Positions 1-64,000 of a stretch of DNA of 64,000 nucleotides are shown one piece after another. Both the position numbers and the translations under genes were made by a program. Position 1 is the first letter of the stretch; every line of letters begins with the position of its first letter. The notes under the pieces are model-generated. The model saw only the letters and a program-made list of their open reading frames with translations. It was not told where the DNA came from and did not search any database. The stretch spans positions 62,001-126,000 of the forward strand of contig PCBK01000080.1 in NCBI GenBank assembly GCA_002731275.1, given 5' to 3'. The stretch is from Deltaproteobacteria bacterium (GTDB lineage: Bacteria > Myxococcota_C > UBA6777).

Positions 1-498
1 ATGTGCCGGGAGCTTACAATGGCCTTCTACACTGGACGCATTAACGGACTCGATCAGAGCCGCGCGCCCAAAACGATCTTCAAAGGAGAGGATGAGACAC
101 CCATCTCCAAGCTGACCTTTAGCTCCTTTTCCCATATTCGCATCGTACGAAATGCTCGCGAGTCCGACCAGAATATCGTCAGCTACTATGGCAAGTCCAA
201 CGCTAAAAAGCGAGGGGTGTACAGGCTATTTCGGCGCGAAAAGACCGTCATCGACGCTGAGCCAGACAAGGGCGGCGTCTCGCAGATGCTTCTCGACAAC
301 GTCGTCTCTTTGCGTATTCGGTACTGGGATCGTCAAAAAACAGATTGGGTACGTGAGTGGGACACTGAACGTATCGAGAACGCTCTCGCGATCCCGCCAC
401 TCGTCGAGATCAAACTCGTCTTGCAAGATGAGGGCGGCAAAAAAATGACCTTTTTAACTCGGACAAAGATCTTTATGTCCGAACGACTCACACGCTGA
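1..498 (+). CDS. gspJ: Type II secretion minor pseudopilin GspJ, C-terminal part
   Basis: GspJ is a minor pseudopilin that caps the type II secretion pseudopilus with GspI and GspK. The frame is open from base 1, so the gene begins upstream and the prepilin peptidase site and N-terminal helix are not visible. What is seen is the globular beta-rich part: a segment around residues 95-120 (LRIRYWD, then WVREWDTE) followed by PPLVEIKLVLQDE. That order, with a short W-rich stretch and then a P-P-x-V-x-I strand, is typical of GspJ. It ends 11 bp before gspK, which begins with a good ribosome binding site. The family call rests on this pattern and on the gspK-L-M-N genes that follow. Confidence 0.82.
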   Translation: MCRELTMAFYTGRINGLDQSRAPKTIFKGEDETPISKLTFSSFSHIRIVRNARESDQNIVSYYGKSNAKKRGVYRLFRREKTVIDAEPDKGGVSQMLLDNVVSLRIRYWDRQKTDWVREWDTERIENALAIPPLVEIKLVLQDEGGKKMTFLTRTKIFMSERLTR

Positions 499-509
499 GG
501 ACGAGGACC

Positions 510-1907
510 ATGACCACCCAAAAGAAAAAGGGACGCAAGCCAAAGAAACGCCGGGCTTCCAGACCTACGTTGTGGGGAATGGAGCTCGCCCCGACACCTC
601 CACACCTTCGTGACAAGAAGGAGAGTGTGGAGGACAAAGCCGAGTCTCAAGTCTCTGAGCGTCCCCGCTCCCGCGGTCTCGCGCTCTTGATCGTCTTGAC
701 GATGTTGGTGTTGTCCACGACGATTACGTTGGAGATGCAGTTTGACTCACGTGTCCAACTTCAGCTCGCCGCCAACAGTCGAAATGCGATCCAGGCCGAA
801 TACCTCGCTCGTTCCTCGCTCCAGTTTGTCCACTTATTGTTGGCCTTCGACAAGCAATTCCAGCGCCTCAAGAACAATCCACAGCTCAAAGCCGCGACCA
901 AGATGATGCCGCAGGTCGCGATGATTCTCAACCGGTTACAGTTGTGGAAGATCGCACCTGTCGACTCTGCGATGCTCAAGAAGATCGCGGGCGGGGCGTT
1001 TGGCGCGGCCCAAAAGAAACAGGACGACAACAAAAAAGGCGACCAGGGAAAGCTCTATCCTTTCGGTGAGTTTCAGGGGCGCTTTGGTGCGAAGATCGAG
1101 GATGAGAGCTCCAAGATCAACCTCAATCGCTTCGAGAACTACGGGGAGGGCGTTGCGCTCAAGCAGCAGCTGTTTGCGCTCTTTGCCCCTGAGAAGTACA
1201 ACCCTATCTTCGAGCGGACGTTGAAAGATGGTTCCAATATGACGCGTATGGACATGATCTCTGTCATCGCTGATTGGGTCGATCGCAACCGCAAAGTGGA
1301 GCACGAACCGAGCAACACCGAAGATAGTAAGTACCGTTACCCTGAACATGGATATACGACCAAAGACTACAAGATGTACTCCATCGAAGAGCTGCGTCTG
1401 TTGAAGGGAGTCGATGATATCTTCTTCCAAACCTTTGGGAAGCTGTTTACTGTATTTGGCCGCGTATTGCGTACCAACATCGCGGAGGCTGATAAAGAGA
1501 CGCTGCGTGCGCTCATTGTCTCCTATGCCAACATCAAGCCACAAGACAAACAAGTGCTACTGGCAGGGCGCGATCCAAACTTCAATCGTTTGATGGATCA
1601 ATTGATGATTTACCGCTCGATTATGGGATTCCCAACGACGAGCGCGTTTATGGATTGGATGAAGGCACCACGCCCCATCGACCCCCGTATCTACGCAGGA
1701 AGTAACACCTCTGCGAGTGTCCAATCACTTGGTGAGTTGCCCAAGATCCCCCTCAAGAGCAATATCCTACAACGCATTTCTGTCAACGCAGATACGTTTA
1801 AGGTCGAGTGCTCTGGGCAGGTTGGGAATGTCGTGCGTCGATTGACGGCGGTGATTTATGTCCACGGTAGTGGGAAGAGAGACGTTCAATATTGGCGGCT
1901 TCACTGA
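510..1907 (+). CDS. gspK: Type II secretion minor pseudopilin GspK
   Basis: GspK is the large minor pseudopilin at the tip of the type II secretion pseudopilus. The protein has 465 residues. Its prepilin-like segment is at residues 52-76 (PRSRG then LALLIVLTMLVLSTTIT), with probable cleavage after Gly56 and no Glu at +5, as is usual for GspK. The large globular domain follows, with the SKINLNRFENYG and ADWVDRN segments typical of GspK and a late helix-hairpin-helix-like region. The ATG is preceded by GAGGACGAGG, so the start is well supported. That gives an unusually long, Lys/Arg-rich 56-residue leader where about 6-20 residues is normal. Confidence 0.88.
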   Translation: MTTQKKKGRKPKKRRASRPTLWGMELAPTPPHLRDKKESVEDKAESQVSERPRSRGLALLIVLTMLVLSTTITLEMQFDSRVQLQLAANSRNAIQAEYLARSSLQFVHLLLAFDKQFQRLKNNPQLKAATKMMPQVAMILNRLQLWKIAPVDSAMLKKIAGGAFGAAQKKQDDNKKGDQGKLYPFGEFQGRFGAKIEDESSKINLNRFENYGEGVALKQQLFALFAPEKYNPIFERTLKDGSNMTRMDMISVIADWVDRNRKVEHEPSNTEDSKYRYPEHGYTTKDYKMYSIEELRLLKGVDDIFFQTFGKLFTVFGRVLRTNIAEADKETLRALIVSYANIKPQDKQVLLAGRDPNFNRLMDQLMIYRSIMGFPTTSAFMDWMKAPRPIDPRIYAGSNTSASVQSLGELPKIPLKSNILQRISVNADTFKVECSGQVGNVVRRLTAVIYVHGSGKRDVQYWRLH

Positions 1908-2072
1908 GCGGCCTGGAGAAAAAGGCTTGCAGGTCCCCGGATGTGCAGGCCATGTAAGCGCCCTTGTGGCTCACGTTGATAATACCATCCTTCGGGATGT
2001 TGATGATTTTGAATGGATGAAGGATGTGTTCTTTCGAGACGTTTCCTTCCTGATAGACAAGGCGATCGAGAC

Positions 2073-3701
2073 ATGGCACAAAGAATTCTCGGACTCGACA
2101 TCGGCCAATCCTCCATCAAGGGGGTGTTGATCGACAACAAGCTCAAGAGCTTCGAAGTCCTCGACTTTCATAAAGAACCCATCCTGGCTCCTGACAGTGA
2201 TGATCCAGAGGTGCACAAAGCCGCACTTCATCACTCCATCCACAACATCATGGAGAAGCTCGGTCCTGCCGACCAAGTCATCTCGTGTATGCCTGGTGGG
2301 ATGGGAGCCTTCGCGAACTTGGACTTCCCTTTCTCCGACAACAACAAGATCAACCAGACCATCGGGTTTCAGCTCGATGATATGTCGCCTTTTGATGTCG
2401 AAGACCTTCACTTTGATTACCAATTTATCGAACGCGAGAAGGCATCGAGTCGTTTGCTCGTCGGGAGCGTCCCCAAGGAAGAGTTCTCCGAGTACGTCGA
2501 GGATCTTTGTGTCTCAGGTGTCGATCCACGCATCTTGATGATGGATGGTTTGCCCTACTACCATCTGTTTAAGTCCGTCAAAGAGCCGCCCGAGGAAGGG
2601 ATCTGGGGGGTCTTGGACATTGGCCACATTTACAGCACCATCACGATCTTCCAGAAGTACGAAGAGGCGACAGACGCAGAGAAAATGCGCACAGAATCTG
2701 TTCGTTCGATGTCTCGTGGTGTTCAACAGCTCGCAGGTCCTCTCGCTGCGGCGTTAAACATTCCCGTTGAGCAAGTCCCGCAAGTCTTGAAGGAGCAGCT
2801 CGATCTTCGTCAGGCGGCTGAACCCAACGCATCACAGGTCACACAGGTCGTCTCACGTGCCTTGACCCCATTGTTGACAGAGGTGCGACGGACGATCGCC
2901 TCGTTACAGCGCAAATTTAGCGCTCCTTTTAAGACCCTCTATGTCACCGGTGGCGGTGCTCAGCTTAACGGTATTATCGAGTTTTTGAAGCATCGTCTTC
3001 ACCTCGATGTGCAACGCCTCGACTTGGATCACATTGAGACCGCAGAGGAGGTTGTTTGGCCTGTTGAGCAACAAGATGAGTACCTGAAGGCCCTCGCCCT
3101 CGCACTTCGTGGGACATACAACAGTCGCTTCTCGCAGATCAACTTGAGGAAAGGGGAGTTTTCTTTTAAGGGAGACCTACAATTTCTCAAGGAACGATTG
3201 GGGAGTATCTTTGTCGGCGTGTTGATCTTGTTGTTCTTGTTTTTGACGTCCGTCGCGACGAAGTTTTACGTGCTCTCCGTCGAGAACCAACGACTACAAG
3301 TGAAGGCGGAGGAGAGCTGTCGAAAGATCCTCGGCCAATCGATCTCCGACCCCAACCGCTGTGTGTTGATTATGCTCGATGAGATCCAGAAAGTGAGCGG
3401 GACAGGGAAGAAGGCCATCATCCCAAAAGTCAGCTCGTACGATGTGTTCTTGGAAGTGTACGACCGGGTCGCCAAATTGATCAAGCGTAAGAACGTCAAG
3501 GTCGAGATCGGGACGATGCGGATCGATGCCGGCCGTTTCGATATTGAAGGGGAGACGACATCGTATGGTGCGGTGGATCAGATTCAAAAACGTCTGTCGA
3601 CGTATCGCTGCTTTAAGAAGATGAAAAAAGGTCGCGTACAGCGCGTCTCTGGGAAACAAGGTAAGGTCGAGTTTCGACTTTGGGCACAAATCTCTTGTTA
3701 G
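2073..3701 (+). CDS. gspL: Type II secretion inner-membrane protein GspL (PilM-like actin fold)
   Basis: GspL links the cytoplasmic ATPase GspE to the inner-membrane platform through GspM. I chose the ATG at 2073 because the protein then begins MAQRILGLDIGQSSIKGVL, the first strand-loop of the actin/PilM fold; an in-frame ATG at 2013 only adds residues without family character. The 542-residue protein has an ASKHA-type cytoplasmic domain (about 1-350, with a GGGAQLNGI phosphate-loop motif), one transmembrane helix at about 379-400, and a periplasmic ferredoxin-like region. It lies 165 bp after gspK and 15 bp before gspM. A PilM relative is the main alternative, but the neighbours are all type II secretion genes. 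Confidence 0.85.
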   Translation: MAQRILGLDIGQSSIKGVLIDNKLKSFEVLDFHKEPILAPDSDDPEVHKAALHHSIHNIMEKLGPADQVISCMPGGMGAFANLDFPFSDNNKINQTIGFQLDDMSPFDVEDLHFDYQFIEREKASSRLLVGSVPKEEFSEYVEDLCVSGVDPRILMMDGLPYYHLFKSVKEPPEEGIWGVLDIGHIYSTITIFQKYEEATDAEKMRTESVRSMSRGVQQLAGPLAAALNIPVEQVPQVLKEQLDLRQAAEPNASQVTQVVSRALTPLLTEVRRTIASLQRKFSAPFKTLYVTGGGAQLNGIIEFLKHRLHLDVQRLDLDHIETAEEVVWPVEQQDEYLKALALALRGTYNSRFSQINLRKGEFSFKGDLQFLKERLGSIFVGVLILLFLFLTSVATKFYVLSVENQRLQVKAEESCRKILGQSISDPNRCVLIMLDEIQKVSGTGKKAIIPKVSSYDVFLEVYDRVAKLIKRKNVKVEIGTMRIDAGRFDIEGETTSYGAVDQIQKRLSTYRCFKKMKKGRVQRVSGKQGKVEFRLWAQISC

Positions 3702-3716
3702 GAAGGACCCTGTATC

Positions 3717-4283
3717 ATGGCATTATTTGAACAACAAGTTGACAGCCTTGTCGATTATCTCGAACGCATTTCGCCACGTGATCGGATGATGTTGGGGGTC
3801 ATTGTCGCAGGTGTTTCGGTCCTCGTGCTCTTTTTGGGGTCTATGTTTATCAACGGACGTCAGCGCAGCATGGAAGACGCCAACGATCAAGTGCGCAAAA
3901 AACTCGTACAGATCAAACAAATGCAAGGGAAGTTTGAGCAGGCGCGACGACAAGTCCAAGATCTCAAACGCAAACTGAAGCAAAACCGCGTCAACTTGAT
4001 GCCCTTTCTCGATAAACTTAGTCAAAAGTATAGTATCTCGATCTCTTCGATGAACCCGGAGACAGTCGAGGTTGTTGGGAAGAACACCACAGGGATCAAA
4101 GAGGAGGCTGTGCGGATTCAACTGCAAGCGGTCCCGCTTGCTTCACTCGCGAAGTTTTTGGACGCGATTGAAAACTCCGGCAAGGTCGTCAAGGTGCGCA
4201 AGTTAAAGCTAAAGCCAAACTTTAGTGATTCTGCGAAGCCAGATGTAGACGCGGTGATCTCAACATATGTTCTCGATTCATAA
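3717..4283 (+). CDS. gspM: Type II secretion inner-membrane protein GspM
   Basis: GspM pairs with GspL in the inner-membrane assembly platform. This 188-residue protein has a short cytoplasmic N-terminus with the YLERISPRDR segment, one transmembrane helix at about residues 25-45, a Lys/Gln-rich coiled-coil of about 50 residues and a small periplasmic domain. This is the usual GspM build and length. It starts 15 bp after gspL, behind GGAAGGACC. The sequence family is weakly conserved, so the call depends partly on position between gspL and gspN. Confidence 0.82.
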   Translation: MALFEQQVDSLVDYLERISPRDRMMLGVIVAGVSVLVLFLGSMFINGRQRSMEDANDQVRKKLVQIKQMQGKFEQARRQVQDLKRKLKQNRVNLMPFLDKLSQKYSISISSMNPETVEVVGKNTTGIKEEAVRIQLQAVPLASLAKFLDAIENSGKVVKVRKLKLKPNFSDSAKPDVDAVISTYVLDS

Positions 4284-4319
4284 GCGTCTCCGTAAAGAGG
4301 TGTTGAAAGGCATAGATGG

Positions 4320-5366
4320 ATGGAAAAATTTCGAGCGATCTTGCTGAAGGTGCTGTTATACGGCTCCTTTCTTATGGGGACCTTTCTGCTGTTCTTGTAT
4401 TGGACATTCCCGTATACGCGCATCTTTGACAGGGTGATCAGTCCTATCCAAAAACGCGCGCGTTTGAAAATACAGGTCAAAGATCTGCGCCCTCATTATC
4501 TGACTGGTGTGAGCATCAAGGGCCTCAACATCCAAAAGCAGGTGAAGAAGGGGACTGCCGAGGTCCAGATCAATCGTATTGTCGCGAACCTCTCGATTTT
4601 GCCGCTGTTTTTATTGCGACAAGAGATCCAGGCACGGGTGGAAGCTGCACAGGGCTCACTCGATCTGACAGCTTCTCACCGAAGCCGTATCGTCGATGTG
4701 GACCTCAAGATCAAGGACATCAATTTAGGCGCACTCGGACCACCTAACAGCGCCTTTCGTCATCGCAGCAAGTCCGATCCACCAAGACCGTTGCTCGCGA
4801 TGATTTTCTCACCTGTGTATGGACGAGTCAACGGAAGCGTCAAGTTGAAGGTTCCATTACCTGGCGCAAAGGTCGCGACCAAAAAAACTTCCAAAAAGAA
4901 AACACGCAGACGTCGTCGTTACCGACGAAGAGGTCGTGGGCTTGATATCACAAAAGTCAGCGGACGTATCAAACTGCGCATCAACGGATTCTCCGTTGGA
5001 CCTGGCTACTTTGCCACACAGCAGCTCGGTGAGGTCCCTGTCCCACTCGTCCAACTTGGTCGTTTTGTGATTGACATCCGTATCGATAAGGGCCGCGTGA
5101 CCATTATGCAGTGCTTCTCGAAGGGAGGGGCTGGGGAGCTCTTTGTGAAAGGGTTTGTCGTGTTAAGACGAGCTATCCCATACAGCTACTTTCAGGGTGA
5201 GTTTCGGTTTCGCGTCTCTGAGTCCTTCAAAAATGGCCTCAACACACCTGTTTTGAGTATGTTAAAGGGGCTCATTAACTCGATGGGACCAGGGAAAAGT
5301 GGATTTCACCTTTACAAAGGGCGCATTCCATTTCGTGGTCGTCCACGTCTGCGGCGTGTTTACTGA
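4320..5366 (+). CDS. gspN: Type II secretion protein GspN, deltaproteobacterial type (AsmA-like)
   Basis: The protein has 348 residues. It has one N-terminal membrane helix (about residues 10-30) followed by a periplasmic beta-rich domain with AsmA-like phrases (LKIQVKDLRPHYLTGVSIKGL, RGLDITKVSGRIKLRI). This matches the GspN form found with deltaproteobacterial type II secretion loci, which is longer than enterobacterial GspN. A Lys/Arg-rich insertion (KKTSKKKTRRRRRYRRR) lies near residues 190-205. The ATG follows GTTGAAAGG. The stop overlaps the next start as TGATG at 5364-5368, so the two genes are probably translationally coupled. Its exact role in secretion is not established. Confidence 0.78.
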   Translation: MEKFRAILLKVLLYGSFLMGTFLLFLYWTFPYTRIFDRVISPIQKRARLKIQVKDLRPHYLTGVSIKGLNIQKQVKKGTAEVQINRIVANLSILPLFLLRQEIQARVEAAQGSLDLTASHRSRIVDVDLKIKDINLGALGPPNSAFRHRSKSDPPRPLLAMIFSPVYGRVNGSVKLKVPLPGAKVATKKTSKKKTRRRRRYRRRGRGLDITKVSGRIKLRINGFSVGPGYFATQQLGEVPVPLVQLGRFVIDIRIDKGRVTIMQCFSKGGAGELFVKGFVVLRRAIPYSYFQGEFRFRVSESFKNGLNTPVLSMLKGLINSMGPGKSGFHLYKGRIPFRGRPRLRRVY

Positions 5367-5974
5367 TGAGCAACAAACGCCTCCAGAGGGACTCTGTCGA
5401 GCGACCTGGCCCTCCACCTTCAGGTATCCCCAAACAACGCCTTCCACGTTGGCTGAGCACCTGTTTACGTCTCATTTGTTACCCTTTTATGTGGATGGAT
5501 CTCATCGCACAGAAAGTCACACAGTGGAGCACACCGCCTCCTTACAAGATTACGGGTGGGTGCAAACAGCGCGGGCATTGTTGCCATTACGTCTTGATGG
5601 GGTGGCCGCCGATTATGGATAAGTGGCCGTGGTTCGGGAAATTCTGGGTGTGGTGGTACACGGAAGTGCATAGCTTTTACATGCGCGGCTATGACCTCGA
5701 AGATGAATCCAATGAGGTCGCGAAGGTGATGAGTTGTCGAAACCTTCGTGATGATGGTCGGTGTAATTCGTACTTGTTACGTCCGGCCATTTGTCGAGAC
5801 TGGCCTCGTATTGAGTACGGTGTCGAGCCGACGTTGCTCAAGGGATGTGGATACAACGTCGAGCTGAGGAGCGGAAGAGGGCGACATAAGCAGCAACAGG
5901 TCGACGAGGAGGGGGAGATTCAACGCAAGCTCACCTCTATCCAACGGGAATTGCAAGAAGAAGAAGAGGGGTAG
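5366..5974 (+). CDS. YkgJ-type CxxxxxCC cysteine-cluster protein
   Basis: The 202-residue protein carries a YkgJ-like (UPF0153) cysteine cluster: CKQRGHCCHY at about residues 66-75, then C...GRCNSYLLRPAICRDWP and a final GCGYN cysteine. In this family the cysteines are thought to bind zinc or an iron-sulfur cluster; the biochemical role is unsettled. A hydrophobic Trp-rich stretch (KWPWFGKFWVWWYTE) lies between the motifs, and the C-terminus is charged and coiled-coil-like. The start overlaps the gspN stop (TGATG), placing it as the last gene of the secretion operon, so a link with secretion is inferred from position only. Confidence 0.7.
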   Translation: MSNKRLQRDSVERPGPPPSGIPKQRLPRWLSTCLRLICYPFMWMDLIAQKVTQWSTPPPYKITGGCKQRGHCCHYVLMGWPPIMDKWPWFGKFWVWWYTEVHSFYMRGYDLEDESNEVAKVMSCRNLRDDGRCNSYLLRPAICRDWPRIEYGVEPTLLKGCGYNVELRSGRGRHKQQQVDEEGEIQRKLTSIQRELQEEEEG

Positions 5975-6319
5975 TCGGGTACGAACGCTCTTGTGTGGGG
6001 ACGTGAAGAGCGAGACTGTGTTGTCGGTAGGGGCGCTGTGACGCAAGTTGGGTGCACACTCCTGTTTTAGAAAGTCTTTTGTTCTTAAAGTGTTGAGGGC
6101 TTGTTTTGAAGGGAAGCGTTCGCGTTTTGCGTCTTTTCGTGTACACTATGCGGCGCTTTCGCGACGTGATCTTGATGTGTACAAGTTCATGACGTAATGA
6201 CATAGATTGACACATATCCTACGTATGATAGAGAGCAGAGAGCTCTTTGATTGAATAGACATGCCAAGGCCCCAAACTCAGTGACGCAGTGGCTTTGTGT
6301 GAAGGAAAGGCATCCACCT
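5975..6319. other. Intergenic region upstream of parC
   Basis: I find no gene here. It separates the secretion operon from the topoisomerase genes and must hold the parC promoter. A consensus TTGACA lies at 6207-6212 and a TATGAT at 6224-6229, but the 11-base spacing is too short for a standard sigma-70 promoter. A GAAGGAAAGG ribosome binding site at 6301-6310 serves the ATG at 6320. Confidence 0.5.
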
Positions 6320-8751
6320 ATGGGTACAAATGATATGGATTTGTTTGATCAAGCCCCCGACAATGATCGGGTGATCAAAGTTTCCTTACAAGAAGAAACC
6401 GAAAACCGATATCTCAACTACGCGATGAGCGTCATCACGAGCCGTGCTCTTCCCGATGTGCGCGATGGTCTCAAGCCCGTTCAGCGTCGTATCTTGTATT
6501 CGATGTACCACAACCTCAAGTTACTCCCTACGGCCAAATTCAGAAAGTCTGCGGCAGTGACGGGTGACGTTATGGGGAAGTTTCACCCCCACGGTGACCA
6601 AGCGATTTACGACGCGATGGTGCGTATGGCACAGCCTTTTAGCCTGCGCAGCCCACTGGTCGACGGTTACGGAAACTTTGGCTCCGTAGATGGCGATAAA
6701 GCCGCCGCCATGAGGTACACAGAGGTGCGGTTGCAGCCTATTTCCTTGGAGTTACTTGACGAATTGGGACAGGAGACTGTCGACTTTCGGGATAACTTCG
6801 ACGGGACGTTGCAAGAACCGATCGTGTTGCCTGCGCGCTTTCCACAGCTTCTCGTCAATGGTAGCGCTGGTATCGCCGTTGGTATGGCGACCAACATCCC
6901 ACCTCACAACCTCGGTGAGGTGATGGACGCTTTGCTGATGTTGATGGAAAACCCCGACGCGACCATTCCTCAACTGATGAGGAAGATCAAAGGTCCCGAC
7001 TTCCCGACAGGTGGAGAGCTTATTACACCACGAGTTGATCGTATCAAGATCTACACAAAGGGTCGTGGAAGTGTCGTCACACGCGGAGAGTGGAAAGAGG
7101 AAAAGAGCCGCTCCCAGAAGAAACAAAAGACCAAAAAAATTATCATCACTTCCATCCCGTACAACGTCACCCGCGCGACCATCGTCGAAAAAATTGCCGA
7201 GATCATCATCTCCAAAAAGATCCCCATGCTCGTCGATGTTCGCGATGAGTCGACGGAGATTACACGTATTGTCCTTGAGATGAAGGTCAAGACTGAGGTC
7301 GATCTGGTGATGGCGTATCTGTTCAAGCACACACCACTTCAGCAAAACTTTGCGATCAACTTGACCGCACTTGTCCCCACACCAAACCCTCTCGTCGCAG
7401 CGCCTTCAAAGCTCTCCATCAAAGAGATCCTGGAGCAGTTTTTGGCCTTCCGGATCGACGTGTTGCGACGTCGGTTTGAATTCAAGCTCGCCAAGTTGCT
7501 GCGACGTATCCACATCCTTAAAGGCTTTGAGATTATCTTCCATGACCTCGATGAAGCCATCAGGATCATCCGTCAATCAGATGGTAAGAAAGATGCAGGT
7601 CTCAAGCTGCAGAAGCGATTCAAAATTGACGAGGTCCAATGTGAAGCGGTTTTGGAGACGAAACTGTACAGACTCGCTCGTCTCGAGATCAAGAGCATCA
7701 TTGAGGAACTCAACAAGCTTCAAGCTGAAGCAGACCACATCCAAGATATCCTTGATCACCCAGCCAAACTCTCCGCTGAGATGAGGAAAGAGTTCGAGAC
7801 ACTCAAAAAAGACTATGCGGAGCCTCGACGCACACGTATTCGCGAAGTGGATACAAGTTTGCAAGTCCAACCCGAGGACTTTATCCAGGAAGAGGACACT
7901 CACGTCATCCTCACCAAGAACGGATGGATCAAACGTATCCGTACGATCAGCGAGATCAGCTCAATCCGTACACGAGAGGACGATGAGGTCGTCTCGATTA
8001 TGCCTGGCAGTACCAAAGAGTCGGTCTGTTTCTTCACGGATAAGGGCGTCGCGTATACGATGCGTATCAACGATGTCGTCGCAACAACGGGTTATGGAAA
8101 CCCCTTGCAGGATGTCTTCAAATTTGAAGATGGTGAGCGGGTTTTGGCATCTTTCAGTCTTGATCCACGTGCCGTCGGTGATATTGGCCTGGGTATCGGA
8201 GAGGAAGACAAAGAGACTATCCCTCCAACACACCTTGTCGCGATCACTGAGCAGGGGTATGGTTCACGTATCTCCCTCGCGACCTTTGCTGAACCTTCGA
8301 CCAAGAGTGGACGACGATTTGTGAGGCGCTCCAAAGGAGACTCGGTACTCTTTGTGTCGCTATGTGATGGCCAGGAGTCCACGCTCGTCGTCAGCAAGAA
8401 GAAACGTTACTTGATGTTCCCGTCGGAAGAGATCAAGTTTCTCTCTTCACCTGGGAAAGGTGTGCGTTTGGTGCAAATGGATGATGGGGATCTGCTCTTC
8501 ACTGCGACGATGTTTACCTCCAAAGAGCAACGACTGCGTGTGGAAACCGACGAAGACGATATTGTCGAGTTTGTCCCCGAAAAAATGAAAAAGGGAAAAC
8601 GCAACAGTCGCGGCCAAATCAAACGCAGCGTCAGAGGTTCCTGGAGTCACGTCTTGGAAGACGAGATTGTGATCCCCTCATTGTCGGAAGATACGACAGG
8701 AAAAACAGAGAACGACAAGCAAGAGACCACAACATCTGAAGGAGTCGTCTG

Positions 8752-8752
<1 letters not shown>
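6320..8752 (+). CDS. parC: DNA topoisomerase IV subunit A (GyrA/ParC family)
   Basis: This is the DNA-breaking subunit of a type IIA topoisomerase. From the ATG at 6320 (ribosome binding site GAAGGAAAGG) it has 810 residues; an upstream in-frame start at 6251 adds 23 residues without family character. The winged-helix region is clear, with the catalytic Tyr in [11 protein letters not shown] (Tyr133). The C-terminal beta-pinwheel (about 540-760) lacks a recognisable QRRGGKG GyrA box; the nearest stretch is [13 protein letters not shown] therefore prefer ParC over GyrA, though a divergent GyrA is possible. The residue equivalent to E. coli GyrA Ser83 is Gln94 ([10 protein letters not shown]). 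It overlaps parE by TGATG at 8750-8754. Confidence 0.85.
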
Positions 8753-10686
<1,934 letters not shown>

Positions 10687-10831
10687 CATTGTTGCTCAAG
10701 AGGGGGGATTGTTTCATAGAGCGAGGGGGAGCTTGCGACGATACAAATATACCTGTCCCCGGAGTTGGGGTTTGGTAAAGTTTGCATAAGTTGGGGAAGA
10801 TAATAGGAGAGAGAGGGGGAATGTGTGAGGA

Positions 10832-11452
10832 TTAGCGCTTGGAGAATTGGTAGCGCTTACGAGCACCTGGCTGACCGTATTTCTTACGTTCTTTGACACG
10901 TGCGTCGCGAGTGATAAATCCTGCTTTCTTGAGTGCTTTGCGCACGGGAAGAGCGGGACCGACTTCTTCACCTTCTTCAGTGACAGTGACGCCACCGGAG
11001 ACGAGTTTGTCTTGTTCGAAGGCGAGGAGAGCTTTTGCGATACCGTGACGGATAGCACCAGCTTGTCCGCTGAGTCCACCACCAGCAACGTTTGCCCAGA
11101 CATCGAATTGTCCACCAGTTTTGGTGACATCGAAGGGCTGACGAACGATCATCTGGAGTGTTTCACGTCCGAAGTACTCTTCCATGGGAGTGTACTTGAA
11201 GGGTTGTTTTCCGTGTTTGGCGGTCTTGGGGACACCACAAGCACGATCCAGCACGTTTTCGGAGAAAGAGACGTTTTCTGTGACTTCAGCGCCCGTTTTG
11301 GGGTCGATGAATTCAACAGTTGTGGTGTCTCCTTTGGGCAGAACACGCCATTTGCGAATAAAGACTTTGCCTGTCCCTGGAGCGATGTTGATCCGAGCGA
11401 CGGCGGTTTTACGTTTTCCTGTGGCGTTCCAACGTTCACCTTTAGTAATCAT
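10832..11452 (-). CDS. rpsI: 30S ribosomal protein S9, with two insertions
   Basis: S9 (uS9) binds the 3' domain of 16S rRNA, and its C-terminal tail reaches the P-site tRNA. The conserved core is unmistakable: [75 protein letters not shown] and the SKR end. From the ATG at 11452 (GAGAGAGG ribosome binding site, 13 bp after rplM) it has 206 residues, against about 130 in most bacteria. The excess lies in two places: about 55 residues between residues 33 and 90, and about 20 residues between 147 and 170. Both insertions are in frame and free of stops, so this is not a frameshift. It is cotranscribed with rplM. Confidence 0.93.
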
Positions 11453-11465
11453 CTTGGTACCTCTC

Positions 11466-11900
11466 TCAGAGTTCAACAGGTTCGGGGTTTTGTGCCTGGT
11501 GTGGGTGCTCTTCGCCAGCGTAGATCTTGAGTTTTTTCAACATCTGACGTCCGAGTGAGCCTTTGGGAAGCATATTTTTCACAGCGAGATACAACATGCG
11601 CTCGGGGCGTTTTTCGTTCATCTCACGGGCGGTCATCTCTTTGATACCACCGGGGTAGTTACTGTGTCTGTAGTACACTTTTTGGTCCCATTTGCGGCCG
11701 GTCAGCTCAACTTTTTCGGCGTTGACGACGACCACGAAGTCACCACAATCCAAAAAGGGAGTGTATTCGGGTTTGTGTTTACCGCGAAGGATGCTAGCGA
11801 TTTCAGTCGCTTGACGACCCAATACTTTTCCATTGACGTCAAACAAAAACCACTTTCTTTCCTCGTGGGCTTTGTCTTTGTTGGGCATATACGTTTTCAT
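11466..11900 (-). CDS. rplM: 50S ribosomal protein L13
   Basis: L13 (uL13) is an early-assembling large-subunit protein. I chose the ATG at 11900, giving 144 residues, the normal length; the protein begins [20 protein letters not shown] and carries [19 protein letters not shown], the [14 protein letters not shown] strand and [22 protein letters not shown] longer open frame to 11993 adds nothing conserved. GAAGAGAG precedes the ATG. It is the first gene of the usual rplM-rpsI operon. The putative promoter at 12124-12152 would give a leader of about 215 nt, long enough for autogenous control, although I see no defined regulatory structure. Confidence 0.95.
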
Positions 11901-12123
11901 CAAATAACTCTCTTCATGTATCGTTTGCTGTGAAGCAGACGTATTTCGCGAATTGGATCCGATCTTTGACCTCGTGAGTGGAAGATGAGCCACAAGGCTT
12001 GCCGATCTGTCTCATATAGTGCGTAAAATGAAACGCTATCTTATGGGATTACAAAGGAAACTGGAATTGTAACGGATTCCAAGGGATAGGATTGCGCCTA
12101 ATTCCTTTGCGAGGCGAAGAGAT

Positions 12124-12152
12124 CTTCTAGCGGATTCGACCCCGCTTGTCAA
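12124..12152 (-). promoter_or_regulatory. Putative sigma-70 promoter of rplM-rpsI
   Basis: On the minus strand, TTGACA (12152-12147) is followed after exactly 17 bases by TAGAAG (12129-12124). The -35 box matches the consensus 6/6 and the -10 box 4/6. Transcription would begin near 12117, about 215 nt before the rplM ATG. Confidence 0.45.
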
Positions 12153-12216
12153 GCGAAAACATGAAATTGGCTCTTGTTTATTGCATTGACTTGGAGAAAG
12201 ACTACACCTCACTTTA

Positions 12217-12251
12217 TGATGCGTCCGGATACCCTCGTCATTGACGCATCA
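12217..12251. repeat. 9-bp perfect inverted repeat
   Basis: TGATGCGTC at 12217-12225 and GACGCATCA at 12243-12251 form a perfect inverted repeat with a 17-base spacer, between the end of the small membrane-protein gene and the rplM promoter. It could be a terminator stem for the small gene (there is no T-run) or an operator. Its function is unknown. Confidence 0.35.
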
Positions 12252-12284
12252 GCTGCTCTGCCCGTTGGCAGGTATTTTCTTTGG

Positions 12285-12437
12285 TTAGTGTGAACCAAAG
12301 ATCGCGTATGCGAACATCAAGATCATGGGGACACCCAGCCACAAAAACAAAAAGAGGGTGGGATCTTTGTAACCTTCGTCTGTGCCTTTGCTTTCGACGA
12401 CTTCTTCTTTGTTCTCTTTTCTTCCTTTTCGAGCCAT
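12285..12437 (-). CDS. Small single-pass membrane protein, 50 residues
   Basis: A 50-residue protein starts at the ATG at 12437, preceded by AAAGGAACGTGAG, a good ribosome binding site. The N-terminal half is highly charged (MARKGRKENKEEVVESKG). The C-terminal half is one hydrophobic helix (PTLFLFLWLGVPMILMFAYAIFG) ending in SH. The build suggests a small inner-membrane protein with the charged end in the cytoplasm, perhaps an accessory subunit, but I recognise no family. A longer frame extends upstream to 12641 but lacks a ribosome binding site and looks non-coding there. The stop codon sits in the loop of an 8-bp hairpin (CTTTGGTT/AACCAAAG, 12278-12299). Confidence 0.55.
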   Translation of the reverse strand: MARKGRKENKEEVVESKGTDEGYKDPTLFLFLWLGVPMILMFAYAIFGSH

Positions 12438-12618
12438 CTCACGTTCCTTTTTGTTGGTGGACGTACACTCAAAAGAGTGTCCACATGTACTCTGTATCAG
12501 CACACGTATTGACGAAAGTCTGGTGCTGTGGTTTGTTATCTGAAATATGTGCTTTTTGTACAACATTCTATGTTGTCCACACGGACAACGTAGACGCACA
12601 CTTGAGCAGGGTGATTTT

Positions 12619-13248
12619 GTGTGTTTTCGCGTCATTGTCAAGCAAAATTTGCGACAATCCTACCAGCTGTCTCTGTTTCTGTGTCTTACGATTAGCGCTA
12701 TGGCGATGACCGGATGCACACGGTATGTCCGTCTACCAAAGACACCTGCGTTACCAAAAATGGATCAGCCATTCACCGGTCCACTCGGCACATATCGCAA
12801 ACAAATTGTGCAAGAAGTCCGCTCCATGAACAACACTTTCTGGCGAAGAATAGAGTCTTACCTCGGACTTCAACATGTGACAGGACAACTCTTTTTATCC
12901 CTTGAATTACAAAGCGGTGTCCTGATCAAATGTACGATCAAACGTGCGATTTTGCAGGCTCGATGGCACAAACCATCCAAAAGCTGGGAGCTGCTTGATG
13001 AACGCCACAAGAAAAAGATCGCGCTCTACCACATCGCGCGTATTTGGAAAGTCGAGCGCAAACAAAGACGTGGTCCTTGCTCTTTGTTTCGTGAGCGCAA
13101 ATGGCCCTCAGGAGGGAGAGGAAAGGTCGTGAGGGTGGATGTGTTGCTCAAACCTGATCCCCAACTCTCTGGCAACGTCCCCCCGACACCGAGGACAATC
13201 CCACCCCAAACACAATCCGCAAACGCCAAGAAACAAAAGGCCTCCTGA
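12619..13248 (+). CDS. Putative lipoprotein of unknown function
   Basis: The frame is open from 12547. The best start is the GTG at 12619, behind GAGCAGGGTGA, because it directly precedes a signal peptide (YQLSLFLCLTISAMAMTGC) with a lipobox ending in the MTGC cysteine. The mature part of about 175 residues is basic, with a compact region (about 75-170) of mixed charge and a Pro/Gln-rich tail (NVPPTPRTIPPQTQSANAK). I recognise no domain. It is divergent from the small membrane-protein gene, with 181 bp between them. An export role is inferred from the lipobox alone. Confidence 0.55.
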   Translation: MCFRVIVKQNLRQSYQLSLFLCLTISAMAMTGCTRYVRLPKTPALPKMDQPFTGPLGTYRKQIVQEVRSMNNTFWRRIESYLGLQHVTGQLFLSLELQSGVLIKCTIKRAILQARWHKPSKSWELLDERHKKKIALYHIARIWKVERKQRRGPCSLFRERKWPSGGRGKVVRVDVLLKPDPQLSGNVPPTPRTIPPQTQSANAKKQKAS

Positions 13249-13356
13249 AGTCCTCTCGAACAAACAAAGAGACCATCTTACGAAGGTTATGGATGTGTTT
13301 TGTGGGGAGGTTTGTATCAAATGAGCGGAGTGGGAGGGGACTTGTGTGTGAATGTC

Positions 13357-14205
13357 TTATCGAACACAGAGGGAGTGACCGAGTCCACGTTTGTCACGGG
13401 GACGATTGCGACATTTGTAGCCCCAACCATCTTGGGAACCACCACCTGCGAGGCGAGCAATATGCCAGCGACCCATTCCTGGTGCGCGACATGCTCTTCG
13501 TGGGAAACGCTTAACCATACCGTACGTTGCACGTCTCCAACCACGGGGGCAGCGAGCACCTTTAAATGCACGGAATTTGGGAATGCGGGGACGTCCGGGG
13601 ACGCACAAGGAACCACCAAGTTTGCGGCTGTCACGGGGACGGTTACGACATTTGTAGCCCCAGCCATCTTGGGAACCACCACCTGCGAGGCGGACGATGT
13701 GCCATTGACCCATTCCTGGTGCGCGACATGCTCTTCGTGGGAAACGCTTGACCATACCGTAGGACGCAAGACGCCAACCGCGTGGACAACGTCTGTCGCC
13801 TTTAAATGCGCGGAATTTGGGGCCACGACGACTCTTCTTGATGCGCTGCTTCATTTTGCGCTGCTTGAGTTTTTTGGCGAGTCTTTGTAGGCCTCGGCGA
13901 GGTGCTGGGACGCACAAGGAACCACCAAGTTTACGGCCATCACGGGGGCGATTGCGACACTTGTAGCCCCAACCATCTTGGGAGCCACCACCTGCGAGGC
14001 GGACGATATGCCAGCGACCCATTCCTGGTGCACGACATGCTTGGGCTGTGAAACGCTTGACCATACCGTATGACGCAAGGCGCCAACCTCGTGGACATGT
14101 TCCGTCACCCTTGAAGTAACGGAATTTTGGTGCAGCAGAGGACATCGCGGGCATTAAGCCGATCGCGAGTACAGAGATACCCATGGCAAGTAGAATCTTC
14201 TTCAT
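13357..14205 (-). CDS. Secreted protein with three copies of a four-Cys domain
   Basis: The 282-residue protein has a signal peptide (MKKILLAMGISVLAIGLMPAMSSA, cleavage near residue 25) followed by three near-identical domains of about 68 residues. Each reads C-P-R-G-W-R, then Y-G-M-V-K-R-F, C-R-A-P-G-M-G, W-H-I, the invariant GGGSQDGWGYKCRNR, and ends LG-x-S-L-C-V. Each domain has four cysteines, presumably two disulfides. Domains 1 and 2 are joined by a Lys/Arg-rich linker (LKQRKMKQRIKKSRRG), a short version of the repeat that fills the middle of its paralogue at 14523-15860. The whole protein is strongly basic. I do not recognise the domain. Its Cys pattern and export suggest a stable extracellular or periplasmic fold, with binding of polyanions as one possibility. 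Confidence 0.8.
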   Translation of the reverse strand: MKKILLAMGISVLAIGLMPAMSSAAPKFRYFKGDGTCPRGWRLASYGMVKRFTAQACRAPGMGRWHIVRLAGGGSQDGWGYKCRNRPRDGRKLGGSLCVPAPRRGLQRLAKKLKQRKMKQRIKKSRRGPKFRAFKGDRRCPRGWRLASYGMVKRFPRRACRAPGMGQWHIVRLAGGGSQDGWGYKCRNRPRDSRKLGGSLCVPGRPRIPKFRAFKGARCPRGWRRATYGMVKRFPRRACRAPGMGRWHIARLAGGGSQDGWGYKCRNRPRDKRGLGHSLCVR

Positions 14206-14522
14206 CGTAGATGAACTCCTAAAGAAAAGTGGATTGGGAAAGTTGAACGAGCATATACATCTCTATGTGATGAGATATATCATTGTCATTCCGTCTTTTT
14301 TGTGTTCCCTGGAGTATACGGTATCTTTTTGAAAAAATGGATGCTTTTTTTGACTTTTTTTGCTGTCGCAAACAAGAAAGCACCGGAAGCTTTTGTTGTC
14401 CCGAGATGATGGCGTACTAATCGTTTGTATTGCCTATGACTGTTTGGGATTTCCAGGTACTTTGCTCAGGGGAGATGTCGCAAGGAGAGAGGTGTGGGAG
14501 GGAGAGGTTTTCTCAAAGTCTT
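14206..14522. other. Intergenic region between the two paralogous secreted-protein genes
   Basis: No gene is supported. It is AT-rich in the middle, with T-runs at 14343-14360. On the minus strand TATACT (14318-14313) could be a -10 box for the downstream gene, but no good -35 box lies at the right distance. AGGAG at 14216-14220 (minus) is the ribosome binding site of the gene starting at 14205. Confidence 0.4.
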
Positions 14523-15860
14523 TTATCGAACACAGAGGGAGTGACCGAGTTTACGTTTGTCACGGGAACGGTTGCGACATTTGTAGCCCCAACCATCTTG
14601 GGAACCACCACCTGCGATGCGAGCGATGTGCCACTGCCCCATACCAGGCGCACGACATGCTTTACTTGTGTAACGTTTGACCTGCGCATAGCTCGCGTGT
14701 CTCCAACCTCTTGGACAGCGAGTCCCTGCGAATGCTCGGAACTGTGGACGTCTTGCTTTCTTTTTGCGTTGAAGTTTGCTTCTACGTTGTTTGAGGATTT
14801 TGATCTTACGTTGCTTGGCTTTGCGTTGCTTGAGGATTTTGGCTTTACGTTGCTTGGCCTTACGTTGACCGGCTGCTTTGGCTTTGCGTTGTGCTTTGAT
14901 CTTGCGTTGTTTGAGGATTTTGATCTTGCGCTGTTTGAGCTTTTTGATCTTGCGCTGTTTGGCTTTGCGTTGTTTGGCCTTACGTTGGCCGCTAGCCTTG
15001 GCTTTGCATTGTGCTTTGATCTTGCGCTGTTTGAGGAGCTTGATCTTGCGTTGTTTGAGCTTTTTGGTATTGCGCTGCTTGATTTTTTTGATCTTGCGCT
15101 GCTTGGCTTTGCGTTGTTTTGCCTTACGTTGGCCGCCAGCTTTGGCTTTGCGTTGTGCTTTGGCTTTGCGTTGTGCTTTGATCTTGCGTTGTTTGAGTTT
15201 TTTGATCTTGCGCTGCTTGATGAGTTTGATCTTGCGTTGTTTTGCCTTGCGTTGTTTTGCCTTGCGTTGTTTTGCCTTGCGTTGGCCGCCAGCTTTGGCT
15301 TTACGCTGTGCTTTGATCTTGCGCTGTTTGAGGATTTTGGCTTTGCGTTGTTTGGCTTTGCGTTGGCCGCTAGCTTTGGCTTTGCGTTGTTTTGCCTTAC
15401 GTTGGCCACCAGCTTTGGCTTTGCGCTGTTTGATCTTGCGCTGTTTGAGGATTTTGGCCCTACGTTGTTTGATCTTGCGCTGTTTGGCTTTGCGCTGTTT
15501 GGCTTTGCGCTGTTTGATCTTGCGCTGTTTGGCTTTACGTTGTTTGGCACGTCGCTGGAGGGCTGTGTTGCCAGACTTCATACAAAGTGTATGGCCAAGT
15601 TTTCGACTGTCACGGGTACGGTTACGGCATTTGTAGCCCCAACCATCTTGGGAGCCGCCGCCGGCGATACGAGCGATGTGCCATTGGCCCATGCCTCGCG
15701 CTCGACAACCTTGTTTTGCGAGTTTGTAGGGGACCATTTTCCAACCAGAGGGACATTTTCCATCTCCGGGGAATGCCTGCATTTGGGCTGCAAAGGACAG
15801 CGCTGGCATCAGGCTGAGAACGAGGGCTGAGATACCCAGAGTCCATAGAATTTTCTTCAT
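14523..15860 (-). CDS. Secreted polylysine-repeat protein flanked by two four-Cys domains
   Basis: This 445-residue protein is a paralogue of the preceding entry. It has a signal peptide (MKKILWTLGISALVLSLMPALSFA), a four-Cys domain at about residues 27-95, a repeat region of roughly 260 residues, and a second four-Cys domain at about 375-445. The repeat region is made almost only of K, R, Q, A, I, L and G in five- to six-residue units such as QRKAK, QRKIK and ILKQRKIK, broken by AGGQRKAK or ASGQRKAK. It has hardly any acidic residue. The true frame is set by the signal peptide and both Cys domains; long open frames on the other strand are side effects of the repeat. AGGAGTTGATCC precedes the ATG. 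The function is unknown. Confidence 0.82.
   Translation of the reverse strand: MKKILWTLGISALVLSLMPALSFAAQMQAFPGDGKCPSGWKMVPYKLAKQGCRARGMGQWHIARIAGGGSQDGWGYKCRNRTRDSRKLGHTLCMKSGNTALQRRAKQRKAKQRKIKQRKAKQRKAKQRKIKQRRAKILKQRKIKQRKAKAGGQRKAKQRKAKASGQRKAKQRKAKILKQRKIKAQRKAKAGGQRKAKQRKAKQRKAKQRKIKLIKQRKIKKLKQRKIKAQRKAKAQRKAKAGGQRKAKQRKAKQRKIKKIKQRNTKKLKQRKIKLLKQRKIKAQCKAKASGQRKAKQRKAKQRKIKKLKQRKIKILKQRKIKAQRKAKAAGQRKAKQRKAKILKQRKAKQRKIKILKQRRSKLQRKKKARRPQFRAFAGTRCPRGWRHASYAQVKRYTSKACRAPGMGQWHIARIAGGGSQDGWGYKCRNRSRDKRKLGHSLCVR
14747..15560. repeat. Degenerate 15-18-bp coding tandem repeat
   Basis: The DNA encoding the Lys/Arg/Gln tract is a long array of short units (on the plus strand TTGCGTTGTTTGGCTTTGCG-like and TTGATCTTGCGCTGTTTG-like blocks), with higher-order blocks ending in TTGGCCGCCAGC or TTGGCCGCTAGC. 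Such arrays expand and contract by slippage or recombination, so length may vary between strains. Confidence 0.8.
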
Positions 15861-16178
15861 GGATCAACTCCTGTGATCAAAAGTAGGAAATGAGCGCACC
15901 ACTACATGTGTCTTTGTCGATGTTTTGTCTGTGGTGCGATTTCGTGTGTGTTGGGGTAGACGGGGACTGTTCAGTTTTATTCTGATATGTTTGGAAAAAG
16001 TATCGCAAGGGAAAACTCCAACATTCGAATATACGGTTGCTTTGTCTAAGATGAATTTTTTTTCTTTGCTCTCTTCTGTCGCGTTGTTCTGTCTTGACTT
16101 CCTACTTGCGATACGCAAACATGTGATAAAGGCCATAATGAACATCTTTCCACTTTATACCCCTGACAGGTAATTCGA
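15861..16178. other. Divergent intergenic region
   Basis: No gene is supported. It separates the polylysine-repeat protein gene (minus) from the membrane-protein gene at 16179 (plus) and must hold both promoters. I see no promoter pair good enough to name. Confidence 0.4.
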
Positions 16179-16619
16179 ATGGATCCCCTCATTTTGTATC
16201 TCGTGACATTTGGTGGTGTGTTGTTGATCTTTGTGTTTCATTTTTTGATCGGCGCAAACAAGACCGAGACGATCAGAGATGAAGAACATATTCAGGAGAT
16301 TGTGGAGCGTTTTTATCCAGGTGCGAGCTTAGAGGACTCATTACTTTGTGAGACACATGCACGCGCTCTTGCGATCTCCGAGCAGGAAGATGCGCTGTTT
16401 GTGTTGTTTGTCTTCGGGCTTCGTTGGAACGCCCGGAAGTTTCTGGCGACATCGATTACGCAGGTCAAATTGTCGCAAGAAGGTGACATCTATCGCCTTG
16501 ATGTTTATCTTGATTCATATGATATGGGGCACGTGTTTTTGACTCTCCCATCTTCCGAAGAGGAGCGTGCGCAAGCGTGGCTTCACAAACTCCAACAAAT
16601 GCAAACAACAAAGGGGTGA
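16179..16619 (+). CDS. Membrane-anchored protein of unknown function, 146 residues
   Basis: The protein starts with a hydrophobic helix (LILYLVTFGGVLLIFVFHFLIG, about residues 4-25) and continues with a soluble acidic domain of about 115 residues. That domain includes an alternating strand pattern (ALFVLFVFGLRW, FLATSITQVKLSQEGDIYRLDVYLDSYDMGHVFLTL). No signal cleavage site is evident, so it is probably an anchored inner-membrane protein. It is followed after 4 bp by the sterol-desaturase-family gene, so the two are almost certainly one operon. I recognise no family. Confidence 0.6.
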   Translation: MDPLILYLVTFGGVLLIFVFHFLIGANKTETIRDEEHIQEIVERFYPGASLEDSLLCETHARALAISEQEDALFVLFVFGLRWNARKFLATSITQVKLSQEGDIYRLDVYLDSYDMGHVFLTLPSSEEERAQAWLHKLQQMQTTKG

Positions 16620-16623
16620 GAGA

Positions 16624-17541
16624 ATGCAAATACCTGACATCTTTTCAGCAAAGCTGGTCGAGCTGGCGGTTCCTTTTTTCATCTTGCTGATCTTTCTTGA
16701 GATGGTGATGGCGAGGTTCCGCAAGTCCGCTGAGTTTGAGCTTCGCGACTCCATGTCGAGCTTGCTCATGGGCGTCGGAAACCTCGGGACCAAGATGCTT
16801 ACCGGTGCGATTACCGTCGGCGTTGCTTTTTGGCTCTACAACAACGTGCGGATCTTCACGATCCCTATGACTGCTTGGTGGGCGATCCTCGCGCTCTTCT
16901 TGCTCGAAGACTTTAGCTACTACTGGTTCCATCGTATCAGCCATGAATCACGTTGGTTTTGGGCGTCTCATGTCATCCATCATTCCTCCCAACACTACAA
17001 CTTGACAACTGCGCTGCGACAAACCTGGACTGGCTTTGTCTCGGGAGGATGGTTGTTGTGGTTGCCGCTCGTCGTGTTGGGATTCCATCCCATCGCGCTG
17101 GCTTTCTTCAAAGGAGTCAGCCTGCTCTACCAATTTTGGATCCACACAGAGGCGATCGATCGTCTCGGCCCCCTCGAATGGGTATTCAATACCCCCTCTC
17201 ATCACCGCGTACATCATGCGACCAATCCACGCTATCTCGATAAAAATTATGCAGGGATTTTGATCATTTGGGACCGGATGTTTGGTTCCTTCCAGGAAGA
17301 GGATCCCGAAGAGCCACCTGAGTATGGCATCATCACGCCGTTGGCGACGTATAATCCGATCAAGATCGCAACGCACGAATGGGTCGCGATGTTTCGCGAT
17401 GTGTTCTCGAAAAACTCCCTCAAAGCAAAATTCATGTATCTCTTCGCCCGCCCCGGCTGGAGTCACGATGGTTCACGCAAAACAGTTCCTGAGTTACTGG
17501 AAGACTGGCAAGAGAGACAAAAGCAAAAAGACAAGGGATAG
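16624..17541 (+). CDS. Sterol desaturase / fatty acid hydroxylase family membrane protein
   Basis: Members are di-iron integral membrane enzymes that hydroxylate or desaturate lipids. From the ATG at 16624 (behind AAGGGGTGAGAGA) it has 305 residues. It has membrane helices near residues 10-25, 48-70, 75-95 and 150-175. The His-rich iron ligands are FHRISH (about 105-110), HVIHH (about 120-124) and HRVHH (about 201-205), with a further His in QFWIHTE. These are the canonical HxxxH / HxxHH / HxxHH boxes, so an active enzyme is expected. The natural substrate (sterol, hopanoid, alkylglycerol or fatty acid) cannot be read from the sequence. It is in an operon with the anchored protein upstream. 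Confidence 0.85.
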   Translation: MQIPDIFSAKLVELAVPFFILLIFLEMVMARFRKSAEFELRDSMSSLLMGVGNLGTKMLTGAITVGVAFWLYNNVRIFTIPMTAWWAILALFLLEDFSYYWFHRISHESRWFWASHVIHHSSQHYNLTTALRQTWTGFVSGGWLLWLPLVVLGFHPIALAFFKGVSLLYQFWIHTEAIDRLGPLEWVFNTPSHHRVHHATNPRYLDKNYAGILIIWDRMFGSFQEEDPEEPPEYGIITPLATYNPIKIATHEWVAMFRDVFSKNSLKAKFMYLFARPGWSHDGSRKTVPELLEDWQERQKQKDKG

Positions 17542-17571
17542 GCCATCGCAAGAGAAAGAAATTTGTGTGCC

Positions 17572-19581
17572 CTAACCTGTTCTTGAAGAACTTGGATCAC
17601 AAAAGCTACCTTTCAGCTCTTCTTCGTTGTGTTTTCCGCTGTTGAGTTTGCTCTTAAAATCCAGATAACTCTTTTGTTTTCGGTCGATCGAGGGGGTCGG
17701 GATCTTGCGTTGTGTGGCAGAGACCATCCAGGTGTTTCTCCAAAAGTCGAACATGAGGTGAAATGAACCTCTTGTTTTACGCCACAAAATCGGAGGCACC
17801 AAGGGGTACAAGCCATCAAGGAGAAGATCCACACCTACATACTCATCACTTCTATCCGCGAAGAAGTCACAGCAAGTCATACCCGCAAAATGGACAGGGG
17901 CGATGCGTGTCTCGCTGAGGATGTGGATTTTGTCCTTTTCGACGATAAAGTGCTCCTTCTGAAGTGTAATCTCATCACCCATCAAAATAATGGGGGCGCC
18001 GCTCAGTTCTTTTCGGGATGCTTCTTGTCCTTCTCTACAACTGTCGGCAATCCAGGCGTGTCTTTCTGGTTGGAAGGGGCCATCCATACAGCTCGGACAA
18101 CCGTGTTCGTTAGCCTGATCGGGAGGTGGGAACAGATCATCAAGGTCCAGCACGTGGACAAAGGGCGCGGTCGGCTTTTGCACCTGCTTTGATAAGAATG
18201 TCGTGATATGTTCGACTGTTTGGAGAGATTCAATGATTTGTGTTTTACAATGCTGACGGAAGGATGCATTCTCGAAGTCAAACTCTGGATCATCGATGTG
18301 TGCTTCAAAGCGTGGGTAGATATTGTTGTCAATCGGTAATCGGACGTTAAAGTAGTCGCACAACGCGAGCACAGCACATGCCTCAAGTGTGACTTGTTCC
18401 GCAGAGAACCAGTAGTCCGTACCATTTGTCAGAAAGTGACACTCTTCATCATCCCAGCGTTGGTAGGCTTTGTGTAGATACAGTTGTTCATGTCCTTTTG
18501 TTGAGAGACCTTCCCAGTGGCCCGTAGCCACGCGGTTATAGCAGTCATTTGCGTATGCTTCAAGCTGTGGAAAGAACATCGACTCACCTGTCATATAGCA
18601 GGCCGTTGAGAAGAGCCTCGCCATGTCTTCGTCGTGGGTGTGCGCTCTCTCCTCAAAGATCAACTCAGAACGCAAAAAGATTTTGTTGTCCTCTTTGAAT
18701 GGACGTCCCTCATGTGTGAGCGCCTGATGAAAGATGATACAGGTCATCTCTTCGATGTTATCGATTGTTATCTTGTCTTGAAAGGATAGGGGCTTTGGGC
18801 CGCTGCCACCGCTTAAGTAGAGTAGTAGTGTGTATTTGGAGACGTGATGTCGGGCGAGATCTGCGTAGGGGGTGTCGATGTGTTCGTCGAACGGTTGATC
18901 GTCAGGTGTAAAGCGGTTGCACCGAAAGACTGGGTTGACGTGGACAAAATTCTCCAACAGCGTCTCTGGCAGTGTTTGGAGCAAGGCTGTTGTCAGACTG
19001 TCCGCAAGAGAAGCGCTGTGGAAGATAAAACGTTTTCCGCCTCGTGTGTTAGCGTTAATAGGTGGGACGTATAGACCTAGCGTGTCGAGCCTCTTGAGCG
19101 CCTCTGAGGTCGATGGACATGGTCTCATCGCGACGCTGTACACCTGTTCCGGCAGCAAGGCTTGGGCTTTGTCCGGTGTGAATGAAAGTTGTGTTGATTC
19201 AAAACACCGATCCAGCGGGAGAATACATTCAAATGTCCGAAAGTGAAGCGTTTGTGGATCTGCAAAGGCCACGAGATAGGTTGTTTGCGACGCTGTTGGT
19301 TGTGCAAAGTGTTTCCGTTGTGTCGTGTTGAGTCTGTCAGCTTCGACAAAGCGGGCCATCGAGTGAGATGTCGTTGGATGTGAAGAGAGCGTCAATCCGT
19401 CAATAGTCGTAGTTTGTGTCGGGATGACGTATGCGAGCGCTCTTCGCAAAAGATGAAGTTCACCTTCTGAAGGCGTCTCAGAGAGGGCTTTGAGGTAGCG
19501 TTCTCTTACCTGATGGGAGAATGCTCTCTTCTCTTGAGTGGAGAGCGTGTCGAATTGTGTGATCGCATGTTGTAAATTCAC
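17572..19581 (-). CDS. Large 2-oxoglutarate/Fe(II) oxygenase-like protein
   Basis: The frame is open to an ATG at 19662, but I prefer the GTG at 19581. It overlaps the stop of the leucine-rich-repeat gene as GTGA, has GGAGA about 10 bases upstream, and avoids an 85-bp overlap. That gives 669 residues. Residues about 215-310 form a prolyl-4-hydroxylase-like double-stranded beta-helix: FDEHIDTPY supplies His234 and Asp236, YTLLLYLSGG is a core strand, THEGRPF supplies the distal His290, and IFLRSEL supplies Arg304 for 2-oxoglutarate. The remaining C-terminal 360 residues carry paired cysteines (CPSC, CC) and no domain I know. The substrate is unknown. Confidence 0.68.
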   Translation of the reverse strand: MNLQHAITQFDTLSTQEKRAFSHQVRERYLKALSETPSEGELHLLRRALAYVIPTQTTTIDGLTLSSHPTTSHSMARFVEADRLNTTQRKHFAQPTASQTTYLVAFADPQTLHFRTFECILPLDRCFESTQLSFTPDKAQALLPEQVYSVAMRPCPSTSEALKRLDTLGLYVPPINANTRGGKRFIFHSASLADSLTTALLQTLPETLLENFVHVNPVFRCNRFTPDDQPFDEHIDTPYADLARHHVSKYTLLLYLSGGSGPKPLSFQDKITIDNIEEMTCIIFHQALTHEGRPFKEDNKIFLRSELIFEERAHTHDEDMARLFSTACYMTGESMFFPQLEAYANDCYNRVATGHWEGLSTKGHEQLYLHKAYQRWDDEECHFLTNGTDYWFSAEQVTLEACAVLALCDYFNVRLPIDNNIYPRFEAHIDDPEFDFENASFRQHCKTQIIESLQTVEHITTFLSKQVQKPTAPFVHVLDLDDLFPPPDQANEHGCPSCMDGPFQPERHAWIADSCREGQEASRKELSGAPIILMGDEITLQKEHFIVEKDKIHILSETRIAPVHFAGMTCCDFFADRSDEYVGVDLLLDGLYPLVPPILWRKTRGSFHLMFDFWRNTWMVSATQRKIPTPSIDRKQKSYLDFKSKLNSGKHNEEELKGSFCDPSSSRTG

Positions 19582-20375
19582 CAAGGATTTTTCTCCGCAA
19601 AGTATCGAGCCCTGTAGATATTCCTGACTGTTGGTTGGAGGTTTTTGGCGTCCGCGAGCCACATGAGCCCCTGTTCACCGACGTCATTTGCATACATATG
19701 AAGTGCACGTAGTTGCCGAGAAAAAGGTGCCTTGCTGATACATTCTGCTGTACGATGAGTGATCTCCGTGTGTCTGATATCGAGTACGCGCAGGTGTGCA
19801 AGTGAGTATTCCGTAAAGAGAGTCTCCATGCTCTTGTCGGAGATCTTTGTTACCTGCAAATACAGTTCTTCGAGTTCGGAGAGCGCGCCTGTTTGTAGCC
19901 ATGCGATTAGGCCTTCATCGTCGATGTTTGTGTCCCGTAGATCCAGCACTCTTAGCCGACGAGGGCTCATCTGTTGGATATTGTTTGGCGTAAATGAGAC
20001 GGCATTTTGCGTGTGGGCGAGCTGGAGTCTTTGGATGTGTTGTACGTTTTCTGAGCGGAGCAGTCGAGCGAGTGAGTCTTTGGGGAGCGCCAACGCTCCG
20101 ACATCGATGGTGTTACAGAGCAGCAGGCTCTTTTGAGGGGAGAGCTTTTTTTTCGGCCGTATCCAGGTCTTCGGTGGGAGCCTGACGACTTGCAGAGGCC
20201 AATGACTGAGCTGTGATGAGAGGTAAGAGAGCGCGACCTCTTTTTCGTCTTTGGGGAGTCGTGTGCGGTTCCACAATGTGATGATACGCTTCCACAACTC
20301 CGCTGATGGGGCTTCAGCGAGGAGCCATCTGCATTCGCTGAACCAGTCGTCTCGGTTTGTGATGTTTTTGCTCAT
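19578..20375 (-). CDS. Leucine-rich-repeat protein
   Basis: The protein has 265 residues from the ATG at 20375, behind CGAGAGAGTCATGTC. An N-terminal helical region (about 1-60) precedes at least five leucine-rich repeats of 24-28 residues, for example LRVLDLRDTNIDDEGLIAWL, LEELYLQVTKISDKSME and LRVLDIRHTEITHRTAE. This style resembles LRR proteins of Myxococcota and Planctomycetota, which usually mediate protein-protein contacts. No signal peptide is seen, so it is probably cytoplasmic. The stop overlaps the GTG start of the 2OG oxygenase gene, which suggests coupled synthesis and a physical or functional partnership. Confidence 0.72.
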   Translation of the reverse strand: MSKNITNRDDWFSECRWLLAEAPSAELWKRIITLWNRTRLPKDEKEVALSYLSSQLSHWPLQVVRLPPKTWIRPKKKLSPQKSLLLCNTIDVGALALPKDSLARLLRSENVQHIQRLQLAHTQNAVSFTPNNIQQMSPRRLRVLDLRDTNIDDEGLIAWLQTGALSELEELYLQVTKISDKSMETLFTEYSLAHLRVLDIRHTEITHRTAECISKAPFSRQLRALHMYANDVGEQGLMWLADAKNLQPTVRNIYRARYFAEKNPW

Positions 20376-20470
20376 GACATGACTCTCTCGCTGAATGATA
20401 TGGAGTCTTTTTCTGCGTGATGTGGGTTTGGATACGATACCAGAAGATGACGTTTTCGTGGAGAGAAGAG

Positions 20471-21319
20471 TTATCTTTCGAGTGGTTGGTCGAGTGCTGC
20501 ATCGAGTCGGTGCATCCCGCGCAGCTCGGTGGGCCAATTCAGGCTCTGGTAAGCGTCTCCTTGGCCGTGGATGTGTCCTTGTTTATCTCTATATGTCAGC
20601 GTATTACGGAACGTTAACGAGACACGTGGTCCAAGCGGTCGCTCTGGTTGGCGTGGGATCGCATGATAAAGCTCTGTGTTGGTTTTGGGGCCGATGACAA
20701 AGACGGCGCCGGGCTGCAAAGTCAATTCGTATTGGACCGTTGGCTCGTGGATATCGTCTCGGAGGAACATCGTTCTCGCTGCGCCAAGTGAGATGGTCAC
20801 GATGGGCGCGTCTGGATCGAGGTCGAGCATCTTGTCTTTGTGAAAACCTATACCATCATCACCATCGCGATACACAAGGACGACCGCGTGGTTGAAGCTG
20901 CGTCCGAGGAGGGCTTCGATCTGCAAGCGGATGGTGTTCACTGTCGGTGTCATTGGAGAGACCACACCGTAGCGGTTTTGGTCATTGACCGGAAAGCGGT
21001 AATGGGGTGTCCGTTCGTTGACTCCTTGGGGAGCGGTGGTCATCGCGACCTTGATCCTTCGCAACGGACGAAGAGGTTTGTGTGGTTTTTTTCGATCGGG
21101 CATGTGATACCATTGTTGGTATTCGATCTCTCCACCTGGCAACAAAGCTTCCAACAATCGACTCGACTCTTGTGGGGAGAAAAGCGGAATATAGCAACTG
21201 TCACCCATCCCAAGGCCATCCATCCGCTCACTCCCGGTCTCAATACGTGTCGATTTTTGGGCCACTGAGGGGTGATAGGAATCACCGAGGGAGGTCGGGA
21301 GTATGCTATGGTCCTTCAT
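20471..21319 (-). CDS. AlkB-like 2OG-Fe(II) dioxygenase
   Basis: AlkB-family enzymes oxidatively remove alkyl groups from nucleic acids or proteins. The 282-residue protein starts behind AGGAGAAAGAAG. It carries the family signature: NHAVVLVYRDGDDGIGFHKDK with His160 and Asp162 as iron ligands, IVTISLGAARTMFLR, LQPGAVFVIG, the distal His219 in ELYHAIP, and GPRVSLTFRN with the arginines for 2-oxoglutarate and substrate (Arg232, Arg238). This pattern is closest to the eukaryote-like ALKBH2/3 group rather than E. coli AlkB. It reads the same way as the LRR and 2OG genes and ends 95 bp before them. Confidence 0.82.
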   Translation of the reverse strand: MKDHSILPTSLGDSYHPSVAQKSTRIETGSERMDGLGMGDSCYIPLFSPQESSRLLEALLPGGEIEYQQWYHMPDRKKPHKPLRPLRRIKVAMTTAPQGVNERTPHYRFPVNDQNRYGVVSPMTPTVNTIRLQIEALLGRSFNHAVVLVYRDGDDGIGFHKDKMLDLDPDAPIVTISLGAARTMFLRDDIHEPTVQYELTLQPGAVFVIGPKTNTELYHAIPRQPERPLGPRVSLTFRNTLTYRDKQGHIHGQGDAYQSLNWPTELRGMHRLDAALDQPLER

Positions 21320-21440
21320 CTTCTTTCTCCTATTGTTTGTAACACAACGGTCTTCATCATCGAAGGTTTGCGGATGGTCATTTGATACGGTTGTGTTTCA
21401 GGGAAAGTTCTGTGGTCTTAACGATGTGAGGAACATTTCT

Positions 21441-23621
21441 ATGATACGGGTTCTGATGTTGATAGGTTGTATGTGTTTGTTTTCTTTCGTTGTAGAGGCC
21501 AAAGCAGAGAAAGTCTCTGCGGCCTCTGATGCACAGATCAATGGTTGGTTGGATACGATCAAGAGTCAGCGAGGGCTCAAGCACACAGAAGCCTCTTTGC
21601 TGCTTCGTTTGCATAGCAAGCAGGCGCTTGGACCATTACTCAAGCGCTTGCGAGTGGCTGTGTTTGCGAAGAACCAAAATGAAAGGAGCAGGGTCGCCTA
21701 CCTGATACAGGCCGAGAAGATGTTGACAAAGCAAAATGCGAAACCTGCGATATCGCTGCTTCGATGGTTGGCAAGTAACACTCCTCTTAACGTAAGAGGG
21801 CGGGCATTGCGTCTTTTACAACGAGTGGGGACATACAAAGAGCCTGTGCTTCGGACGATCTTGGCTGGATTGAATATGCCATCATTTCGACTGTTTCGTT
21901 CTGGACGTATGCAGCGCGGTGAACTTCGTCATGTGGTTGTGGGGATCGCACGCCATGAATGTGTGCAAAGTGCGCGGTTGTTGTTCGCATTTTTGAAGGA
22001 CGCACAGAGCGAATTGGGCAAAGAGTATCGTTGGATGAACGCCTACGCAAAGTCCCAAGGTGGTGATGAACGCTCCGGATTTTTACAACATCGAGCACTA
22101 CGTCCCCAGCAGCGAGTTCGATTGTTTCCTTGGCCCATGAGGTTGGTTGGCGCGATTCTACGGGAGCTTGGACCTGGCTGTGCGTCTGCACTCCCCACAC
22201 TACGGAAGCATTTGAAGAGCCGAAAGCAGCAGTTACAATGGGGAGCGATTCAAGTCCTCAAAGGGATGGGGGAAAAGGCCGCAGGGGTGGTGCCTGCGTT
22301 GCTCACCCTGTACAAAAAAGATCCACGTGCTCATCGAGATATTGAAGCAGTGATCCATTCTATCGGTGTAAAGGGACGCGCTTTTTTGCCCTCACTGACA
22401 CAAAAGTTGAAGACGTTGCCTTTGCAGCAACAGCTTCAATATGTCCCGTTGTTGCAAAGACTCGGTGAGAAGAAGAAGGTCCACACGTTGCTCCACAAGG
22501 GACTCACCAGTAAGAACGCATCGTTGATCTCTGTGTGTGCTTCACAGATCGTGCGATTGCGCAGGGAGAAGGGGATCTTTTCAACGGCTGAGTTGTTGTC
22601 ATTGGTGAGGCGGCCTTCGATTCTCTCGAACATGTTCCATTCATCGATACTTTCAGTCTTTTCGGTTTATTTAAAGCGGCGATATCCAGCCTCAGCCTGG
22701 GCGCTCCTTAAGCAGTGGTCATCTTTGCCTACAAGGGCGCAAGTGTTGTTGTTTGGTGTTATGACAGACGCCGCGAAGAGAAAGGCGAATATGCAGGGGA
22801 TCTTGCGAAATTGGCTACGTAAACAACTCGTCTACAAGAAGGGGATGTTTCGTGAGCAAGCGATACAATCGCTGTCTTTGATGGGGGATGTTGCGCTGCC
22901 TGCTCAAAAGCAGCTGCTCGCGTTGTTCCCTCAAGCCTCATGGAAGAGCAAAAAGGCGATGTTATCGTTGTTTTTGTCTTGGGGAAAAAAGGCCAAACCT
23001 GCGCTGACTGTTTTGCGTCAAGAGCTTACACGCATGTACCCAAAGACCCGGAAGTACGTCGTCGAAAAGTGGCGTGTTCGTGTTGCATTCACTTTGTTTC
23101 GTTTGGGGGATGAGGTGTACGCGAGGAAGATCTTACTTCAAAAAGTGAAGCACAAGGAGCCGTACATCCGCCATGAAGCGTATCGGTACTTGCAAAAGAT
23201 CAGGCTTGGAAAAGTGTTACTTGCGGCTGTCGGTACGCAGTTACTGGCGGATTCATCTGGGTGTTATGCAGTTTATGTCCGACCTCATCGGACACTCCCT
23301 GTGTTGTTAAAGCAAGGCGCTGCTGCGATCGGTGTGCTTCGTCAGGCGCTGGCATCCAAGCATTTGAATGTTCGTTTGTGTGGTGTATTTGGCCTGATCA
23401 AGTTGGCACCTTCGTTTGCTCAAGTCTGGTCAGGTGTGAGGCAAGGTGTTGCACAAACATCAACACGTGCCCGCACGCAGGCGTTGATCGCGCTCTCGCA
23501 AGTCGAGCTGAATAAGCAGGTTCGTACACAGCTAGAGCGTTGGCGTGCGAAAGCCAAAGAGGACGTGAAGAGGGCCATCCACATTGCGTTTCTTCGTGAT
23601 TTGTTGCGTACAACAAAATAG
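21441..23621 (+). CDS. Exported HEAT-repeat protein
   Basis: I chose the ATG at 21441 (behind GTGAGGAACATTTCT) because it starts a signal peptide (MIRVLMLIGCMCLFSFVVEA). The open frame reaches back to 21303, inside the AlkB-like gene on the other strand. The 726-residue protein is an almost continuous alpha-solenoid. HEAT-like units include ALPTLRKHLKSRKQQLQWGAIQVLKGMG, VLRQALASKHLNVRLCGVFGLIKLAP and VKHKEPYIRHEAYRYLQKIRLG. HEAT arrays are protein-binding scaffolds. It is Lys/Arg-rich. The N-terminal LIGC could be misread as a lipobox but is followed by more hydrophobic residues. No partner is evident next to it. Confidence 0.7.
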   Translation: MIRVLMLIGCMCLFSFVVEAKAEKVSAASDAQINGWLDTIKSQRGLKHTEASLLLRLHSKQALGPLLKRLRVAVFAKNQNERSRVAYLIQAEKMLTKQNAKPAISLLRWLASNTPLNVRGRALRLLQRVGTYKEPVLRTILAGLNMPSFRLFRSGRMQRGELRHVVVGIARHECVQSARLLFAFLKDAQSELGKEYRWMNAYAKSQGGDERSGFLQHRALRPQQRVRLFPWPMRLVGAILRELGPGCASALPTLRKHLKSRKQQLQWGAIQVLKGMGEKAAGVVPALLTLYKKDPRAHRDIEAVIHSIGVKGRAFLPSLTQKLKTLPLQQQLQYVPLLQRLGEKKKVHTLLHKGLTSKNASLISVCASQIVRLRREKGIFSTAELLSLVRRPSILSNMFHSSILSVFSVYLKRRYPASAWALLKQWSSLPTRAQVLLFGVMTDAAKRKANMQGILRNWLRKQLVYKKGMFREQAIQSLSLMGDVALPAQKQLLALFPQASWKSKKAMLSLFLSWGKKAKPALTVLRQELTRMYPKTRKYVVEKWRVRVAFTLFRLGDEVYARKILLQKVKHKEPYIRHEAYRYLQKIRLGKVLLAAVGTQLLADSSGCYAVYVRPHRTLPVLLKQGAAAIGVLRQALASKHLNVRLCGVFGLIKLAPSFAQVWSGVRQGVAQTSTRARTQALIALSQVELNKQVRTQLERWRAKAKEDVKRAIHIAFLRDLLRTTK

Positions 23622-23637
23622 GGTGGGGAGAAAAGGA

Positions 23638-23688
23638 GAAGCCCTGTTTCGTGATCTGTGGGGTGCATAGATCCAAAAACAGGGCTTC
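23638..23688. terminator. Strong 12-bp hairpin, possible bidirectional terminator
   Basis: GAAGCCCTGTTT (23638-23649) and AAACAGGGCTTC (23677-23688) are perfect inverted repeats; GATCT/AGATC inside extends the stem. It lies 16 bp after the HEAT-repeat gene and before the convergent gene at 23795-24217. On the minus strand the stem is followed by TCCTTTTCTCC, so termination may be better in that direction. Confidence 0.5.
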
Positions 23689-23794
23689 ATATCGTTATGA
23701 GGGAGCGTAGGAGTATCACACTTCCCATCAGTTGAATGAATCTTTGGAGCGTTGTTCACTCAACTGATAAGATAGGGTTGGCGAAGTGCCTTTT

Positions 23795-24217
23795 TCAAGA
23801 CCCTTTGCCAGCGAGTTGCCAATTATGCCCACACTCATTGCAGCGCAACGAATGTGTTGAAGACATCATCGGCATCCCAGTAAGTGCGACAGTAGCTGTC
23901 GCGGTCAACGCCTGCCCCATCGTTGAATAGGGCAAAACTTCGACTTCCTCTGCATCACATCTGGGGCAAGACCCCCAAGACACCTCGGTCTCTAGCTCGT
24001 TGGCATCTGCCTCCGAAAGTAGCTGATGTGCTTGGATGCTGTCATCCACATGAACCATCAACCTGATACCGCCGATTGCCTGGGTTAACCAGACGTTCAT
24101 TCCCACTGTATGCTCGTCCATCACGAGTGAGTCGATGCCGTGGGATGAGAGGAACGTTTTGGCAACTTGTGCCTCCGGAAGCGAAGAGAATGTGGCAATT
24201 GGTACTGCGTGACTCAT
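23795..24217 (-). CDS. DUF2007-like protein with C-terminal zinc ribbon
   Basis: The ATG at 24217 is preceded by an excellent AAGGAGG. The 140-residue protein begins with a DUF2007-like ferredoxin fold (PIATFSSLPEAQVAKTFLSSHGIDSLVMDE, then GIRLMVHVDDSIQAHQLLSE), a family described as putative signal-transducing or regulatory. It ends in a zinc ribbon with CPRC (about residue 83) and CNEC (about residue 127) separated by a hydrophobic stretch (ALTATATVALTGMPMM). The protein is acidic and has no signal peptide. Its role is unknown. Confidence 0.66.
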   Translation of the reverse strand: MSHAVPIATFSSLPEAQVAKTFLSSHGIDSLVMDEHTVGMNVWLTQAIGGIRLMVHVDDSIQAHQLLSEADANELETEVSWGSCPRCDAEEVEVLPYSTMGQALTATATVALTGMPMMSSTHSLRCNECGHNWQLAGKGS

Positions 24218-24351
24218 GACTTGCCTCCTTGTGTTAGCGTTGCCCACACACCAAGCAGGATAAGTGCCAGTGTCATGGATTTATCATTGTCAAATGAATT
24301 CAATGGATTGAATGTTTGGGGAAAGATGAACTTCGGAGATGTGGCGAGATG

Positions 24352-24403
24352 ATGAAGAATATATCGTCATCATGTTGAATGTCGATGTCGATATATTCTT
24401 CAT
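24352..24403. repeat. 15-bp perfect inverted repeat, probable transcription stop
   Basis: ATGAAGAATATATCG (24352-24366) and CGATATATTCTTCAT (24389-24403) are perfectly complementary with a 22-base loop. It lies 24 bp beyond the stop of the glycosyltransferase gene (minus strand) and well upstream of the next minus gene, so a terminator is the simplest reading. The stem is AT-rich and lacks a clear T-tail, so protein binding or mRNA stabilisation is also possible. Confidence 0.45.
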
Positions 24404-24426
24404 ATGTTGTTTTGTGTGTGATGAGG

Positions 24427-25443
24427 TTAGGCAGCGAGGATAAAATCTTTCCCTTCTTGGTAATGTGCGTCCGCAAGCCATTGTTTGACTTCTTCTTTTG
24501 CGTCTCTCCCTCCTAGATACGAGACGAGAAAGCAGCTCCCGGGAGGTGGGAGGGATGTAGTGTGGATCGTCTCGACACCATCGTAGTGATTGCCTACTTT
24601 TTTATGGTCGATGTCGATATAATGTGTAAAGATGATCCCTTGTTCTTTGAGGTATGCGCTGTGTTTTCTCACCTTTCGTCCCGCTCCACAGATCTTTATG
24701 TGAGGATGAAAGGGATTGTGTTGTGACAGCCACTGCGCCAAGTATGCTGCTTTGCAGCGATGGAAGGCCTCTGCACTATATCGTTGATCTGTCCGAGATA
24801 AGCGACCTGGTGGATCGTTCCATTGAAGCAGGTATTCCGGTACTTTTTCGAACTGTACACCTGCTTGTAACCACCGCAACCACAGCTCATAATCTTCGGG
24901 GAAGTCGCCATCTCGATACCCACCAAGTGTATGGTAGAGAGCTGTTCGGAACATCACAGAGGGGTTGGCGATGGGGGACTCGACGAATTGTTTTCGAGAG
25001 ATGTCTTCATGGTGGATCAGTGTGTTGAGCCAGTCAACATAAAGAGCGTATCCCAGCTTCTTGTCTCGATCGCCTCCAAATGCTACGAGTGATGAACACA
25101 CACCTATATTTGGCTTCCTTTGCAACAACGCATATTGGGCAGCGAGTCTCGTCGGTGCGCAGAGGTCATCTGCGTCCAATCTCGCGATGAATGGCGCCTT
25201 CGCTCTCGCAAAGCCTGTGTTACTCGTTTCACTGACACCCCGATGGGGACAAAAGATCCCCTTTACACGTTTATCTTCTCGCTCCAGTCGACGTATCCAC
25301 ATGGCTGAATCATCTTCTGAGCCATCGTCCACGAGAAGCAACTCAAAGTCTGTAAAGCTCTGCTCCAACACACTCTGTGCGGCTGCATAGATGGTTTTTT
25401 CTGCGTTGTAGACGGGGATGACGACGGAAATGCTTGGTGCCAT
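24427..25443 (-). CDS. Family 2 glycosyltransferase with extra C-terminal domain
   Basis: From the ATG at 25443 the protein has 338 residues and begins MAPSISVVIPVYNAEKTIYA, the GT2 nucleotide-binding start. LLLVDDGSEDDS follows, then the metal-binding ARLDADD (about 88-93) and FPEDYELWLRW, which contains the catalytic-base E-D region. This is the standard GT-A fold (about 1-240). The last 95 residues (ICGAGRKVRKHSAYLKEQGI and onward) look like a small Rossmann-type domain found attached to some GT2 enzymes. Upstream in-frame starts at 25473 and 25494 are possible but have poor ribosome binding sites. The sugar and acceptor are unknown. Confidence 0.82.
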   Translation of the reverse strand: MAPSISVVIPVYNAEKTIYAAAQSVLEQSFTDFELLLVDDGSEDDSAMWIRRLEREDKRVKGIFCPHRGVSETSNTGFARAKAPFIARLDADDLCAPTRLAAQYALLQRKPNIGVCSSLVAFGGDRDKKLGYALYVDWLNTLIHHEDISRKQFVESPIANPSVMFRTALYHTLGGYRDGDFPEDYELWLRWLQAGVQFEKVPEYLLQWNDPPGRLSRTDQRYSAEAFHRCKAAYLAQWLSQHNPFHPHIKICGAGRKVRKHSAYLKEQGIIFTHYIDIDHKKVGNHYDGVETIHTTSLPPPGSCFLVSYLGGRDAKEEVKQWLADAHYQEGKDFILAA

Positions 25444-25636
25444 ATGGAGCGCTTGTCCTGTGTTTGGGGCCATTCTTTGGCTCGAACATACCACAGATGT
25501 CTTGCCTCGTCTGCGTGGACGTTTTCAACAAATGATTTGAGGCTGTGTTTGTGGAGCTGGAGGTTCGTTGAGAAAAAGCAGGCTTCGTGCTATTTTGTCA
25601 TATCTTTTTCAATAACTACAAGATGTCCAGGTGAAC

Positions 25637-26872
25637 ATGATGCGTTGGATTCGGTGGAGTGTTTGTTGCATTTTATTTGTCTACTGGAGTGGTGGGATTG
25701 TGTCCTGTACAGGCTCTATTCAGCCTGGAAGAGACGGGACGATTACCTTCCTCGAACCCGATCCCAAGAGTGAACAACTCGTGATCCTTGAAGGGCAAGG
25801 GCAAAGGGAGACGCCTGTTGATACACAAAAACAAGAGCGTATCAGCGAACCATTGGATGAACCGGCCTCCAAAGAACCTTCACAAGCAGAGAATGGAGGC
25901 ACAGAGCAGCCTGTCGAGGATGAGCCCGCGCAAGAGCCTGTTACGTCTGTTGACGCTGGTGAACCCACTCCCGATTTGATGCAGCCAGAGCCCACACCTG
26001 AGATACCGCCAGAGCTTCGGGATTTCATTGGCAAACCCTGTCAGGTGGATGGTGTGAGCGGTACATGTCTTTTGTCCACCTCCTGTACTGGCGATCGTGT
26101 CGCAACACCTGGACATTGTCCTGGACCAAGTAGTGTCCAATGTTGCACGAAGAAGACGACTCCATCGGGTTCATGTGACGAGACGAAGAAGGTGACACCA
26201 AACACTGGATTGACCGAAGCGGCTGGGAGCGGTGGGTGTCCGTCTGGAATGGTGCGGGTTTCCAATTTTTGTATCGATCAATATGAAGCGTCTCTCGTTG
26301 AGGTCTTGTTCAATGGCACGACAAGACAATGGTCACCGTATTTTAACCCCGGTACGACCCCTGTGAAGGCCGTCTCTGTGAAGGGGGCTGTTCCACAAGG
26401 TTACATCAACGGAAAGCAAGCTGCTGCGGCGTGCAAACTCGCAGGTAAAAGGCTTTGTACCGATACAGAATGGCTTCGCGCATGTCGTGGGACACAAAAC
26501 CACACGTATCCCTATGGAAATACGAGACAGCCGGGAGTATGCAATGATGCTCGTAGCAAACATCCTGCGGTTGAGTATTACGGGACGTCTGCTTCGTGGG
26601 TGTTCTCGAAGCTGGGTAATCCTTGTATCAACCAGCTCGCCAATTCGCTTGGGAAGACTGGTGCAAAGACGGGCTGTGTAACGGCTGAGAAAGTCTACGA
26701 TATGATGGGGAATCTTCACGAGTGGACGTCTACGTCGAGTGGTATCTTTCGGGGGGGATACTACGTCGATACGTACCGCAATGGGAACGGTTGTTTGTAC
26801 CGAACGACTGCACACAATACGAGTCATTGGGATTATTCGACGGGATTTCGCTGCTGTGCGGATGTGCCATAA
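25637..26872 (+). CDS. Lipoprotein with FGE/SUMF1-like domain
   Basis: Starting at ATG 25637, the protein has a signal peptide with lipobox (WSGGIVSC), a Glu/Pro/Gln-rich linker of about 100 residues, and a short Cys-rich segment (GKPCQVDGVSGTCLLST and onward, then VQCC). From about residue 195 a formylglycine-generating-enzyme-like (SUMF1) domain follows: GMVRVSNFCIDQYEAS, CKLAGKRLCTDTEWLRACRG, YPYGN, YDMMGNLHEWTS, FRGGYY and the terminal TGFRCCAD. Where true FGE has two catalytic cysteines five residues apart, this protein has NGCLYRTTAHN, so the second is Thr. I therefore infer a binding or structural role, not formylglycine formation. It is convergent with the beta-helix lipoprotein gene. 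Confidence 0.78.
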   Translation: MMRWIRWSVCCILFVYWSGGIVSCTGSIQPGRDGTITFLEPDPKSEQLVILEGQGQRETPVDTQKQERISEPLDEPASKEPSQAENGGTEQPVEDEPAQEPVTSVDAGEPTPDLMQPEPTPEIPPELRDFIGKPCQVDGVSGTCLLSTSCTGDRVATPGHCPGPSSVQCCTKKTTPSGSCDETKKVTPNTGLTEAAGSGGCPSGMVRVSNFCIDQYEASLVEVLFNGTTRQWSPYFNPGTTPVKAVSVKGAVPQGYINGKQAAAACKLAGKRLCTDTEWLRACRGTQNHTYPYGNTRQPGVCNDARSKHPAVEYYGTSASWVFSKLGNPCINQLANSLGKTGAKTGCVTAEKVYDMMGNLHEWTSTSSGIFRGGYYVDTYRNGNGCLYRTTAHNTSHWDYSTGFRCCADVP

Positions 26873-26897
26873 GGGAAGGAGGAAGTTTGATTTGGGT

Positions 26898-28499
26898 TTA
26901 ATTGGGGTCTGATGTGGTCCAGCCCTTGGTCCAATCTTTTTCCGGGTCGATTGCACCAACATAGCTTACATTCTGGAAGAATGCGTCTGTGAATTGTTTG
27001 GCACCACTGAGGGCTGGAGAGCCCGAACCTGGACGTAGATCGGGTTTTGTGAGGTTGTAGGGGGCGGTCAGCTTTGGATCGACGAGTTTGTTGGCTTCGT
27101 TGAGCGTCGTGACAAAATTTGCGACTGTAAAGGGGACGGTTTCCGTTGTTTCCGAGAAGTTCTTTGTACAATTGATGATGGAGTGCGAGAGGAGGAGCTC
27201 ACCTGTGAGTTTACCGTCCTTGAAGGCGTTGTTGTATGTCTCGACCTGATCGAGCATGATACATGCATCGTTGAAGCCTGTGATGATACTGTTGTAGATC
27301 AGCGCGGCTGTTCCTTCTCGAAGAAGCATCCCAAGATCGGACTTCTCAGATTGGGGACTTCCAGCGAGTGTGATGTGTGAGAGGGTTGGTTTGGAGCGGG
27401 GGCTTGCAGCGTTATCGGAGGAGTTGTTATCCGCTTCGATGCCATTGTCTCCATCATCATCGTATTGTTGTATTGCGATGAATTGTCCCTTGCCACGCCA
27501 GCCATCAGTCCAGTCGAGGCTGTCATCTGCAGCGCCTGTGATCAGGACGTGACTCAGATTGGCCGTCCCACCAAAGAACTCAACACCATCATCTTGGGCC
27601 ATGTGGATCTGGAGATAGTCAATTGTCGTACCAGAGCCTACAGCCTGGAAGGCGATCCCATTGAGTTCATTGTCCGGACTGAAGAGTTTGCCCGCAAACT
27701 CAACCCGTACGTATTTGAGTGTTCCGCTGCTGTCGTTATCATCTGTTCCACCGTACCAACCTGTCCCTCCTTCACCAAAACCTTCGCAGCCCTTTGTGCT
27801 GTCTTGAACACACTTGTTGAGACGAGCGCGTCCGTTGATCACAATCCCGCCCCAGTCACCACGCTTTCGTGAGCCTTGAGGATTGGATGAGGTGAAAACG
27901 ATAGGTTTCTCTGCGGTCCCTTGCGCGTCGATCTTGGCGTTTCTGCGGACGATGAGGACGCCGTTTGTTTTGCCTTCTCCCATAATGACAGTACCAGGTT
28001 CGATCTTCAGTGTGACTTGTTGGACATCATCTCCGATAAAGACGGCGCCTCGAAGGATCCACTTGGTGTCGGCTGTGAGTTGGAGATCTTCTGTGTATGT
28101 GCCTGAAAGAATACATGTTCCGGGGGATTCGGATTCACAGGGACTACACTTATTGGAGCGGCAGACGAGGGAGCCACCACAATCGAGTGAGGTTTTGCAG
28201 GTTTGGCATGAGCCTTCGATACATGCGAGGCCGTCACTACATTGCTCTGTTTGGGTACAGGCTTCGCACTTACCTGCGCTACAGATCTGACTATCTCGGC
28301 AGTCGGCGTTGGCGCGACATTGGACACATGTGCCAGCTTGGCAGTACCCAACTTTGGCACAATCTGCGTTGGATTGGCAAGGGTGTGTCTTGTCAAATTG
28401 GATATCATAGGGGTTGTTTCGAGGCAGCGTGTCATCGATGTAACAGGCTGTCATGACCAGCAAAGCGAGAAAGGGGATTGAGAGTTTCCAAATCTTCAT
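26898..28499 (-). CDS. Cys-rich, beta-helix-like lipoprotein
   Basis: I chose the ATG at 28499 (AGGATAGTTTG upstream); a TTG directly before it is less likely. The 533-residue protein has a lipobox at Cys19 (LLVMTAC). Residues about 40-130 form repeats of the C-x5-C-x6-C type (SNADCAKVGYCQAGTCVQC, RANADCRDSQICSAGKCEAC and more). The remaining 390 residues resemble secreted right-handed beta-helix proteins: PGTVIMGEGKTNGVLIVRRNAKIDAQGT, KPIVFTSS, GDWGGIVINGRA, LKYVRVEFAG, VEFFGGTANLSHVLI and DDSLDWTDGW. Such proteins sit on the cell surface, and many bind or cleave polysaccharides, but no catalytic residues are evident. Confidence 0.75.
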   Translation of the reverse strand: MKIWKLSIPFLALLVMTACYIDDTLPRNNPYDIQFDKTHPCQSNADCAKVGYCQAGTCVQCRANADCRDSQICSAGKCEACTQTEQCSDGLACIEGSCQTCKTSLDCGGSLVCRSNKCSPCESESPGTCILSGTYTEDLQLTADTKWILRGAVFIGDDVQQVTLKIEPGTVIMGEGKTNGVLIVRRNAKIDAQGTAEKPIVFTSSNPQGSRKRGDWGGIVINGRARLNKCVQDSTKGCEGFGEGGTGWYGGTDDNDSSGTLKYVRVEFAGKLFSPDNELNGIAFQAVGSGTTIDYLQIHMAQDDGVEFFGGTANLSHVLITGAADDSLDWTDGWRGKGQFIAIQQYDDDGDNGIEADNNSSDNAASPRSKPTLSHITLAGSPQSEKSDLGMLLREGTAALIYNSIITGFNDACIMLDQVETYNNAFKDGKLTGELLLSHSIINCTKNFSETTETVPFTVANFVTTLNEANKLVDPKLTAPYNLTKPDLRPGSGSPALSGAKQFTDAFFQNVSYVGAIDPEKDWTKGWTTSDPN

Positions 28500-28530
28500 C
28501 AAACTATCCTATATCGTACGAGCGATGTGT

Positions 28531-29928
28531 TTATTTTCGGGGGATGCGGATCTTGCAATCGAGAGTATAGGAAGGTGGGAGGCTGAGCGTGACAAGTCGG
28601 ATCAGGCCGAGTCCTGTCAGTAATCCACCTACCCCTGCGCCTGCATGACCGACTGTTCGCCACATATTTCCCGTTGAAGCTGCCGACTCGTAAGGAGCGA
28701 CGTACTGCTCTGGATTTTCGCGCGCAGTGAGATAGGCTTCTTTTTGTTTGTCGGCTTCTTGGAAGGAGAGGGTAGAGGCAATATATCCGCTCGCAGAGAC
28801 TCCGAGGATCGCGATACCACCGATGAGTCCTACAACACCAAGGGTTTGTTGTGAGCCTTGGGAACGTTTTTGATAGAGCCATCGTGAATACACAGGTTCC
28901 TCGGTGAGTTTGACGGTGATCTTCTTTTTGCTTCTGGGGTTGATGCTGAGTTTTTGTGTGCTGAGATCGTGACAGCCTTTGCGCAATGTGACCAGTAACT
29001 CTCCGTCAATCACGAGCGCGTCGATGGGGGTGAGGCCACGGTAGGAACCATTGATGTAAAGCTTGGCACCTGGAGGCGTTGAGTGGACAGTCAGAGTCGA
29101 AGAGGGTGGTTTGAAGGTCACTTTTTTGATCTCACCGACATTGACATGGATGGTTTTTTTGAGCGTTGGGATGCCTGGGTAGGAGAGCGCGAGTTGGTAT
29201 GTTCCCGGTGCGATCTTGAGCTTCCACTCGCTGCCCATCTTGGCGAGTGGTTTTTTGAGGGCTGCACCTGTCAGGATCATCTTCGCGCTAGGGTGTTGTG
29301 TCATGAGTTGAAGACTGGATGTCCCCTGTGGAGGAGAGAAGGTTTGTGTGATGTTCGCGTTGGCCGCGACCGTGATGCGGCGTTTGATGACCTTCCCGCT
29401 TGGGTATGTGACTTCGAGGGTGTAGGCCCCTTTTTTGATCTGTCGTTGCCATTTGTTTCCGGTCTGACACGTGGTTTTGGTCGCAGAACGGAAGCAAATT
29501 TTCGCTTTTGGGTCATACGTGAGGACGTTGATTTGTGCGACACCTGTGCTTTTTCGGAGCGCCTTGATCTTGTCTCTTACACCGAGCTCGATCTGTGTGC
29601 TCTCGTACAGTTCTTCTTTGAGTGTCTTTTCAAGCCGTTGGATCGCCTTCAGGCGAAGTTTGAGCGCTTTATCTTCGCTGGCTTTTTGGGCTGCTTTTGT
29701 ATAGGCTGTCGCTGCATTTCGAAGCAATCGGCCTTTGGCGTATTGTTTGAGCGTTGGGAGTTTGGCGCTGTCGCCCATGGCGTTGGCCTGTTTGGTAAAA
29801 CAGTCTCCGGCTGCTTCGAGCTTTTTTTGCCTGTATAGGCTCGTACAATCGGCTGCGAATGCAGGCGCAGAGCTGCTCAAGATGAGCCCTATCAACAAAC
29901 ATAGCAGGGACTTTTGGAAACAAACCAT
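28531..29928 (-). CDS. Exported PEGA-domain protein
   Basis: The 465-residue protein has a cleavable signal peptide (LLCLLIGLILSSSAPAFA, cut near residue 25), then an alpha-helical TPR-like segment (about 26-120). Several beta-rich repeats follow. One is a clear PEGA domain (STLTVHSTPPGAKLYINGSYRGLTPI, about 280-345) ending in the RKGCHDLS...SINPRSKKKITVKL strand. Near the C-terminus are two hydrophobic helices (about 368-390 and 430-450) typical of PEGA proteins encoded beside Ser/Thr kinases in Myxococcota. PEGA domains are thought to be surface or protein-binding modules. AAAGGA lies 8 bases before the ATG. The kinase gene is 57 bp upstream in the same direction. Confidence 0.75.
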   Translation of the reverse strand: MVCFQKSLLCLLIGLILSSSAPAFAADCTSLYRQKKLEAAGDCFTKQANAMGDSAKLPTLKQYAKGRLLRNAATAYTKAAQKASEDKALKLRLKAIQRLEKTLKEELYESTQIELGVRDKIKALRKSTGVAQINVLTYDPKAKICFRSATKTTCQTGNKWQRQIKKGAYTLEVTYPSGKVIKRRITVAANANITQTFSPPQGTSSLQLMTQHPSAKMILTGAALKKPLAKMGSEWKLKIAPGTYQLALSYPGIPTLKKTIHVNVGEIKKVTFKPPSSTLTVHSTPPGAKLYINGSYRGLTPIDALVIDGELLVTLRKGCHDLSTQKLSINPRSKKKITVKLTEEPVYSRWLYQKRSQGSQQTLGVVGLIGGIAILGVSASGYIASTLSFQEADKQKEAYLTARENPEQYVAPYESAASTGNMWRTVGHAGAGVGGLLTGLGLIRLVTLSLPPSYTLDCKIRIPRK

Positions 29929-29985
29929 ATGAGATATCCTTTTATTGCGATGACGATATGATCGCGCTTGTGTTGTCGGGGTGTG

Positions 29986-32136
29986 TTAGCGCTTGCAGTA
30001 ATTGGGGGCTTCTTCGAGGTCGGATTTTCTGCGCATCTTGAGCCGCAGTCGCTGGTTGCGTGCAGAAGCTCGGAAAGCACACAGTTGATATCCACTCGCG
30101 GAGAGGGTCACTCTTGTTGAACGGCGTAGGTTGATACAGTATCTTCCTCGGATTTTCCGCAGACGTCCTCTGTAGCGCAGTGTAAAGGTTACGTTGGAGG
30201 GGCTGAGCTTGAAACGAATGGCAGCAGAGCCACTTTTTCGTTTGCAGTAGAGGCCTGTCTGTGCCTTGTTGCATTGCCAAACACCTCTCGTAACACAATC
30301 CCACTTTTTCGTGGAACACGATGTCCCTTTTTTATCGAAGCGTTCGTCTGGTTTTCCGTCACAATCGTCATCTTTGTCGTTACAGAGTTCTTTTTTGGGG
30401 AGGATTTGTCCTTCGCAGGTGAGCCATTTTCCATCTTTACAGCGCTGGACACCGGCTTTACACGGTCCTTTTCCTTTTGTCTCTGATGGACCTGTGTAGC
30501 AAGGGCGCTCTTGTCCATCTTTACAGCTACCTGTTGCGGGGCCGACTGCAGGACGTGGTGTGGGCCTGCTGGGTGTGCGTGCAGTTGGTGGCGTTGGTGG
30601 TGTCCGTCTTAGCTGCTTGCCTGATGTTGGGTCGGTTGTGGGTCCTTTTTTGTTCCCACTCGTCAAGAAGAATGCGCCAACACCCAAGATTGCGATGACA
30701 CCTATGACTGCAGCGATCAAGCCTGTTTTGGGTTTGCCGAAGGATTCGTCCAGCGGGATTTCGTCGGGCTCTGGTTCCATCTCCAGCTCTAGTTCCAGAC
30801 TCTCTTCTGCGCGGAAGGACATTACACCGGAGGTCGCGAGTAAATCATCTCGGGATTCTTTGAACCCATCGAGTGATTTCTCTTCTGGATGCCGGACCTG
30901 TTTGACGGAGTTTATGATGAGCTTGCCAGTGTCGTCGTCGTGGATATCTTGTTTGAAGATCTCTCGCGCAAGTCGTGCCGCTTGTTCGTCTTCTTCGCTT
31001 GTTTGGGGTGGTTTGCTTGGACTTTGATCCAAGATGTCCATGAGAGCGGATTCGAGGATCGCTGGTTGCTTTTCGCCTTTGGAGGCTTCTTGTTGTTTGG
31101 CCTTCTCTGCGGCGCGAAGTTGTCTCTTCTCTTCGAGCTGTGCGCGTTTTTTGGGGGTCAAATCGGAGAGGTGGAAGTACGGTGTACTCTTGTCGGGGAC
31201 GGAATGATCTTCGTTGTCAATCAAGCCTGTATGGAGTGCTGGTTGAAAGACGAGTTCTTTGGCGTCGGGGAGCGCCGTGCGCAGTTTTTCGAGGACAACA
31301 TCGCAGCTCTCGAAACGATTTTTGGGCTTCTTCTCCATACATTTGAGGATGATATGTGCGACCTCTTCAGGGAGCTCGGGGGCAAAATCTTGTGGGTCGG
31401 GAGGAAGCTCGTTCACGTGTTTATACATGACCTGCTGAGCATTGCCGTTAAAGGGTAGCTTCCCTGTTGTCATTTGGAACAGCATCACACCAAAAGCATA
31501 GATGTCGGCGCGGTGATCGACGCCTTTGCTGTCGGCGATCTGTTCTGGAGCGATGTATTTGAATGTCCCCAACGTTGTGCCCGTCGCGGTCCTGTCTCCG
31601 AGATCGTCGAGTAATTTGGCGACCCCAAAGTCACCTAGCTTGGGTTGCCATATCCCCGGTTCATTTTGCGAGAGGAGGATGTTGGAGGGTTTGATATCCC
31701 TGTGGACGACGCCTCTGTCATGAGCAAATTGCAATGCGCTGAGGATGGGCTCAACAAGTGTTCTGACTTCTCCGAGCGTGAGTAAATGTGGGCAGCGCAT
31801 GATGTAGCTACGAAGGTCTTCACCGTTCATCCACTCTTGGATGATACCGATCAAGTTTCCTTCTTCGATGACGTCGGTGACTTGTACGATTCCTGGGTGC
31901 TTGAGCTTAAATTGGATCTTGGCTTCATCGACAAACCGAACGCGTGTCAGGGGGTTTTCTGCCCATTGGGGAAAGAGGAGTTTGAGCGCCATCGACTCCC
32001 CCAAAATCAAATGTGTGACACGGTATAGCCAAGACATCCCCCCTTGGCCTATCTTTTCTTCTATTCGGTAGTGTCTCTGTATGATTTTCCCTGTCAGGTC
32101 AGTGTTCCAACCCGTTACAGCGTTTGAATCGCTCAT
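29986..32136 (-). CDS. Transmembrane Ser/Thr protein kinase with MopE-like exoplasmic region
   Basis: The cytoplasmic kinase domain (about residues 22-290) is complete: glycine loop GQGGMSWLYRV, Lys52 in MALKLL, catalytic loop VVHRDIKPSN with Asp147, DFG at 169-171, and the TFKYIAPEQ activation segment. An acidic linker with many Glu and Asp (about 320-490) and one membrane helix (about 493-515, LIAAVIGVIAILGVGAFFL) follow. The outer region has a Thr/Pro linker, CKDGQERPCYTGPSETKGKG, and CNDKDDDCDGKPDE, a motif of the MopE metal-binding type. It ends in a basic PEGA-like beta domain. I infer a receptor kinase sensing something outside the inner membrane. Confidence 0.85.
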   Translation of the reverse strand: MSDSNAVTGWNTDLTGKIIQRHYRIEEKIGQGGMSWLYRVTHLILGESMALKLLFPQWAENPLTRVRFVDEAKIQFKLKHPGIVQVTDVIEEGNLIGIIQEWMNGEDLRSYIMRCPHLLTLGEVRTLVEPILSALQFAHDRGVVHRDIKPSNILLSQNEPGIWQPKLGDFGVAKLLDDLGDRTATGTTLGTFKYIAPEQIADSKGVDHRADIYAFGVMLFQMTTGKLPFNGNAQQVMYKHVNELPPDPQDFAPELPEEVAHIILKCMEKKPKNRFESCDVVLEKLRTALPDAKELVFQPALHTGLIDNEDHSVPDKSTPYFHLSDLTPKKRAQLEEKRQLRAAEKAKQQEASKGEKQPAILESALMDILDQSPSKPPQTSEEDEQAARLAREIFKQDIHDDDTGKLIINSVKQVRHPEEKSLDGFKESRDDLLATSGVMSFRAEESLELELEMEPEPDEIPLDESFGKPKTGLIAAVIGVIAILGVGAFFLTSGNKKGPTTDPTSGKQLRRTPPTPPTARTPSRPTPRPAVGPATGSCKDGQERPCYTGPSETKGKGPCKAGVQRCKDGKWLTCEGQILPKKELCNDKDDDCDGKPDERFDKKGTSCSTKKWDCVTRGVWQCNKAQTGLYCKRKSGSAAIRFKLSPSNVTFTLRYRGRLRKIRGRYCINLRRSTRVTLSASGYQLCAFRASARNQRLRLKMRRKSDLEEAPNYCKR

Positions 32137-32381
32137 GATGCCGACGTTCTTTCCTTGTTGATGAGGTCATGGTTCTTCGCGCTATGGTCGTTTTCAAGGT
32201 GTTTCGTCTTCTGTGTTGTCTATGACAAACGAACACAATGCGTCATCTCTTCAGATACAATTGTACCCGGCTCGGGTGCAAAATTCTCCTTACATTTCTT
32301 ATGGTACAAGATGGACACGCAATTCTTCAAAAAAAGAACTCTATCCAACTTTCTTTCTTTTCTGATCAGATTTGTTCACAA

Positions 32382-33632
32382 TTATTTTTGAAAGGAGCCT
32401 GCGGAGCGCAAAAAGAACTTGTACTTACGAAGAATACGAAGTTCTTCGGAGAGGGGAGTTTTGGAGTGTTTGTCAAAAAAGGCCGCTGAACGTCTGAAGA
32501 AAGTCGCTTCTTTGTGGAGGCCATGTTTCTTGCTGAAGCGCTCAAGTCGACGAAAACGCTTTTTGGGATCGCACTTTGTGTTCCAGATCAGCTTGCGAAG
32601 GCAGATAGGGCACAGCGCTAGCGGTGTCGTGTCAGATTCTTTTTGGTGGTTGACTCCGTTCATGTTGCACTCATAGGCGGTGCAATGTTTCATCGAGAGG
32701 ATGTGGCCCGTCTCGTGTGTTGCGATCTTGATCGTGCGTCGTAAAGCCATCCGCGTCTCTCGTTTTGAACGCCCTAAAGTGCCATTTCGTGCCATTGACC
32801 ATACACCAATTCGTTCTCGCAGCGAAGCCAATCCGTACACAAAATTCCACCCTGAACCGGGCCATAGATCGGTCGCTGTAAAGCCTATGTATGCGAGCGT
32901 ATCGACAGGACGTCTTGGTGTGAGTACATATCTCAGCAGATATCCTGCGTGCCATTGTGTTTGTTTTGTGTGTGGGTTTGTGCGTTTGGCTTCTGGGGGG
33001 ATGTAGACAGAGAGTGGTTTTTTGAGCACGACAGGCGCGCAAAAATACAACGACATGTATCGCGCTGTGTGTCGAAGGAGTGTTCTCTGTTGTTTTGTGA
33101 ATGTGCCGAGTGGTTGGATGTAGATGTTGTTGTACACTTCATTGCGACGGACGGGGGAGGAGACGAGGTATTGCTTGAAGGATTGTCCAGGCTCTGTGAA
33201 GCTCGAAAGCCAGTCACTTGGTCCGGGTCTCTTTTTGGGGTTGTGGATGATCTTGAGGGCTTCATAGCGTGGGGAGAGTTTTTCTGCGGCGAGACGACGT
33301 GAACGAAAGTATCCTGGCCAGACTCCATCCGTTTTTGTCTTCTTTGTTGTCGGTGTCGTGATGCGTTGTTTTTTGTGATGGGTTGTTGTGTGTTTTTTGT
33401 GATGGGTTGTTGTGTGTTTTTTGTGTGGGATTGTGTGTGTCTGGGGGCGTTTGTTTGTAGGAGGTGGGGGAGAGTAAGTCAGATGTGCGTGGTACAAAAA
33501 GAGCGTGGTGGCGAGTAGCGTAGACCCTGTTCCCCAGGCGAAGACTCTTCGTTTGCGTTGTTGGAGTGTTTGGATAAATGCCTCTTCGCTCCAGGGTTCG
33601 TCTGTTTGTGTAGGGGGTTGTTTTGTTTGCAA
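32382..33632 (-). CDS. Membrane-anchored archaemetzincin-like metalloprotease
   Basis: The 416-residue protein has one membrane helix (about 31-50), a His/Thr/Lys/Pro-rich stalk (about 55-105) with the eight-residue repeat KKHTTTHH, and a metalloprotease domain of archaemetzincin (M54) type. The active site is HETGHILSMKHC at 306-317, followed by ECNMNG and CPICLRKL, matching the archaemetzincin zinc site and its structural zinc ligands. The position after the second His that is normally Gly (HExxHxxGxxH) is Ser. The frame opens at 33632. Substrates are unknown. It is the next minus-strand gene after the repeat island, 245 bp upstream of the kinase gene. Confidence 0.75.
   Translation of the reverse strand: MQTKQPPTQTDEPWSEEAFIQTLQQRKRRVFAWGTGSTLLATTLFLYHAHLTYSPPPPTNKRPQTHTIPHKKHTTTHHKKHTTTHHKKQRITTPTTKKTKTDGVWPGYFRSRRLAAEKLSPRYEALKIIHNPKKRPGPSDWLSSFTEPGQSFKQYLVSSPVRRNEVYNNIYIQPLGTFTKQQRTLLRHTARYMSLYFCAPVVLKKPLSVYIPPEAKRTNPHTKQTQWHAGYLLRYVLTPRRPVDTLAYIGFTATDLWPGSGWNFVYGLASLRERIGVWSMARNGTLGRSKRETRMALRRTIKIATHETGHILSMKHCTAYECNMNGVNHQKESDTTPLALCPICLRKLIWNTKCDPKKRFRRLERFSKKHGLHKEATFFRRSAAFFDKHSKTPLSEELRILRKYKFFLRSAGSFQK
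33369..33425. repeat. 24-bp minisatellite, about 2.4 copies
   Basis: A TTTTTTGTGATGGGTTGTTG-TGTG unit occurs at 33369-33392 and 33393-33416, with a partial third copy to 33425. It encodes the KKHTTTHH repeat in the stalk of the protease on the minus strand. The copies are identical, which suggests recent duplication and possible length variation. Confidence 0.85.
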
Positions 33633-33718
33633 GGGACACGCTCATATCAGGTTGATAGTCTCTTTCCACTTTGGTTGGAGTCCACTTGTCTCGAAAGGTT
33701 CCCAACAAATTGCGATTC

Positions 33719-33825
33719 GGGGAGGGATGCAAGGGGGAGTTGTGAACCCCCTGCGTCCTCACAGGTGTTCGGACAGATATCCCTGCTCAAACCTTGATGC
33801 TCTCGGCTTGGAAGGGGGGCGTGTA
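33719..33825 (-). repeat. Repeat family member A (diverged), upstream of DUF559 gene
   Basis: GGGGAGGGATGCA at 33719-33731 is followed by ACCCCCTGCGTCCTCAC, AGGTGTTCGGACA and CTCAAACCTTGATGCTCTCGGCTTGG up to about 33812, then AAGGGGGG. It is the same element as copies B and C downstream of the DUF559 gene, in the same orientation, with its inner hairpin partly decayed. Confidence 0.6.
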
Positions 33826-33895
33826 GTAATGATGGGATGGTGGTATGTCTTTTGCTGTGGGCTTTGCTTGAATATTCAACGAGTGGAGGTAAATC

Positions 33896-34264
33896 ATGAA
33901 AAGAAAAAGAGTAAAGCCCATTCTTCGACAACGTGCTGCTGAGTTGAGAAAAAACGAAACTTCAACGGAAATCGTTCTCTGGAAGTATCTTCGCAAAAAA
34001 AGAATGTGCGGTTTGACCTTTCGGAGACAACATCCTATCGGGGATTTTATTGTTGATTTTTACTGTCCAAAAATTGGACTCGTCATAGAATTGGACGGTC
34101 TTGTACACAAAACACAACAAGAAAGAGACGTAGAACGTTCGAGATTACTCCAGGCTATCGGGTGTACGATTATTCGCTTTGAGAATCATCTTGTTTTTGA
34201 GCAGTTGGATCTTGTTCTTGGGAATATCCGTACTGTGTGTCTCGCTCTGTCTTCTAAGGGGTAA
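33896..34264 (+). CDS. DUF559 family protein (PD-(D/E)XK-type nuclease fold)
   Basis: This 122-residue protein has the full DUF559 pattern: a basic start (LRQRAAELRKNETSTEIVLWKYLR), FRRQHPIGDFIVDFYCP, LVIELDGLVH and GCTIIRFEN. DUF559 belongs to the Vsr-like branch of the restriction-endonuclease fold; the Asp and Glu in GDFIVDF and VIELDG are the likely metal ligands. A role in DNA cleavage is expected from the fold, but the family is little studied. The ATG follows GTGGAGGTAAATC. A perfect 12-bp palindrome, TTGAATATTCAA, lies just upstream (33868-33879). The gene is surrounded by members of one short repeat family, described separately. Confidence 0.82.
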   Translation: MKRKRVKPILRQRAAELRKNETSTEIVLWKYLRKKRMCGLTFRRQHPIGDFIVDFYCPKIGLVIELDGLVHKTQQERDVERSRLLQAIGCTIIRFENHLVFEQLDLVLGNIRTVCLALSSKG

Positions 34265-34347
34265 ACCCCCTCCGTCCTCACAGGTGTTTGGACACCTCTC
34301 CCTGCTCAAATATCGATACTCTCGGCTTGGCAAGGGAAGGGATGTAA
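34265..34347 (-). repeat. Repeat family member B
   Basis: It starts one base after the DUF559 stop with ACCCCCTCCGTCCTCACAGG, contains the perfect hairpin AGGTGT-TTGG-ACACCT (34282-34297), and ends CTCTCGGCTTGGCAAGGGAA then GGGATG. Orientation is given relative to copies D1 and D2, which read the other way. Confidence 0.75.
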
Positions 34348-34357
34348 TGTGAATATG

Positions 34358-34441
34358 GACCCCCTCCGTCCTCACATATGTTCGGACACCTCCCCCTACT
34401 CAAACCTCGATGCTCTCGGCTTGGCAAGGGGAGGGATGCAG
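34358..34441 (-). repeat. Repeat family member C
   Basis: A near copy of B in direct tandem: ACCCCCTCCGTCCTCAC, TGTTCGGACACCTCCCCCTA, CTCAAACCTCGATGCTCTCG and GCTTGGCAAGGGGAGGGATG then CA. The centre hairpin is weaker (CATATGTTCGGACACCT). Confidence 0.75.
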
Positions 34442-34576
34442 CATTGACTGTTTTTGAGGCATTTGTGTTTAGATACAACGCTAGGAACTCCGGATTTCCG
34501 AACACATCGCTTGGTAGCGCAAGCGCGATCTCGCATGAGCTTCTTTGCATATTCAACGAACTATACCGTAGCGATG

Positions 34577-34642
34577 TGCATCGCTCCCCTTGCCGACGAA
34601 GTCGAGTAGGGGGAGCTGTCGGGCTTTGCCCGACAGAGGGGG
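34577..34642 (+). repeat. Repeat family member D1 (opposite orientation)
   Basis: It reads TGCATCGCTCCCCTTGCC, GACGAAGTCGAG, TAGGGGGAG, then a perfect 9-bp stem CTGTCGGGC-TTT-GCCCGACAG (34616-34636) and AGGGGGTC. The reverse complement of copies B and C has the same order (TGCATC, CTCCCCTTGCC, GAG, TAGGGGGAG, TGTC, AGGGGGTC), so D1 and D2 are shorter inverted members of the same family. Confidence 0.75.
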
Positions 34643-34655
34643 TCTTGTTCCCTTT

Positions 34656-34722
34656 TGCATCGCTCCCCTTGCCGACGAAGTCGAGTAGGGGGAGCTGTCG
34701 GGCTTTGCCCGACTGAGGGGGT
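34656..34722 (+). repeat. Repeat family member D2
   Basis: A near-identical direct repeat of D1, with a 79-bp period. The hairpin arm differs by one base (GCCCGACTG), and the copy ends AGGGGGTTC 10 bp before the stop of the XdhC-family gene. Confidence 0.75.
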
Positions 34723-34731
34723 TCTTTCTTT

Positions 34732-35556
34732 TCAACCTACTTTGTGTTGTTGGCTTTGTGTTTGTTGGCTTTGATAGCGTACTTGGATGAGCTGTGCAAC
34801 GATACTAACGGCGATCTCGGCGGGTTGACTTTCACCTAGAGGGATACCGATGGGGCAGTGGACTTGATTCCAGATGTCCTCTGCAATGCCGAGCTTGCGA
34901 AAGTGTTTCCACATCGACCACGCCTTCTTTTTGCTGCCAATCATGCCTGTAAAACGTTGGGGTCCACCCATGACCTGTTCGAGGATCTTTTGGTCATGTG
35001 CGTGCCCCTGACTGACGAGCACAAGGTAATGATGGGCACGTGGCGTAAAGGTCTTCAGGAAGTTGGGGAAGCTCTCATTGATGATCGTCGCAGAGGGAAA
35101 GCGCTCTTTGTTGGCCCACTCTGTACGTTCATCGACGACTGTGACCTTGAATCCGACCTCGGCGGCGAGTTTGGCTGTGGGGGCGGAGACATGTCCACCG
35201 CCAAAGAGCACGACGTGAGGGGCCACATCGATACGTTCGAGGAAGACCACCATCAATCCACCACAGGTCATACCAATCTCCTGAAGATTGTATTCGAGGA
35301 GCTGGTGTGTCTCGGCATCAGGGGAGAACATATCGAGCCCATCCTTGATGATGTGGGACTCGATTCTTCCGCCACCGACGGTCCCACGGATTGAACCATC
35401 TTGGAACAACACCATCCGTGCGCCGACTTTTTGGGGATTGGAGCCGACTTCTTTGACGACTGTTGCGAGGATAACGGGTTCTTCGCGTTTGTCGATCTCG
35501 TCACGAAGGGAGTAAAGCAGCTCGATGGGATGACTTGCCGTGGTGGGGTGTGACAT
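34732..35556 (-). CDS. XdhC/CoxI-family protein
   Basis: XdhC proteins bind and sulfurate the molybdenum cofactor for xanthine dehydrogenase-type enzymes; others in the family have unknown roles. The ATG at 35556 follows AAAGGTTCCTCT and gives 274 residues. The N-terminal XdhC domain shows ILATVVKEVGSNPQKVGARM, then GTVGGGRIESHII and GMTCGG with its cysteine. The C-terminal Rossmann domain shows VVLFGGGHVSAPTAKLAAEVGF, VTVVDER, and GMIGSKKKAWSMWKHF before VHCPIGIPLG. No molybdoenzyme subunits are in the window, so it works in trans or has another role. The open frame continues to 35685 without family features. It diverges from the START-like gene. Confidence 0.85.
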   Translation of the reverse strand: MSHPTTASHPIELLYSLRDEIDKREEPVILATVVKEVGSNPQKVGARMVLFQDGSIRGTVGGGRIESHIIKDGLDMFSPDAETHQLLEYNLQEIGMTCGGLMVVFLERIDVAPHVVLFGGGHVSAPTAKLAAEVGFKVTVVDERTEWANKERFPSATIINESFPNFLKTFTPRAHHYLVLVSQGHAHDQKILEQVMGGPQRFTGMIGSKKKAWSMWKHFRKLGIAEDIWNQVHCPIGIPLGESQPAEIAVSIVAQLIQVRYQSQQTQSQQHKVG

Positions 35557-35712
35557 AGAGGAACCTTTCGTGTGGCGGAGAGGTGGTGGTTTTTGTGTTC
35601 TTTGTGTTTGAGGTGAACATTTTTTTTGCGCCTCAAAATGAAGATTGTGCGATGATGCACGTCGTATTCGGTATAGAAGATCCAAATTGAAGAAAGATCA
35701 AGGAGTGTGCCT

Positions 35713-36384
35713 ATGAAGTGTTGGAAATTGTACCTTGTTGTCGGGATGAGCGTTGTTGGCTTGGGATTCTCTTCGCCTGCATCGGCTAAGGGCAAGAAGG
35801 CGAGCCCGGCTGTTAAGCTCAAAGCCGCCAAGCCTTTCGCGAAACTCAAAAAATCCCTTCGCACGGCGCTCTTGAAAGGGGAGATCCCCTCAACTTCCTA
35901 TTCCGTCAAAATGAAGAACGGAAAAAAAGCGATGGTCGCAGCCTCTTGGGCCATCGTAAAGAAACCCATCAAAACCGTTTACAACGAGATGATCAAATTC
36001 CAGGACCGCTACAAGTACATGCCCAACTCGATCAAATCACAGGTCGTGAAGCGCTACAACAAACGTGAACTACACGTGTATCAGGTCTCGAAATTCTGGT
36101 GGACCAAGATCCCCGTCAACATCCACGTCAAGCTGACACCCCATACCAAGATCACATGGGCGCTGATGAAGAACAAAAAGAACGGCATCAAGGATAATCT
36201 CGGTTACTGGGTCTTTGAGCCACTCAACAAAGGCAAACACACGCTCATCTCGTATTCATTGTACACCAACACAGGTCGCTCTGTGCCCAGCTTTATCAAA
36301 CGCATGATCCTGCGAAACTCACTGCCCAGTGTTCTCAAAAACGTCCGCAAGCGCATCATGTCCGGTGGGAAGTGGCACAAGTAA
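35713..36384 (+). CDS. Exported START-like (SRPBCC) lipid-binding protein
   Basis: The ATG at 35713, nine bases after AAGGAG, is preferred over a GTG at 35707. The 223-residue protein has a signal peptide (LYLVVGMSVVGLGFSSPASA) and a basic START/cyclase-like domain (about 60-215): AASWAIVKKPIKTVYNEMIKF, YKYMPNSIKSQVVKRYN, VYQVSKFWWTKIPVNIHV, GYWVFEPLNKGKHTLISYSLY and VPSFIKRMILRNSLPSVLKNVRKRI. SRPBCC folds form a hydrophobic cavity that binds lipids or polyketides. The combination with a signal peptide points to a periplasmic lipid-binding role, which is inference. Confidence 0.7.
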   Translation: MKCWKLYLVVGMSVVGLGFSSPASAKGKKASPAVKLKAAKPFAKLKKSLRTALLKGEIPSTSYSVKMKNGKKAMVAASWAIVKKPIKTVYNEMIKFQDRYKYMPNSIKSQVVKRYNKRELHVYQVSKFWWTKIPVNIHVKLTPHTKITWALMKNKKNGIKDNLGYWVFEPLNKGKHTLISYSLYTNTGRSVPSFIKRMILRNSLPSVLKNVRKRIMSGGKWHK

Positions 36385-36434
36385 ACGAATCCCTCTGATC
36401 CCCTTCATCCCTACCTGTGCTTGAACACCTTCCC

Positions 36435-39080
36435 CTATTTTTTTACATCAAATTCAAGTGAGAAGCCGGTCTTTTGCTGCAAGATTGCGTTCAACGCTTG
36501 TGCTTCTCCGGCTGGCGGTTCGACGCTGATCTTGGCCTTGATCGTCGCCTGATCCTGGTGAAACCCCGGTTCTTTGCGCAAACCCCATTCTTCGGGAATC
36601 AATTGCTTGGCGATCTCCTTGATTTTGTGCTGATCTGAACGAGGTCGGATCTTGATCTCCCACCCCACTATTTTCGAGAGCTTCGCGAGCACATCGGCGT
36701 ATCGCTCACCGACATATGGCGAGATGAATGTCACCTCGAGCGCCTGTCCTTTTTGTCCCACCTTGAGCAATTCGTGCTCAGCTCCTGCAAAGACATTGCG
36801 AATGAGTTGATACGCCTGATTCAACTCTTGTGGACTCGATGCATCTGGTAGATCTGGGATACTCAGGCTGCTCGTTGACGACACTGAGGCGTCATCTGTG
36901 GAAGGTGCCTCTTTTTGTGTTGTCTGCTCTACTTTTGGTGCGTCTGGTGCCTCTGTCTCTTCGGAAGCAGGTGGCTCTTGTGGGGGAGGTGTGAGAGAGA
37001 TTCCTTTGAAGGCGAGTTGGAAACCTGTCTTCTCAAGGTATTGGTCTGCGATCGCTTGTAGCGACGGAATGGGCAGAGCTGTGGCGAGCTGTACGACGAT
37101 CTTCTCTTCTTGGAGGTGGAGGGAGGGCGTCTTCTCTAGCTTTGCGTCGGATGGGAGCAATCTATGGACGAGCTCCATGAGGGCTTGTTGGTTGGGAGTC
37201 TCTCTCAACTCAATCTCCCAACCTGTCTCTACTTTCAGCTGATCGATGACGGCCTTATGTAGCTCTTTTGCGCGTTTGGGAAAGTTAAACGACAACACAA
37301 GCGTCTGCCGCTGGTTATGTCCGCTGCGCTTGTACAAGCCGTCCTTCTTGCTGAGGTATGCGTCGACACGTTGCATTGCGCTCGCTGGATCGAGAGGGCC
37401 ACTTTTCTCCTCCTCTGCGTCGCCCTTCTTCGCCGAACGAAAATGTTTGCGCAGGGTGTACAAAAAGGGTCTCTTCTTGTCCTTTTTGAAGGGAGAATTC
37501 TTGCTGTCGAGAACAGTCGCGACGCGGAGCAATTCATTGTCGTTTTGTGCGCCTTCTGCGTCCCCCCAAAGTACGAGCAGCTCCTGAACTGTGTACAGCC
37601 TACCTGGTGTCTTTTGTGCGCGTATCATCTCGCCCAACTCGGGGAGGTTCTTGTGGGCAAAAGGTTCTTTCCTCTCGCCTTTGCTTGCCTTCTTCTTGGG
37701 ATAGAAGGTCGTCTTGATGTTGGTGACTTCGATACTTGAGCCGATGGTCGGTAGATGAACTGTTTTGACTTGTGCTTGGTGGAGGGCATCACGAAGCGCC
37801 TCTCGTGCGCCGCCTTCACCGTGAACGAGGGCTACTTGTGCAGGTGCGAAGCTACACATCGCCGAGACGATCTGGGCTGTATCTGCGTGCGCACTCAGAC
37901 CATACGTTCCAACACTACAATCGAGGCGGACTTCTTCGTTGTTGAGCCGAAGCTGACCACCACCTGCGCGTGCGACTTCTTGAATGGCGCGTCCCGGTGA
38001 TTCTTCGTCCTGGTATCCTGTGATCGCGATATGGTTGGCTGGATCGTCGATGAGCTGTCTTGCATAGACAGGGCTCGGACCACCTGAGAGCATCCCCGAG
38101 CTCGATACGATGATACCTGGACGGGTTTGGGCGGCTGCTTTTCGGGTCCGTGGGTCGTTGACAGGTTGGGCCGGACTGTCCCGAAAGAAGAAGGGATTAC
38201 CGACCTTTTGGGCGCGCTTTTTGAGCCAGGGAGAGAGCAGGTCGGGATAGGAGGCGTAGGCATTGCACACCGAACGAACCATCCCGTCGACAAAGATCGG
38301 GACTCTGCGCATGCGCTTTTGTTCCATCGCCTGACTCAACAACAAGATGATCTCTTGTGCCCGTCCGACGGCAAAAGCTGGAAACAAAATCGAACCTCTT
38401 CTGTCGATGACTTCGCTGACTTGTTCGACGAGACGATGCTCTTCTGCGGCGCGGTTGGCGTGCATACGGCCACCATAGGTGGATTCTGCGACGACGAGAT
38501 CGGGTTTGATACGTGGCAGGTACATACCTGGGATGGTCTTTTGTGGTGTGACGGAGATGTCACCACTCATCAGCAGACTGGCATCTGTTCCTTCTACGTA
38601 GACGGCTGCTGCACCGAGAATGTGTCCCGCAGGGGTGAAGGTCAGTCGAATGTCACCGTCCAGGATGTCGATGCTGCGACCAAAGGGGACGGGGCGCGTC
38701 GCGCCGAGCATCATCTCGACGGCGTGGAGGGGGTAGAGGGGAACTTCACCTTCTTGTTCGAGCTCCATCTGCATGATCTTGAGGGAGTCCATGAGAAGGA
38801 TGGTCCCGAGTGTCAGGGTGGCAGGGGTCATGTAGATGGGGACATGTGGATAGGATTGGTGGATGAGTGGCATCGCGCCGAGGTGATCCATGTGGGCGTG
38901 TGTGAGGATGATCGCGTCGATACCGCCCAATTCTTGAATGGGTGACAACCACGGCAAATTGTTTCCTGGAGCGTTCATGCGGATACCACAATCGACGAGG
39001 AGTCGTCGTCCGGATATTTCGAGCAATGTGCATGATGCGCCGACTTCATCTGCGCCGCCGAGGAATGTTAATTTGGCCAT
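36435..39080 (-). CDS. Beta-CASP metallo-beta-lactamase ribonuclease with duplicated C-terminal domain
   Basis: Residues 1-455 form a metallo-beta-lactamase/beta-CASP nuclease of the CPSF/YSH1 type: zinc motif HAHMDH at 61-66, PAGHILGAA with a His ligand, LLMSGDIS, STYGGRMHANR, PAFAVGRAQEI, GIIVSSSGMLSGG and the final YGLSAHAD. Relatives are RNA exo- or endonucleases. A Lys-rich linker and a long extension follow. Two related modules lie at about 605-690 and 785-881, each reading VI/L-x-QL...GWEI...LLP or LIP...LEKTGF or LQQKTGF, joined by a Pro/Glu/Ser-rich linker. The gene is head-to-head with a Suv3-type helicase gene, 157 bp apart, which suggests a joint role in RNA decay. Confidence 0.85.
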   Translation of the reverse strand: MAKLTFLGGADEVGASCTLLEISGRRLLVDCGIRMNAPGNNLPWLSPIQELGGIDAIILTHAHMDHLGAMPLIHQSYPHVPIYMTPATLTLGTILLMDSLKIMQMELEQEGEVPLYPLHAVEMMLGATRPVPFGRSIDILDGDIRLTFTPAGHILGAAAVYVEGTDASLLMSGDISVTPQKTIPGMYLPRIKPDLVVAESTYGGRMHANRAAEEHRLVEQVSEVIDRRGSILFPAFAVGRAQEIILLLSQAMEQKRMRRVPIFVDGMVRSVCNAYASYPDLLSPWLKKRAQKVGNPFFFRDSPAQPVNDPRTRKAAAQTRPGIIVSSSGMLSGGPSPVYARQLIDDPANHIAITGYQDEESPGRAIQEVARAGGGQLRLNNEEVRLDCSVGTYGLSAHADTAQIVSAMCSFAPAQVALVHGEGGAREALRDALHQAQVKTVHLPTIGSSIEVTNIKTTFYPKKKASKGERKEPFAHKNLPELGEMIRAQKTPGRLYTVQELLVLWGDAEGAQNDNELLRVATVLDSKNSPFKKDKKRPFLYTLRKHFRSAKKGDAEEEKSGPLDPASAMQRVDAYLSKKDGLYKRSGHNQRQTLVLSFNFPKRAKELHKAVIDQLKVETGWEIELRETPNQQALMELVHRLLPSDAKLEKTPSLHLQEEKIVVQLATALPIPSLQAIADQYLEKTGFQLAFKGISLTPPPQEPPASEETEAPDAPKVEQTTQKEAPSTDDASVSSTSSLSIPDLPDASSPQELNQAYQLIRNVFAGAEHELLKVGQKGQALEVTFISPYVGERYADVLAKLSKIVGWEIKIRPRSDQHKIKEIAKQLIPEEWGLRKEPGFHQDQATIKAKISVEPPAGEAQALNAILQQKTGFSLEFDVKK

Positions 39081-39237
39081 GTGTTGGGGATCCTTGTGTT
39101 TGCAGTCTCTGAGCGATTCTGGGACTGTTTGTATCGAAAGAAGATGGTTGTACCCGCATGTCTTGTATTTTCTTCTTTACGATATCTTGTCGTTTGTGGC
39201 AAATATAGACGCACACATTTGGGAGGATTTGTCGTCT

Positions 39238-41766
39238 ATGTCATACCAACAAGAGCTGCTCGATCTCATCGCACCAGAATACCTTTCTCTGCCCCACGAA
39301 CTGCGCCTCTATCAAGGTCTAGAGGAGACCGGGGAGACCTCTCTTGAGCGTGCCAGAGAGAACGGATTTTACAGGGTCGCAAAGGTCAACGATGAACGTC
39401 CAGCTCTATTCCTACACGAGTCACAATTCGAAGTGTTTGGGCAACTCATCCTCGAAGTTAGCCGTCTCAGGAGACTTCAAGAGGACACAGAAGATGAGCG
39501 GACAGAGCCCGAAGAAGATCTTGAAGATGTCGACGCAGAAGTGTCTTTTGACGAAGACGTCGAGATGCTCCCTGAGACCTTTGAGGCTGAACACCTCACA
39601 CTCACAACCGAGCAGTGGAAGATCTGGTTCGCGACGTTGTGGTCAGCGTGTCAGCCGTTCGAAGAAGCGCGTCCTTTGCTCGGAGACGAGGCTTCGTTCG
39701 CCAAGCCCGAAGAGGTCCTGCGTTGTTACTATCTCTCCGTCTCCCACGCAGCCGACGAAGTCGAAGCTGAGGTTGTCCCTGATTCGACAGAGGAGGCGTG
39801 GGGGTGTGATGTCGAGACGTTGAAGGCGTCGATTGTAGAGACCTTCCACAAAAGACTCGAAGGGTTGAAAGATCTGTGTCAACAGCGGCTCATCTGGAAG
39901 GAGAATGAGCGGGCCATCGGGCACTTCTTTTTTGTGGAGATCCGCGAGCGCTGGCGTCAAAAGCAGTTCACGTGGGATAAAAAGTTCGTCTTCAAGGGCG
40001 ATGTTGAGGCGAGCGAGAAGGAGAGGTGGGACCTCCTACGTTCGCAGATCTTCACATCCCACGAGAAGGACGCTTACAAGTGGTTTCGAGGGTATCGAGG
40101 GAAGCTCGATGTAGACGCCGCAAAAGAGCGCCTCTTAGGATATATTGAGGCGTGTGATGAGGCGCTGGAGACGGAGTGGAAGAGGCGAAAACATCGTCGT
40201 TTGTTCAAAGAGCGGTACAAGGAGATGTCGAGTCTGGCGTCACAATTTCCGCTCGCCCGGCAGATGAAGCGCGAGTGGATCTTTTATTGCGGTCCAACCA
40301 ACAGCGGTAAGAGTTATTCGGCATTTGAGGCACTTGCTGCTGAACAAACAGGTGTCTATCTTGCGCCACTTCGTCTGCTGGCGATGGAGGGGCAGCGTGA
40401 GCTTCAAGCTCGTGGCAAGAAGACCTCCCTGATGACTGGTGAAGAGCGCGATATTGTCGAGGGAGCAGCGTGTATCTCTTCGACGATCGAAATGCTCAAC
40501 CCCGAGCGTGTCGTTGGTGCTGCGGTCATCGACGAGATCCAATTGCTCGCGCACCCACAGCGGGGCTGGGCGTGGTTTCATGCGCTGTTTGGCGCGCCTG
40601 CCTCCAAGCTGATCTTGACAGGTTCAAAGTACATTTTGCCCCTCGTGAAGCAATGTGCTGAATATTTGCAAGAACCACTCAAAGTCATCGAGCTGGAGCG
40701 TTTTACTTCGTTGACCTGTCTGGAAGAGCCTTCGGATCTGTTGGCGCTTGAACCTGGAACGGCTGTGATCTGTTTTTCTCGGCGCGATGTGCTCGCGCTC
40801 AAACGCAAAATTGAGTCTGCTGGCAATCAGCGTGTCGCCGTGATTTACGGAGGGCTTCCGCCTGAAGTCCGTCGTCGCGAAGCGGCACGTTTTCGTGGTG
40901 GGGAAGCCGAAATCCTCGTCGCAACAGACGCGATCGGCTATGGTTTGAACTTACCCATCAAGACCGTGCTGTTTTGGAGTGTGGACAAGGTCTCTGCGGG
41001 GATTAAGCGTCCACTGATGGCGGCGGAAGCACAACAAATTGCAGGAAGGGCAGGGCGGTACGGTTTACATGAGGCTGGCTTTGTTGGAGCCTTCGAAGAG
41101 GAACATCTAGAGGTCGTGCAGGGGCTCCTTCAAGAACGTATGCACCCAACACACGGACCATATGGTATTCCACCATCTCTCGAACATCTCAAGCTGTTGT
41201 CATCGTGTCTGGAGTCAAGTGATTTACCTGAGTTGCTTCGTTACTATCGACGAGAGGCGTGGTTTGATGAGCCATTTCTCGTGCCATTTGTGCCTGAGCA
41301 GATGTTGACGATCGCCGAAGAGTTGGAGCCTGTGATCGAGGAGGCGCCCTTGACGTTGAAGTACGCCTTCTCTCTCGCGCCGATTCCTACGAAGTTTAAG
41401 CGCCTGTTACGGGAGCATAAGAGGTTGGCGAAAGCCTATGTAGAGGGGAAACCTTGGGCATTCCCGCTCTCGCAGCTGCATCCGTACTTTGCCGATTACT
41501 CGGAGAACGAGCGACAACTCTACCTCGCAGAAGAGCAGAGTCAGCGCCTTACATTATATAGTTGGTTGGCGCATCGTTTCCCTGAGCGGTTTGTGGCGGG
41601 GGAAGATGCTGAGACATTCCGTGCGATCGTCGAGCGCTTTTTGAGCCGCTCTCTCTCAAAAGGGACACCCATCAGGCGTTGTCGTCGTTGTGGTGTAAAG
41701 CTCGCTCCATTTTATCGTTTCCAGATTTGCCAGCCTTGTCATCACGGGAAAACGTTCTACCAATAA
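39238..41766 (+). CDS. Suv3-like DExH RNA helicase
   Basis: From the ATG at 39238 (GGAGG 11 bases upstream) the protein has 842 residues; the open frame reaches back into the RNase gene and is not coding there. An acidic N-terminal region of about 340 residues precedes the helicase core: Walker A GPTNSGKS (about 351-358), APLRLLAMEGQREL, LMTGEER, CISSTIEM, the DEIQ box with ARGW-like PQRGWAWFHALFG, VICFSRRDVLALKRKIE, VIYGGLPPEVRR, ILVATDAIGYGLNLP and QQIAGRAGRYG. These are signatures of SUPV3L1/Suv3. A C-terminal zinc ribbon (CRRCGVKL, then CQPC) closes the protein. Mitochondrial Suv3 unwinds RNA for a 3'-5' exonuclease; a similar partnership is inferred here. Confidence 0.87.
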   Translation: MSYQQELLDLIAPEYLSLPHELRLYQGLEETGETSLERARENGFYRVAKVNDERPALFLHESQFEVFGQLILEVSRLRRLQEDTEDERTEPEEDLEDVDAEVSFDEDVEMLPETFEAEHLTLTTEQWKIWFATLWSACQPFEEARPLLGDEASFAKPEEVLRCYYLSVSHAADEVEAEVVPDSTEEAWGCDVETLKASIVETFHKRLEGLKDLCQQRLIWKENERAIGHFFFVEIRERWRQKQFTWDKKFVFKGDVEASEKERWDLLRSQIFTSHEKDAYKWFRGYRGKLDVDAAKERLLGYIEACDEALETEWKRRKHRRLFKERYKEMSSLASQFPLARQMKREWIFYCGPTNSGKSYSAFEALAAEQTGVYLAPLRLLAMEGQRELQARGKKTSLMTGEERDIVEGAACISSTIEMLNPERVVGAAVIDEIQLLAHPQRGWAWFHALFGAPASKLILTGSKYILPLVKQCAEYLQEPLKVIELERFTSLTCLEEPSDLLALEPGTAVICFSRRDVLALKRKIESAGNQRVAVIYGGLPPEVRRREAARFRGGEAEILVATDAIGYGLNLPIKTVLFWSVDKVSAGIKRPLMAAEAQQIAGRAGRYGLHEAGFVGAFEEEHLEVVQGLLQERMHPTHGPYGIPPSLEHLKLLSSCLESSDLPELLRYYRREAWFDEPFLVPFVPEQMLTIAEELEPVIEEAPLTLKYAFSLAPIPTKFKRLLREHKRLAKAYVEGKPWAFPLSQLHPYFADYSENERQLYLAEEQSQRLTLYSWLAHRFPERFVAGEDAETFRAIVERFLSRSLSKGTPIRRCRRCGVKLAPFYRFQICQPCHHGKTFYQ

Positions 41767-42309
41767 GCTTGACGTAACACAAAGTCCGGAAACAAGGCCC
41801 GCATCAGCAGGGGATATGTTGTAAAGGTTTCGTTTCGAGACTTCGTGAGAGGACGCTGGAGAGTGAGGCTGGTACTCCAATGGGGAGAGTATTCTTTCTG
41901 ATTAGGCGTGTTGGCTTCTTTTTCTTCGAATCTTTTACTTCTTCAATGATAACGGCGTGTTTGTCTCCCTTTAGGGGGTGTTTTCCTGTGTCGAGCTCTG
42001 TGATCGTGCTCACACATCGGTCAAAAGGGAGGAATTGGAGTTGTCTTTGTCCGTTGTGAGTGTATGTTTATGTTTTGTATGGGTTTTATGATTCTTTTGT
42101 TGAGTGCGTTTTTGGGTGATATGGAGGAAGTCCCTCCCACATGAGAGGGACAATCGAAGGGGAATTCGAGCTGTAGTATTTTAATGCTTTGATATTGTGT
42201 GGTTTTTGTCGTGTTGGATGTGTTGGTATGTTGCTTGCTCTATACCGGGGCGTGAACGACGAAACAGCAGAACAGGAGGTTCTGCCAAACACTCGATAAG
42301 GAGCATATC
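41767..42309. other. 543-bp intergenic region after the helicase gene
   Basis: No gene is firmly supported. A GTG-started minus-strand frame at 41804-42013 would give a basic 69-residue peptide, but it has no ribosome binding site and no recognisable feature. There is a 7-bp hairpin GTCCCTC/GAGGGAC at 42130-42151. The last 70 bases hold the hairpin and ribosome binding site of the next gene. Confidence 0.45.
42267..42285 (+). promoter_or_regulatory. Leader hairpin before the Arg-rich protein gene
   Basis: GCAGAAC-AGGAG-GTTCTGC is a perfect 7-bp stem with an AGGAG loop, 24 bases before the ATG at 42310. A separate AAGGAG at 42298-42303 is at normal spacing. The hairpin could stabilise the mRNA or bind a regulator; no function is shown. 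Confidence 0.35.
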
Positions 42310-42939
42310 ATGAAAAAGAACATGTTGAAATCAGGTCTCATTCTCTTGTCATTCTTCTCGGTTTCTTTGCTCGCCACACAGGCATTCGCGAGCCGCACAG
42401 TCTGGCGAGGTGTGGAGAGATGTTCGACAACATCCTCAACAGTGTGTAACACAACGTGGGAAGGTGTTCGTTGCCACAAACGTTATCACACAACCTGCCG
42501 TCAACCTGTGAGAGTCTGTCGATATGGTGCCTTTGGAGTGCGAAGATGTTTCCGACGTGTCCGTCACTTTGATAAGGGATACACCAACGGTGGCTTCTTC
42601 TGGAGAACACGCTACCGACGAGGTCGACGTTTTTACAGACACAACCGACGTTTTTACAGACACAACCGACGTTTTTACAGACATAACCGACGCATCAACC
42701 GTCGCCTTCGTACTCGCACTCGCGTTCGACGTAACACACGGACCAGACGTTACCGAAACCGTACTGTGACCAGAAGCCGCACCACTCGCACGACGCGACG
42801 TGGAAACAGAGTCACCCGACGCACAACGACCCGAACACGAGTTCGTAACCGCAACACTGGCCGGACCACTCGTAGCAGCCGTACCACACGCTCCAGCCGT
42901 CGCGTCTCTTCCCGACGCGGTCGACGTAGCCGCCGATAA
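42310..42939 (+). CDS. Secreted Arg-rich repeat protein
   Basis: The 209-residue protein has a signal peptide (LILLSFFSVSLLATQAFA, cut near residue 27) and a short Cys-containing segment (about 28-95, six cysteines such as RCSTTSSTVC and CRQPVRVC). The tail of about 110 residues is made almost only of Arg with Thr, Ser, Asn, His and Tyr. The tail begins with three copies of RRFYRHN and continues with RTRTR- and TTRSSR-type units; there is no acidic residue. AAGGAG precedes the ATG. It is not homologous to the Lys-rich proteins at 13357-15860 but has the same plan: exported, Cys module plus polycationic repeat. I recognise no family; polyanion binding is a guess from charge. Confidence 0.72.
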   Translation: MKKNMLKSGLILLSFFSVSLLATQAFASRTVWRGVERCSTTSSTVCNTTWEGVRCHKRYHTTCRQPVRVCRYGAFGVRRCFRRVRHFDKGYTNGGFFWRTRYRRGRRFYRHNRRFYRHNRRFYRHNRRINRRLRTRTRVRRNTRTRRYRNRTVTRSRTTRTTRRGNRVTRRTTTRTRVRNRNTGRTTRSSRTTRSSRRVSSRRGRRSRR

Positions 42940-42977
42940 CCTTCCCCCTCTCTCCACAACTCCTCTTTCTCTGCTCG

Positions 42978-43028
42978 GGGAGGGATTGCATTTGCAACCC
43001 TCCCTCTGCTCATCTCTCTTTTTCTCCA
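42978..43028 (+). terminator. Probable terminator after the Arg-rich protein gene
   Basis: GGGAGGGATTGCA (42978-42990) pairs with TGCAACCCTCCC (42993-43004), with one bulged base, and is followed after a few bases by a T-rich run (CTCTCTTTTTCTCC). It lies about 40 bp beyond the stop codon. The left arm resembles the end of the repeats at 34347 and 34440. Confidence 0.45.
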
Positions 43029-43158
43029 TCCTATCGAAAATGTAGCAAAACACAGGATGTTGTGTTCGTCTGCGAAAAGAAGCTCAACCCTTGTGGGATG
43101 ATGTGATCTGCGTAAAATGAGTTTCATCCGAAAACATTTTACATATCAGGAAATGCAG

Positions 43159-46100
43159 ATGAAAAGATCGTGCGTTGTGCTCTTTACGTCGTTTTTTATC
43201 TATGTTGGAGGCTCCCAAGCACAGTCACCCAGCAACAAGCCGCAGCCGCTGGCGGTTGCGCTTGAAGGTGGTATCAGTATGGGAGCATATGAGGCCGGTG
43301 TTGCCTGGGTCTTGATGTCTTTTTTGAAGTTGCGTTATGAGCTGGAGCTCGGCGAGCTTCACATGAAGAAACGTGGGTATACAAACAAAGATTGTTTGAA
43401 CTTCTTTAGAAAAAAACGCGCTTCCACGGATCGGAAGTTTATCAACTATTGTCGGCTTTGGAAGCGAATGTCGGGGATGAAGAAGTCGAATGAAAATGGT
43501 TATACACTCCAAAGAAGGTTCGAAAAAAGTCGACGCTCTTTCTTGGGGCTCATCAAGGATCCGTTTAAGATTGTTTCTGTGTCTGGTGGCTCCGCTGGGA
43601 ACATCAATACATTTCTTTCTACGATGACGTGGTTTGACGAGAGCATTGGGAGTGTTCAAAACAACTACTTTTGGAATGCTTGGATGACTGTGGGGTTGAA
43701 TACTTTACAAGGCAACACCAGTCATTGCGGCACATACAAACGGGCATTGCTCTCCAATTACAAATTGATCCAACCCAATCCCACCCATGGAAACGAGCCT
43801 GCCTTTATCCGAAAGTACAATTGCCCCAATACCATCCGGGACATGTACACGATAAATGATGGCTTATTCACTCGTCGGGCGTTTATGCTTCCCATTCATT
43901 TTTTGAAAGAGAGATTTGAAAAGAAAAACCCATCGCGATTATGGTCACCGTATGCCAATAAACTTCTGAAAGATACCTTCTGGATCTCGATCCCCCTCGC
44001 AGGTGCCCAAGCTCGCGATAGTCAATTGGGTAATGTTACCTACGCCACGCAAAATTACCACGTGGCGTTTCGCCCGTTTTTGCAGGGAAAACGAATGGGG
44101 TTTTTGCAGACCCCCAAAACCCCAATCAAGAAGCAAACGCTCGGTTTCATCAGCCAACGAGTCATCCTTCGAGAGAGGAAACGATATGGTATTGCGTTCT
44201 CTACAACGCAGAATGTCTTCAAGGCAGGGAGCGCCTTTCCCATGGCATTTGGCTCCGTTGGCATCCCTGTGTGTCAGGGAACATTGAAAGCCTGTATGGC
44301 AAAGCAAAGGTTTGGTTGCAAACCTGAACAGAAAAACTCGACTTGTACAAAGTTTTTTGTGGATGGTGGCACATTTGACAATTTACCCATCGGTCTCGCA
44401 TACAACTATATCGAGAAACCCACCGATCAGCAGAAGGCCAAGATCCTCTCCATCACAACAACACGCGAGACATACCAACAGTATTCTGCTGTTCACCTTA
44501 AGCCTCCTCCAGATGCGAGCGAGTTTCGAGGTCTCTCATTTTTGCTCAAGTATTTGTCTGGGATTGCTTCTACTGCTATGACCGGAGAGAAACGCAATTT
44601 CTTCCTGGAGCTTCTTCGCAAACAACGGAATGTCAAAAAGAGAATCCGTTCACGTGCCGCTCGTCTTACTCGTGAGCGACTCAGGCAGTTGCGGATGCTT
44701 CATCAACAACAAATCCAAAAATTTCAATCTGGGATTGATACAATCCAGAAACATATCGATGAATTTTCATCTATGGGGATACTCTCCAAAGAGCAAAAGC
44801 AGCAGTCAAACGCCTTGAACCAAAAGATGCAATTTTTGCAAGAGCAACGACAGCAATTGAAGGAGTTCTTCAGGCTACAACGGCAATTATTGCGCAAAGG
44901 ATTTCCCCAACCACCCTTGGCGTCCAACCAGCGACAAAAGTTTATCCCACGACAACCCATCATCTCCCACGGAATTTATGGTTCTCACCTCGTCAGCTTT
45001 GCCGCTTTTATCGGACCACACTACCGAAAGTATGACTTCTACTTGGGAATGTTTGATGCTATGCGTATGATCTTGCGTCATGAATTCCAAAAGAAGCCCC
45101 GCGCAAGAGGCACATTCTGGAGTTCCCAAACAATCGAAGATATCCGCTTCCTTTATCGATTGTTTGAGTTGGATCGACCGAGTCATCAAGAAGCTTGGTT
45201 TGTGATCCATGCGGCTTTTGAAGAGGCTCTCCGAAAAGAATTTCAACACTCTGTATTTGAAACTCTTTTTGCGAATCGAGAGCGCAAACCAAGTGTGGTC
45301 CACAAAGAACTTCGAACAGCCTACCCACTTGTGCAACGCCTGATCACACTCAAGCGAGTCAAACGTTGGATCCAGTTCGCTTCACTCTCTGTCAGTTCAA
45401 GAACGCGGAAAATGGATCATATCTTTCCGCATCTGCTGAGTGTTGGTAAGCTCTCAGCCAAAAAGCAAGCAGCCCAACGCGCCAAAAAGGACGCCAAGAT
45501 CTTCAAGTTTGTCAAAAGGATCTATGACAGAACCCTTTATGACAGAGCGAAAAAGACGACTTTCTCGGCGTTGTATCGAAAGACATTCAACACCTCCCAG
45601 ATGAGATTGACGGAGTTGCCTCTACCAAAGACCCCTTCCAAGGAACTAAAAGTCATCACAAATGCGATCCTCATGCAAGGATATGATGTGATGCAAAAAC
45701 TTCTCGATATCTTTGAGATGGACATGTTCAACACCTCAGGGAACAAAAAAAGCCAAGCCGAAGAGAGATGTGAATCATTCTATGCTGAACTCAACATGCA
45801 GCCCAACCGAAAGAAGAGACTCGTTGCGGAGTGTGTCATAGACCTGAAGCGCGAGTGGATGTTGAGCAAACGTTATGTCATCAACAAACACAAAGGTTAC
45901 ACGAGCGATGTAGCCTACAAACAAATCCTCCAAGCTGATGGCATTTATGGGATCCAACAACGGATCAAGGCACATATCAAGGAACTCCCCCTCCTGACAA
46001 AGAACGAGAAGGATTTTGCGGAAAACTCCGTGAATTGGTTTCGGAAGATCGTAAAAAGTTTGCTCAATCGATTGTGGGAAATTGAATTGGATAATAAGAA

Positions 46101-46713
46101 TTCGGTCGGTGTGGGAGTCGCAAGTGCTCTTGGATTTATCGGTAACTCCGAGCAATTTGACACCGCTTACAAAAGCTATGGACCGAGTGGATCGATCATT
46201 CCACACTATCGAAAGTGGGGGTGGGGATTGTGGCCTGTTCATTATGTCGGCCTCACTGCCTACGTTCATCCTACCAACGCCAACCACCTTGACTGGGAGC
46301 TTTGGAATGTCGGATGGTCTGGGTCTTCTCATTGGTTTGAGCTGACCTTTCTCAAGCTGCTCTTCGGCGATCGGTTTTTGTTGTTAACACCAGTGAAGCT
46401 CACCTACTCCCGTGGTTTTGTGGCAAATGTTCTCAAGTTTGGTGTTCATGCTTACGTTGGGTTCATGTATCACAGTAACAACGAAGGCGAAGATCTCTGG
46501 TCGCTCAACCCAAACATCGGTGTTCACCTCACGATCGCTTCATTCGTCAAAGTGGAATTCAATGTTGGGACAAAACTCTTCCGGTTCGAAGATACTGCCA
46601 CTGTAAAGGACGATTTGTTCACAAATACACACCCAATGTTGCTCAACATCTCCATTGGCCTTGCACAACCACAGGGCTGGCTTTGGTGGGTTCTTGCTTC
46701 AGGGAAAGGCTAA
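43159..46713 (+). CDS. Very large patatin-like phospholipase, exported
   Basis: The ATG at 43159 follows AGGAAATGCAG and starts a signal peptide (MKRSCVVLFTSFFIYVGGSQA); the protein has 1184 residues. A patatin domain holds the oxyanion loop EGGISMGAYEAG (about 36-47), the nucleophile Ser145 in SVSGGSAG, and the Asp402 dyad partner in FVDGGTFDNLPIG, split by large insertions. A Gln/Lys/Arg-rich coiled coil follows (about 495-580), then a mixed helical part. The last 200 residues are rich in aromatic, alternating strands (WGLWPVHYVGLTAYVHP, FELTFLKLLFG, VKLTYSRGFVANVLKFGVHAY) that could form an outer-membrane barrel. Phospholipase A activity is expected from the complete dyad. Typical patatin-like proteins are 300-700 residues. 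Confidence 0.78.
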   Translation: MKRSCVVLFTSFFIYVGGSQAQSPSNKPQPLAVALEGGISMGAYEAGVAWVLMSFLKLRYELELGELHMKKRGYTNKDCLNFFRKKRASTDRKFINYCRLWKRMSGMKKSNENGYTLQRRFEKSRRSFLGLIKDPFKIVSVSGGSAGNINTFLSTMTWFDESIGSVQNNYFWNAWMTVGLNTLQGNTSHCGTYKRALLSNYKLIQPNPTHGNEPAFIRKYNCPNTIRDMYTINDGLFTRRAFMLPIHFLKERFEKKNPSRLWSPYANKLLKDTFWISIPLAGAQARDSQLGNVTYATQNYHVAFRPFLQGKRMGFLQTPKTPIKKQTLGFISQRVILRERKRYGIAFSTTQNVFKAGSAFPMAFGSVGIPVCQGTLKACMAKQRFGCKPEQKNSTCTKFFVDGGTFDNLPIGLAYNYIEKPTDQQKAKILSITTTRETYQQYSAVHLKPPPDASEFRGLSFLLKYLSGIASTAMTGEKRNFFLELLRKQRNVKKRIRSRAARLTRERLRQLRMLHQQQIQKFQSGIDTIQKHIDEFSSMGILSKEQKQQSNALNQKMQFLQEQRQQLKEFFRLQRQLLRKGFPQPPLASNQRQKFIPRQPIISHGIYGSHLVSFAAFIGPHYRKYDFYLGMFDAMRMILRHEFQKKPRARGTFWSSQTIEDIRFLYRLFELDRPSHQEAWFVIHAAFEEALRKEFQHSVFETLFANRERKPSVVHKELRTAYPLVQRLITLKRVKRWIQFASLSVSSRTRKMDHIFPHLLSVGKLSAKKQAAQRAKKDAKIFKFVKRIYDRTLYDRAKKTTFSALYRKTFNTSQMRLTELPLPKTPSKELKVITNAILMQGYDVMQKLLDIFEMDMFNTSGNKKSQAEERCESFYAELNMQPNRKKRLVAECVIDLKREWMLSKRYVINKHKGYTSDVAYKQILQADGIYGIQQRIKAHIKELPLLTKNEKDFAENSVNWFRKIVKSLLNRLWEIELDNKNSVGVGVASALGFIGNSEQFDTAYKSYGPSGSIIPHYRKWGWGLWPVHYVGLTAYVHPTNANHLDWELWNVGWSGSSHWFELTFLKLLFGDRFLLLTPVKLTYSRGFVANVLKFGVHAYVGFMYHSNNEGEDLWSLNPNIGVHLTIASFVKVEFNVGTKLFRFEDTATVKDDLFTNTHPMLLNISIGLAQPQGWLWWVLASGKG

Positions 46714-46755
46714 ACGTTGTACGAAGAGGGCGATGGACAGGTTGTTCGTTTGTTT

Positions 46756-47637
46756 TTACGAGAGGAGGGCGTCGGATTTGAGTTCTTTGTAGAGGGTGAG
46801 TTGGGCCGCTTGTGTGTTGAGCTGGAGCCAGACACGAAGGAGGATGTAGATTTGCTGGATGAGGAAGAGCCAGAGGAGCATAGTTTTTCCTGGAGAGAGC
46901 CAGAATGTCCCGAGATAGTAGAGGCCATAGAGCACACCACCGAGCGCGAGCAGTCCCAACGCGAGCGTAAACACCGCGAAGAGATTGGAGACTACAACCC
47001 GAAATGAACGCCACAATTGACGAAAGACACCAGGGTTGTCTTCCGCGACAAGGCCGACTTTTACGTAGGTTAGGTAAGTGTGAAGTCCCCAAAATCCGAG
47101 CATAAAGAGCCCAAACTTCAGCCATGACATCATCACAACAGAGGGTTCGTCAATGCTACCTTTGACGTATCCATTCAGGATGCCAGCGAACTTGCGGTAC
47201 AGGAAGAAGTAGAGTCCGTACATGAGCAGCGAGATGATAAAGAATCTGAAAAATCGCCAAAAGTAACGTCCCGCACCGTGAAAGAACTCAGCGAAGCTGA
47301 ACTTGACATCTTCATGGTTGAAGAGATACAGCACCCCACCAGAGAGAAAGATCTGCAAAAAGAGGTACACAGCCGCAACACTGAGCAACGCGAAGACATA
47401 CAGCGCTGGGGCACCCTGCTGCGCGTACACAAGCTCGAAGACGTATTGAAGTTGAAATTGTTTTTGCAATTCTTCGGCGTAGAGGCTTTTACCAAGACTT
47501 TGCTGAAGCAGAAAGAACAAAGGCGCGACGACCGCGAGCGCGGCGACCAGATTGAGAAACCAGTACAAAAACCACATCTTGATATGGCGTGTTGTATGTC
47601 TGAGACCTTCCGAGAAGGCGTAACCGATATGTTCCAT
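46756..47637 (-). CDS. Polytopic membrane protein of unknown function
   Basis: The 293-residue protein is strongly hydrophobic with about six membrane helices (near residues 24-45, 78-105, 128-150, 170-190, 215-245 and 250-275) and a basic N-terminus (HTTRHIK). The layout resembles membrane domains of the DUF4013 or glycerophosphodiester-phosphodiesterase-associated kind, but I see no diagnostic motif. It starts 27 bp after the stop of the M1 peptidase gene in the same direction, so the two are likely one operon. Its function is unknown. Confidence 0.68.
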   Translation of the reverse strand: MEHIGYAFSEGLRHTTRHIKMWFLYWFLNLVAALAVVAPLFFLLQQSLGKSLYAEELQKQFQLQYVFELVYAQQGAPALYVFALLSVAAVYLFLQIFLSGGVLYLFNHEDVKFSFAEFFHGAGRYFWRFFRFFIISLLMYGLYFFLYRKFAGILNGYVKGSIDEPSVVMMSWLKFGLFMLGFWGLHTYLTYVKVGLVAEDNPGVFRQLWRSFRVVVSNLFAVFTLALGLLALGGVLYGLYYLGTFWLSPGKTMLLWLFLIQQIYILLRVWLQLNTQAAQLTLYKELKSDALLS

Positions 47638-47664
47638 AGGTATCTTTTCCTTGTGTCGTGAAGG

Positions 47665-49836
47665 TTATCCCAAAAAGCTCGTCATGAACTGGAGAATGTT
47701 TTGGACGATAAACAGGAGCCGAAGGCTCCACGACACTTGAGGTCTGGCTTTGGGTTTGAGCGTGCGGCTGTTGTTTGCGTAGTTGATATCGAGGAGGAGC
47801 TTTCTCTCTGGATCAACTTGCGCTGAGATCAATCTGGATGGACCCGAAAACGAGAAACGCTTCCATCGGTACTTTCCATCCCACGTCTTTCTCAACTTCT
47901 TGCCATCTGCAAATGTAAACTCGATCTCCACCGGCCACACAGCCTCACCATAACGACGCACAAGGACATCGGAATCGTAGATGACCTTTTCCTTTTTCTT
48001 TTTGGTTTTCTTTTTAGAGAGGTCGATCGTCGTTTGGATGACCTTTTTCTTTGTGGGCTTGCGTACTGCAGGTCTCTTCTTTGGTTTTTTCACCAACGCT
48101 TTGGGCGGCTTACTCGCGTCAAAGACCCCTCTGTACTTCTTCTTGCGCTTGTGTGAACGCAACAAACCAATCCCATAATCCAAGACATTAGTACCGTGCA
48201 CAAATTGCTTAAAAAACGGTGTCATGTCTTTTCCGGCTGCTTTGTTGATCGCGTCCTGGAAATTCTTGGCGTAGGGGTGTTTGTATCGCCATGTATCGGC
48301 ATACAGACGCATCCCTCGCGCCATCTTTTGGGGTCCAATGACACGTTCGAGTGTTTGGAGGACAAGACCTGTCTTGGCGTAGGATTGTTTGGCGTAGCTG
48401 ACCGGAGAGTAAAACTTCCAGGCCGCACGTGAGAGTCTGTCGAGCTTTGGACTCAGCGCGAGGTGTCCGACACGAGCCATCCCCAAGGGATCATTTTTGA
48501 TAGAGAAGAACGACATCGGCAAGTGCAAGAAGCGCGGGATGATCTGACTACGTGGGTACAACTTACTCATAATCTTGATGTCTGTGTAAGTGTTGATACC
48601 TTCGTCAAGCCAAGGCTCTTCGAACTCGTTGGTCGCGAGCATTCCTTGGAAGAATTGGTGGCCAAATTCATGGACGATCAGCTTCTCAATACCGCGCTGT
48701 TCAGGGTGGACAAACCAGCGTGTACCTGCCGTGAAGAGCGTCGCGTACTCCATCCCTGCGAAACCACGTTCACTGCCTTCCCAGGCTGGATCGACGAGTG
48801 TGACGACTTTATAGGGATAGGGGCCGTACCAAAGGCCATAGAGCTTCAGTGATTGTTTGAGCGCGTCGACGTGCCGTTCGAGAAGATGAACGTGGTAAGG
48901 CTGCATCAAAAAGATCATCTTCACGTCGTTGAGCTTGACCTTCGAGAGGGGGAGTCCAAGGCGCTTGGCTACAGCTTTGCGTTCTTTGAGTGAGACATCA
49001 CGGTCTGCCTTAAAGATCCGCACAAACTTGCGGTAGTGCTTGTAGGCAGTCCATGCAAAATCGTGGACGTCTTTTTGTGTGAATGTATGTGTGGTGACTG
49101 GACGCTTTGGGTGTTTTTTCGAGGTGAATTGTGTACCTGTCGCGCCGACGATGTAGCTGTTGGGGACAGTGATGTCGACCTTATAGGCTCCAAAGTCTGC
49201 GTAGTATTCGGAGGTCGCGTGGTATTGGTGGCAATTCCAGCGACCTTTTTTGGCTCCACGAACCCCTGCTTTTTCGTATACACCGAGCTTAGGATACCAT
49301 TGCCCGACAAAAAAGTAGTCGCCTCTGTAGCCTGAGCGCGCGAAGGCACGGGGGAGGCGCGTGACAAACTGTGTTCGCAATTTGATCGTGCCACCTGGTG
49401 GGACAGGAGAGGGGAGCTTGACGCGAATGACGGTCTGATCATCTTTGTTTTGGTCGTCAGGCTGGACAAAACGGATGTCCTTTGTGATGTCTTTTCCACC
49501 GACGATTTGGAGCTTCTTGACTTGGGTCCAACCCCAATGTCCGTCTTTCATTCTTGGGGTGAAGCTGCCAAGGCGTCCTTTGGCCCACTCTCTCATGAAG
49601 GTGCTCTTCTCGTTTTTGAAGGCGTTCATGTAGAGATGGAACCAGAGGTCTCCAACGTGATCTTGGGAGTCATTTCTCCACGTGATCAATTGGGTGCCGG
49701 TGATTTTTTTGGTGACTGGATCAAGCTCGACGGACATGTTGTAGTCCGCGATATGCTTGCTTTTGTTGTTTGCGTGTGTTGGGAGCGCGAACAAACACGC
49801 GCCAAAGAACACACAGTAGAAGGCAAAAATTCTCAA
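47665..49836 (-). CDS. Exported M1-family metallopeptidase
   Basis: The start is TTG at 49836, with AGGAGAG five bases upstream. The 723-residue protein has a signal peptide (FAFYCVFFGACLFALPTHA) and an M1 aminopeptidase-like architecture: an N-terminal beta saddle (about 30-230), then the thermolysin-like domain with HEFGH at 389-393 and the third zinc ligand Glu412 in WLDEGI, exactly 18 residues later. The exopeptidase motif GxMEN appears as GFAGMEYATL. A Lys-rich insertion (about 595-640, KKPKKRPAVRKPTKKKV) precedes a beta domain. The C-terminus is hydrophobic. It probably trims peptides in the periplasm or outside the cell. Confidence 0.85.
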   Translation of the reverse strand: MRIFAFYCVFFGACLFALPTHANNKSKHIADYNMSVELDPVTKKITGTQLITWRNDSQDHVGDLWFHLYMNAFKNEKSTFMREWAKGRLGSFTPRMKDGHWGWTQVKKLQIVGGKDITKDIRFVQPDDQNKDDQTVIRVKLPSPVPPGGTIKLRTQFVTRLPRAFARSGYRGDYFFVGQWYPKLGVYEKAGVRGAKKGRWNCHQYHATSEYYADFGAYKVDITVPNSYIVGATGTQFTSKKHPKRPVTTHTFTQKDVHDFAWTAYKHYRKFVRIFKADRDVSLKERKAVAKRLGLPLSKVKLNDVKMIFLMQPYHVHLLERHVDALKQSLKLYGLWYGPYPYKVVTLVDPAWEGSERGFAGMEYATLFTAGTRWFVHPEQRGIEKLIVHEFGHQFFQGMLATNEFEEPWLDEGINTYTDIKIMSKLYPRSQIIPRFLHLPMSFFSIKNDPLGMARVGHLALSPKLDRLSRAAWKFYSPVSYAKQSYAKTGLVLQTLERVIGPQKMARGMRLYADTWRYKHPYAKNFQDAINKAAGKDMTPFFKQFVHGTNVLDYGIGLLRSHKRKKKYRGVFDASKPPKALVKKPKKRPAVRKPTKKKVIQTTIDLSKKKTKKKKEKVIYDSDVLVRRYGEAVWPVEIEFTFADGKKLRKTWDGKYRWKRFSFSGPSRLISAQVDPERKLLLDINYANNSRTLKPKARPQVSWSLRLLFIVQNILQFMTSFLG

Positions 49837-49880
49837 TCTTCTCTCCTGTCTCTTGTCGAATTCGGGGATATGAGTTGTTT

Positions 49881-52800
49881 CTACTTTCGCATTTTTGGTG
49901 GGATATTCCCTCGCTGCGGCGTTTGGTTGGCTTGTGCTTGTGCTTGTGCCGCCGCTTGGAGGATTTGTGGGTTGTGGACAAAGCGCAACGCGCTCTCAAG
50001 TGAGATCTTGCCCCTTTGGAAGAGATCCTTGAGCGCGTCGTCCATTGTGACCATTCCGTGCTTTTTGGAGACTTCGAGCGTGCTCTTGGCTTGGTGCATT
50101 TTTCCTTCGCGGATCAGGTGTCGGATCGCCGGTGTCGCGACCATAATCTCAAAGGCTGCGATTCGACCGTCGTTTGATTTGCGTCTCATCAATCGCTGTG
50201 AGACGACACCGAGTAGACAGGTCGAGAGTTGCGAGCGGATCTGCGGTTGTTGGTGCGCCGGGTAAGCGTCAATGATACGGTCGATCGTCTGAATGGCATC
50301 GTTTGTGTGGAGTGTTGCGAGCACAAGGTGGCCTGTCTCAGCCGCGGTCATCGCGGCTGAGATGGTCTCCAGATCACGCATCTCACCGATCAGGATGACA
50401 TCGGGATCTTGTCGAAGGACGTATTTTAGCGCGTTTGAGAAGCCCTTTGTGTCGGCGTTGACCTCTCGCTGGTCAACTGTCGCGAGAGCGCTCTCGTGGG
50501 TAAATTCGATGGGATCTTCGACTGTGATGATTCGGCAGGGGCGTGTCTGGTTGACCCTGTCGATCATACAGGCGAGGGTTGTCGATTTCCCTGATCCTGT
50601 CGGTCCAACGACCAACAGCAGGCCATGAGGTTGATCGGCGAGCTTCATGACTTGTTTGGGGATCTCCATCGTGCTTGGATCGGGGATCTTCGTGGGGATC
50701 GAGCGCAAAGAGGTCGCCATGTTGCCTTTTTGGTAGTACGCATTGACGCGAAAGCGCTGACCGTTTTCGAGTGATAAGGCAAAGTCAAGCTCGCGGTTGA
50801 GTTGGTACTCACTTCGTTGTCGGACTGTGAGGATGGAGTACAGCAACAATCTCATATCTGCTTCACTCAAGGGGAGGTAAGGAAGCGGTTCGAGGCTTCC
50901 GTTGATTCGGAGAATCGGGGGGCGTCCTGTTGTCAGGTGTAGGTCGGAGGCGCCTCTCTTGAGCACGAGGTGGAGCAAGGTCTTCATGTCGAGCTCGCCC
51001 GTTGGATCTGCGTCGTGACCGCCCTGGAAGGCGCGCACACCTGTCTCCATACCTTGCGCTGAGAGTGAGAACTCGTCGGGGTTCGTCGCGTAGGCTTTAC
51101 CGACCTCAAAGCTGATCTGACCACGACGATAAAGGGAGAGCAAAGAGCGGTTAAAGCTGATCAAGCCGGGATCTGTGCTGCTCTTGAGGAGGTCTTCCAT
51201 CTCCTCCATGCGCTGTTGACGAAGGAGCTGTGTCGCGGCAGGTGTACAGCTCAACATCTCGACTGCGAGGGCGCGACCTTTTCCGTCTTTCTTTGGGACC
51301 AAGCGCTGGGAGAGGATCCCCTGCAATGAGAGGGAGAGGTCCATCGCGACCTGTTCTCGAAGGTGTTCAGGGTAGTAGCTCATGATACGTTGGAGCGTCT
51401 GTGTCGCGTTGATCGTGTGGAGACTGGCCAGGACGAGGTGTCCTGTTAGGGCTGCCGAGATCGCGACTGACATCGTCTCATGGTCGCGCATCTCACCGAT
51501 TAAGATGACGTCAGGGCTCTCCCTGACGACGTGTCGTAAGGCGGCGTGGAAGGACTCGGTGTCTGAGCCGACTTCTCGCTGTGTAATGCGGCTCTTTTGG
51601 TCGTGGTGGATAAATTCGATGGGCTCTTCAATGGTGACGATGTGTGCCTGTCTGTTTTGGTTGATGTGGTTGATCAGCGCCGCGAGCGTCGTTGATTTAC
51701 CAGAGCCAGTGGCACCTGTGACGAGGACGAGACCTCTGTGGATTTTGGCGAAGTGGGTGAGTGACTCAGGGAGTCCCAACTCTTGGAAGGTGAGATTCCC
51801 TAACGGGATCGCACGTGCGACCAACGCCATCTTGCCCGTCTGTTTGTGCAGGTTGAGACGAAAGCGCCTCTTCTCATCGATGGAATAACCAATGTCGAGA
51901 TCACCGGTCTCGTCGTACCGTTTGCGTGCTCGTGAGGGGAGCGCCTGCGTAAAGAAAGACTCGAATTGTTCGCGGGTGTTGGGAGCGATATCTAGTGTGA
52001 CGACTTTCCCGTGTACTCTGAGCGCTGGAGGTCTTGTTTCGCACAGAAAGAGGTCCGATGCGTTCCATTCATCCATATGTTGAAAGAGTTGGACGATTGC
52101 ATCGAGGCCTTCGAGCGCTTGCTTTTGATCTTCTGAGAGTGTCGGGGCTTTGCGCTCGACCTCCCACTCTTTGGGTAGTTTTTGTGTGGTCTTGGTGTTC
52201 TCTGTGAAAGAGACTGGGGTGGCGGGTTTGATATTCGCAATGATCTCTGGCTCATGTTGGAGGATCGGCTCAAACTCGCTGACCTCGCCCATTTCTCTGC
52301 TCGCGAACATCTCCTTTTGTAAGAAACCTCTCTGCTCTTCGGCTTCTGAGGGAGGATCGAACTCCACCATATCATGACACCAGACCGTGACGAGCAGTTG
52401 TCGCTCTGTCTTGGACAGAGTGTCAGGGTACACACGTGTTGGTGAGCCATAGTCCAAGAGTTGTTTTTTGGCAGAGCGTCCGAGAATGTCCAGAGAGGGA
52501 GAAGCCGGGACGGTGATGATCGGAGAGTGATGGAAGGCCGCCTGAAACAAGCGGTTGAGCAAGGTCTCATCACTTGAGCGAGCGAGACCATAGCGGACCA
52601 TAAAGAGCGTGGGCAGTTGATCTGCAGGAATCATCGATGGTGAGGGGTTAGCTGAGCTTTGGAAGGAGAACTGACCTGACGTATTGATGAAGAGTCGAAT
52701 CGCCTGTTTCACGAGCGCAGAGACCATATCTTTGTCGCCGGGCCCGGTTGCTTCTAGCGGCTCATCGGACCACTGGAGACCGACGATGCTACCATTTAGG

Positions 52801-52949
52801 AGACCAATTTGGCAACGTTCGCTTCCAAAGTCGACGACCATTTGGCCTGTTGCACGGTTGATCGCGCAGAGCCCAAGGAGGAGGGGAAGTGGGTTTTTCT
52901 CCAGATCACCAGAGAGCTTGGGGCCTTGTGGGGTCGCTTCGATATCCAT
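49881..52949 (-). CDS. Double PilT-type retraction ATPase with DUF4388-like N-terminus
   Basis: The 1022-residue protein starts behind AGGAG. Residues about 1-110 (KLSGDLEKNPLPLLLGLCAINRATGQMVVDFG) match the DUF4388/PATAN-type regulatory domain common in Myxococcota. Two complete PilT modules follow. Module 1 has GATGSGKST (about 413-421) and DVILIGEMRDHET. Module 2 has GPTGSGKST (about 781-789) and DVILIGEMRDLET. The retraction-specific AIRNLIRE motif is kept in module 2 (AIRHLIREGK, about 940) but is degenerate in module 1 (AATQLLRQQR). The C-terminus is Ala/Gln-rich. PilT hexamers depolymerise type IV pili. No other pilus genes are in the window. Confidence 0.88.
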   Translation of the reverse strand: MDIEATPQGPKLSGDLEKNPLPLLLGLCAINRATGQMVVDFGSERCQIGLLNGSIVGLQWSDEPLEATGPGDKDMVSALVKQAIRLFINTSGQFSFQSSANPSPSMIPADQLPTLFMVRYGLARSSDETLLNRLFQAAFHHSPIITVPASPSLDILGRSAKKQLLDYGSPTRVYPDTLSKTERQLLVTVWCHDMVEFDPPSEAEEQRGFLQKEMFASREMGEVSEFEPILQHEPEIIANIKPATPVSFTENTKTTQKLPKEWEVERKAPTLSEDQKQALEGLDAIVQLFQHMDEWNASDLFLCETRPPALRVHGKVVTLDIAPNTREQFESFFTQALPSRARKRYDETGDLDIGYSIDEKRRFRLNLHKQTGKMALVARAIPLGNLTFQELGLPESLTHFAKIHRGLVLVTGATGSGKSTTLAALINHINQNRQAHIVTIEEPIEFIHHDQKSRITQREVGSDTESFHAALRHVVRESPDVILIGEMRDHETMSVAISAALTGHLVLASLHTINATQTLQRIMSYYPEHLREQVAMDLSLSLQGILSQRLVPKKDGKGRALAVEMLSCTPAATQLLRQQRMEEMEDLLKSSTDPGLISFNRSLLSLYRRGQISFEVGKAYATNPDEFSLSAQGMETGVRAFQGGHDADPTGELDMKTLLHLVLKRGASDLHLTTGRPPILRINGSLEPLPYLPLSEADMRLLLYSILTVRQRSEYQLNRELDFALSLENGQRFRVNAYYQKGNMATSLRSIPTKIPDPSTMEIPKQVMKLADQPHGLLLVVGPTGSGKSTTLACMIDRVNQTRPCRIITVEDPIEFTHESALATVDQREVNADTKGFSNALKYVLRQDPDVILIGEMRDLETISAAMTAAETGHLVLATLHTNDAIQTIDRIIDAYPAHQQPQIRSQLSTCLLGVVSQRLMRRKSNDGRIAAFEIMVATPAIRHLIREGKMHQAKSTLEVSKKHGMVTMDDALKDLFQRGKISLESALRFVHNPQILQAAAQAQAQANQTPQRGNIPPKMRK

Positions 52950-53140
52950 CGATGTTCTCCTGAGCGTGTTGTCTTTGAGAAGTTGAAGAGAGAGAGCTGA
53001 GACTCTCTTGGGGTGGAGGATTCACGTGATGAGTGTGGTGATCTGGTGGTGCTTATGTGAATGACTCCTTACAAGTTTGTGTACCGTGAACCTTGTAAGA
53101 AACGTCTGAGTGGAGAGAAACATTCCATCAAACGTGAAGA

Positions 53141-53968
53141 TCAAAACTCGAACTCTGCTGTCCCGATGATACTCGCGCCTTCGGCTGTTCCTGCGCTGGT
53201 GAGGTTGAGCGTACCACCGATCGCTTGTCCGATGACATCGGGTTTGGTTGGGCTAAATTCGGTGAGCTGATCGAGGTACGTCGCGGTGACACTTGTGCCA
53301 TCGACCTGGATTGTGCCTTTGGCGACTTTGGCCACAGGGATATCAAAGCGCAACTCTTTGGAGAGTTTCTCCGAGTACGTTGTGCTTACGATCGTTCGGA
53401 GGACAGATGCGCCCGCTTCGTTTTTGGTGACGTAGGCGTATGAGATATCAGTGAGTGAGATGCCATCGCCGTCAATTTTTCCTGTGGCGTTGTTGCTGCG
53501 TCCTGTGCCGAGGAAACAACGGTTGGAGGAGCAGACTTGGTACGATTTGCACTGTGCGTTGCTGCTACATTGGGCTTGAGGGGCTGTCGGGTTGATGACC
53601 GTGTAGCCTTTTGTAAAGGTGAACGTGATGTACCCACGTACACATTTGCTTTTGCTCTTCCAACAAACAGGCTTGCTGGGATCAGTGCAGTCATCACTGG
53701 AGGTGCATTTGATGGGGCCTTTTTCGACGACCGGTTCGGGTTGTACCGAGGCGTCTTTGACTGGCTCTTTTGTGGGCTCTTCTTTTACTGTGGGTTCTTC
53801 TTGAGCTGGTGTCTCCGGTTTCTCCGAAGTACAGGCACCTCGAACACAATACTGTCCTGTTGGGCAGTTGTAGTCTTGCGAGCATGGACCTGCAGGATCT
53901 GAACATCCGACTGAGGACAAAAAGAACATCAAAAATAGGACACAGAAGCCAGGTAACAAACGCTTCAT
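53141..53968 (-). CDS. Cys-rich lipoprotein of unknown function
   Basis: From the ATG at 53968 (AGGAGG ten bases upstream) the 275-residue protein has a lipobox at Cys22 (FLSSVGC), a Cys-repeat segment (PCSQDYNCPTGQYCVRGACT), a Pro/Glu/Lys-rich linker, a second Cys segment (CTSSDDCTDPSKPVCW, CSSNAQCKSYQVCSSNRC), and a beta-rich C-terminal domain of about 120 residues. The modules resemble those of the beta-helix lipoprotein and the 972-residue lipoprotein elsewhere in the window. It is the last gene of the thioredoxin/barrel operon, 39 bp after the barrel gene. No enzymatic motif is seen. Confidence 0.65.
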   Translation of the reverse strand: MKRLLPGFCVLFLMFFLSSVGCSDPAGPCSQDYNCPTGQYCVRGACTSEKPETPAQEEPTVKEEPTKEPVKDASVQPEPVVEKGPIKCTSSDDCTDPSKPVCWKSKSKCVRGYITFTFTKGYTVINPTAPQAQCSSNAQCKSYQVCSSNRCFLGTGRSNNATGKIDGDGISLTDISYAYVTKNEAGASVLRTIVSTTYSEKLSKELRFDIPVAKVAKGTIQVDGTSVTATYLDQLTEFSPTKPDVIGQAIGGTLNLTSAGTAEGASIIGTAEFEF

Positions 53969-54007
53969 GAGATAAAAACCTCCTGTGAGATGGATCCCCA
54001 TATGGGG

Positions 54008-55660
54008 TTATAGCCGAAAGGTGAGCTCGGTACGAAAACCTTCAAAGGCAGGGAAGATCCTGCAGACACCCGAGACACACCGAAGTCCACTTCGGCTCTG
54101 TCCATAAAATACCTTGATATAGCCGTATTGTAAAATGAAAAACTTGATCTCGCCAGCGACATAGAGTTGTCGGGCGCCTTCGTTTGTAAATTCGTTGGTG
54201 TAAGAGAAGAGAAACGCTGCACTTAAAAGTTTGGAGATGCTGTAGCTGAGCTGTGCGTCATAGATGTGATAGATGCGCTCTTGGATCTCCGTGCCCAGAT
54301 CTTCTTGTTTGCGGTTCCACCAATAGCGCGTGACAAACTCGATCGAATGCTTGGGGCTGATGTGAAAGCTCGCGTCGATGTCACCGTGGGCGAGACGCCA
54401 CGTCTCAAAACCAGTGATCTCGCGAAGGCCGCCGGAGAAGGTGATCTGTGCAGTGTGCCCAAAACGGTGTTCGCCACCCGCGTAGACGTGGTGGATATGC
54501 AGTTGTTTGTCTGGCTCCTGCACCTCTGTAAAGCCAAAGCGATACATATAATTGAGAAAGAAGACAGTCTGTCGTGAGGGGAGGGTGTAATCCAAACGGA
54601 CCCGAAACCCTTTGGAGTTCGAGTTCTCGCCTTGTGTATCGAGATCTTGTCGCTCCATTGTGGGTGGGTTGAGGTAGGAGAATGGAGGGACAATCACCGT
54701 ATCGTGTTGTGTCGTCGGCGAGACGATCATCGCGAATTTATGGTACCACTGCCCTTCAACTTGCAGCGTGAAAGGGAACAGGAAGGCGTTAAAGCTCGTG
54801 TACAAGGCGTACCCAGTGTTTGGGATGGTGCCTTCGAGTTGTTGCGCGACGTTCCCTTCGAAGTACACATCGAGGAAGTTAAACAATCTCTTGAAGTCGA
54901 GTGAGCCCCCTGCGATGTGACTTTTGGCTTCAAAGAAGCTGTCGCCGAGCTTTTCGCTTTGATCGGCGTACACATAATGTGCCCCAAGTGTCATCAGGTT
55001 AAACAGCCTCTGTGAGAGGCTCGTCGTAAAGATGAAGTGGTTGGGGTCGTTGAAGAAGACTTCTTGCACAGGGTCGAGATTGTTGGTGTTGGTGAATCCC
55101 CCTGCGATCGTCGCACGAAAATCACCTTGTTCGATACTCGCCCGTCCTCCTCGAAGTGTCGTGTCGAGACCAAATTCGTCGACCTTTCGGATGGCGAGCG
55201 CGATCCCACGGCCAACAGTCAGGTAAAAGTCACCGGCGACAAAATCGACAGGCCCCGCGCGGAACTTTAAGTACATTTTTTCGGGGATGTACTGTCCCTT
55301 GCAGTCGAAGGTCGAGCCTGTTTTACACGGGGCTTGATCGTCGTTAAAGAAGGTGAAGGTGTCGAGCCTACCTCCTACGCGATAATCCCCGAAGACGACG
55401 TCGATGTTGAGTCTATTTTGTAAGTCTTGGTAGTCGAGGGTGTGAGCGGGTCGTTGGAATGAGAAGTTATTTTGATGCCATTCAAAGGCTGATGTGAGCG
55501 TAATGTCGACACTCAGGCGAAGATCTTTGCCTTTTTTATCCCGCATGGGGATACGAAAGGCGAGCGCGTTGGTGCTAAAGAGAATGAGCAGGCATGTGAC
55601 AAGCGCAAAGGGCGCAAATCGGTCCATTCGAGCGATAGAGCGAGAGCGGGGTGAGGTCAC
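54008..55660 (-). CDS. Outer-membrane beta-barrel protein
   Basis: The GTG at 55660 overlaps the stop of the TlpA-like gene as GTGA; an ATG at 55627 is the alternative. The signal peptide (FAPFALVTCLLILFSTNALA) is followed by about 500 residues of alternating hydrophobic and aromatic strands with Gly/Asn turns (VGGRLDTFTFFNDD, YLKFRAGPVDFVAGDFYL, FRVRLDYTLPSRQTVFFLNYMYRFGF), ending in GFRTELTFRL. This is the pattern of a 16- to 20-strand barrel without a plug domain. Two cysteines near residue 530 (LRCVSGVC) could form a disulfide. It may be a porin or channel of the DUF6029 type; the cargo is unknown. Confidence 0.72.
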   Translation of the reverse strand: MTSPRSRSIARMDRFAPFALVTCLLILFSTNALAFRIPMRDKKGKDLRLSVDITLTSAFEWHQNNFSFQRPAHTLDYQDLQNRLNIDVVFGDYRVGGRLDTFTFFNDDQAPCKTGSTFDCKGQYIPEKMYLKFRAGPVDFVAGDFYLTVGRGIALAIRKVDEFGLDTTLRGGRASIEQGDFRATIAGGFTNTNNLDPVQEVFFNDPNHFIFTTSLSQRLFNLMTLGAHYVYADQSEKLGDSFFEAKSHIAGGSLDFKRLFNFLDVYFEGNVAQQLEGTIPNTGYALYTSFNAFLFPFTLQVEGQWYHKFAMIVSPTTQHDTVIVPPFSYLNPPTMERQDLDTQGENSNSKGFRVRLDYTLPSRQTVFFLNYMYRFGFTEVQEPDKQLHIHHVYAGGEHRFGHTAQITFSGGLREITGFETWRLAHGDIDASFHISPKHSIEFVTRYWWNRKQEDLGTEIQERIYHIYDAQLSYSISKLLSAAFLFSYTNEFTNEGARQLYVAGEIKFFILQYGYIKVFYGQSRSGLRCVSGVCRIFPAFEGFRTELTFRL

Positions 55661-56232
55661 GGACTTTCCTTAAGCAGCGATTTGATATATTTTTCGAGGA
55701 CTTTTTCGTCCCCTGGGTTGTAGCCTTGGTGGCTGGTGCGGATCTGGCCTTTGCGGTCGATCAATACGGTAAAAGGGCAGTGACGTTTGGGGTTGAAGAT
55801 GCTGACGACGCGTCCTTCTGTGTCGAGCAGGACAGAGAAGTTATAGCCATACCGGTAGATCATCGGCTTGACCTGTGACACGGAGTTGCCTTCATCGACG
55901 CTCACAGCGAGGACTTTGAGTCCTTGGTTCTTGTATCGCTCGTGTAGCTTTTGGACGTGTGGAAATTCTTTAAGACAAGGAGCGCACCACGTGGCCCAAA
56001 AGTTGAGCAAGACGACCTTGCCCTTGTATTGTTTGAGATTGTGGGAGCGGTCGTTGATGTCTCTCAAGCGAAAATTTGATGCAGCCACGCCTTTGACCGT
56101 CTTCCATTGGCTTTTTGGCGCATTCGTAGACGTTGTGCTGTTCTGTTGTTTGGTAGATGTCTTCGTTGTTGCCGGACATCCGTGCAGAAAGAAACTGAGG
56201 AGCAAGAACGTGAGGACTGCTGCCATGCGCAT
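55657..56232 (-). CDS. TlpA-like thioredoxin-fold lipoprotein
   Basis: The 191-residue protein has a lipobox (LLLSFFLHGC, Cys19), a Thr/Ser/Asn-rich linker, and a TlpA/AhpC-TSA domain with LKQYKGKVVLLNFWATWCAPCLKEF. The WCAPC active site is near residue 85, and the cis-Pro is in CPFTVLI. TlpA-like proteins reduce disulfides in the periplasm, for example in apocytochrome c or copper-site maturation. AGGAG is ten bases upstream. It is the second gene of a four-gene operon with another thioredoxin-like lipoprotein before it and a beta-barrel after it, which suggests redox maintenance of envelope proteins. Confidence 0.83.
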   Translation of the reverse strand: MRMAAVLTFLLLSFFLHGCPATTKTSTKQQNSTTSTNAPKSQWKTVKGVAASNFRLRDINDRSHNLKQYKGKVVLLNFWATWCAPCLKEFPHVQKLHERYKNQGLKVLAVSVDEGNSVSQVKPMIYRYGYNFSVLLDTEGRVVSIFNPKRHCPFTVLIDRKGQIRTSHQGYNPGDEKVLEKYIKSLLKESP

Positions 56233-56286
56233 CGTTGGGGATCTCCTGTCGGGGAATGGATTGGGTTTGTGAAAGGGGTGGTGTGA

Positions 56287-57069
56287 TTATTCGAGGTAAG
56301 ACGCCACGATGCCTTCGAGGCGAGCGGGAAGGGCACCGGATTGTTTGTAGCGGATCTTCATATCTTTGGTGGTGATGATCATGTTGAGTGGCACCGCGTT
56401 GCGATCGAAGAATTTGCGCATGATGGCGGAACCTTCATCGCGATAGCTTGGGAACGTGAAGCCGTATGGTTTTCCGTGGCTTGCACACTCTGCTGCGGAG
56501 ATCTTGCCACTCCCTGGTGTGCCATTTTCGGTCATGATGTAGACGATCGCGAGCCCTTTGCTCTTGTATTTTTGGTAGAACGCTTCGAGCGTTTGGGCTT
56601 GTGTACGACAAGAGGGGCACCAGATAGTGTGGACGGTGAGCTGGATGACTTTGATGTCTTTATCTTTGTAAAGATCGGTGAAGTCGATTTGGTTGACGCC
56701 ATTGCAAGTTTTGAGTGTGATGGGGATCATCACATCACCGACGTTGATCCCGTGTGGTTCTGCGGGGTATGTCGATGCAGGGGGGTTATCAGGGGTGACA
56801 GTCTTGTCTGGTGTGCTTGTTGGCTCGTCTTTGGTTTCGCCACCGTCTGTTGTGGTTTTTGGCTCTTCGCCAGCCTTCTCTTCTTTCGTCGCGGGGACGT
56901 TCTCTTTTTTGGTGCATTTACCGTCGTAGCAAACTTCACCTTCACTACAAGAGTAGTCTTGTGCACAGGCTAGCCCTTCGGTTGTTGACTTTGTGGAGGG
57001 GTCACTACATGCCCAAAAAGCAGCGAGCAGACCAAACGCCAGACACCATGTCGTGATTCTTCTCATCAT
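56287..57069 (-). CDS. Thioredoxin-fold lipoprotein with Cys-rich head
   Basis: From the ATG at 57069 (AAAGGG upstream) the protein has a lipobox at Cys21 (LLAAFWAC), one Cys repeat (CAQDYSCSEGEVCYDGKC), a long Lys/Thr/Glu/Pro linker, and a thioredoxin-like domain with active site WCPSC (about residue 153), then GKPYGFTFPSYRD and the cis-Pro segment NAVPLNMII. The CPSC motif and the lipoprotein anchor suggest a periplasmic disulfide reductase or isomerase. It leads the operon; its partner TlpA-like gene starts 54 bp after its stop. The two proteins are only distantly related. Confidence 0.78.
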   Translation of the reverse strand: MMRRITTWCLAFGLLAAFWACSDPSTKSTTEGLACAQDYSCSEGEVCYDGKCTKKENVPATKEEKAGEEPKTTTDGGETKDEPTSTPDKTVTPDNPPASTYPAEPHGINVGDVMIPITLKTCNGVNQIDFTDLYKDKDIKVIQLTVHTIWCPSCRTQAQTLEAFYQKYKSKGLAIVYIMTENGTPGSGKISAAECASHGKPYGFTFPSYRDEGSAIMRKFFDRNAVPLNMIITTKDMKIRYKQSGALPARLEGIVASYLE

Positions 57070-57495
57070 CCTATTTGCCCTTTTTTGTTCCATAAATACC
57101 TACATCAAACTTTTCCTTGAACCCTCTCAGGGTAAGGCTTCTCTGTCGATTGTACAAGCTCTTTTTCTCAATCTCAATGGGGACTCACTGCCACCTCACT
57201 TGGGCCTTGTCCACCGTCCGTTATCTCACAAGCATCAAAGAGCAACGTGATAGGGTGGAGAACAAAGGCATCCAGCGTGACAATTTGTTTGCGTTTTGAA
57301 CGTCGTTCGAAATCTGAAATACAAAAGACCATAGGAGGCCTTTACAATGGATGATGGATTTTGACTGAAGACCTACCATATGTAGTTGACGATATATTGT
57401 AAAAAGAATACAACCATATCACTTGTTTTCTTTTGTATGTCTTGTAACGCCTTTGATGTTGACACACCTTTTGTGTCCTATATACGGAGAAAAGT
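57070..57495. other. Divergent intergenic region
   Basis: No gene is supported. It holds the promoter of the thioredoxin operon (minus) and of the 972-residue lipoprotein gene (plus; candidate at 57386-57414). Confidence 0.45.
57386..57414 (+). promoter_or_regulatory. Putative promoter of the 972-residue lipoprotein gene
   Basis: TTGACG (57386-57391), a 17-base spacer and TACAAC (57409-57414) match sigma-70 boxes 5/6 and 4/6, about 80 bases before the ATG at 57496. The surrounding sequence is AT-rich. Confidence 0.35.
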
Positions 57496-60414
57496 ATGGC
57501 TTTTCGTGAGAAGTTTTGGGCAGGCTTGACCTTGTGTGGTCTCCTCCTTTTGAGTGGCTGGTTGGTCGCTGGATGTTCCAATCCAGACGCGTGCAACAAC
57601 GACAATGATTGCACTGATGGAAAGATTTGTTACCAAAAGGTCTGCTCTGACAAGAGCGTCCTTCCAAAGGACGGAGGTTCTGAGGAGAAAGAGAGCCCAG
57701 ACAAAAAAGTTGAGCCAGAACCTTCAGGGCCAGAAGCTGAGCCCAAAAAGGAAGCTGAGCCCAAGCCAGAACCCACACCTGAAAAGCCTACCGTTGTAGG
57801 GCTTCGTAAAAAAGATGAGCCTTGTGATCCACGCCCGAGAGGTTACGAACACGATCTGTGTGGGCCGGGTCTGGCTTGTGCTGAGACAGGCTCCACCAAC
57901 CCAAGCAGCGGTTCTCCCCAACCCTTTGGTATTTGTGTTGAAGCCTGTGATCCCAACGCGCCCAAATGTCCTGCTGGTACGGTCTGCCGTGAGACACATG
58001 AGACCAAAGCCGGGCAGCGCACAGGTATTTGGGGATGTATGCAGGAACAAGATGCCGGTGGTTCCTGTCTGGGGAACAAAGGCTGTAAAGATGGTTTGAC
58101 CTGTGTTCTTTACGATGCGACTGGTGCCAACTGGTATTGTCAAAAAGATTGTACCAATGACAGCAGCGTGTGTGGGACTGGAGAGTCTTGCCTCGTCGCG
58201 GTGCCCGGCACATCTCAAAAGGTCTGCAAGAAAGAGGCGAAGTTGGGCGAAAATTGTGGCGTCCATATCACCTGTGAGAGCGACTCTGTGTGTATCGCAG
58301 GAAACAGAACAGGGACTGTGCCTTCCCGTTGTCTCAAAAAATGTTCCTTTGACTTTGACTGTGGCTCCGACGAGGTCTGTCGTAACTCGGTCGTCGGTGA
58401 GGGGCGCGGATGCTTTAAGAAGGCAGATCGTTTCGAAGAATGTAACCGTTACAGAGCTTGTGAGTCGACCTCTGCGATCTGTCTCGGCATCAACGATACG
58501 TATTCAGCTTGTTATGAACGATGCACCTCCGCTGCACAATGTGGTCCCAACCATACCTGTGGTACATTCTCCTCACAATCGAGCATCAAGGTCTGTCGCC
58601 AAGAACTCCCACCTGGATCGACAGGGGGTGTGTTGTTGAGCTGTCAACTTGGTGGACGTTCCATCGCGTTGGACGCTTCTTCTCCAAATGTGTGTCTCTA
58701 TAGCTGCTCAAACGGCACAGCAACAAATGCAGCCTTCTGTGGGAACATTGGCGCTGGTAACCTCTATGGCGTCGCGCGCTCCGATACACAGTTTTGGACC
58801 GTTGGTGCAAACGGGATGATCGCTGTCTCGACGGATGGTGGCGATAAGTGGACGCGTGTCAACGTCCCAACGCTCAATCTCTTTTACAACATTGGTGTCT
58901 CTGCGGATGGAAAATCGCTCGTCGCTGTAGGGGTTGGTGGGATGATCTGGGCTTCGACTGATGGTGGAGATTCCTGGAAAAAAGGAGTTGTCACACCAAC
59001 CACGTCCGAAAACCTCTTTGGCGTTGTGCTCTCTGATGACGGAAAAACAGCTGTCGCTGTAGGGAACAATGGTGTCATCATTCGCAGTGAAGATGGTGGC
59101 TTGAATTGGACCCCTGTGACACTCACGCCAGCGCTCAAAACGACTGTCTTGAAGATCGCAAAAGGTCGCTATAAAGGCACTGGAGCAGCGACCACAGTGT
59201 TGTTGGCTGTCGGTGTTGGCGGGTTGATCCTGCGCAGTGAAGATTTTGGTAAGACTTGGACGGATACACGCGACGCCAACACTACAGCTGTATTGCGTGG
59301 AGTGGATATTGTCACGGACAAAGCTGCAACTGGCGTGACTGCTATCGTCGTGGGTGACGGTGGGACCATCTTAACAAGTACAGATGACGGAAAGTCCTGG
59401 ACCAAAGCAACCTCTGGTGTGACGACGACCTTGAGCGGTGCGAGCGTGAATACTGATACTCCTGTTGTTTCTGGTAGTGGTGGTGTTTTGTTGTATTACG
59501 ACAGCGCTAACACCAAGTGGGAGAAGGCGACATCGCCAGGTTCGCTCGATACCTACAACCTGATCGGAGATGGTACAAAGGCTGTGGCCGTTGGACGTCG
59601 GGGGATCGCTTACTTCACAGCTGATGCAGGGAAAACCTGGAAGACAACGACGACCTCTTTGTCTGTGTGTTTGCCATTGACCTCATCGACAGGAGCTGCC
59701 AATGGTGGTGCTTGTTTGTATCTGTGTGATCCCGCAAACAACGGAAAAGACTGTCCTGGTGAGTTGACACAGTGTTCACCGATCACTGTCAATGGCAAAA
59801 ACTATCACCATTGTGCACCTGGTGGTGAGCTGCTCGGTCAGGCGAAGCGGGGAGAAGAGTGCGTCAATTACTCTGCTGCACCGGCCAAACTTCGTTGTGT
59901 GACTGGGAATGTATGTGCTCAGCTCGCAGAAGGTGGTCGCTGTATGACAACTTGCGACCCCAACGCGCCAAAGTGTCCCACTGGCGAAACGTGTAACTGG
60001 AGCGTGACCTTCCGTGCACACTTGTGCGGAAAGACCGTGACTGAAGGCAAAGAATGTGATCCAGCTAACGCGACTTACTGTGCTGATGGTCTCATCTGCG
60101 AACATGACGATTACACTGCCAAGAAGGTCTGTAAGCCTATTCCAGTTGCCAAAGAACTGGAGTCATGCCTGGATGATTCGAAGCCTTGTGGTCCAGGGAC
60201 CACCTGCATTGGTTTGGCTTCTGGTCCGTACCGTCGCTTCTGTGCACGTTCATGTACACCTGGTGCCTCTGGTCAGTGTGATTCTGGATGGCAATGTCTG
60301 AGTGTGGGGAGTGGTCGAGGCATTTGTGCTGAGAAATGTACTGCTTCCAACTACCAATGTAAGGTTGCCGCGACACGTTGCCAGCAGCTCCAAGTTGGTT
60401 CCTTCTGCTTCTAG
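57496..60414 (+). CDS. Large Cys-rich lipoprotein with YCF48-like beta-propeller
   Basis: The ATG follows ACGGAGAAAAGT. A lipobox lies at Cys27 (GWLVAGC). Next come a Cys repeat (CNNDNDCTDGKICYQKVC), a Glu/Pro/Lys linker, and about 280 residues of Cys-rich modules (CDPNAPKCPAGTVC, CEVCRNS-like and similar). Residues about 415-720 form a six- or seven-bladed propeller of the YCF48/BNR type, seen as repeats of the form VGxxGxIxxSxDGGxxW (VGANGMIAVSTDGGDKWTR, VGVGGMIWASTDGGDSWKK, VGNNGVIIRSEDGGLNWTP). Another Cys-rich part ends the 972 residues. YCF48 domains aid assembly of photosystem II in cyanobacteria; in surface lipoproteins they are probably binding modules. Confidence 0.8.
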   Translation: MAFREKFWAGLTLCGLLLLSGWLVAGCSNPDACNNDNDCTDGKICYQKVCSDKSVLPKDGGSEEKESPDKKVEPEPSGPEAEPKKEAEPKPEPTPEKPTVVGLRKKDEPCDPRPRGYEHDLCGPGLACAETGSTNPSSGSPQPFGICVEACDPNAPKCPAGTVCRETHETKAGQRTGIWGCMQEQDAGGSCLGNKGCKDGLTCVLYDATGANWYCQKDCTNDSSVCGTGESCLVAVPGTSQKVCKKEAKLGENCGVHITCESDSVCIAGNRTGTVPSRCLKKCSFDFDCGSDEVCRNSVVGEGRGCFKKADRFEECNRYRACESTSAICLGINDTYSACYERCTSAAQCGPNHTCGTFSSQSSIKVCRQELPPGSTGGVLLSCQLGGRSIALDASSPNVCLYSCSNGTATNAAFCGNIGAGNLYGVARSDTQFWTVGANGMIAVSTDGGDKWTRVNVPTLNLFYNIGVSADGKSLVAVGVGGMIWASTDGGDSWKKGVVTPTTSENLFGVVLSDDGKTAVAVGNNGVIIRSEDGGLNWTPVTLTPALKTTVLKIAKGRYKGTGAATTVLLAVGVGGLILRSEDFGKTWTDTRDANTTAVLRGVDIVTDKAATGVTAIVVGDGGTILTSTDDGKSWTKATSGVTTTLSGASVNTDTPVVSGSGGVLLYYDSANTKWEKATSPGSLDTYNLIGDGTKAVAVGRRGIAYFTADAGKTWKTTTTSLSVCLPLTSSTGAANGGACLYLCDPANNGKDCPGELTQCSPITVNGKNYHHCAPGGELLGQAKRGEECVNYSAAPAKLRCVTGNVCAQLAEGGRCMTTCDPNAPKCPTGETCNWSVTFRAHLCGKTVTEGKECDPANATYCADGLICEHDDYTAKKVCKPIPVAKELESCLDDSKPCGPGTTCIGLASGPYRRFCARSCTPGASGQCDSGWQCLSVGSGRGICAEKCTASNYQCKVAATRCQQLQVGSFCF

Positions 60415-60480
60415 TCCAATCCCCTCAGGCTGTAGGTAGGGCGTCTTCCTGGACTTTCTTCCCAAACAGCGACGCCTGCC

Positions 60481-60510
60481 TTGACAAAACCGCCTCTCTG
60501 CTCCTATCCT
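60481..60510 (+). promoter_or_regulatory. Putative promoter of the TatT-DctP genes
   Basis: TTGACA (60481-60486), an 18-base spacer and TATCCT (60505-60510) match sigma-70 boxes 6/6 and 4/6. Transcription would begin near 60517, about 40 bases before the start codon at 60559. Confidence 0.42.
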
Positions 60511-60558
60511 ACTCTGACTATTTTTCTGAACTATCCCTATTTTTCGAGGCTTTAAGTG

Positions 60559-61494
60559 ATGAAGCGTATTGTTCTCGTGCTCCTTATTCTCTCTCAAGTG
60601 TTGATGCTCTCCGGTTGTACTGGATTTGTGATTGGGATGACAAAGCCTGTTTTGCGCGAAATGATCGCAAAACCAGCATTTGGTGTCTTCTTACAAGAGG
60701 AGGATCTTGGTCTGGCCAAAGACGCCATTGGCGGGCAGATTAAACTCGTCGAGATCCTGCTTAAAAATATGAAAGGCGACAAGGAGTTGTTGTTACTCCT
60801 TTGCCAGGGATACGCGAGCTATGGGCAGCTGCTTGAGGTCAAGCGCAACGCGCTCAAGCTGCAAGGGACCTCGGCGGCTTCAAAAGCTGCGAAGGTGTTG
60901 ACGACGCGTATTCGTTCATTTGCCTTGCGTGGTCGCTCGTTTTGTTTTCAAATCCTCGAACAAAAGTACAAAGATTTTGGCAAGAAGGCGCTCAAAGGGG
61001 ACAAGTCATTCTCCGAGCTGTTAGCGAGTATCAAAGATCCCGCAGACGCAAAGGCTTTGTTCTGGCTTGGGTATGCTTGGGGATATGCGCTGATCAATGG
61101 TCTGACAGAACCCGACTTGATCGCCCAAATTCCTCAACTGAAGGCCGTGATGCAAAAAGTCATCGCGCTCGATGAGGACTTCTTTCACGGTGCGGCGCAT
61201 TTGTTTTTGGCCACGCTGTATGCTCAACCAAAGATGTACGGTGGGGATTTGAAGAAGTCCAAGACCCACTTTGACAAAGCCTTCACATTCTCGAAGAAGA
61301 AATTATTGCTCATCCAACTCTATCAGGCGCAGTACTACGCCAATCAGAAGGACGACACCAAAATGTGTAAGTCTTTGTTGGAAGGGATCCAGAAAGCCCC
61401 CAAAGATCTTTCGAAGGATCTGATGCTTGTGAATCAATTGGCAAAAGCACAAGCAGAATTAGGGCTTAAGTACATTGATGATTTTTGTCCTTGA
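60559..61494 (+). CDS. TRAP transporter T-component lipoprotein (TatT-like)
   Basis: TatT proteins are periplasmic lipoproteins with TPR helices that bind a TRAP substrate-binding protein and may pass ligand to it. I chose the ATG at 60559, nine bases after GAGG, rather than the GTG one codon upstream. The 311-residue protein has a lipobox at Cys20 (VLMLSGC) and is all-helical. It carries the family phrases LLLLLCQGYASYGQL, ALFWLGYAWGYALINGL and FFHGAAHLFLATLYAQPKMYGGDLKKSKTHFDKAF. It lies 89 bp before the DctP-like gene and shares its promoter. Confidence 0.84.
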   Translation: MKRIVLVLLILSQVLMLSGCTGFVIGMTKPVLREMIAKPAFGVFLQEEDLGLAKDAIGGQIKLVEILLKNMKGDKELLLLLCQGYASYGQLLEVKRNALKLQGTSAASKAAKVLTTRIRSFALRGRSFCFQILEQKYKDFGKKALKGDKSFSELLASIKDPADAKALFWLGYAWGYALINGLTEPDLIAQIPQLKAVMQKVIALDEDFFHGAAHLFLATLYAQPKMYGGDLKKSKTHFDKAFTFSKKKLLLIQLYQAQYYANQKDDTKMCKSLLEGIQKAPKDLSKDLMLVNQLAKAQAELGLKYIDDFCP

Positions 61495-61508
61495 ATATTT
61501 TGATTCTC

Positions 61509-61524
61509 CTACGTCCAAACGTAG
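61509..61524 (+). repeat. 6-bp hairpin between TatT and DctP genes
   Basis: CTACGT-CCAA-ACGTAG is a perfect small stem-loop, 15 bp after the TatT stop. It has no T-run. It may adjust expression of the two genes within one transcript. Confidence 0.3.
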
Positions 61525-61583
61525 AGAGAAAGCCCGAACTTTCCACAAAGAGCCATCAAGTGTAGGCTCTTAAGGAGTGATTG

Positions 61584-62585
61584 ATGAAGAAAACGATTGC
61601 TGTCCTGCTCGGCATCATGCTGTGTTTCCCCTCGTTGGTCCAAGCGAAAAAGCACGTCCTGCGGATCGCGACACTCGCACCCAAAGGTTCATCTTGGGTC
61701 AACATCATGATGGACTTCCGTCGTGAAGTCCGTAAAAAATCCAAACGCAAGATCAAGCTCAAGTTTTATACAGGTGGTCGCATGGGTGACGAGAAGGTCG
61801 TCGTGCGCAAGATGAAAGCCGGCAGTCTGCAAGGTGGTGTCGTCACCTCCATCGGACTTGCGCAGATCGAGAAGTCGATCCTCGCGCTCCAGCTTCCTGG
61901 TCTGTTTCGCAATTACAAAGAACTCGACTATGTGCGTGGAAAGCTCGATGATGAGTTGCGCGCCAAGTTCTTGGCCAAAGGTTTTGTCTTGTTGGGATGG
62001 GGTGATCTCGGTTACGTCTATCTCTACTCCAAAAACAAGATCGAGTCCGTTGGCGACCTCAAGAAGAGCAAGATCTGGGGTTGGGTGGATGATCCACTGA
62101 CACGTAAGTACACCAAAAAAGCAGGTGTGACCCCCACGCTGTTGAGCTTGCTCGACGTACGTGCGTCACTTCAGACAGGCGCAGTCGATACGGTGATTGG
62201 TACACCTCTCTCCGTGATCGCGATGCAATGGCACCCCTACCTCAAGTATCGCGTGGCGTTCCGTTTTGCCATCGGTATTGGCGCGACTGTCATCACCAAA
62301 AAAGCTTTCGATGCGATGCCCAAAGAGCTTCAAACGATTTTGCTCAACGTCGCAAAGAAGCACCACAAACGATTGGTTGAGACGATCCGCAAAGACAACT
62401 TGCGGGCACTGTACACCCTCAAAAAACGCGGCATCAAAGCCGTCAAAGTCTCACGCAAAAACCGCAAAGAGATCCGTCGCGTCGCGAAGAAAACACGTAA
62501 GGCGTTTATCGGTGAGCTCTTCAGCAAAAAAGACCTGCGTAAGATCTACAAGCACCTCCGCGCATACCGCAAAAAGAACCGTTAA
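61584..62585 (+). CDS. TRAP transporter solute-binding protein (DctP/TAXI-like)
   Basis: The ATG at 61584 is six bases after AAGGAG; a TTG one codon upstream is less likely. The 333-residue protein has a signal peptide (TIAVLLGIMLCFPSLVQA) and a DctP fold: LRIATLAPKGSSWVNIMMDFRREV, KLKFYTGGRMGDEKVVVRKMKAGSLQGG, IWGWVDDPLTRKYTKKAGVTPT with the usual arginine, LQTGAVDTVIGTPLSVIAMQW and ATVITKKAFDAMP. The C-terminus is very basic (RKNRKEIRRVAKKTRKAF). DctQ and DctM permease genes would normally follow, but the next gene is convergent, so they are elsewhere or absent. The ligand is unknown. Confidence 0.87.
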   Translation: MKKTIAVLLGIMLCFPSLVQAKKHVLRIATLAPKGSSWVNIMMDFRREVRKKSKRKIKLKFYTGGRMGDEKVVVRKMKAGSLQGGVVTSIGLAQIEKSILALQLPGLFRNYKELDYVRGKLDDELRAKFLAKGFVLLGWGDLGYVYLYSKNKIESVGDLKKSKIWGWVDDPLTRKYTKKAGVTPTLLSLLDVRASLQTGAVDTVIGTPLSVIAMQWHPYLKYRVAFRFAIGIGATVITKKAFDAMPKELQTILLNVAKKHHKRLVETIRKDNLRALYTLKKRGIKAVKVSRKNRKEIRRVAKKTRKAFIGELFSKKDLRKIYKHLRAYRKKNR

Positions 62586-62629
62586 GACCCCCTCTTCCTT
62601 CTCCCCTATCATCTGATGTCACTATCCCA

Positions 62630-64000: not shown

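Follow-up and report, generated by a model that had tools for sequence, protein, structure and literature searches.

The archaeal aCPSF1/FttA proteins (KH-CPSF, including MTH1203 and PH1404) consist of a metallo-beta-lactamase (MBL) and beta-CASP core with conserved catalytic motifs, preceded by a pair of KH domains, and a KH pair on a beta-CASP RNase was called unique to the archaeal MTH1203/aCPSF1 orthologues (PMC3095777). U-rich RNA is bound by the KH domains of aCPSF1, and in archaea KH domains and nuclease activity together drive termination (PMC8716108). The bacterial beta-CASP RNase of the TTHA0252 type (431 aa) carries the catalytic core without a winged-helix-like or KH extension. Two described systems combine a helicase with an RNase. 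In the mitochondrial degradosome mtEXO (Suv3-Dss1) and in Suv3-PNPase, Suv3 with its SUV3_C domain works with an RNB- or PNPase-family 3'-5' exonuclease, and in mtEXO Suv3 and its partner are mutually dependent (PMC5818665). In the archaeal assembly of aRNase J with ASH-Ski2, a beta-CASP RNase works with an SF2 helicase, according to the title of a paper cited in PMC10470531.

In the window, which is the whole stretch of 64,000 nucleotides analysed here, an RNase gene and a Suv3-type helicase gene stand head to head and very probably encode an RNA nuclease and an RNA helicase (Table 1). The initial annotation had read them as a candidate RNA-decay module. The new element is the architecture of the RNase rather than the pairing of the genes: predicted KH pairs of the FttA type lie at its C-terminus, in duplicate.

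Table 1. Features of the divergent RNase and helicase genes (positions in the window)
Feature	Position	Strand	Basis or remark
Beta-CASP ribonuclease gene, 881 aa: MBL, beta-CASP, RMMBL, predicted winged-helix-like segment, two predicted KH-like didomains	36435-39080	-	
RNase catalytic core, residues 1-443 (MBL, beta-CASP, RMMBL)	37752-39080	-	Pfam, motifs, Foldseek
Residues 474-545 (three helices, two strands), predicted winged-helix-like segment	37446-37661	-	AlphaFold2 model
Predicted KH-like didomain 1, residues 563-693	37002-37394	-	AlphaFold2 pLDDT 88; Foldseek/VIA match to aCPSF1 N-terminal KHa-KHb
Predicted KH-like didomain 2, residues 751-881	36438-36830	-	AlphaFold2, Foldseek, VIA
Divergent intergenic region, exactly 157 bp	39081-39237	.	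Same length in G004; sequence not detectably conserved
Suv3-type SF2 RNA helicase gene, 842 aa, ATG at 39238	39238-41766	+	
Acidic N-terminal part, residues 1-334	39238-40239	+	No Pfam match
Helicase core: DEXQc_Suv3 (335-484) and Helicase_C (501-609)	40240-41064	+	Pfam
SUV3_C domain, residues 761-808	41518-41661	+	Pfam
CxxC-x12-CxxC zinc ribbon: C815, C818, C831, C834	41680-41739	+	Invariant in four aligned relatives

For the RNase, the MBL, beta-CASP and RMMBL domains all scored over the Pfam cut-offs, with the MBL fold beginning at residue 2. The motifs 1-4 and A-C were all present (LVDCG 28-32, HAHMDH 61-66, GHILGA from 152, GDIS from 173, ESTYG from 199, SAHAD 396-400 and VHG from 419), and their key residues were invariant in the alignment with 9 relatives. 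Domains and motifs together identify a beta-CASP ribonuclease, as had been proposed from the sequence at first reading. The best Foldseek matches of the core were aCPSF1 (PH1404, MTH1203, FttA), CPSF73 and TTHA0252, with about 32% identity to PH1404 in the Foldseek alignment. The nearest NCBIfam model was aCPSF1 (TIGR03675, 325.9 bits, under the equivalog cut-off of 580.2), while the RNase J model TIGR00649 gave 44 bits at a cut-off of 400, so the enzyme is not RNase J. It is apparently an active ribonuclease of the CPSF73/aCPSF1 type.

A related beta-CASP protein is the type VII CRISPR nuclease Cas14, and the core matched its model NF045584 at 256 bits, which would fit a defence or CRISPR-linked nuclease-helicase pair. 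However, the cut-off of that model is 800, PADLOC gave no match for the RNase and just generic matches for the helicase, and no Cas-like protein was found among the flanking proteins covered by the Pfam and NCBIfam scans. With no support from PADLOC or from the flanking proteins, a defence system is extremely improbable.

About 430 residues follow the core of the RNase. Their predicted secondary structure suggests a winged-helix-like segment first, and the confident AlphaFold model then holds two copies of a KH-KH didomain. The top six Foldseek rows for these didomains were all archaeal aCPSF1/FttA, matched at their N-terminal KH pair (E 7.8e-6 to 1.7e-4), with the KH of NusA next in the list. 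VIA-align gave Z 8.0 across the entire KHa-KHb for both copies (2ycb_A, 2xr1_A), a value that may reflect a common arrangement; ribosomal proteins reach a similar Z on single halves. By sequence, the modules gave no reliable Pfam or PDB match, and their identity came from fold comparison only. The evidence is good but not conclusive that the C-terminal part is composed of two tandem KH-KH didomains akin to the aCPSF1/FttA N-terminal pair. Judging from the fold, they may position RNA. No conserved GXXG motif was found in the modules, thus RNA binding by them is not assured; the KHa domain of MTH1203 is likewise without GXXG (PMC3095777).

Compared with aCPSF1/FttA, the window RNase has the same kind of core and a probable two-KH didomain of the same predicted fold, but the pair is N-terminal to the MBL domain in the archaeal proteins and C-terminal and present twice here. 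The window RNase also differs in being bacterial, in its unconserved GXXG and in its TIGR03675 score under the cut-off. In the open-access literature, neither a bacterial counterpart of the KH pair of MTH1203 nor a description of a CPSF73-like RNase with duplicated C-terminal KH pairs of the FttA type was found.

The likeness raises the question of a bacterial 3'-end cleavage or transcription-termination factor similar to FttA, in which the KH pairs would read sequence near the transcript end and the helicase would remove or unwind the released RNA. The core being nearest to aCPSF1 among the NCBIfam models, the KH pairs being best matched by those of FttA, and the archaeal termination driven by KH domains and nuclease (PMC8716108) count for such a factor. 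Against it, 326 bits is far under the aCPSF1 cut-off of 580, and the KH pairs lie at the opposite end and lack GXXG. Moreover, bacteria are not known to have Spt4, a partner of FttA. A termination factor is therefore highly doubtful.

The C-terminal modules were present in all five genomes of the phylum of the window and in 14 of the 251 genomes of a second phylum, and in a wider sample of 386 genomes they were confined to these two groups. The second phylum is probably Chloroflexota, a provisional assignment from general resemblance and from the best named match of the core, a Herpetosiphon plasmid. The modules are repeated, with two copies in the window RNase and more matched stretches in some other RNases, those of the second phylum among them, and they follow the beta-CASP core in every reading frame long enough to judge. 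Modules on other proteins such as helicases were also considered and rejected, since every module-bearing frame examined either includes a beta-CASP core as well or is incomplete, truncated where the available stretch ends. RNases of the core-only kind, about 450-500 aa in length, are common in bacteria. The KH-type RNases of the second phylum are about 1000-1200 aa or longer, and some genomes have more than one such gene. In two of them, L158 (G244:C71) 5744-8839 and L148 (G316:C1) 1-3621, this core is joined by several matches to the KH-like modules.

The extra C-terminal domains had been proposed as the contact with the helicase. A clear Suv3 was found in just one of the 14 module-bearing genomes of the second phylum, on another contig, and the other 13 were without one, thus the modules are not tied to the helicase. 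Their recurrence on RNases where Suv3 is mostly absent weakens a helicase-binding role, and the model gives them a KH-like fold, resembling the part of aCPSF1 that binds RNA. The domains are probably not the helicase contact, and that part of the first interpretation is not supported. If the architecture is real, there would be a bacterial family of KH-pair RNases in two phyla. The nuclease core would then have either acquired KH pairs on more than one occasion or undergone rearrangement, and bacteria would offer a system in which to study how KH pairs direct cleavage.

The helicase scored 155 bits for DEXQc_Suv3 (PF22527) and 34.3 bits for SUV3_C (PF12513), each over a cut-off of 27, and 51.6 bits for Helicase_C. 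Walker A (GPTNSGKS, 352-359), DEIQ (432-435) and QIAGRAGR (600-607) were all identified, and human SUPV3L1 was the best PDB match by sequence (E 5e-64). The catalytic motifs are intact, and the protein is apparently an active Suv3-type RNA helicase. The acidic N-terminal half and the zinc ribbon, also described earlier, were both seen again: the N-terminal 330 residues have a pI of 4.8 against 8.0 for the remainder, the acidity lying mainly in residues 1-110 (31 D/E and 10 K/R), and four cysteines form two CxxC.

The same head-to-head pair was found in G004 (JALTMC01, of another genus, deposited as a Myxococcales MAG; loci L034/L046), where the start codons are likewise 157 bp apart. Identity between the window and G004 was 56% for the RNase and about 40-44% for the helicase. 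In separate trees the partners from the window and G004 were sisters, both for the helicase (96/95), where the other Suv3 of the window genome falls outside, and for the RNase (96/94), with the unpaired RNases outside; this is thus a single inherited pair instead of two coincidences. The flanking genes of the pair differ between the two genomes, and the 7.5-kb contig of G004 holds no gene of the window besides the pair, though part of the neighbours should be visible. These are the only two genomes with the pair among the five sampled from the phylum of the window, all of one family (the window genome has 10.75 Mb). In G001 and G002 the RNase and a divergent Suv3 are encoded on separate contigs, and in G003 the RNase family is present with no clear Suv3.

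The 157-bp gap had been described as a shared divergent promoter region. Its length is exact, but no sigma-70-like promoter was found in it and the sequence is not detectably conserved, with the likeness between the gaps of the window and G004 being reached by 95 of 500 shuffles. A conserved promoter was thus rejected, and a shared promoter may be suggested from the gene geometry.

Suv3 had been called patchy in bacteria, which agrees with its occurrence at >80 bits in just three of the 188 genomes outside the family of the window, none of them with a beta-CASP match on the same contig. In the nearest Suv3 relatives, from Gemmatimonadota, any beta-CASP gene seen was of the core-only kind. In the best 80 Suv3 loci compared, just the G004 record has a beta-CASP neighbour; the 79 others showed no beta-CASP gene on flanks of up to 10 kb, some of which were short, and a few pairs may have escaped the comparison for that reason. 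A general pairing of Suv3 with beta-CASP genes was rejected on these counts. The pairing sought in other genomes is thus real but local, being inherited in two genera of one family.

A rival explanation is an inherited neighbourhood without joint function. The adjacency would then be inherited from the common ancestor of the two genera, with Suv3 acting with PNPase or an RNB exonuclease as in mitochondria and the RNase acting on its own substrates. Rival partners for Suv3 do exist in the window genome, with PNPase-type genes on C119 and C62 and a gene for an RNB exonuclease on C38. Its second Suv3 (C35) and second long RNase (C67) are unpaired, and Suv3 is widespread without a beta-CASP neighbour. 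Gene order is kept elsewhere in the family too, around the second long RNase (type B), and the survival of a pair therefore says little about joint function. On the other side, the pair persisted across the two genera while its flanks on both sides changed, and the helicase and RNase trees agree; this counter-evidence is modest, as the contig of the second genome has just 7.5 kb. Such a neighbourhood is somewhat less likely than not, and nearly as probable as joint function.

The type B RNase, also of the KH type, sits in a neighbourhood at 6285-11441 of L038 (G000:C67:30001-50000) that was also seen in L040, L041, L042 and L044. This neighbourhood is shared by the five genomes of the phylum, with a small alpha/beta hydrolase, a prfB-like gene and, in most, an Rrf2-like regulator. 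The two PNPase-type genes (G000:C119:52097-53446 and G000:C62:20189-21472) encode paired RNase_PH domains in frames of 763 and 700 aa, and two such genes were also present in G003 and G004.

The reading we prefer is that the RNase and Suv3 act in one step of RNA processing or turnover, to which we give a probability of about 45%; joint action is plausible but unproven, and a joint step is proposed because the linkage was inherited. The divergent arrangement would keep the two proteins in step. The KH didomains would grip or position RNA instead of holding the helicase, and the nuclease so equipped would cleave structured RNA or its 3' end. Suv3, moving 3' to 5', would unwind the products or pass them on, either to the nuclease or to the PNPase/RNB exonucleases of the cell. 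Gene linkage alone hints at a possible direct contact of the RNase with Suv3. Of the RNA-decay module first proposed, the gene identities are right, and the pair recurs outside this genome, so the ground for rejection named at the outset, a lack of co-occurrence elsewhere, does not apply; a helicase contact through the C-terminal domains is not supported.

The pair shares with mtEXO and Suv3-PNPase the Suv3 core, SUV3_C and the idea of a helicase plus an RNase, but the partner here is a beta-CASP enzyme. It shares with aRNase J-ASH-Ski2 a beta-CASP RNase and an SF2 helicase, whereas the archaeal enzymes belong to another beta-CASP branch (RNase J) and another helicase family and were linked by experiment, the window pair by gene linkage. 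If functional, the Suv3 linkage would be a beta-CASP/Suv3 partnership not described in the literature found. A more specific proposal, that a bacterial counterpart of FttA, a CPSF73-type RNase whose KH pairs were duplicated and now stand at the C-terminus, recruited the mitochondrial-type helicase Suv3 in one lineage into a machine for RNA 3'-end processing or decay, is unlikely.

Some other genes in the window were also observed. A 1198-aa protein with a weak patatin-like match (43117-46713) follows immediately after a small Arg-rich protein (42310-42939), and a protein of 1022 aa on the minus strand (49881-52949) apparently has two tandem ATPase domains of the PilT/T2SE type. Two adjacent secreted-looking proteins (13357-14205 and 14523-15860) are made of repeated CPRGW...RAPGMG(Q/R)WHI units, the second also having a long Lys/Arg/Gln-rich repeat stretch.
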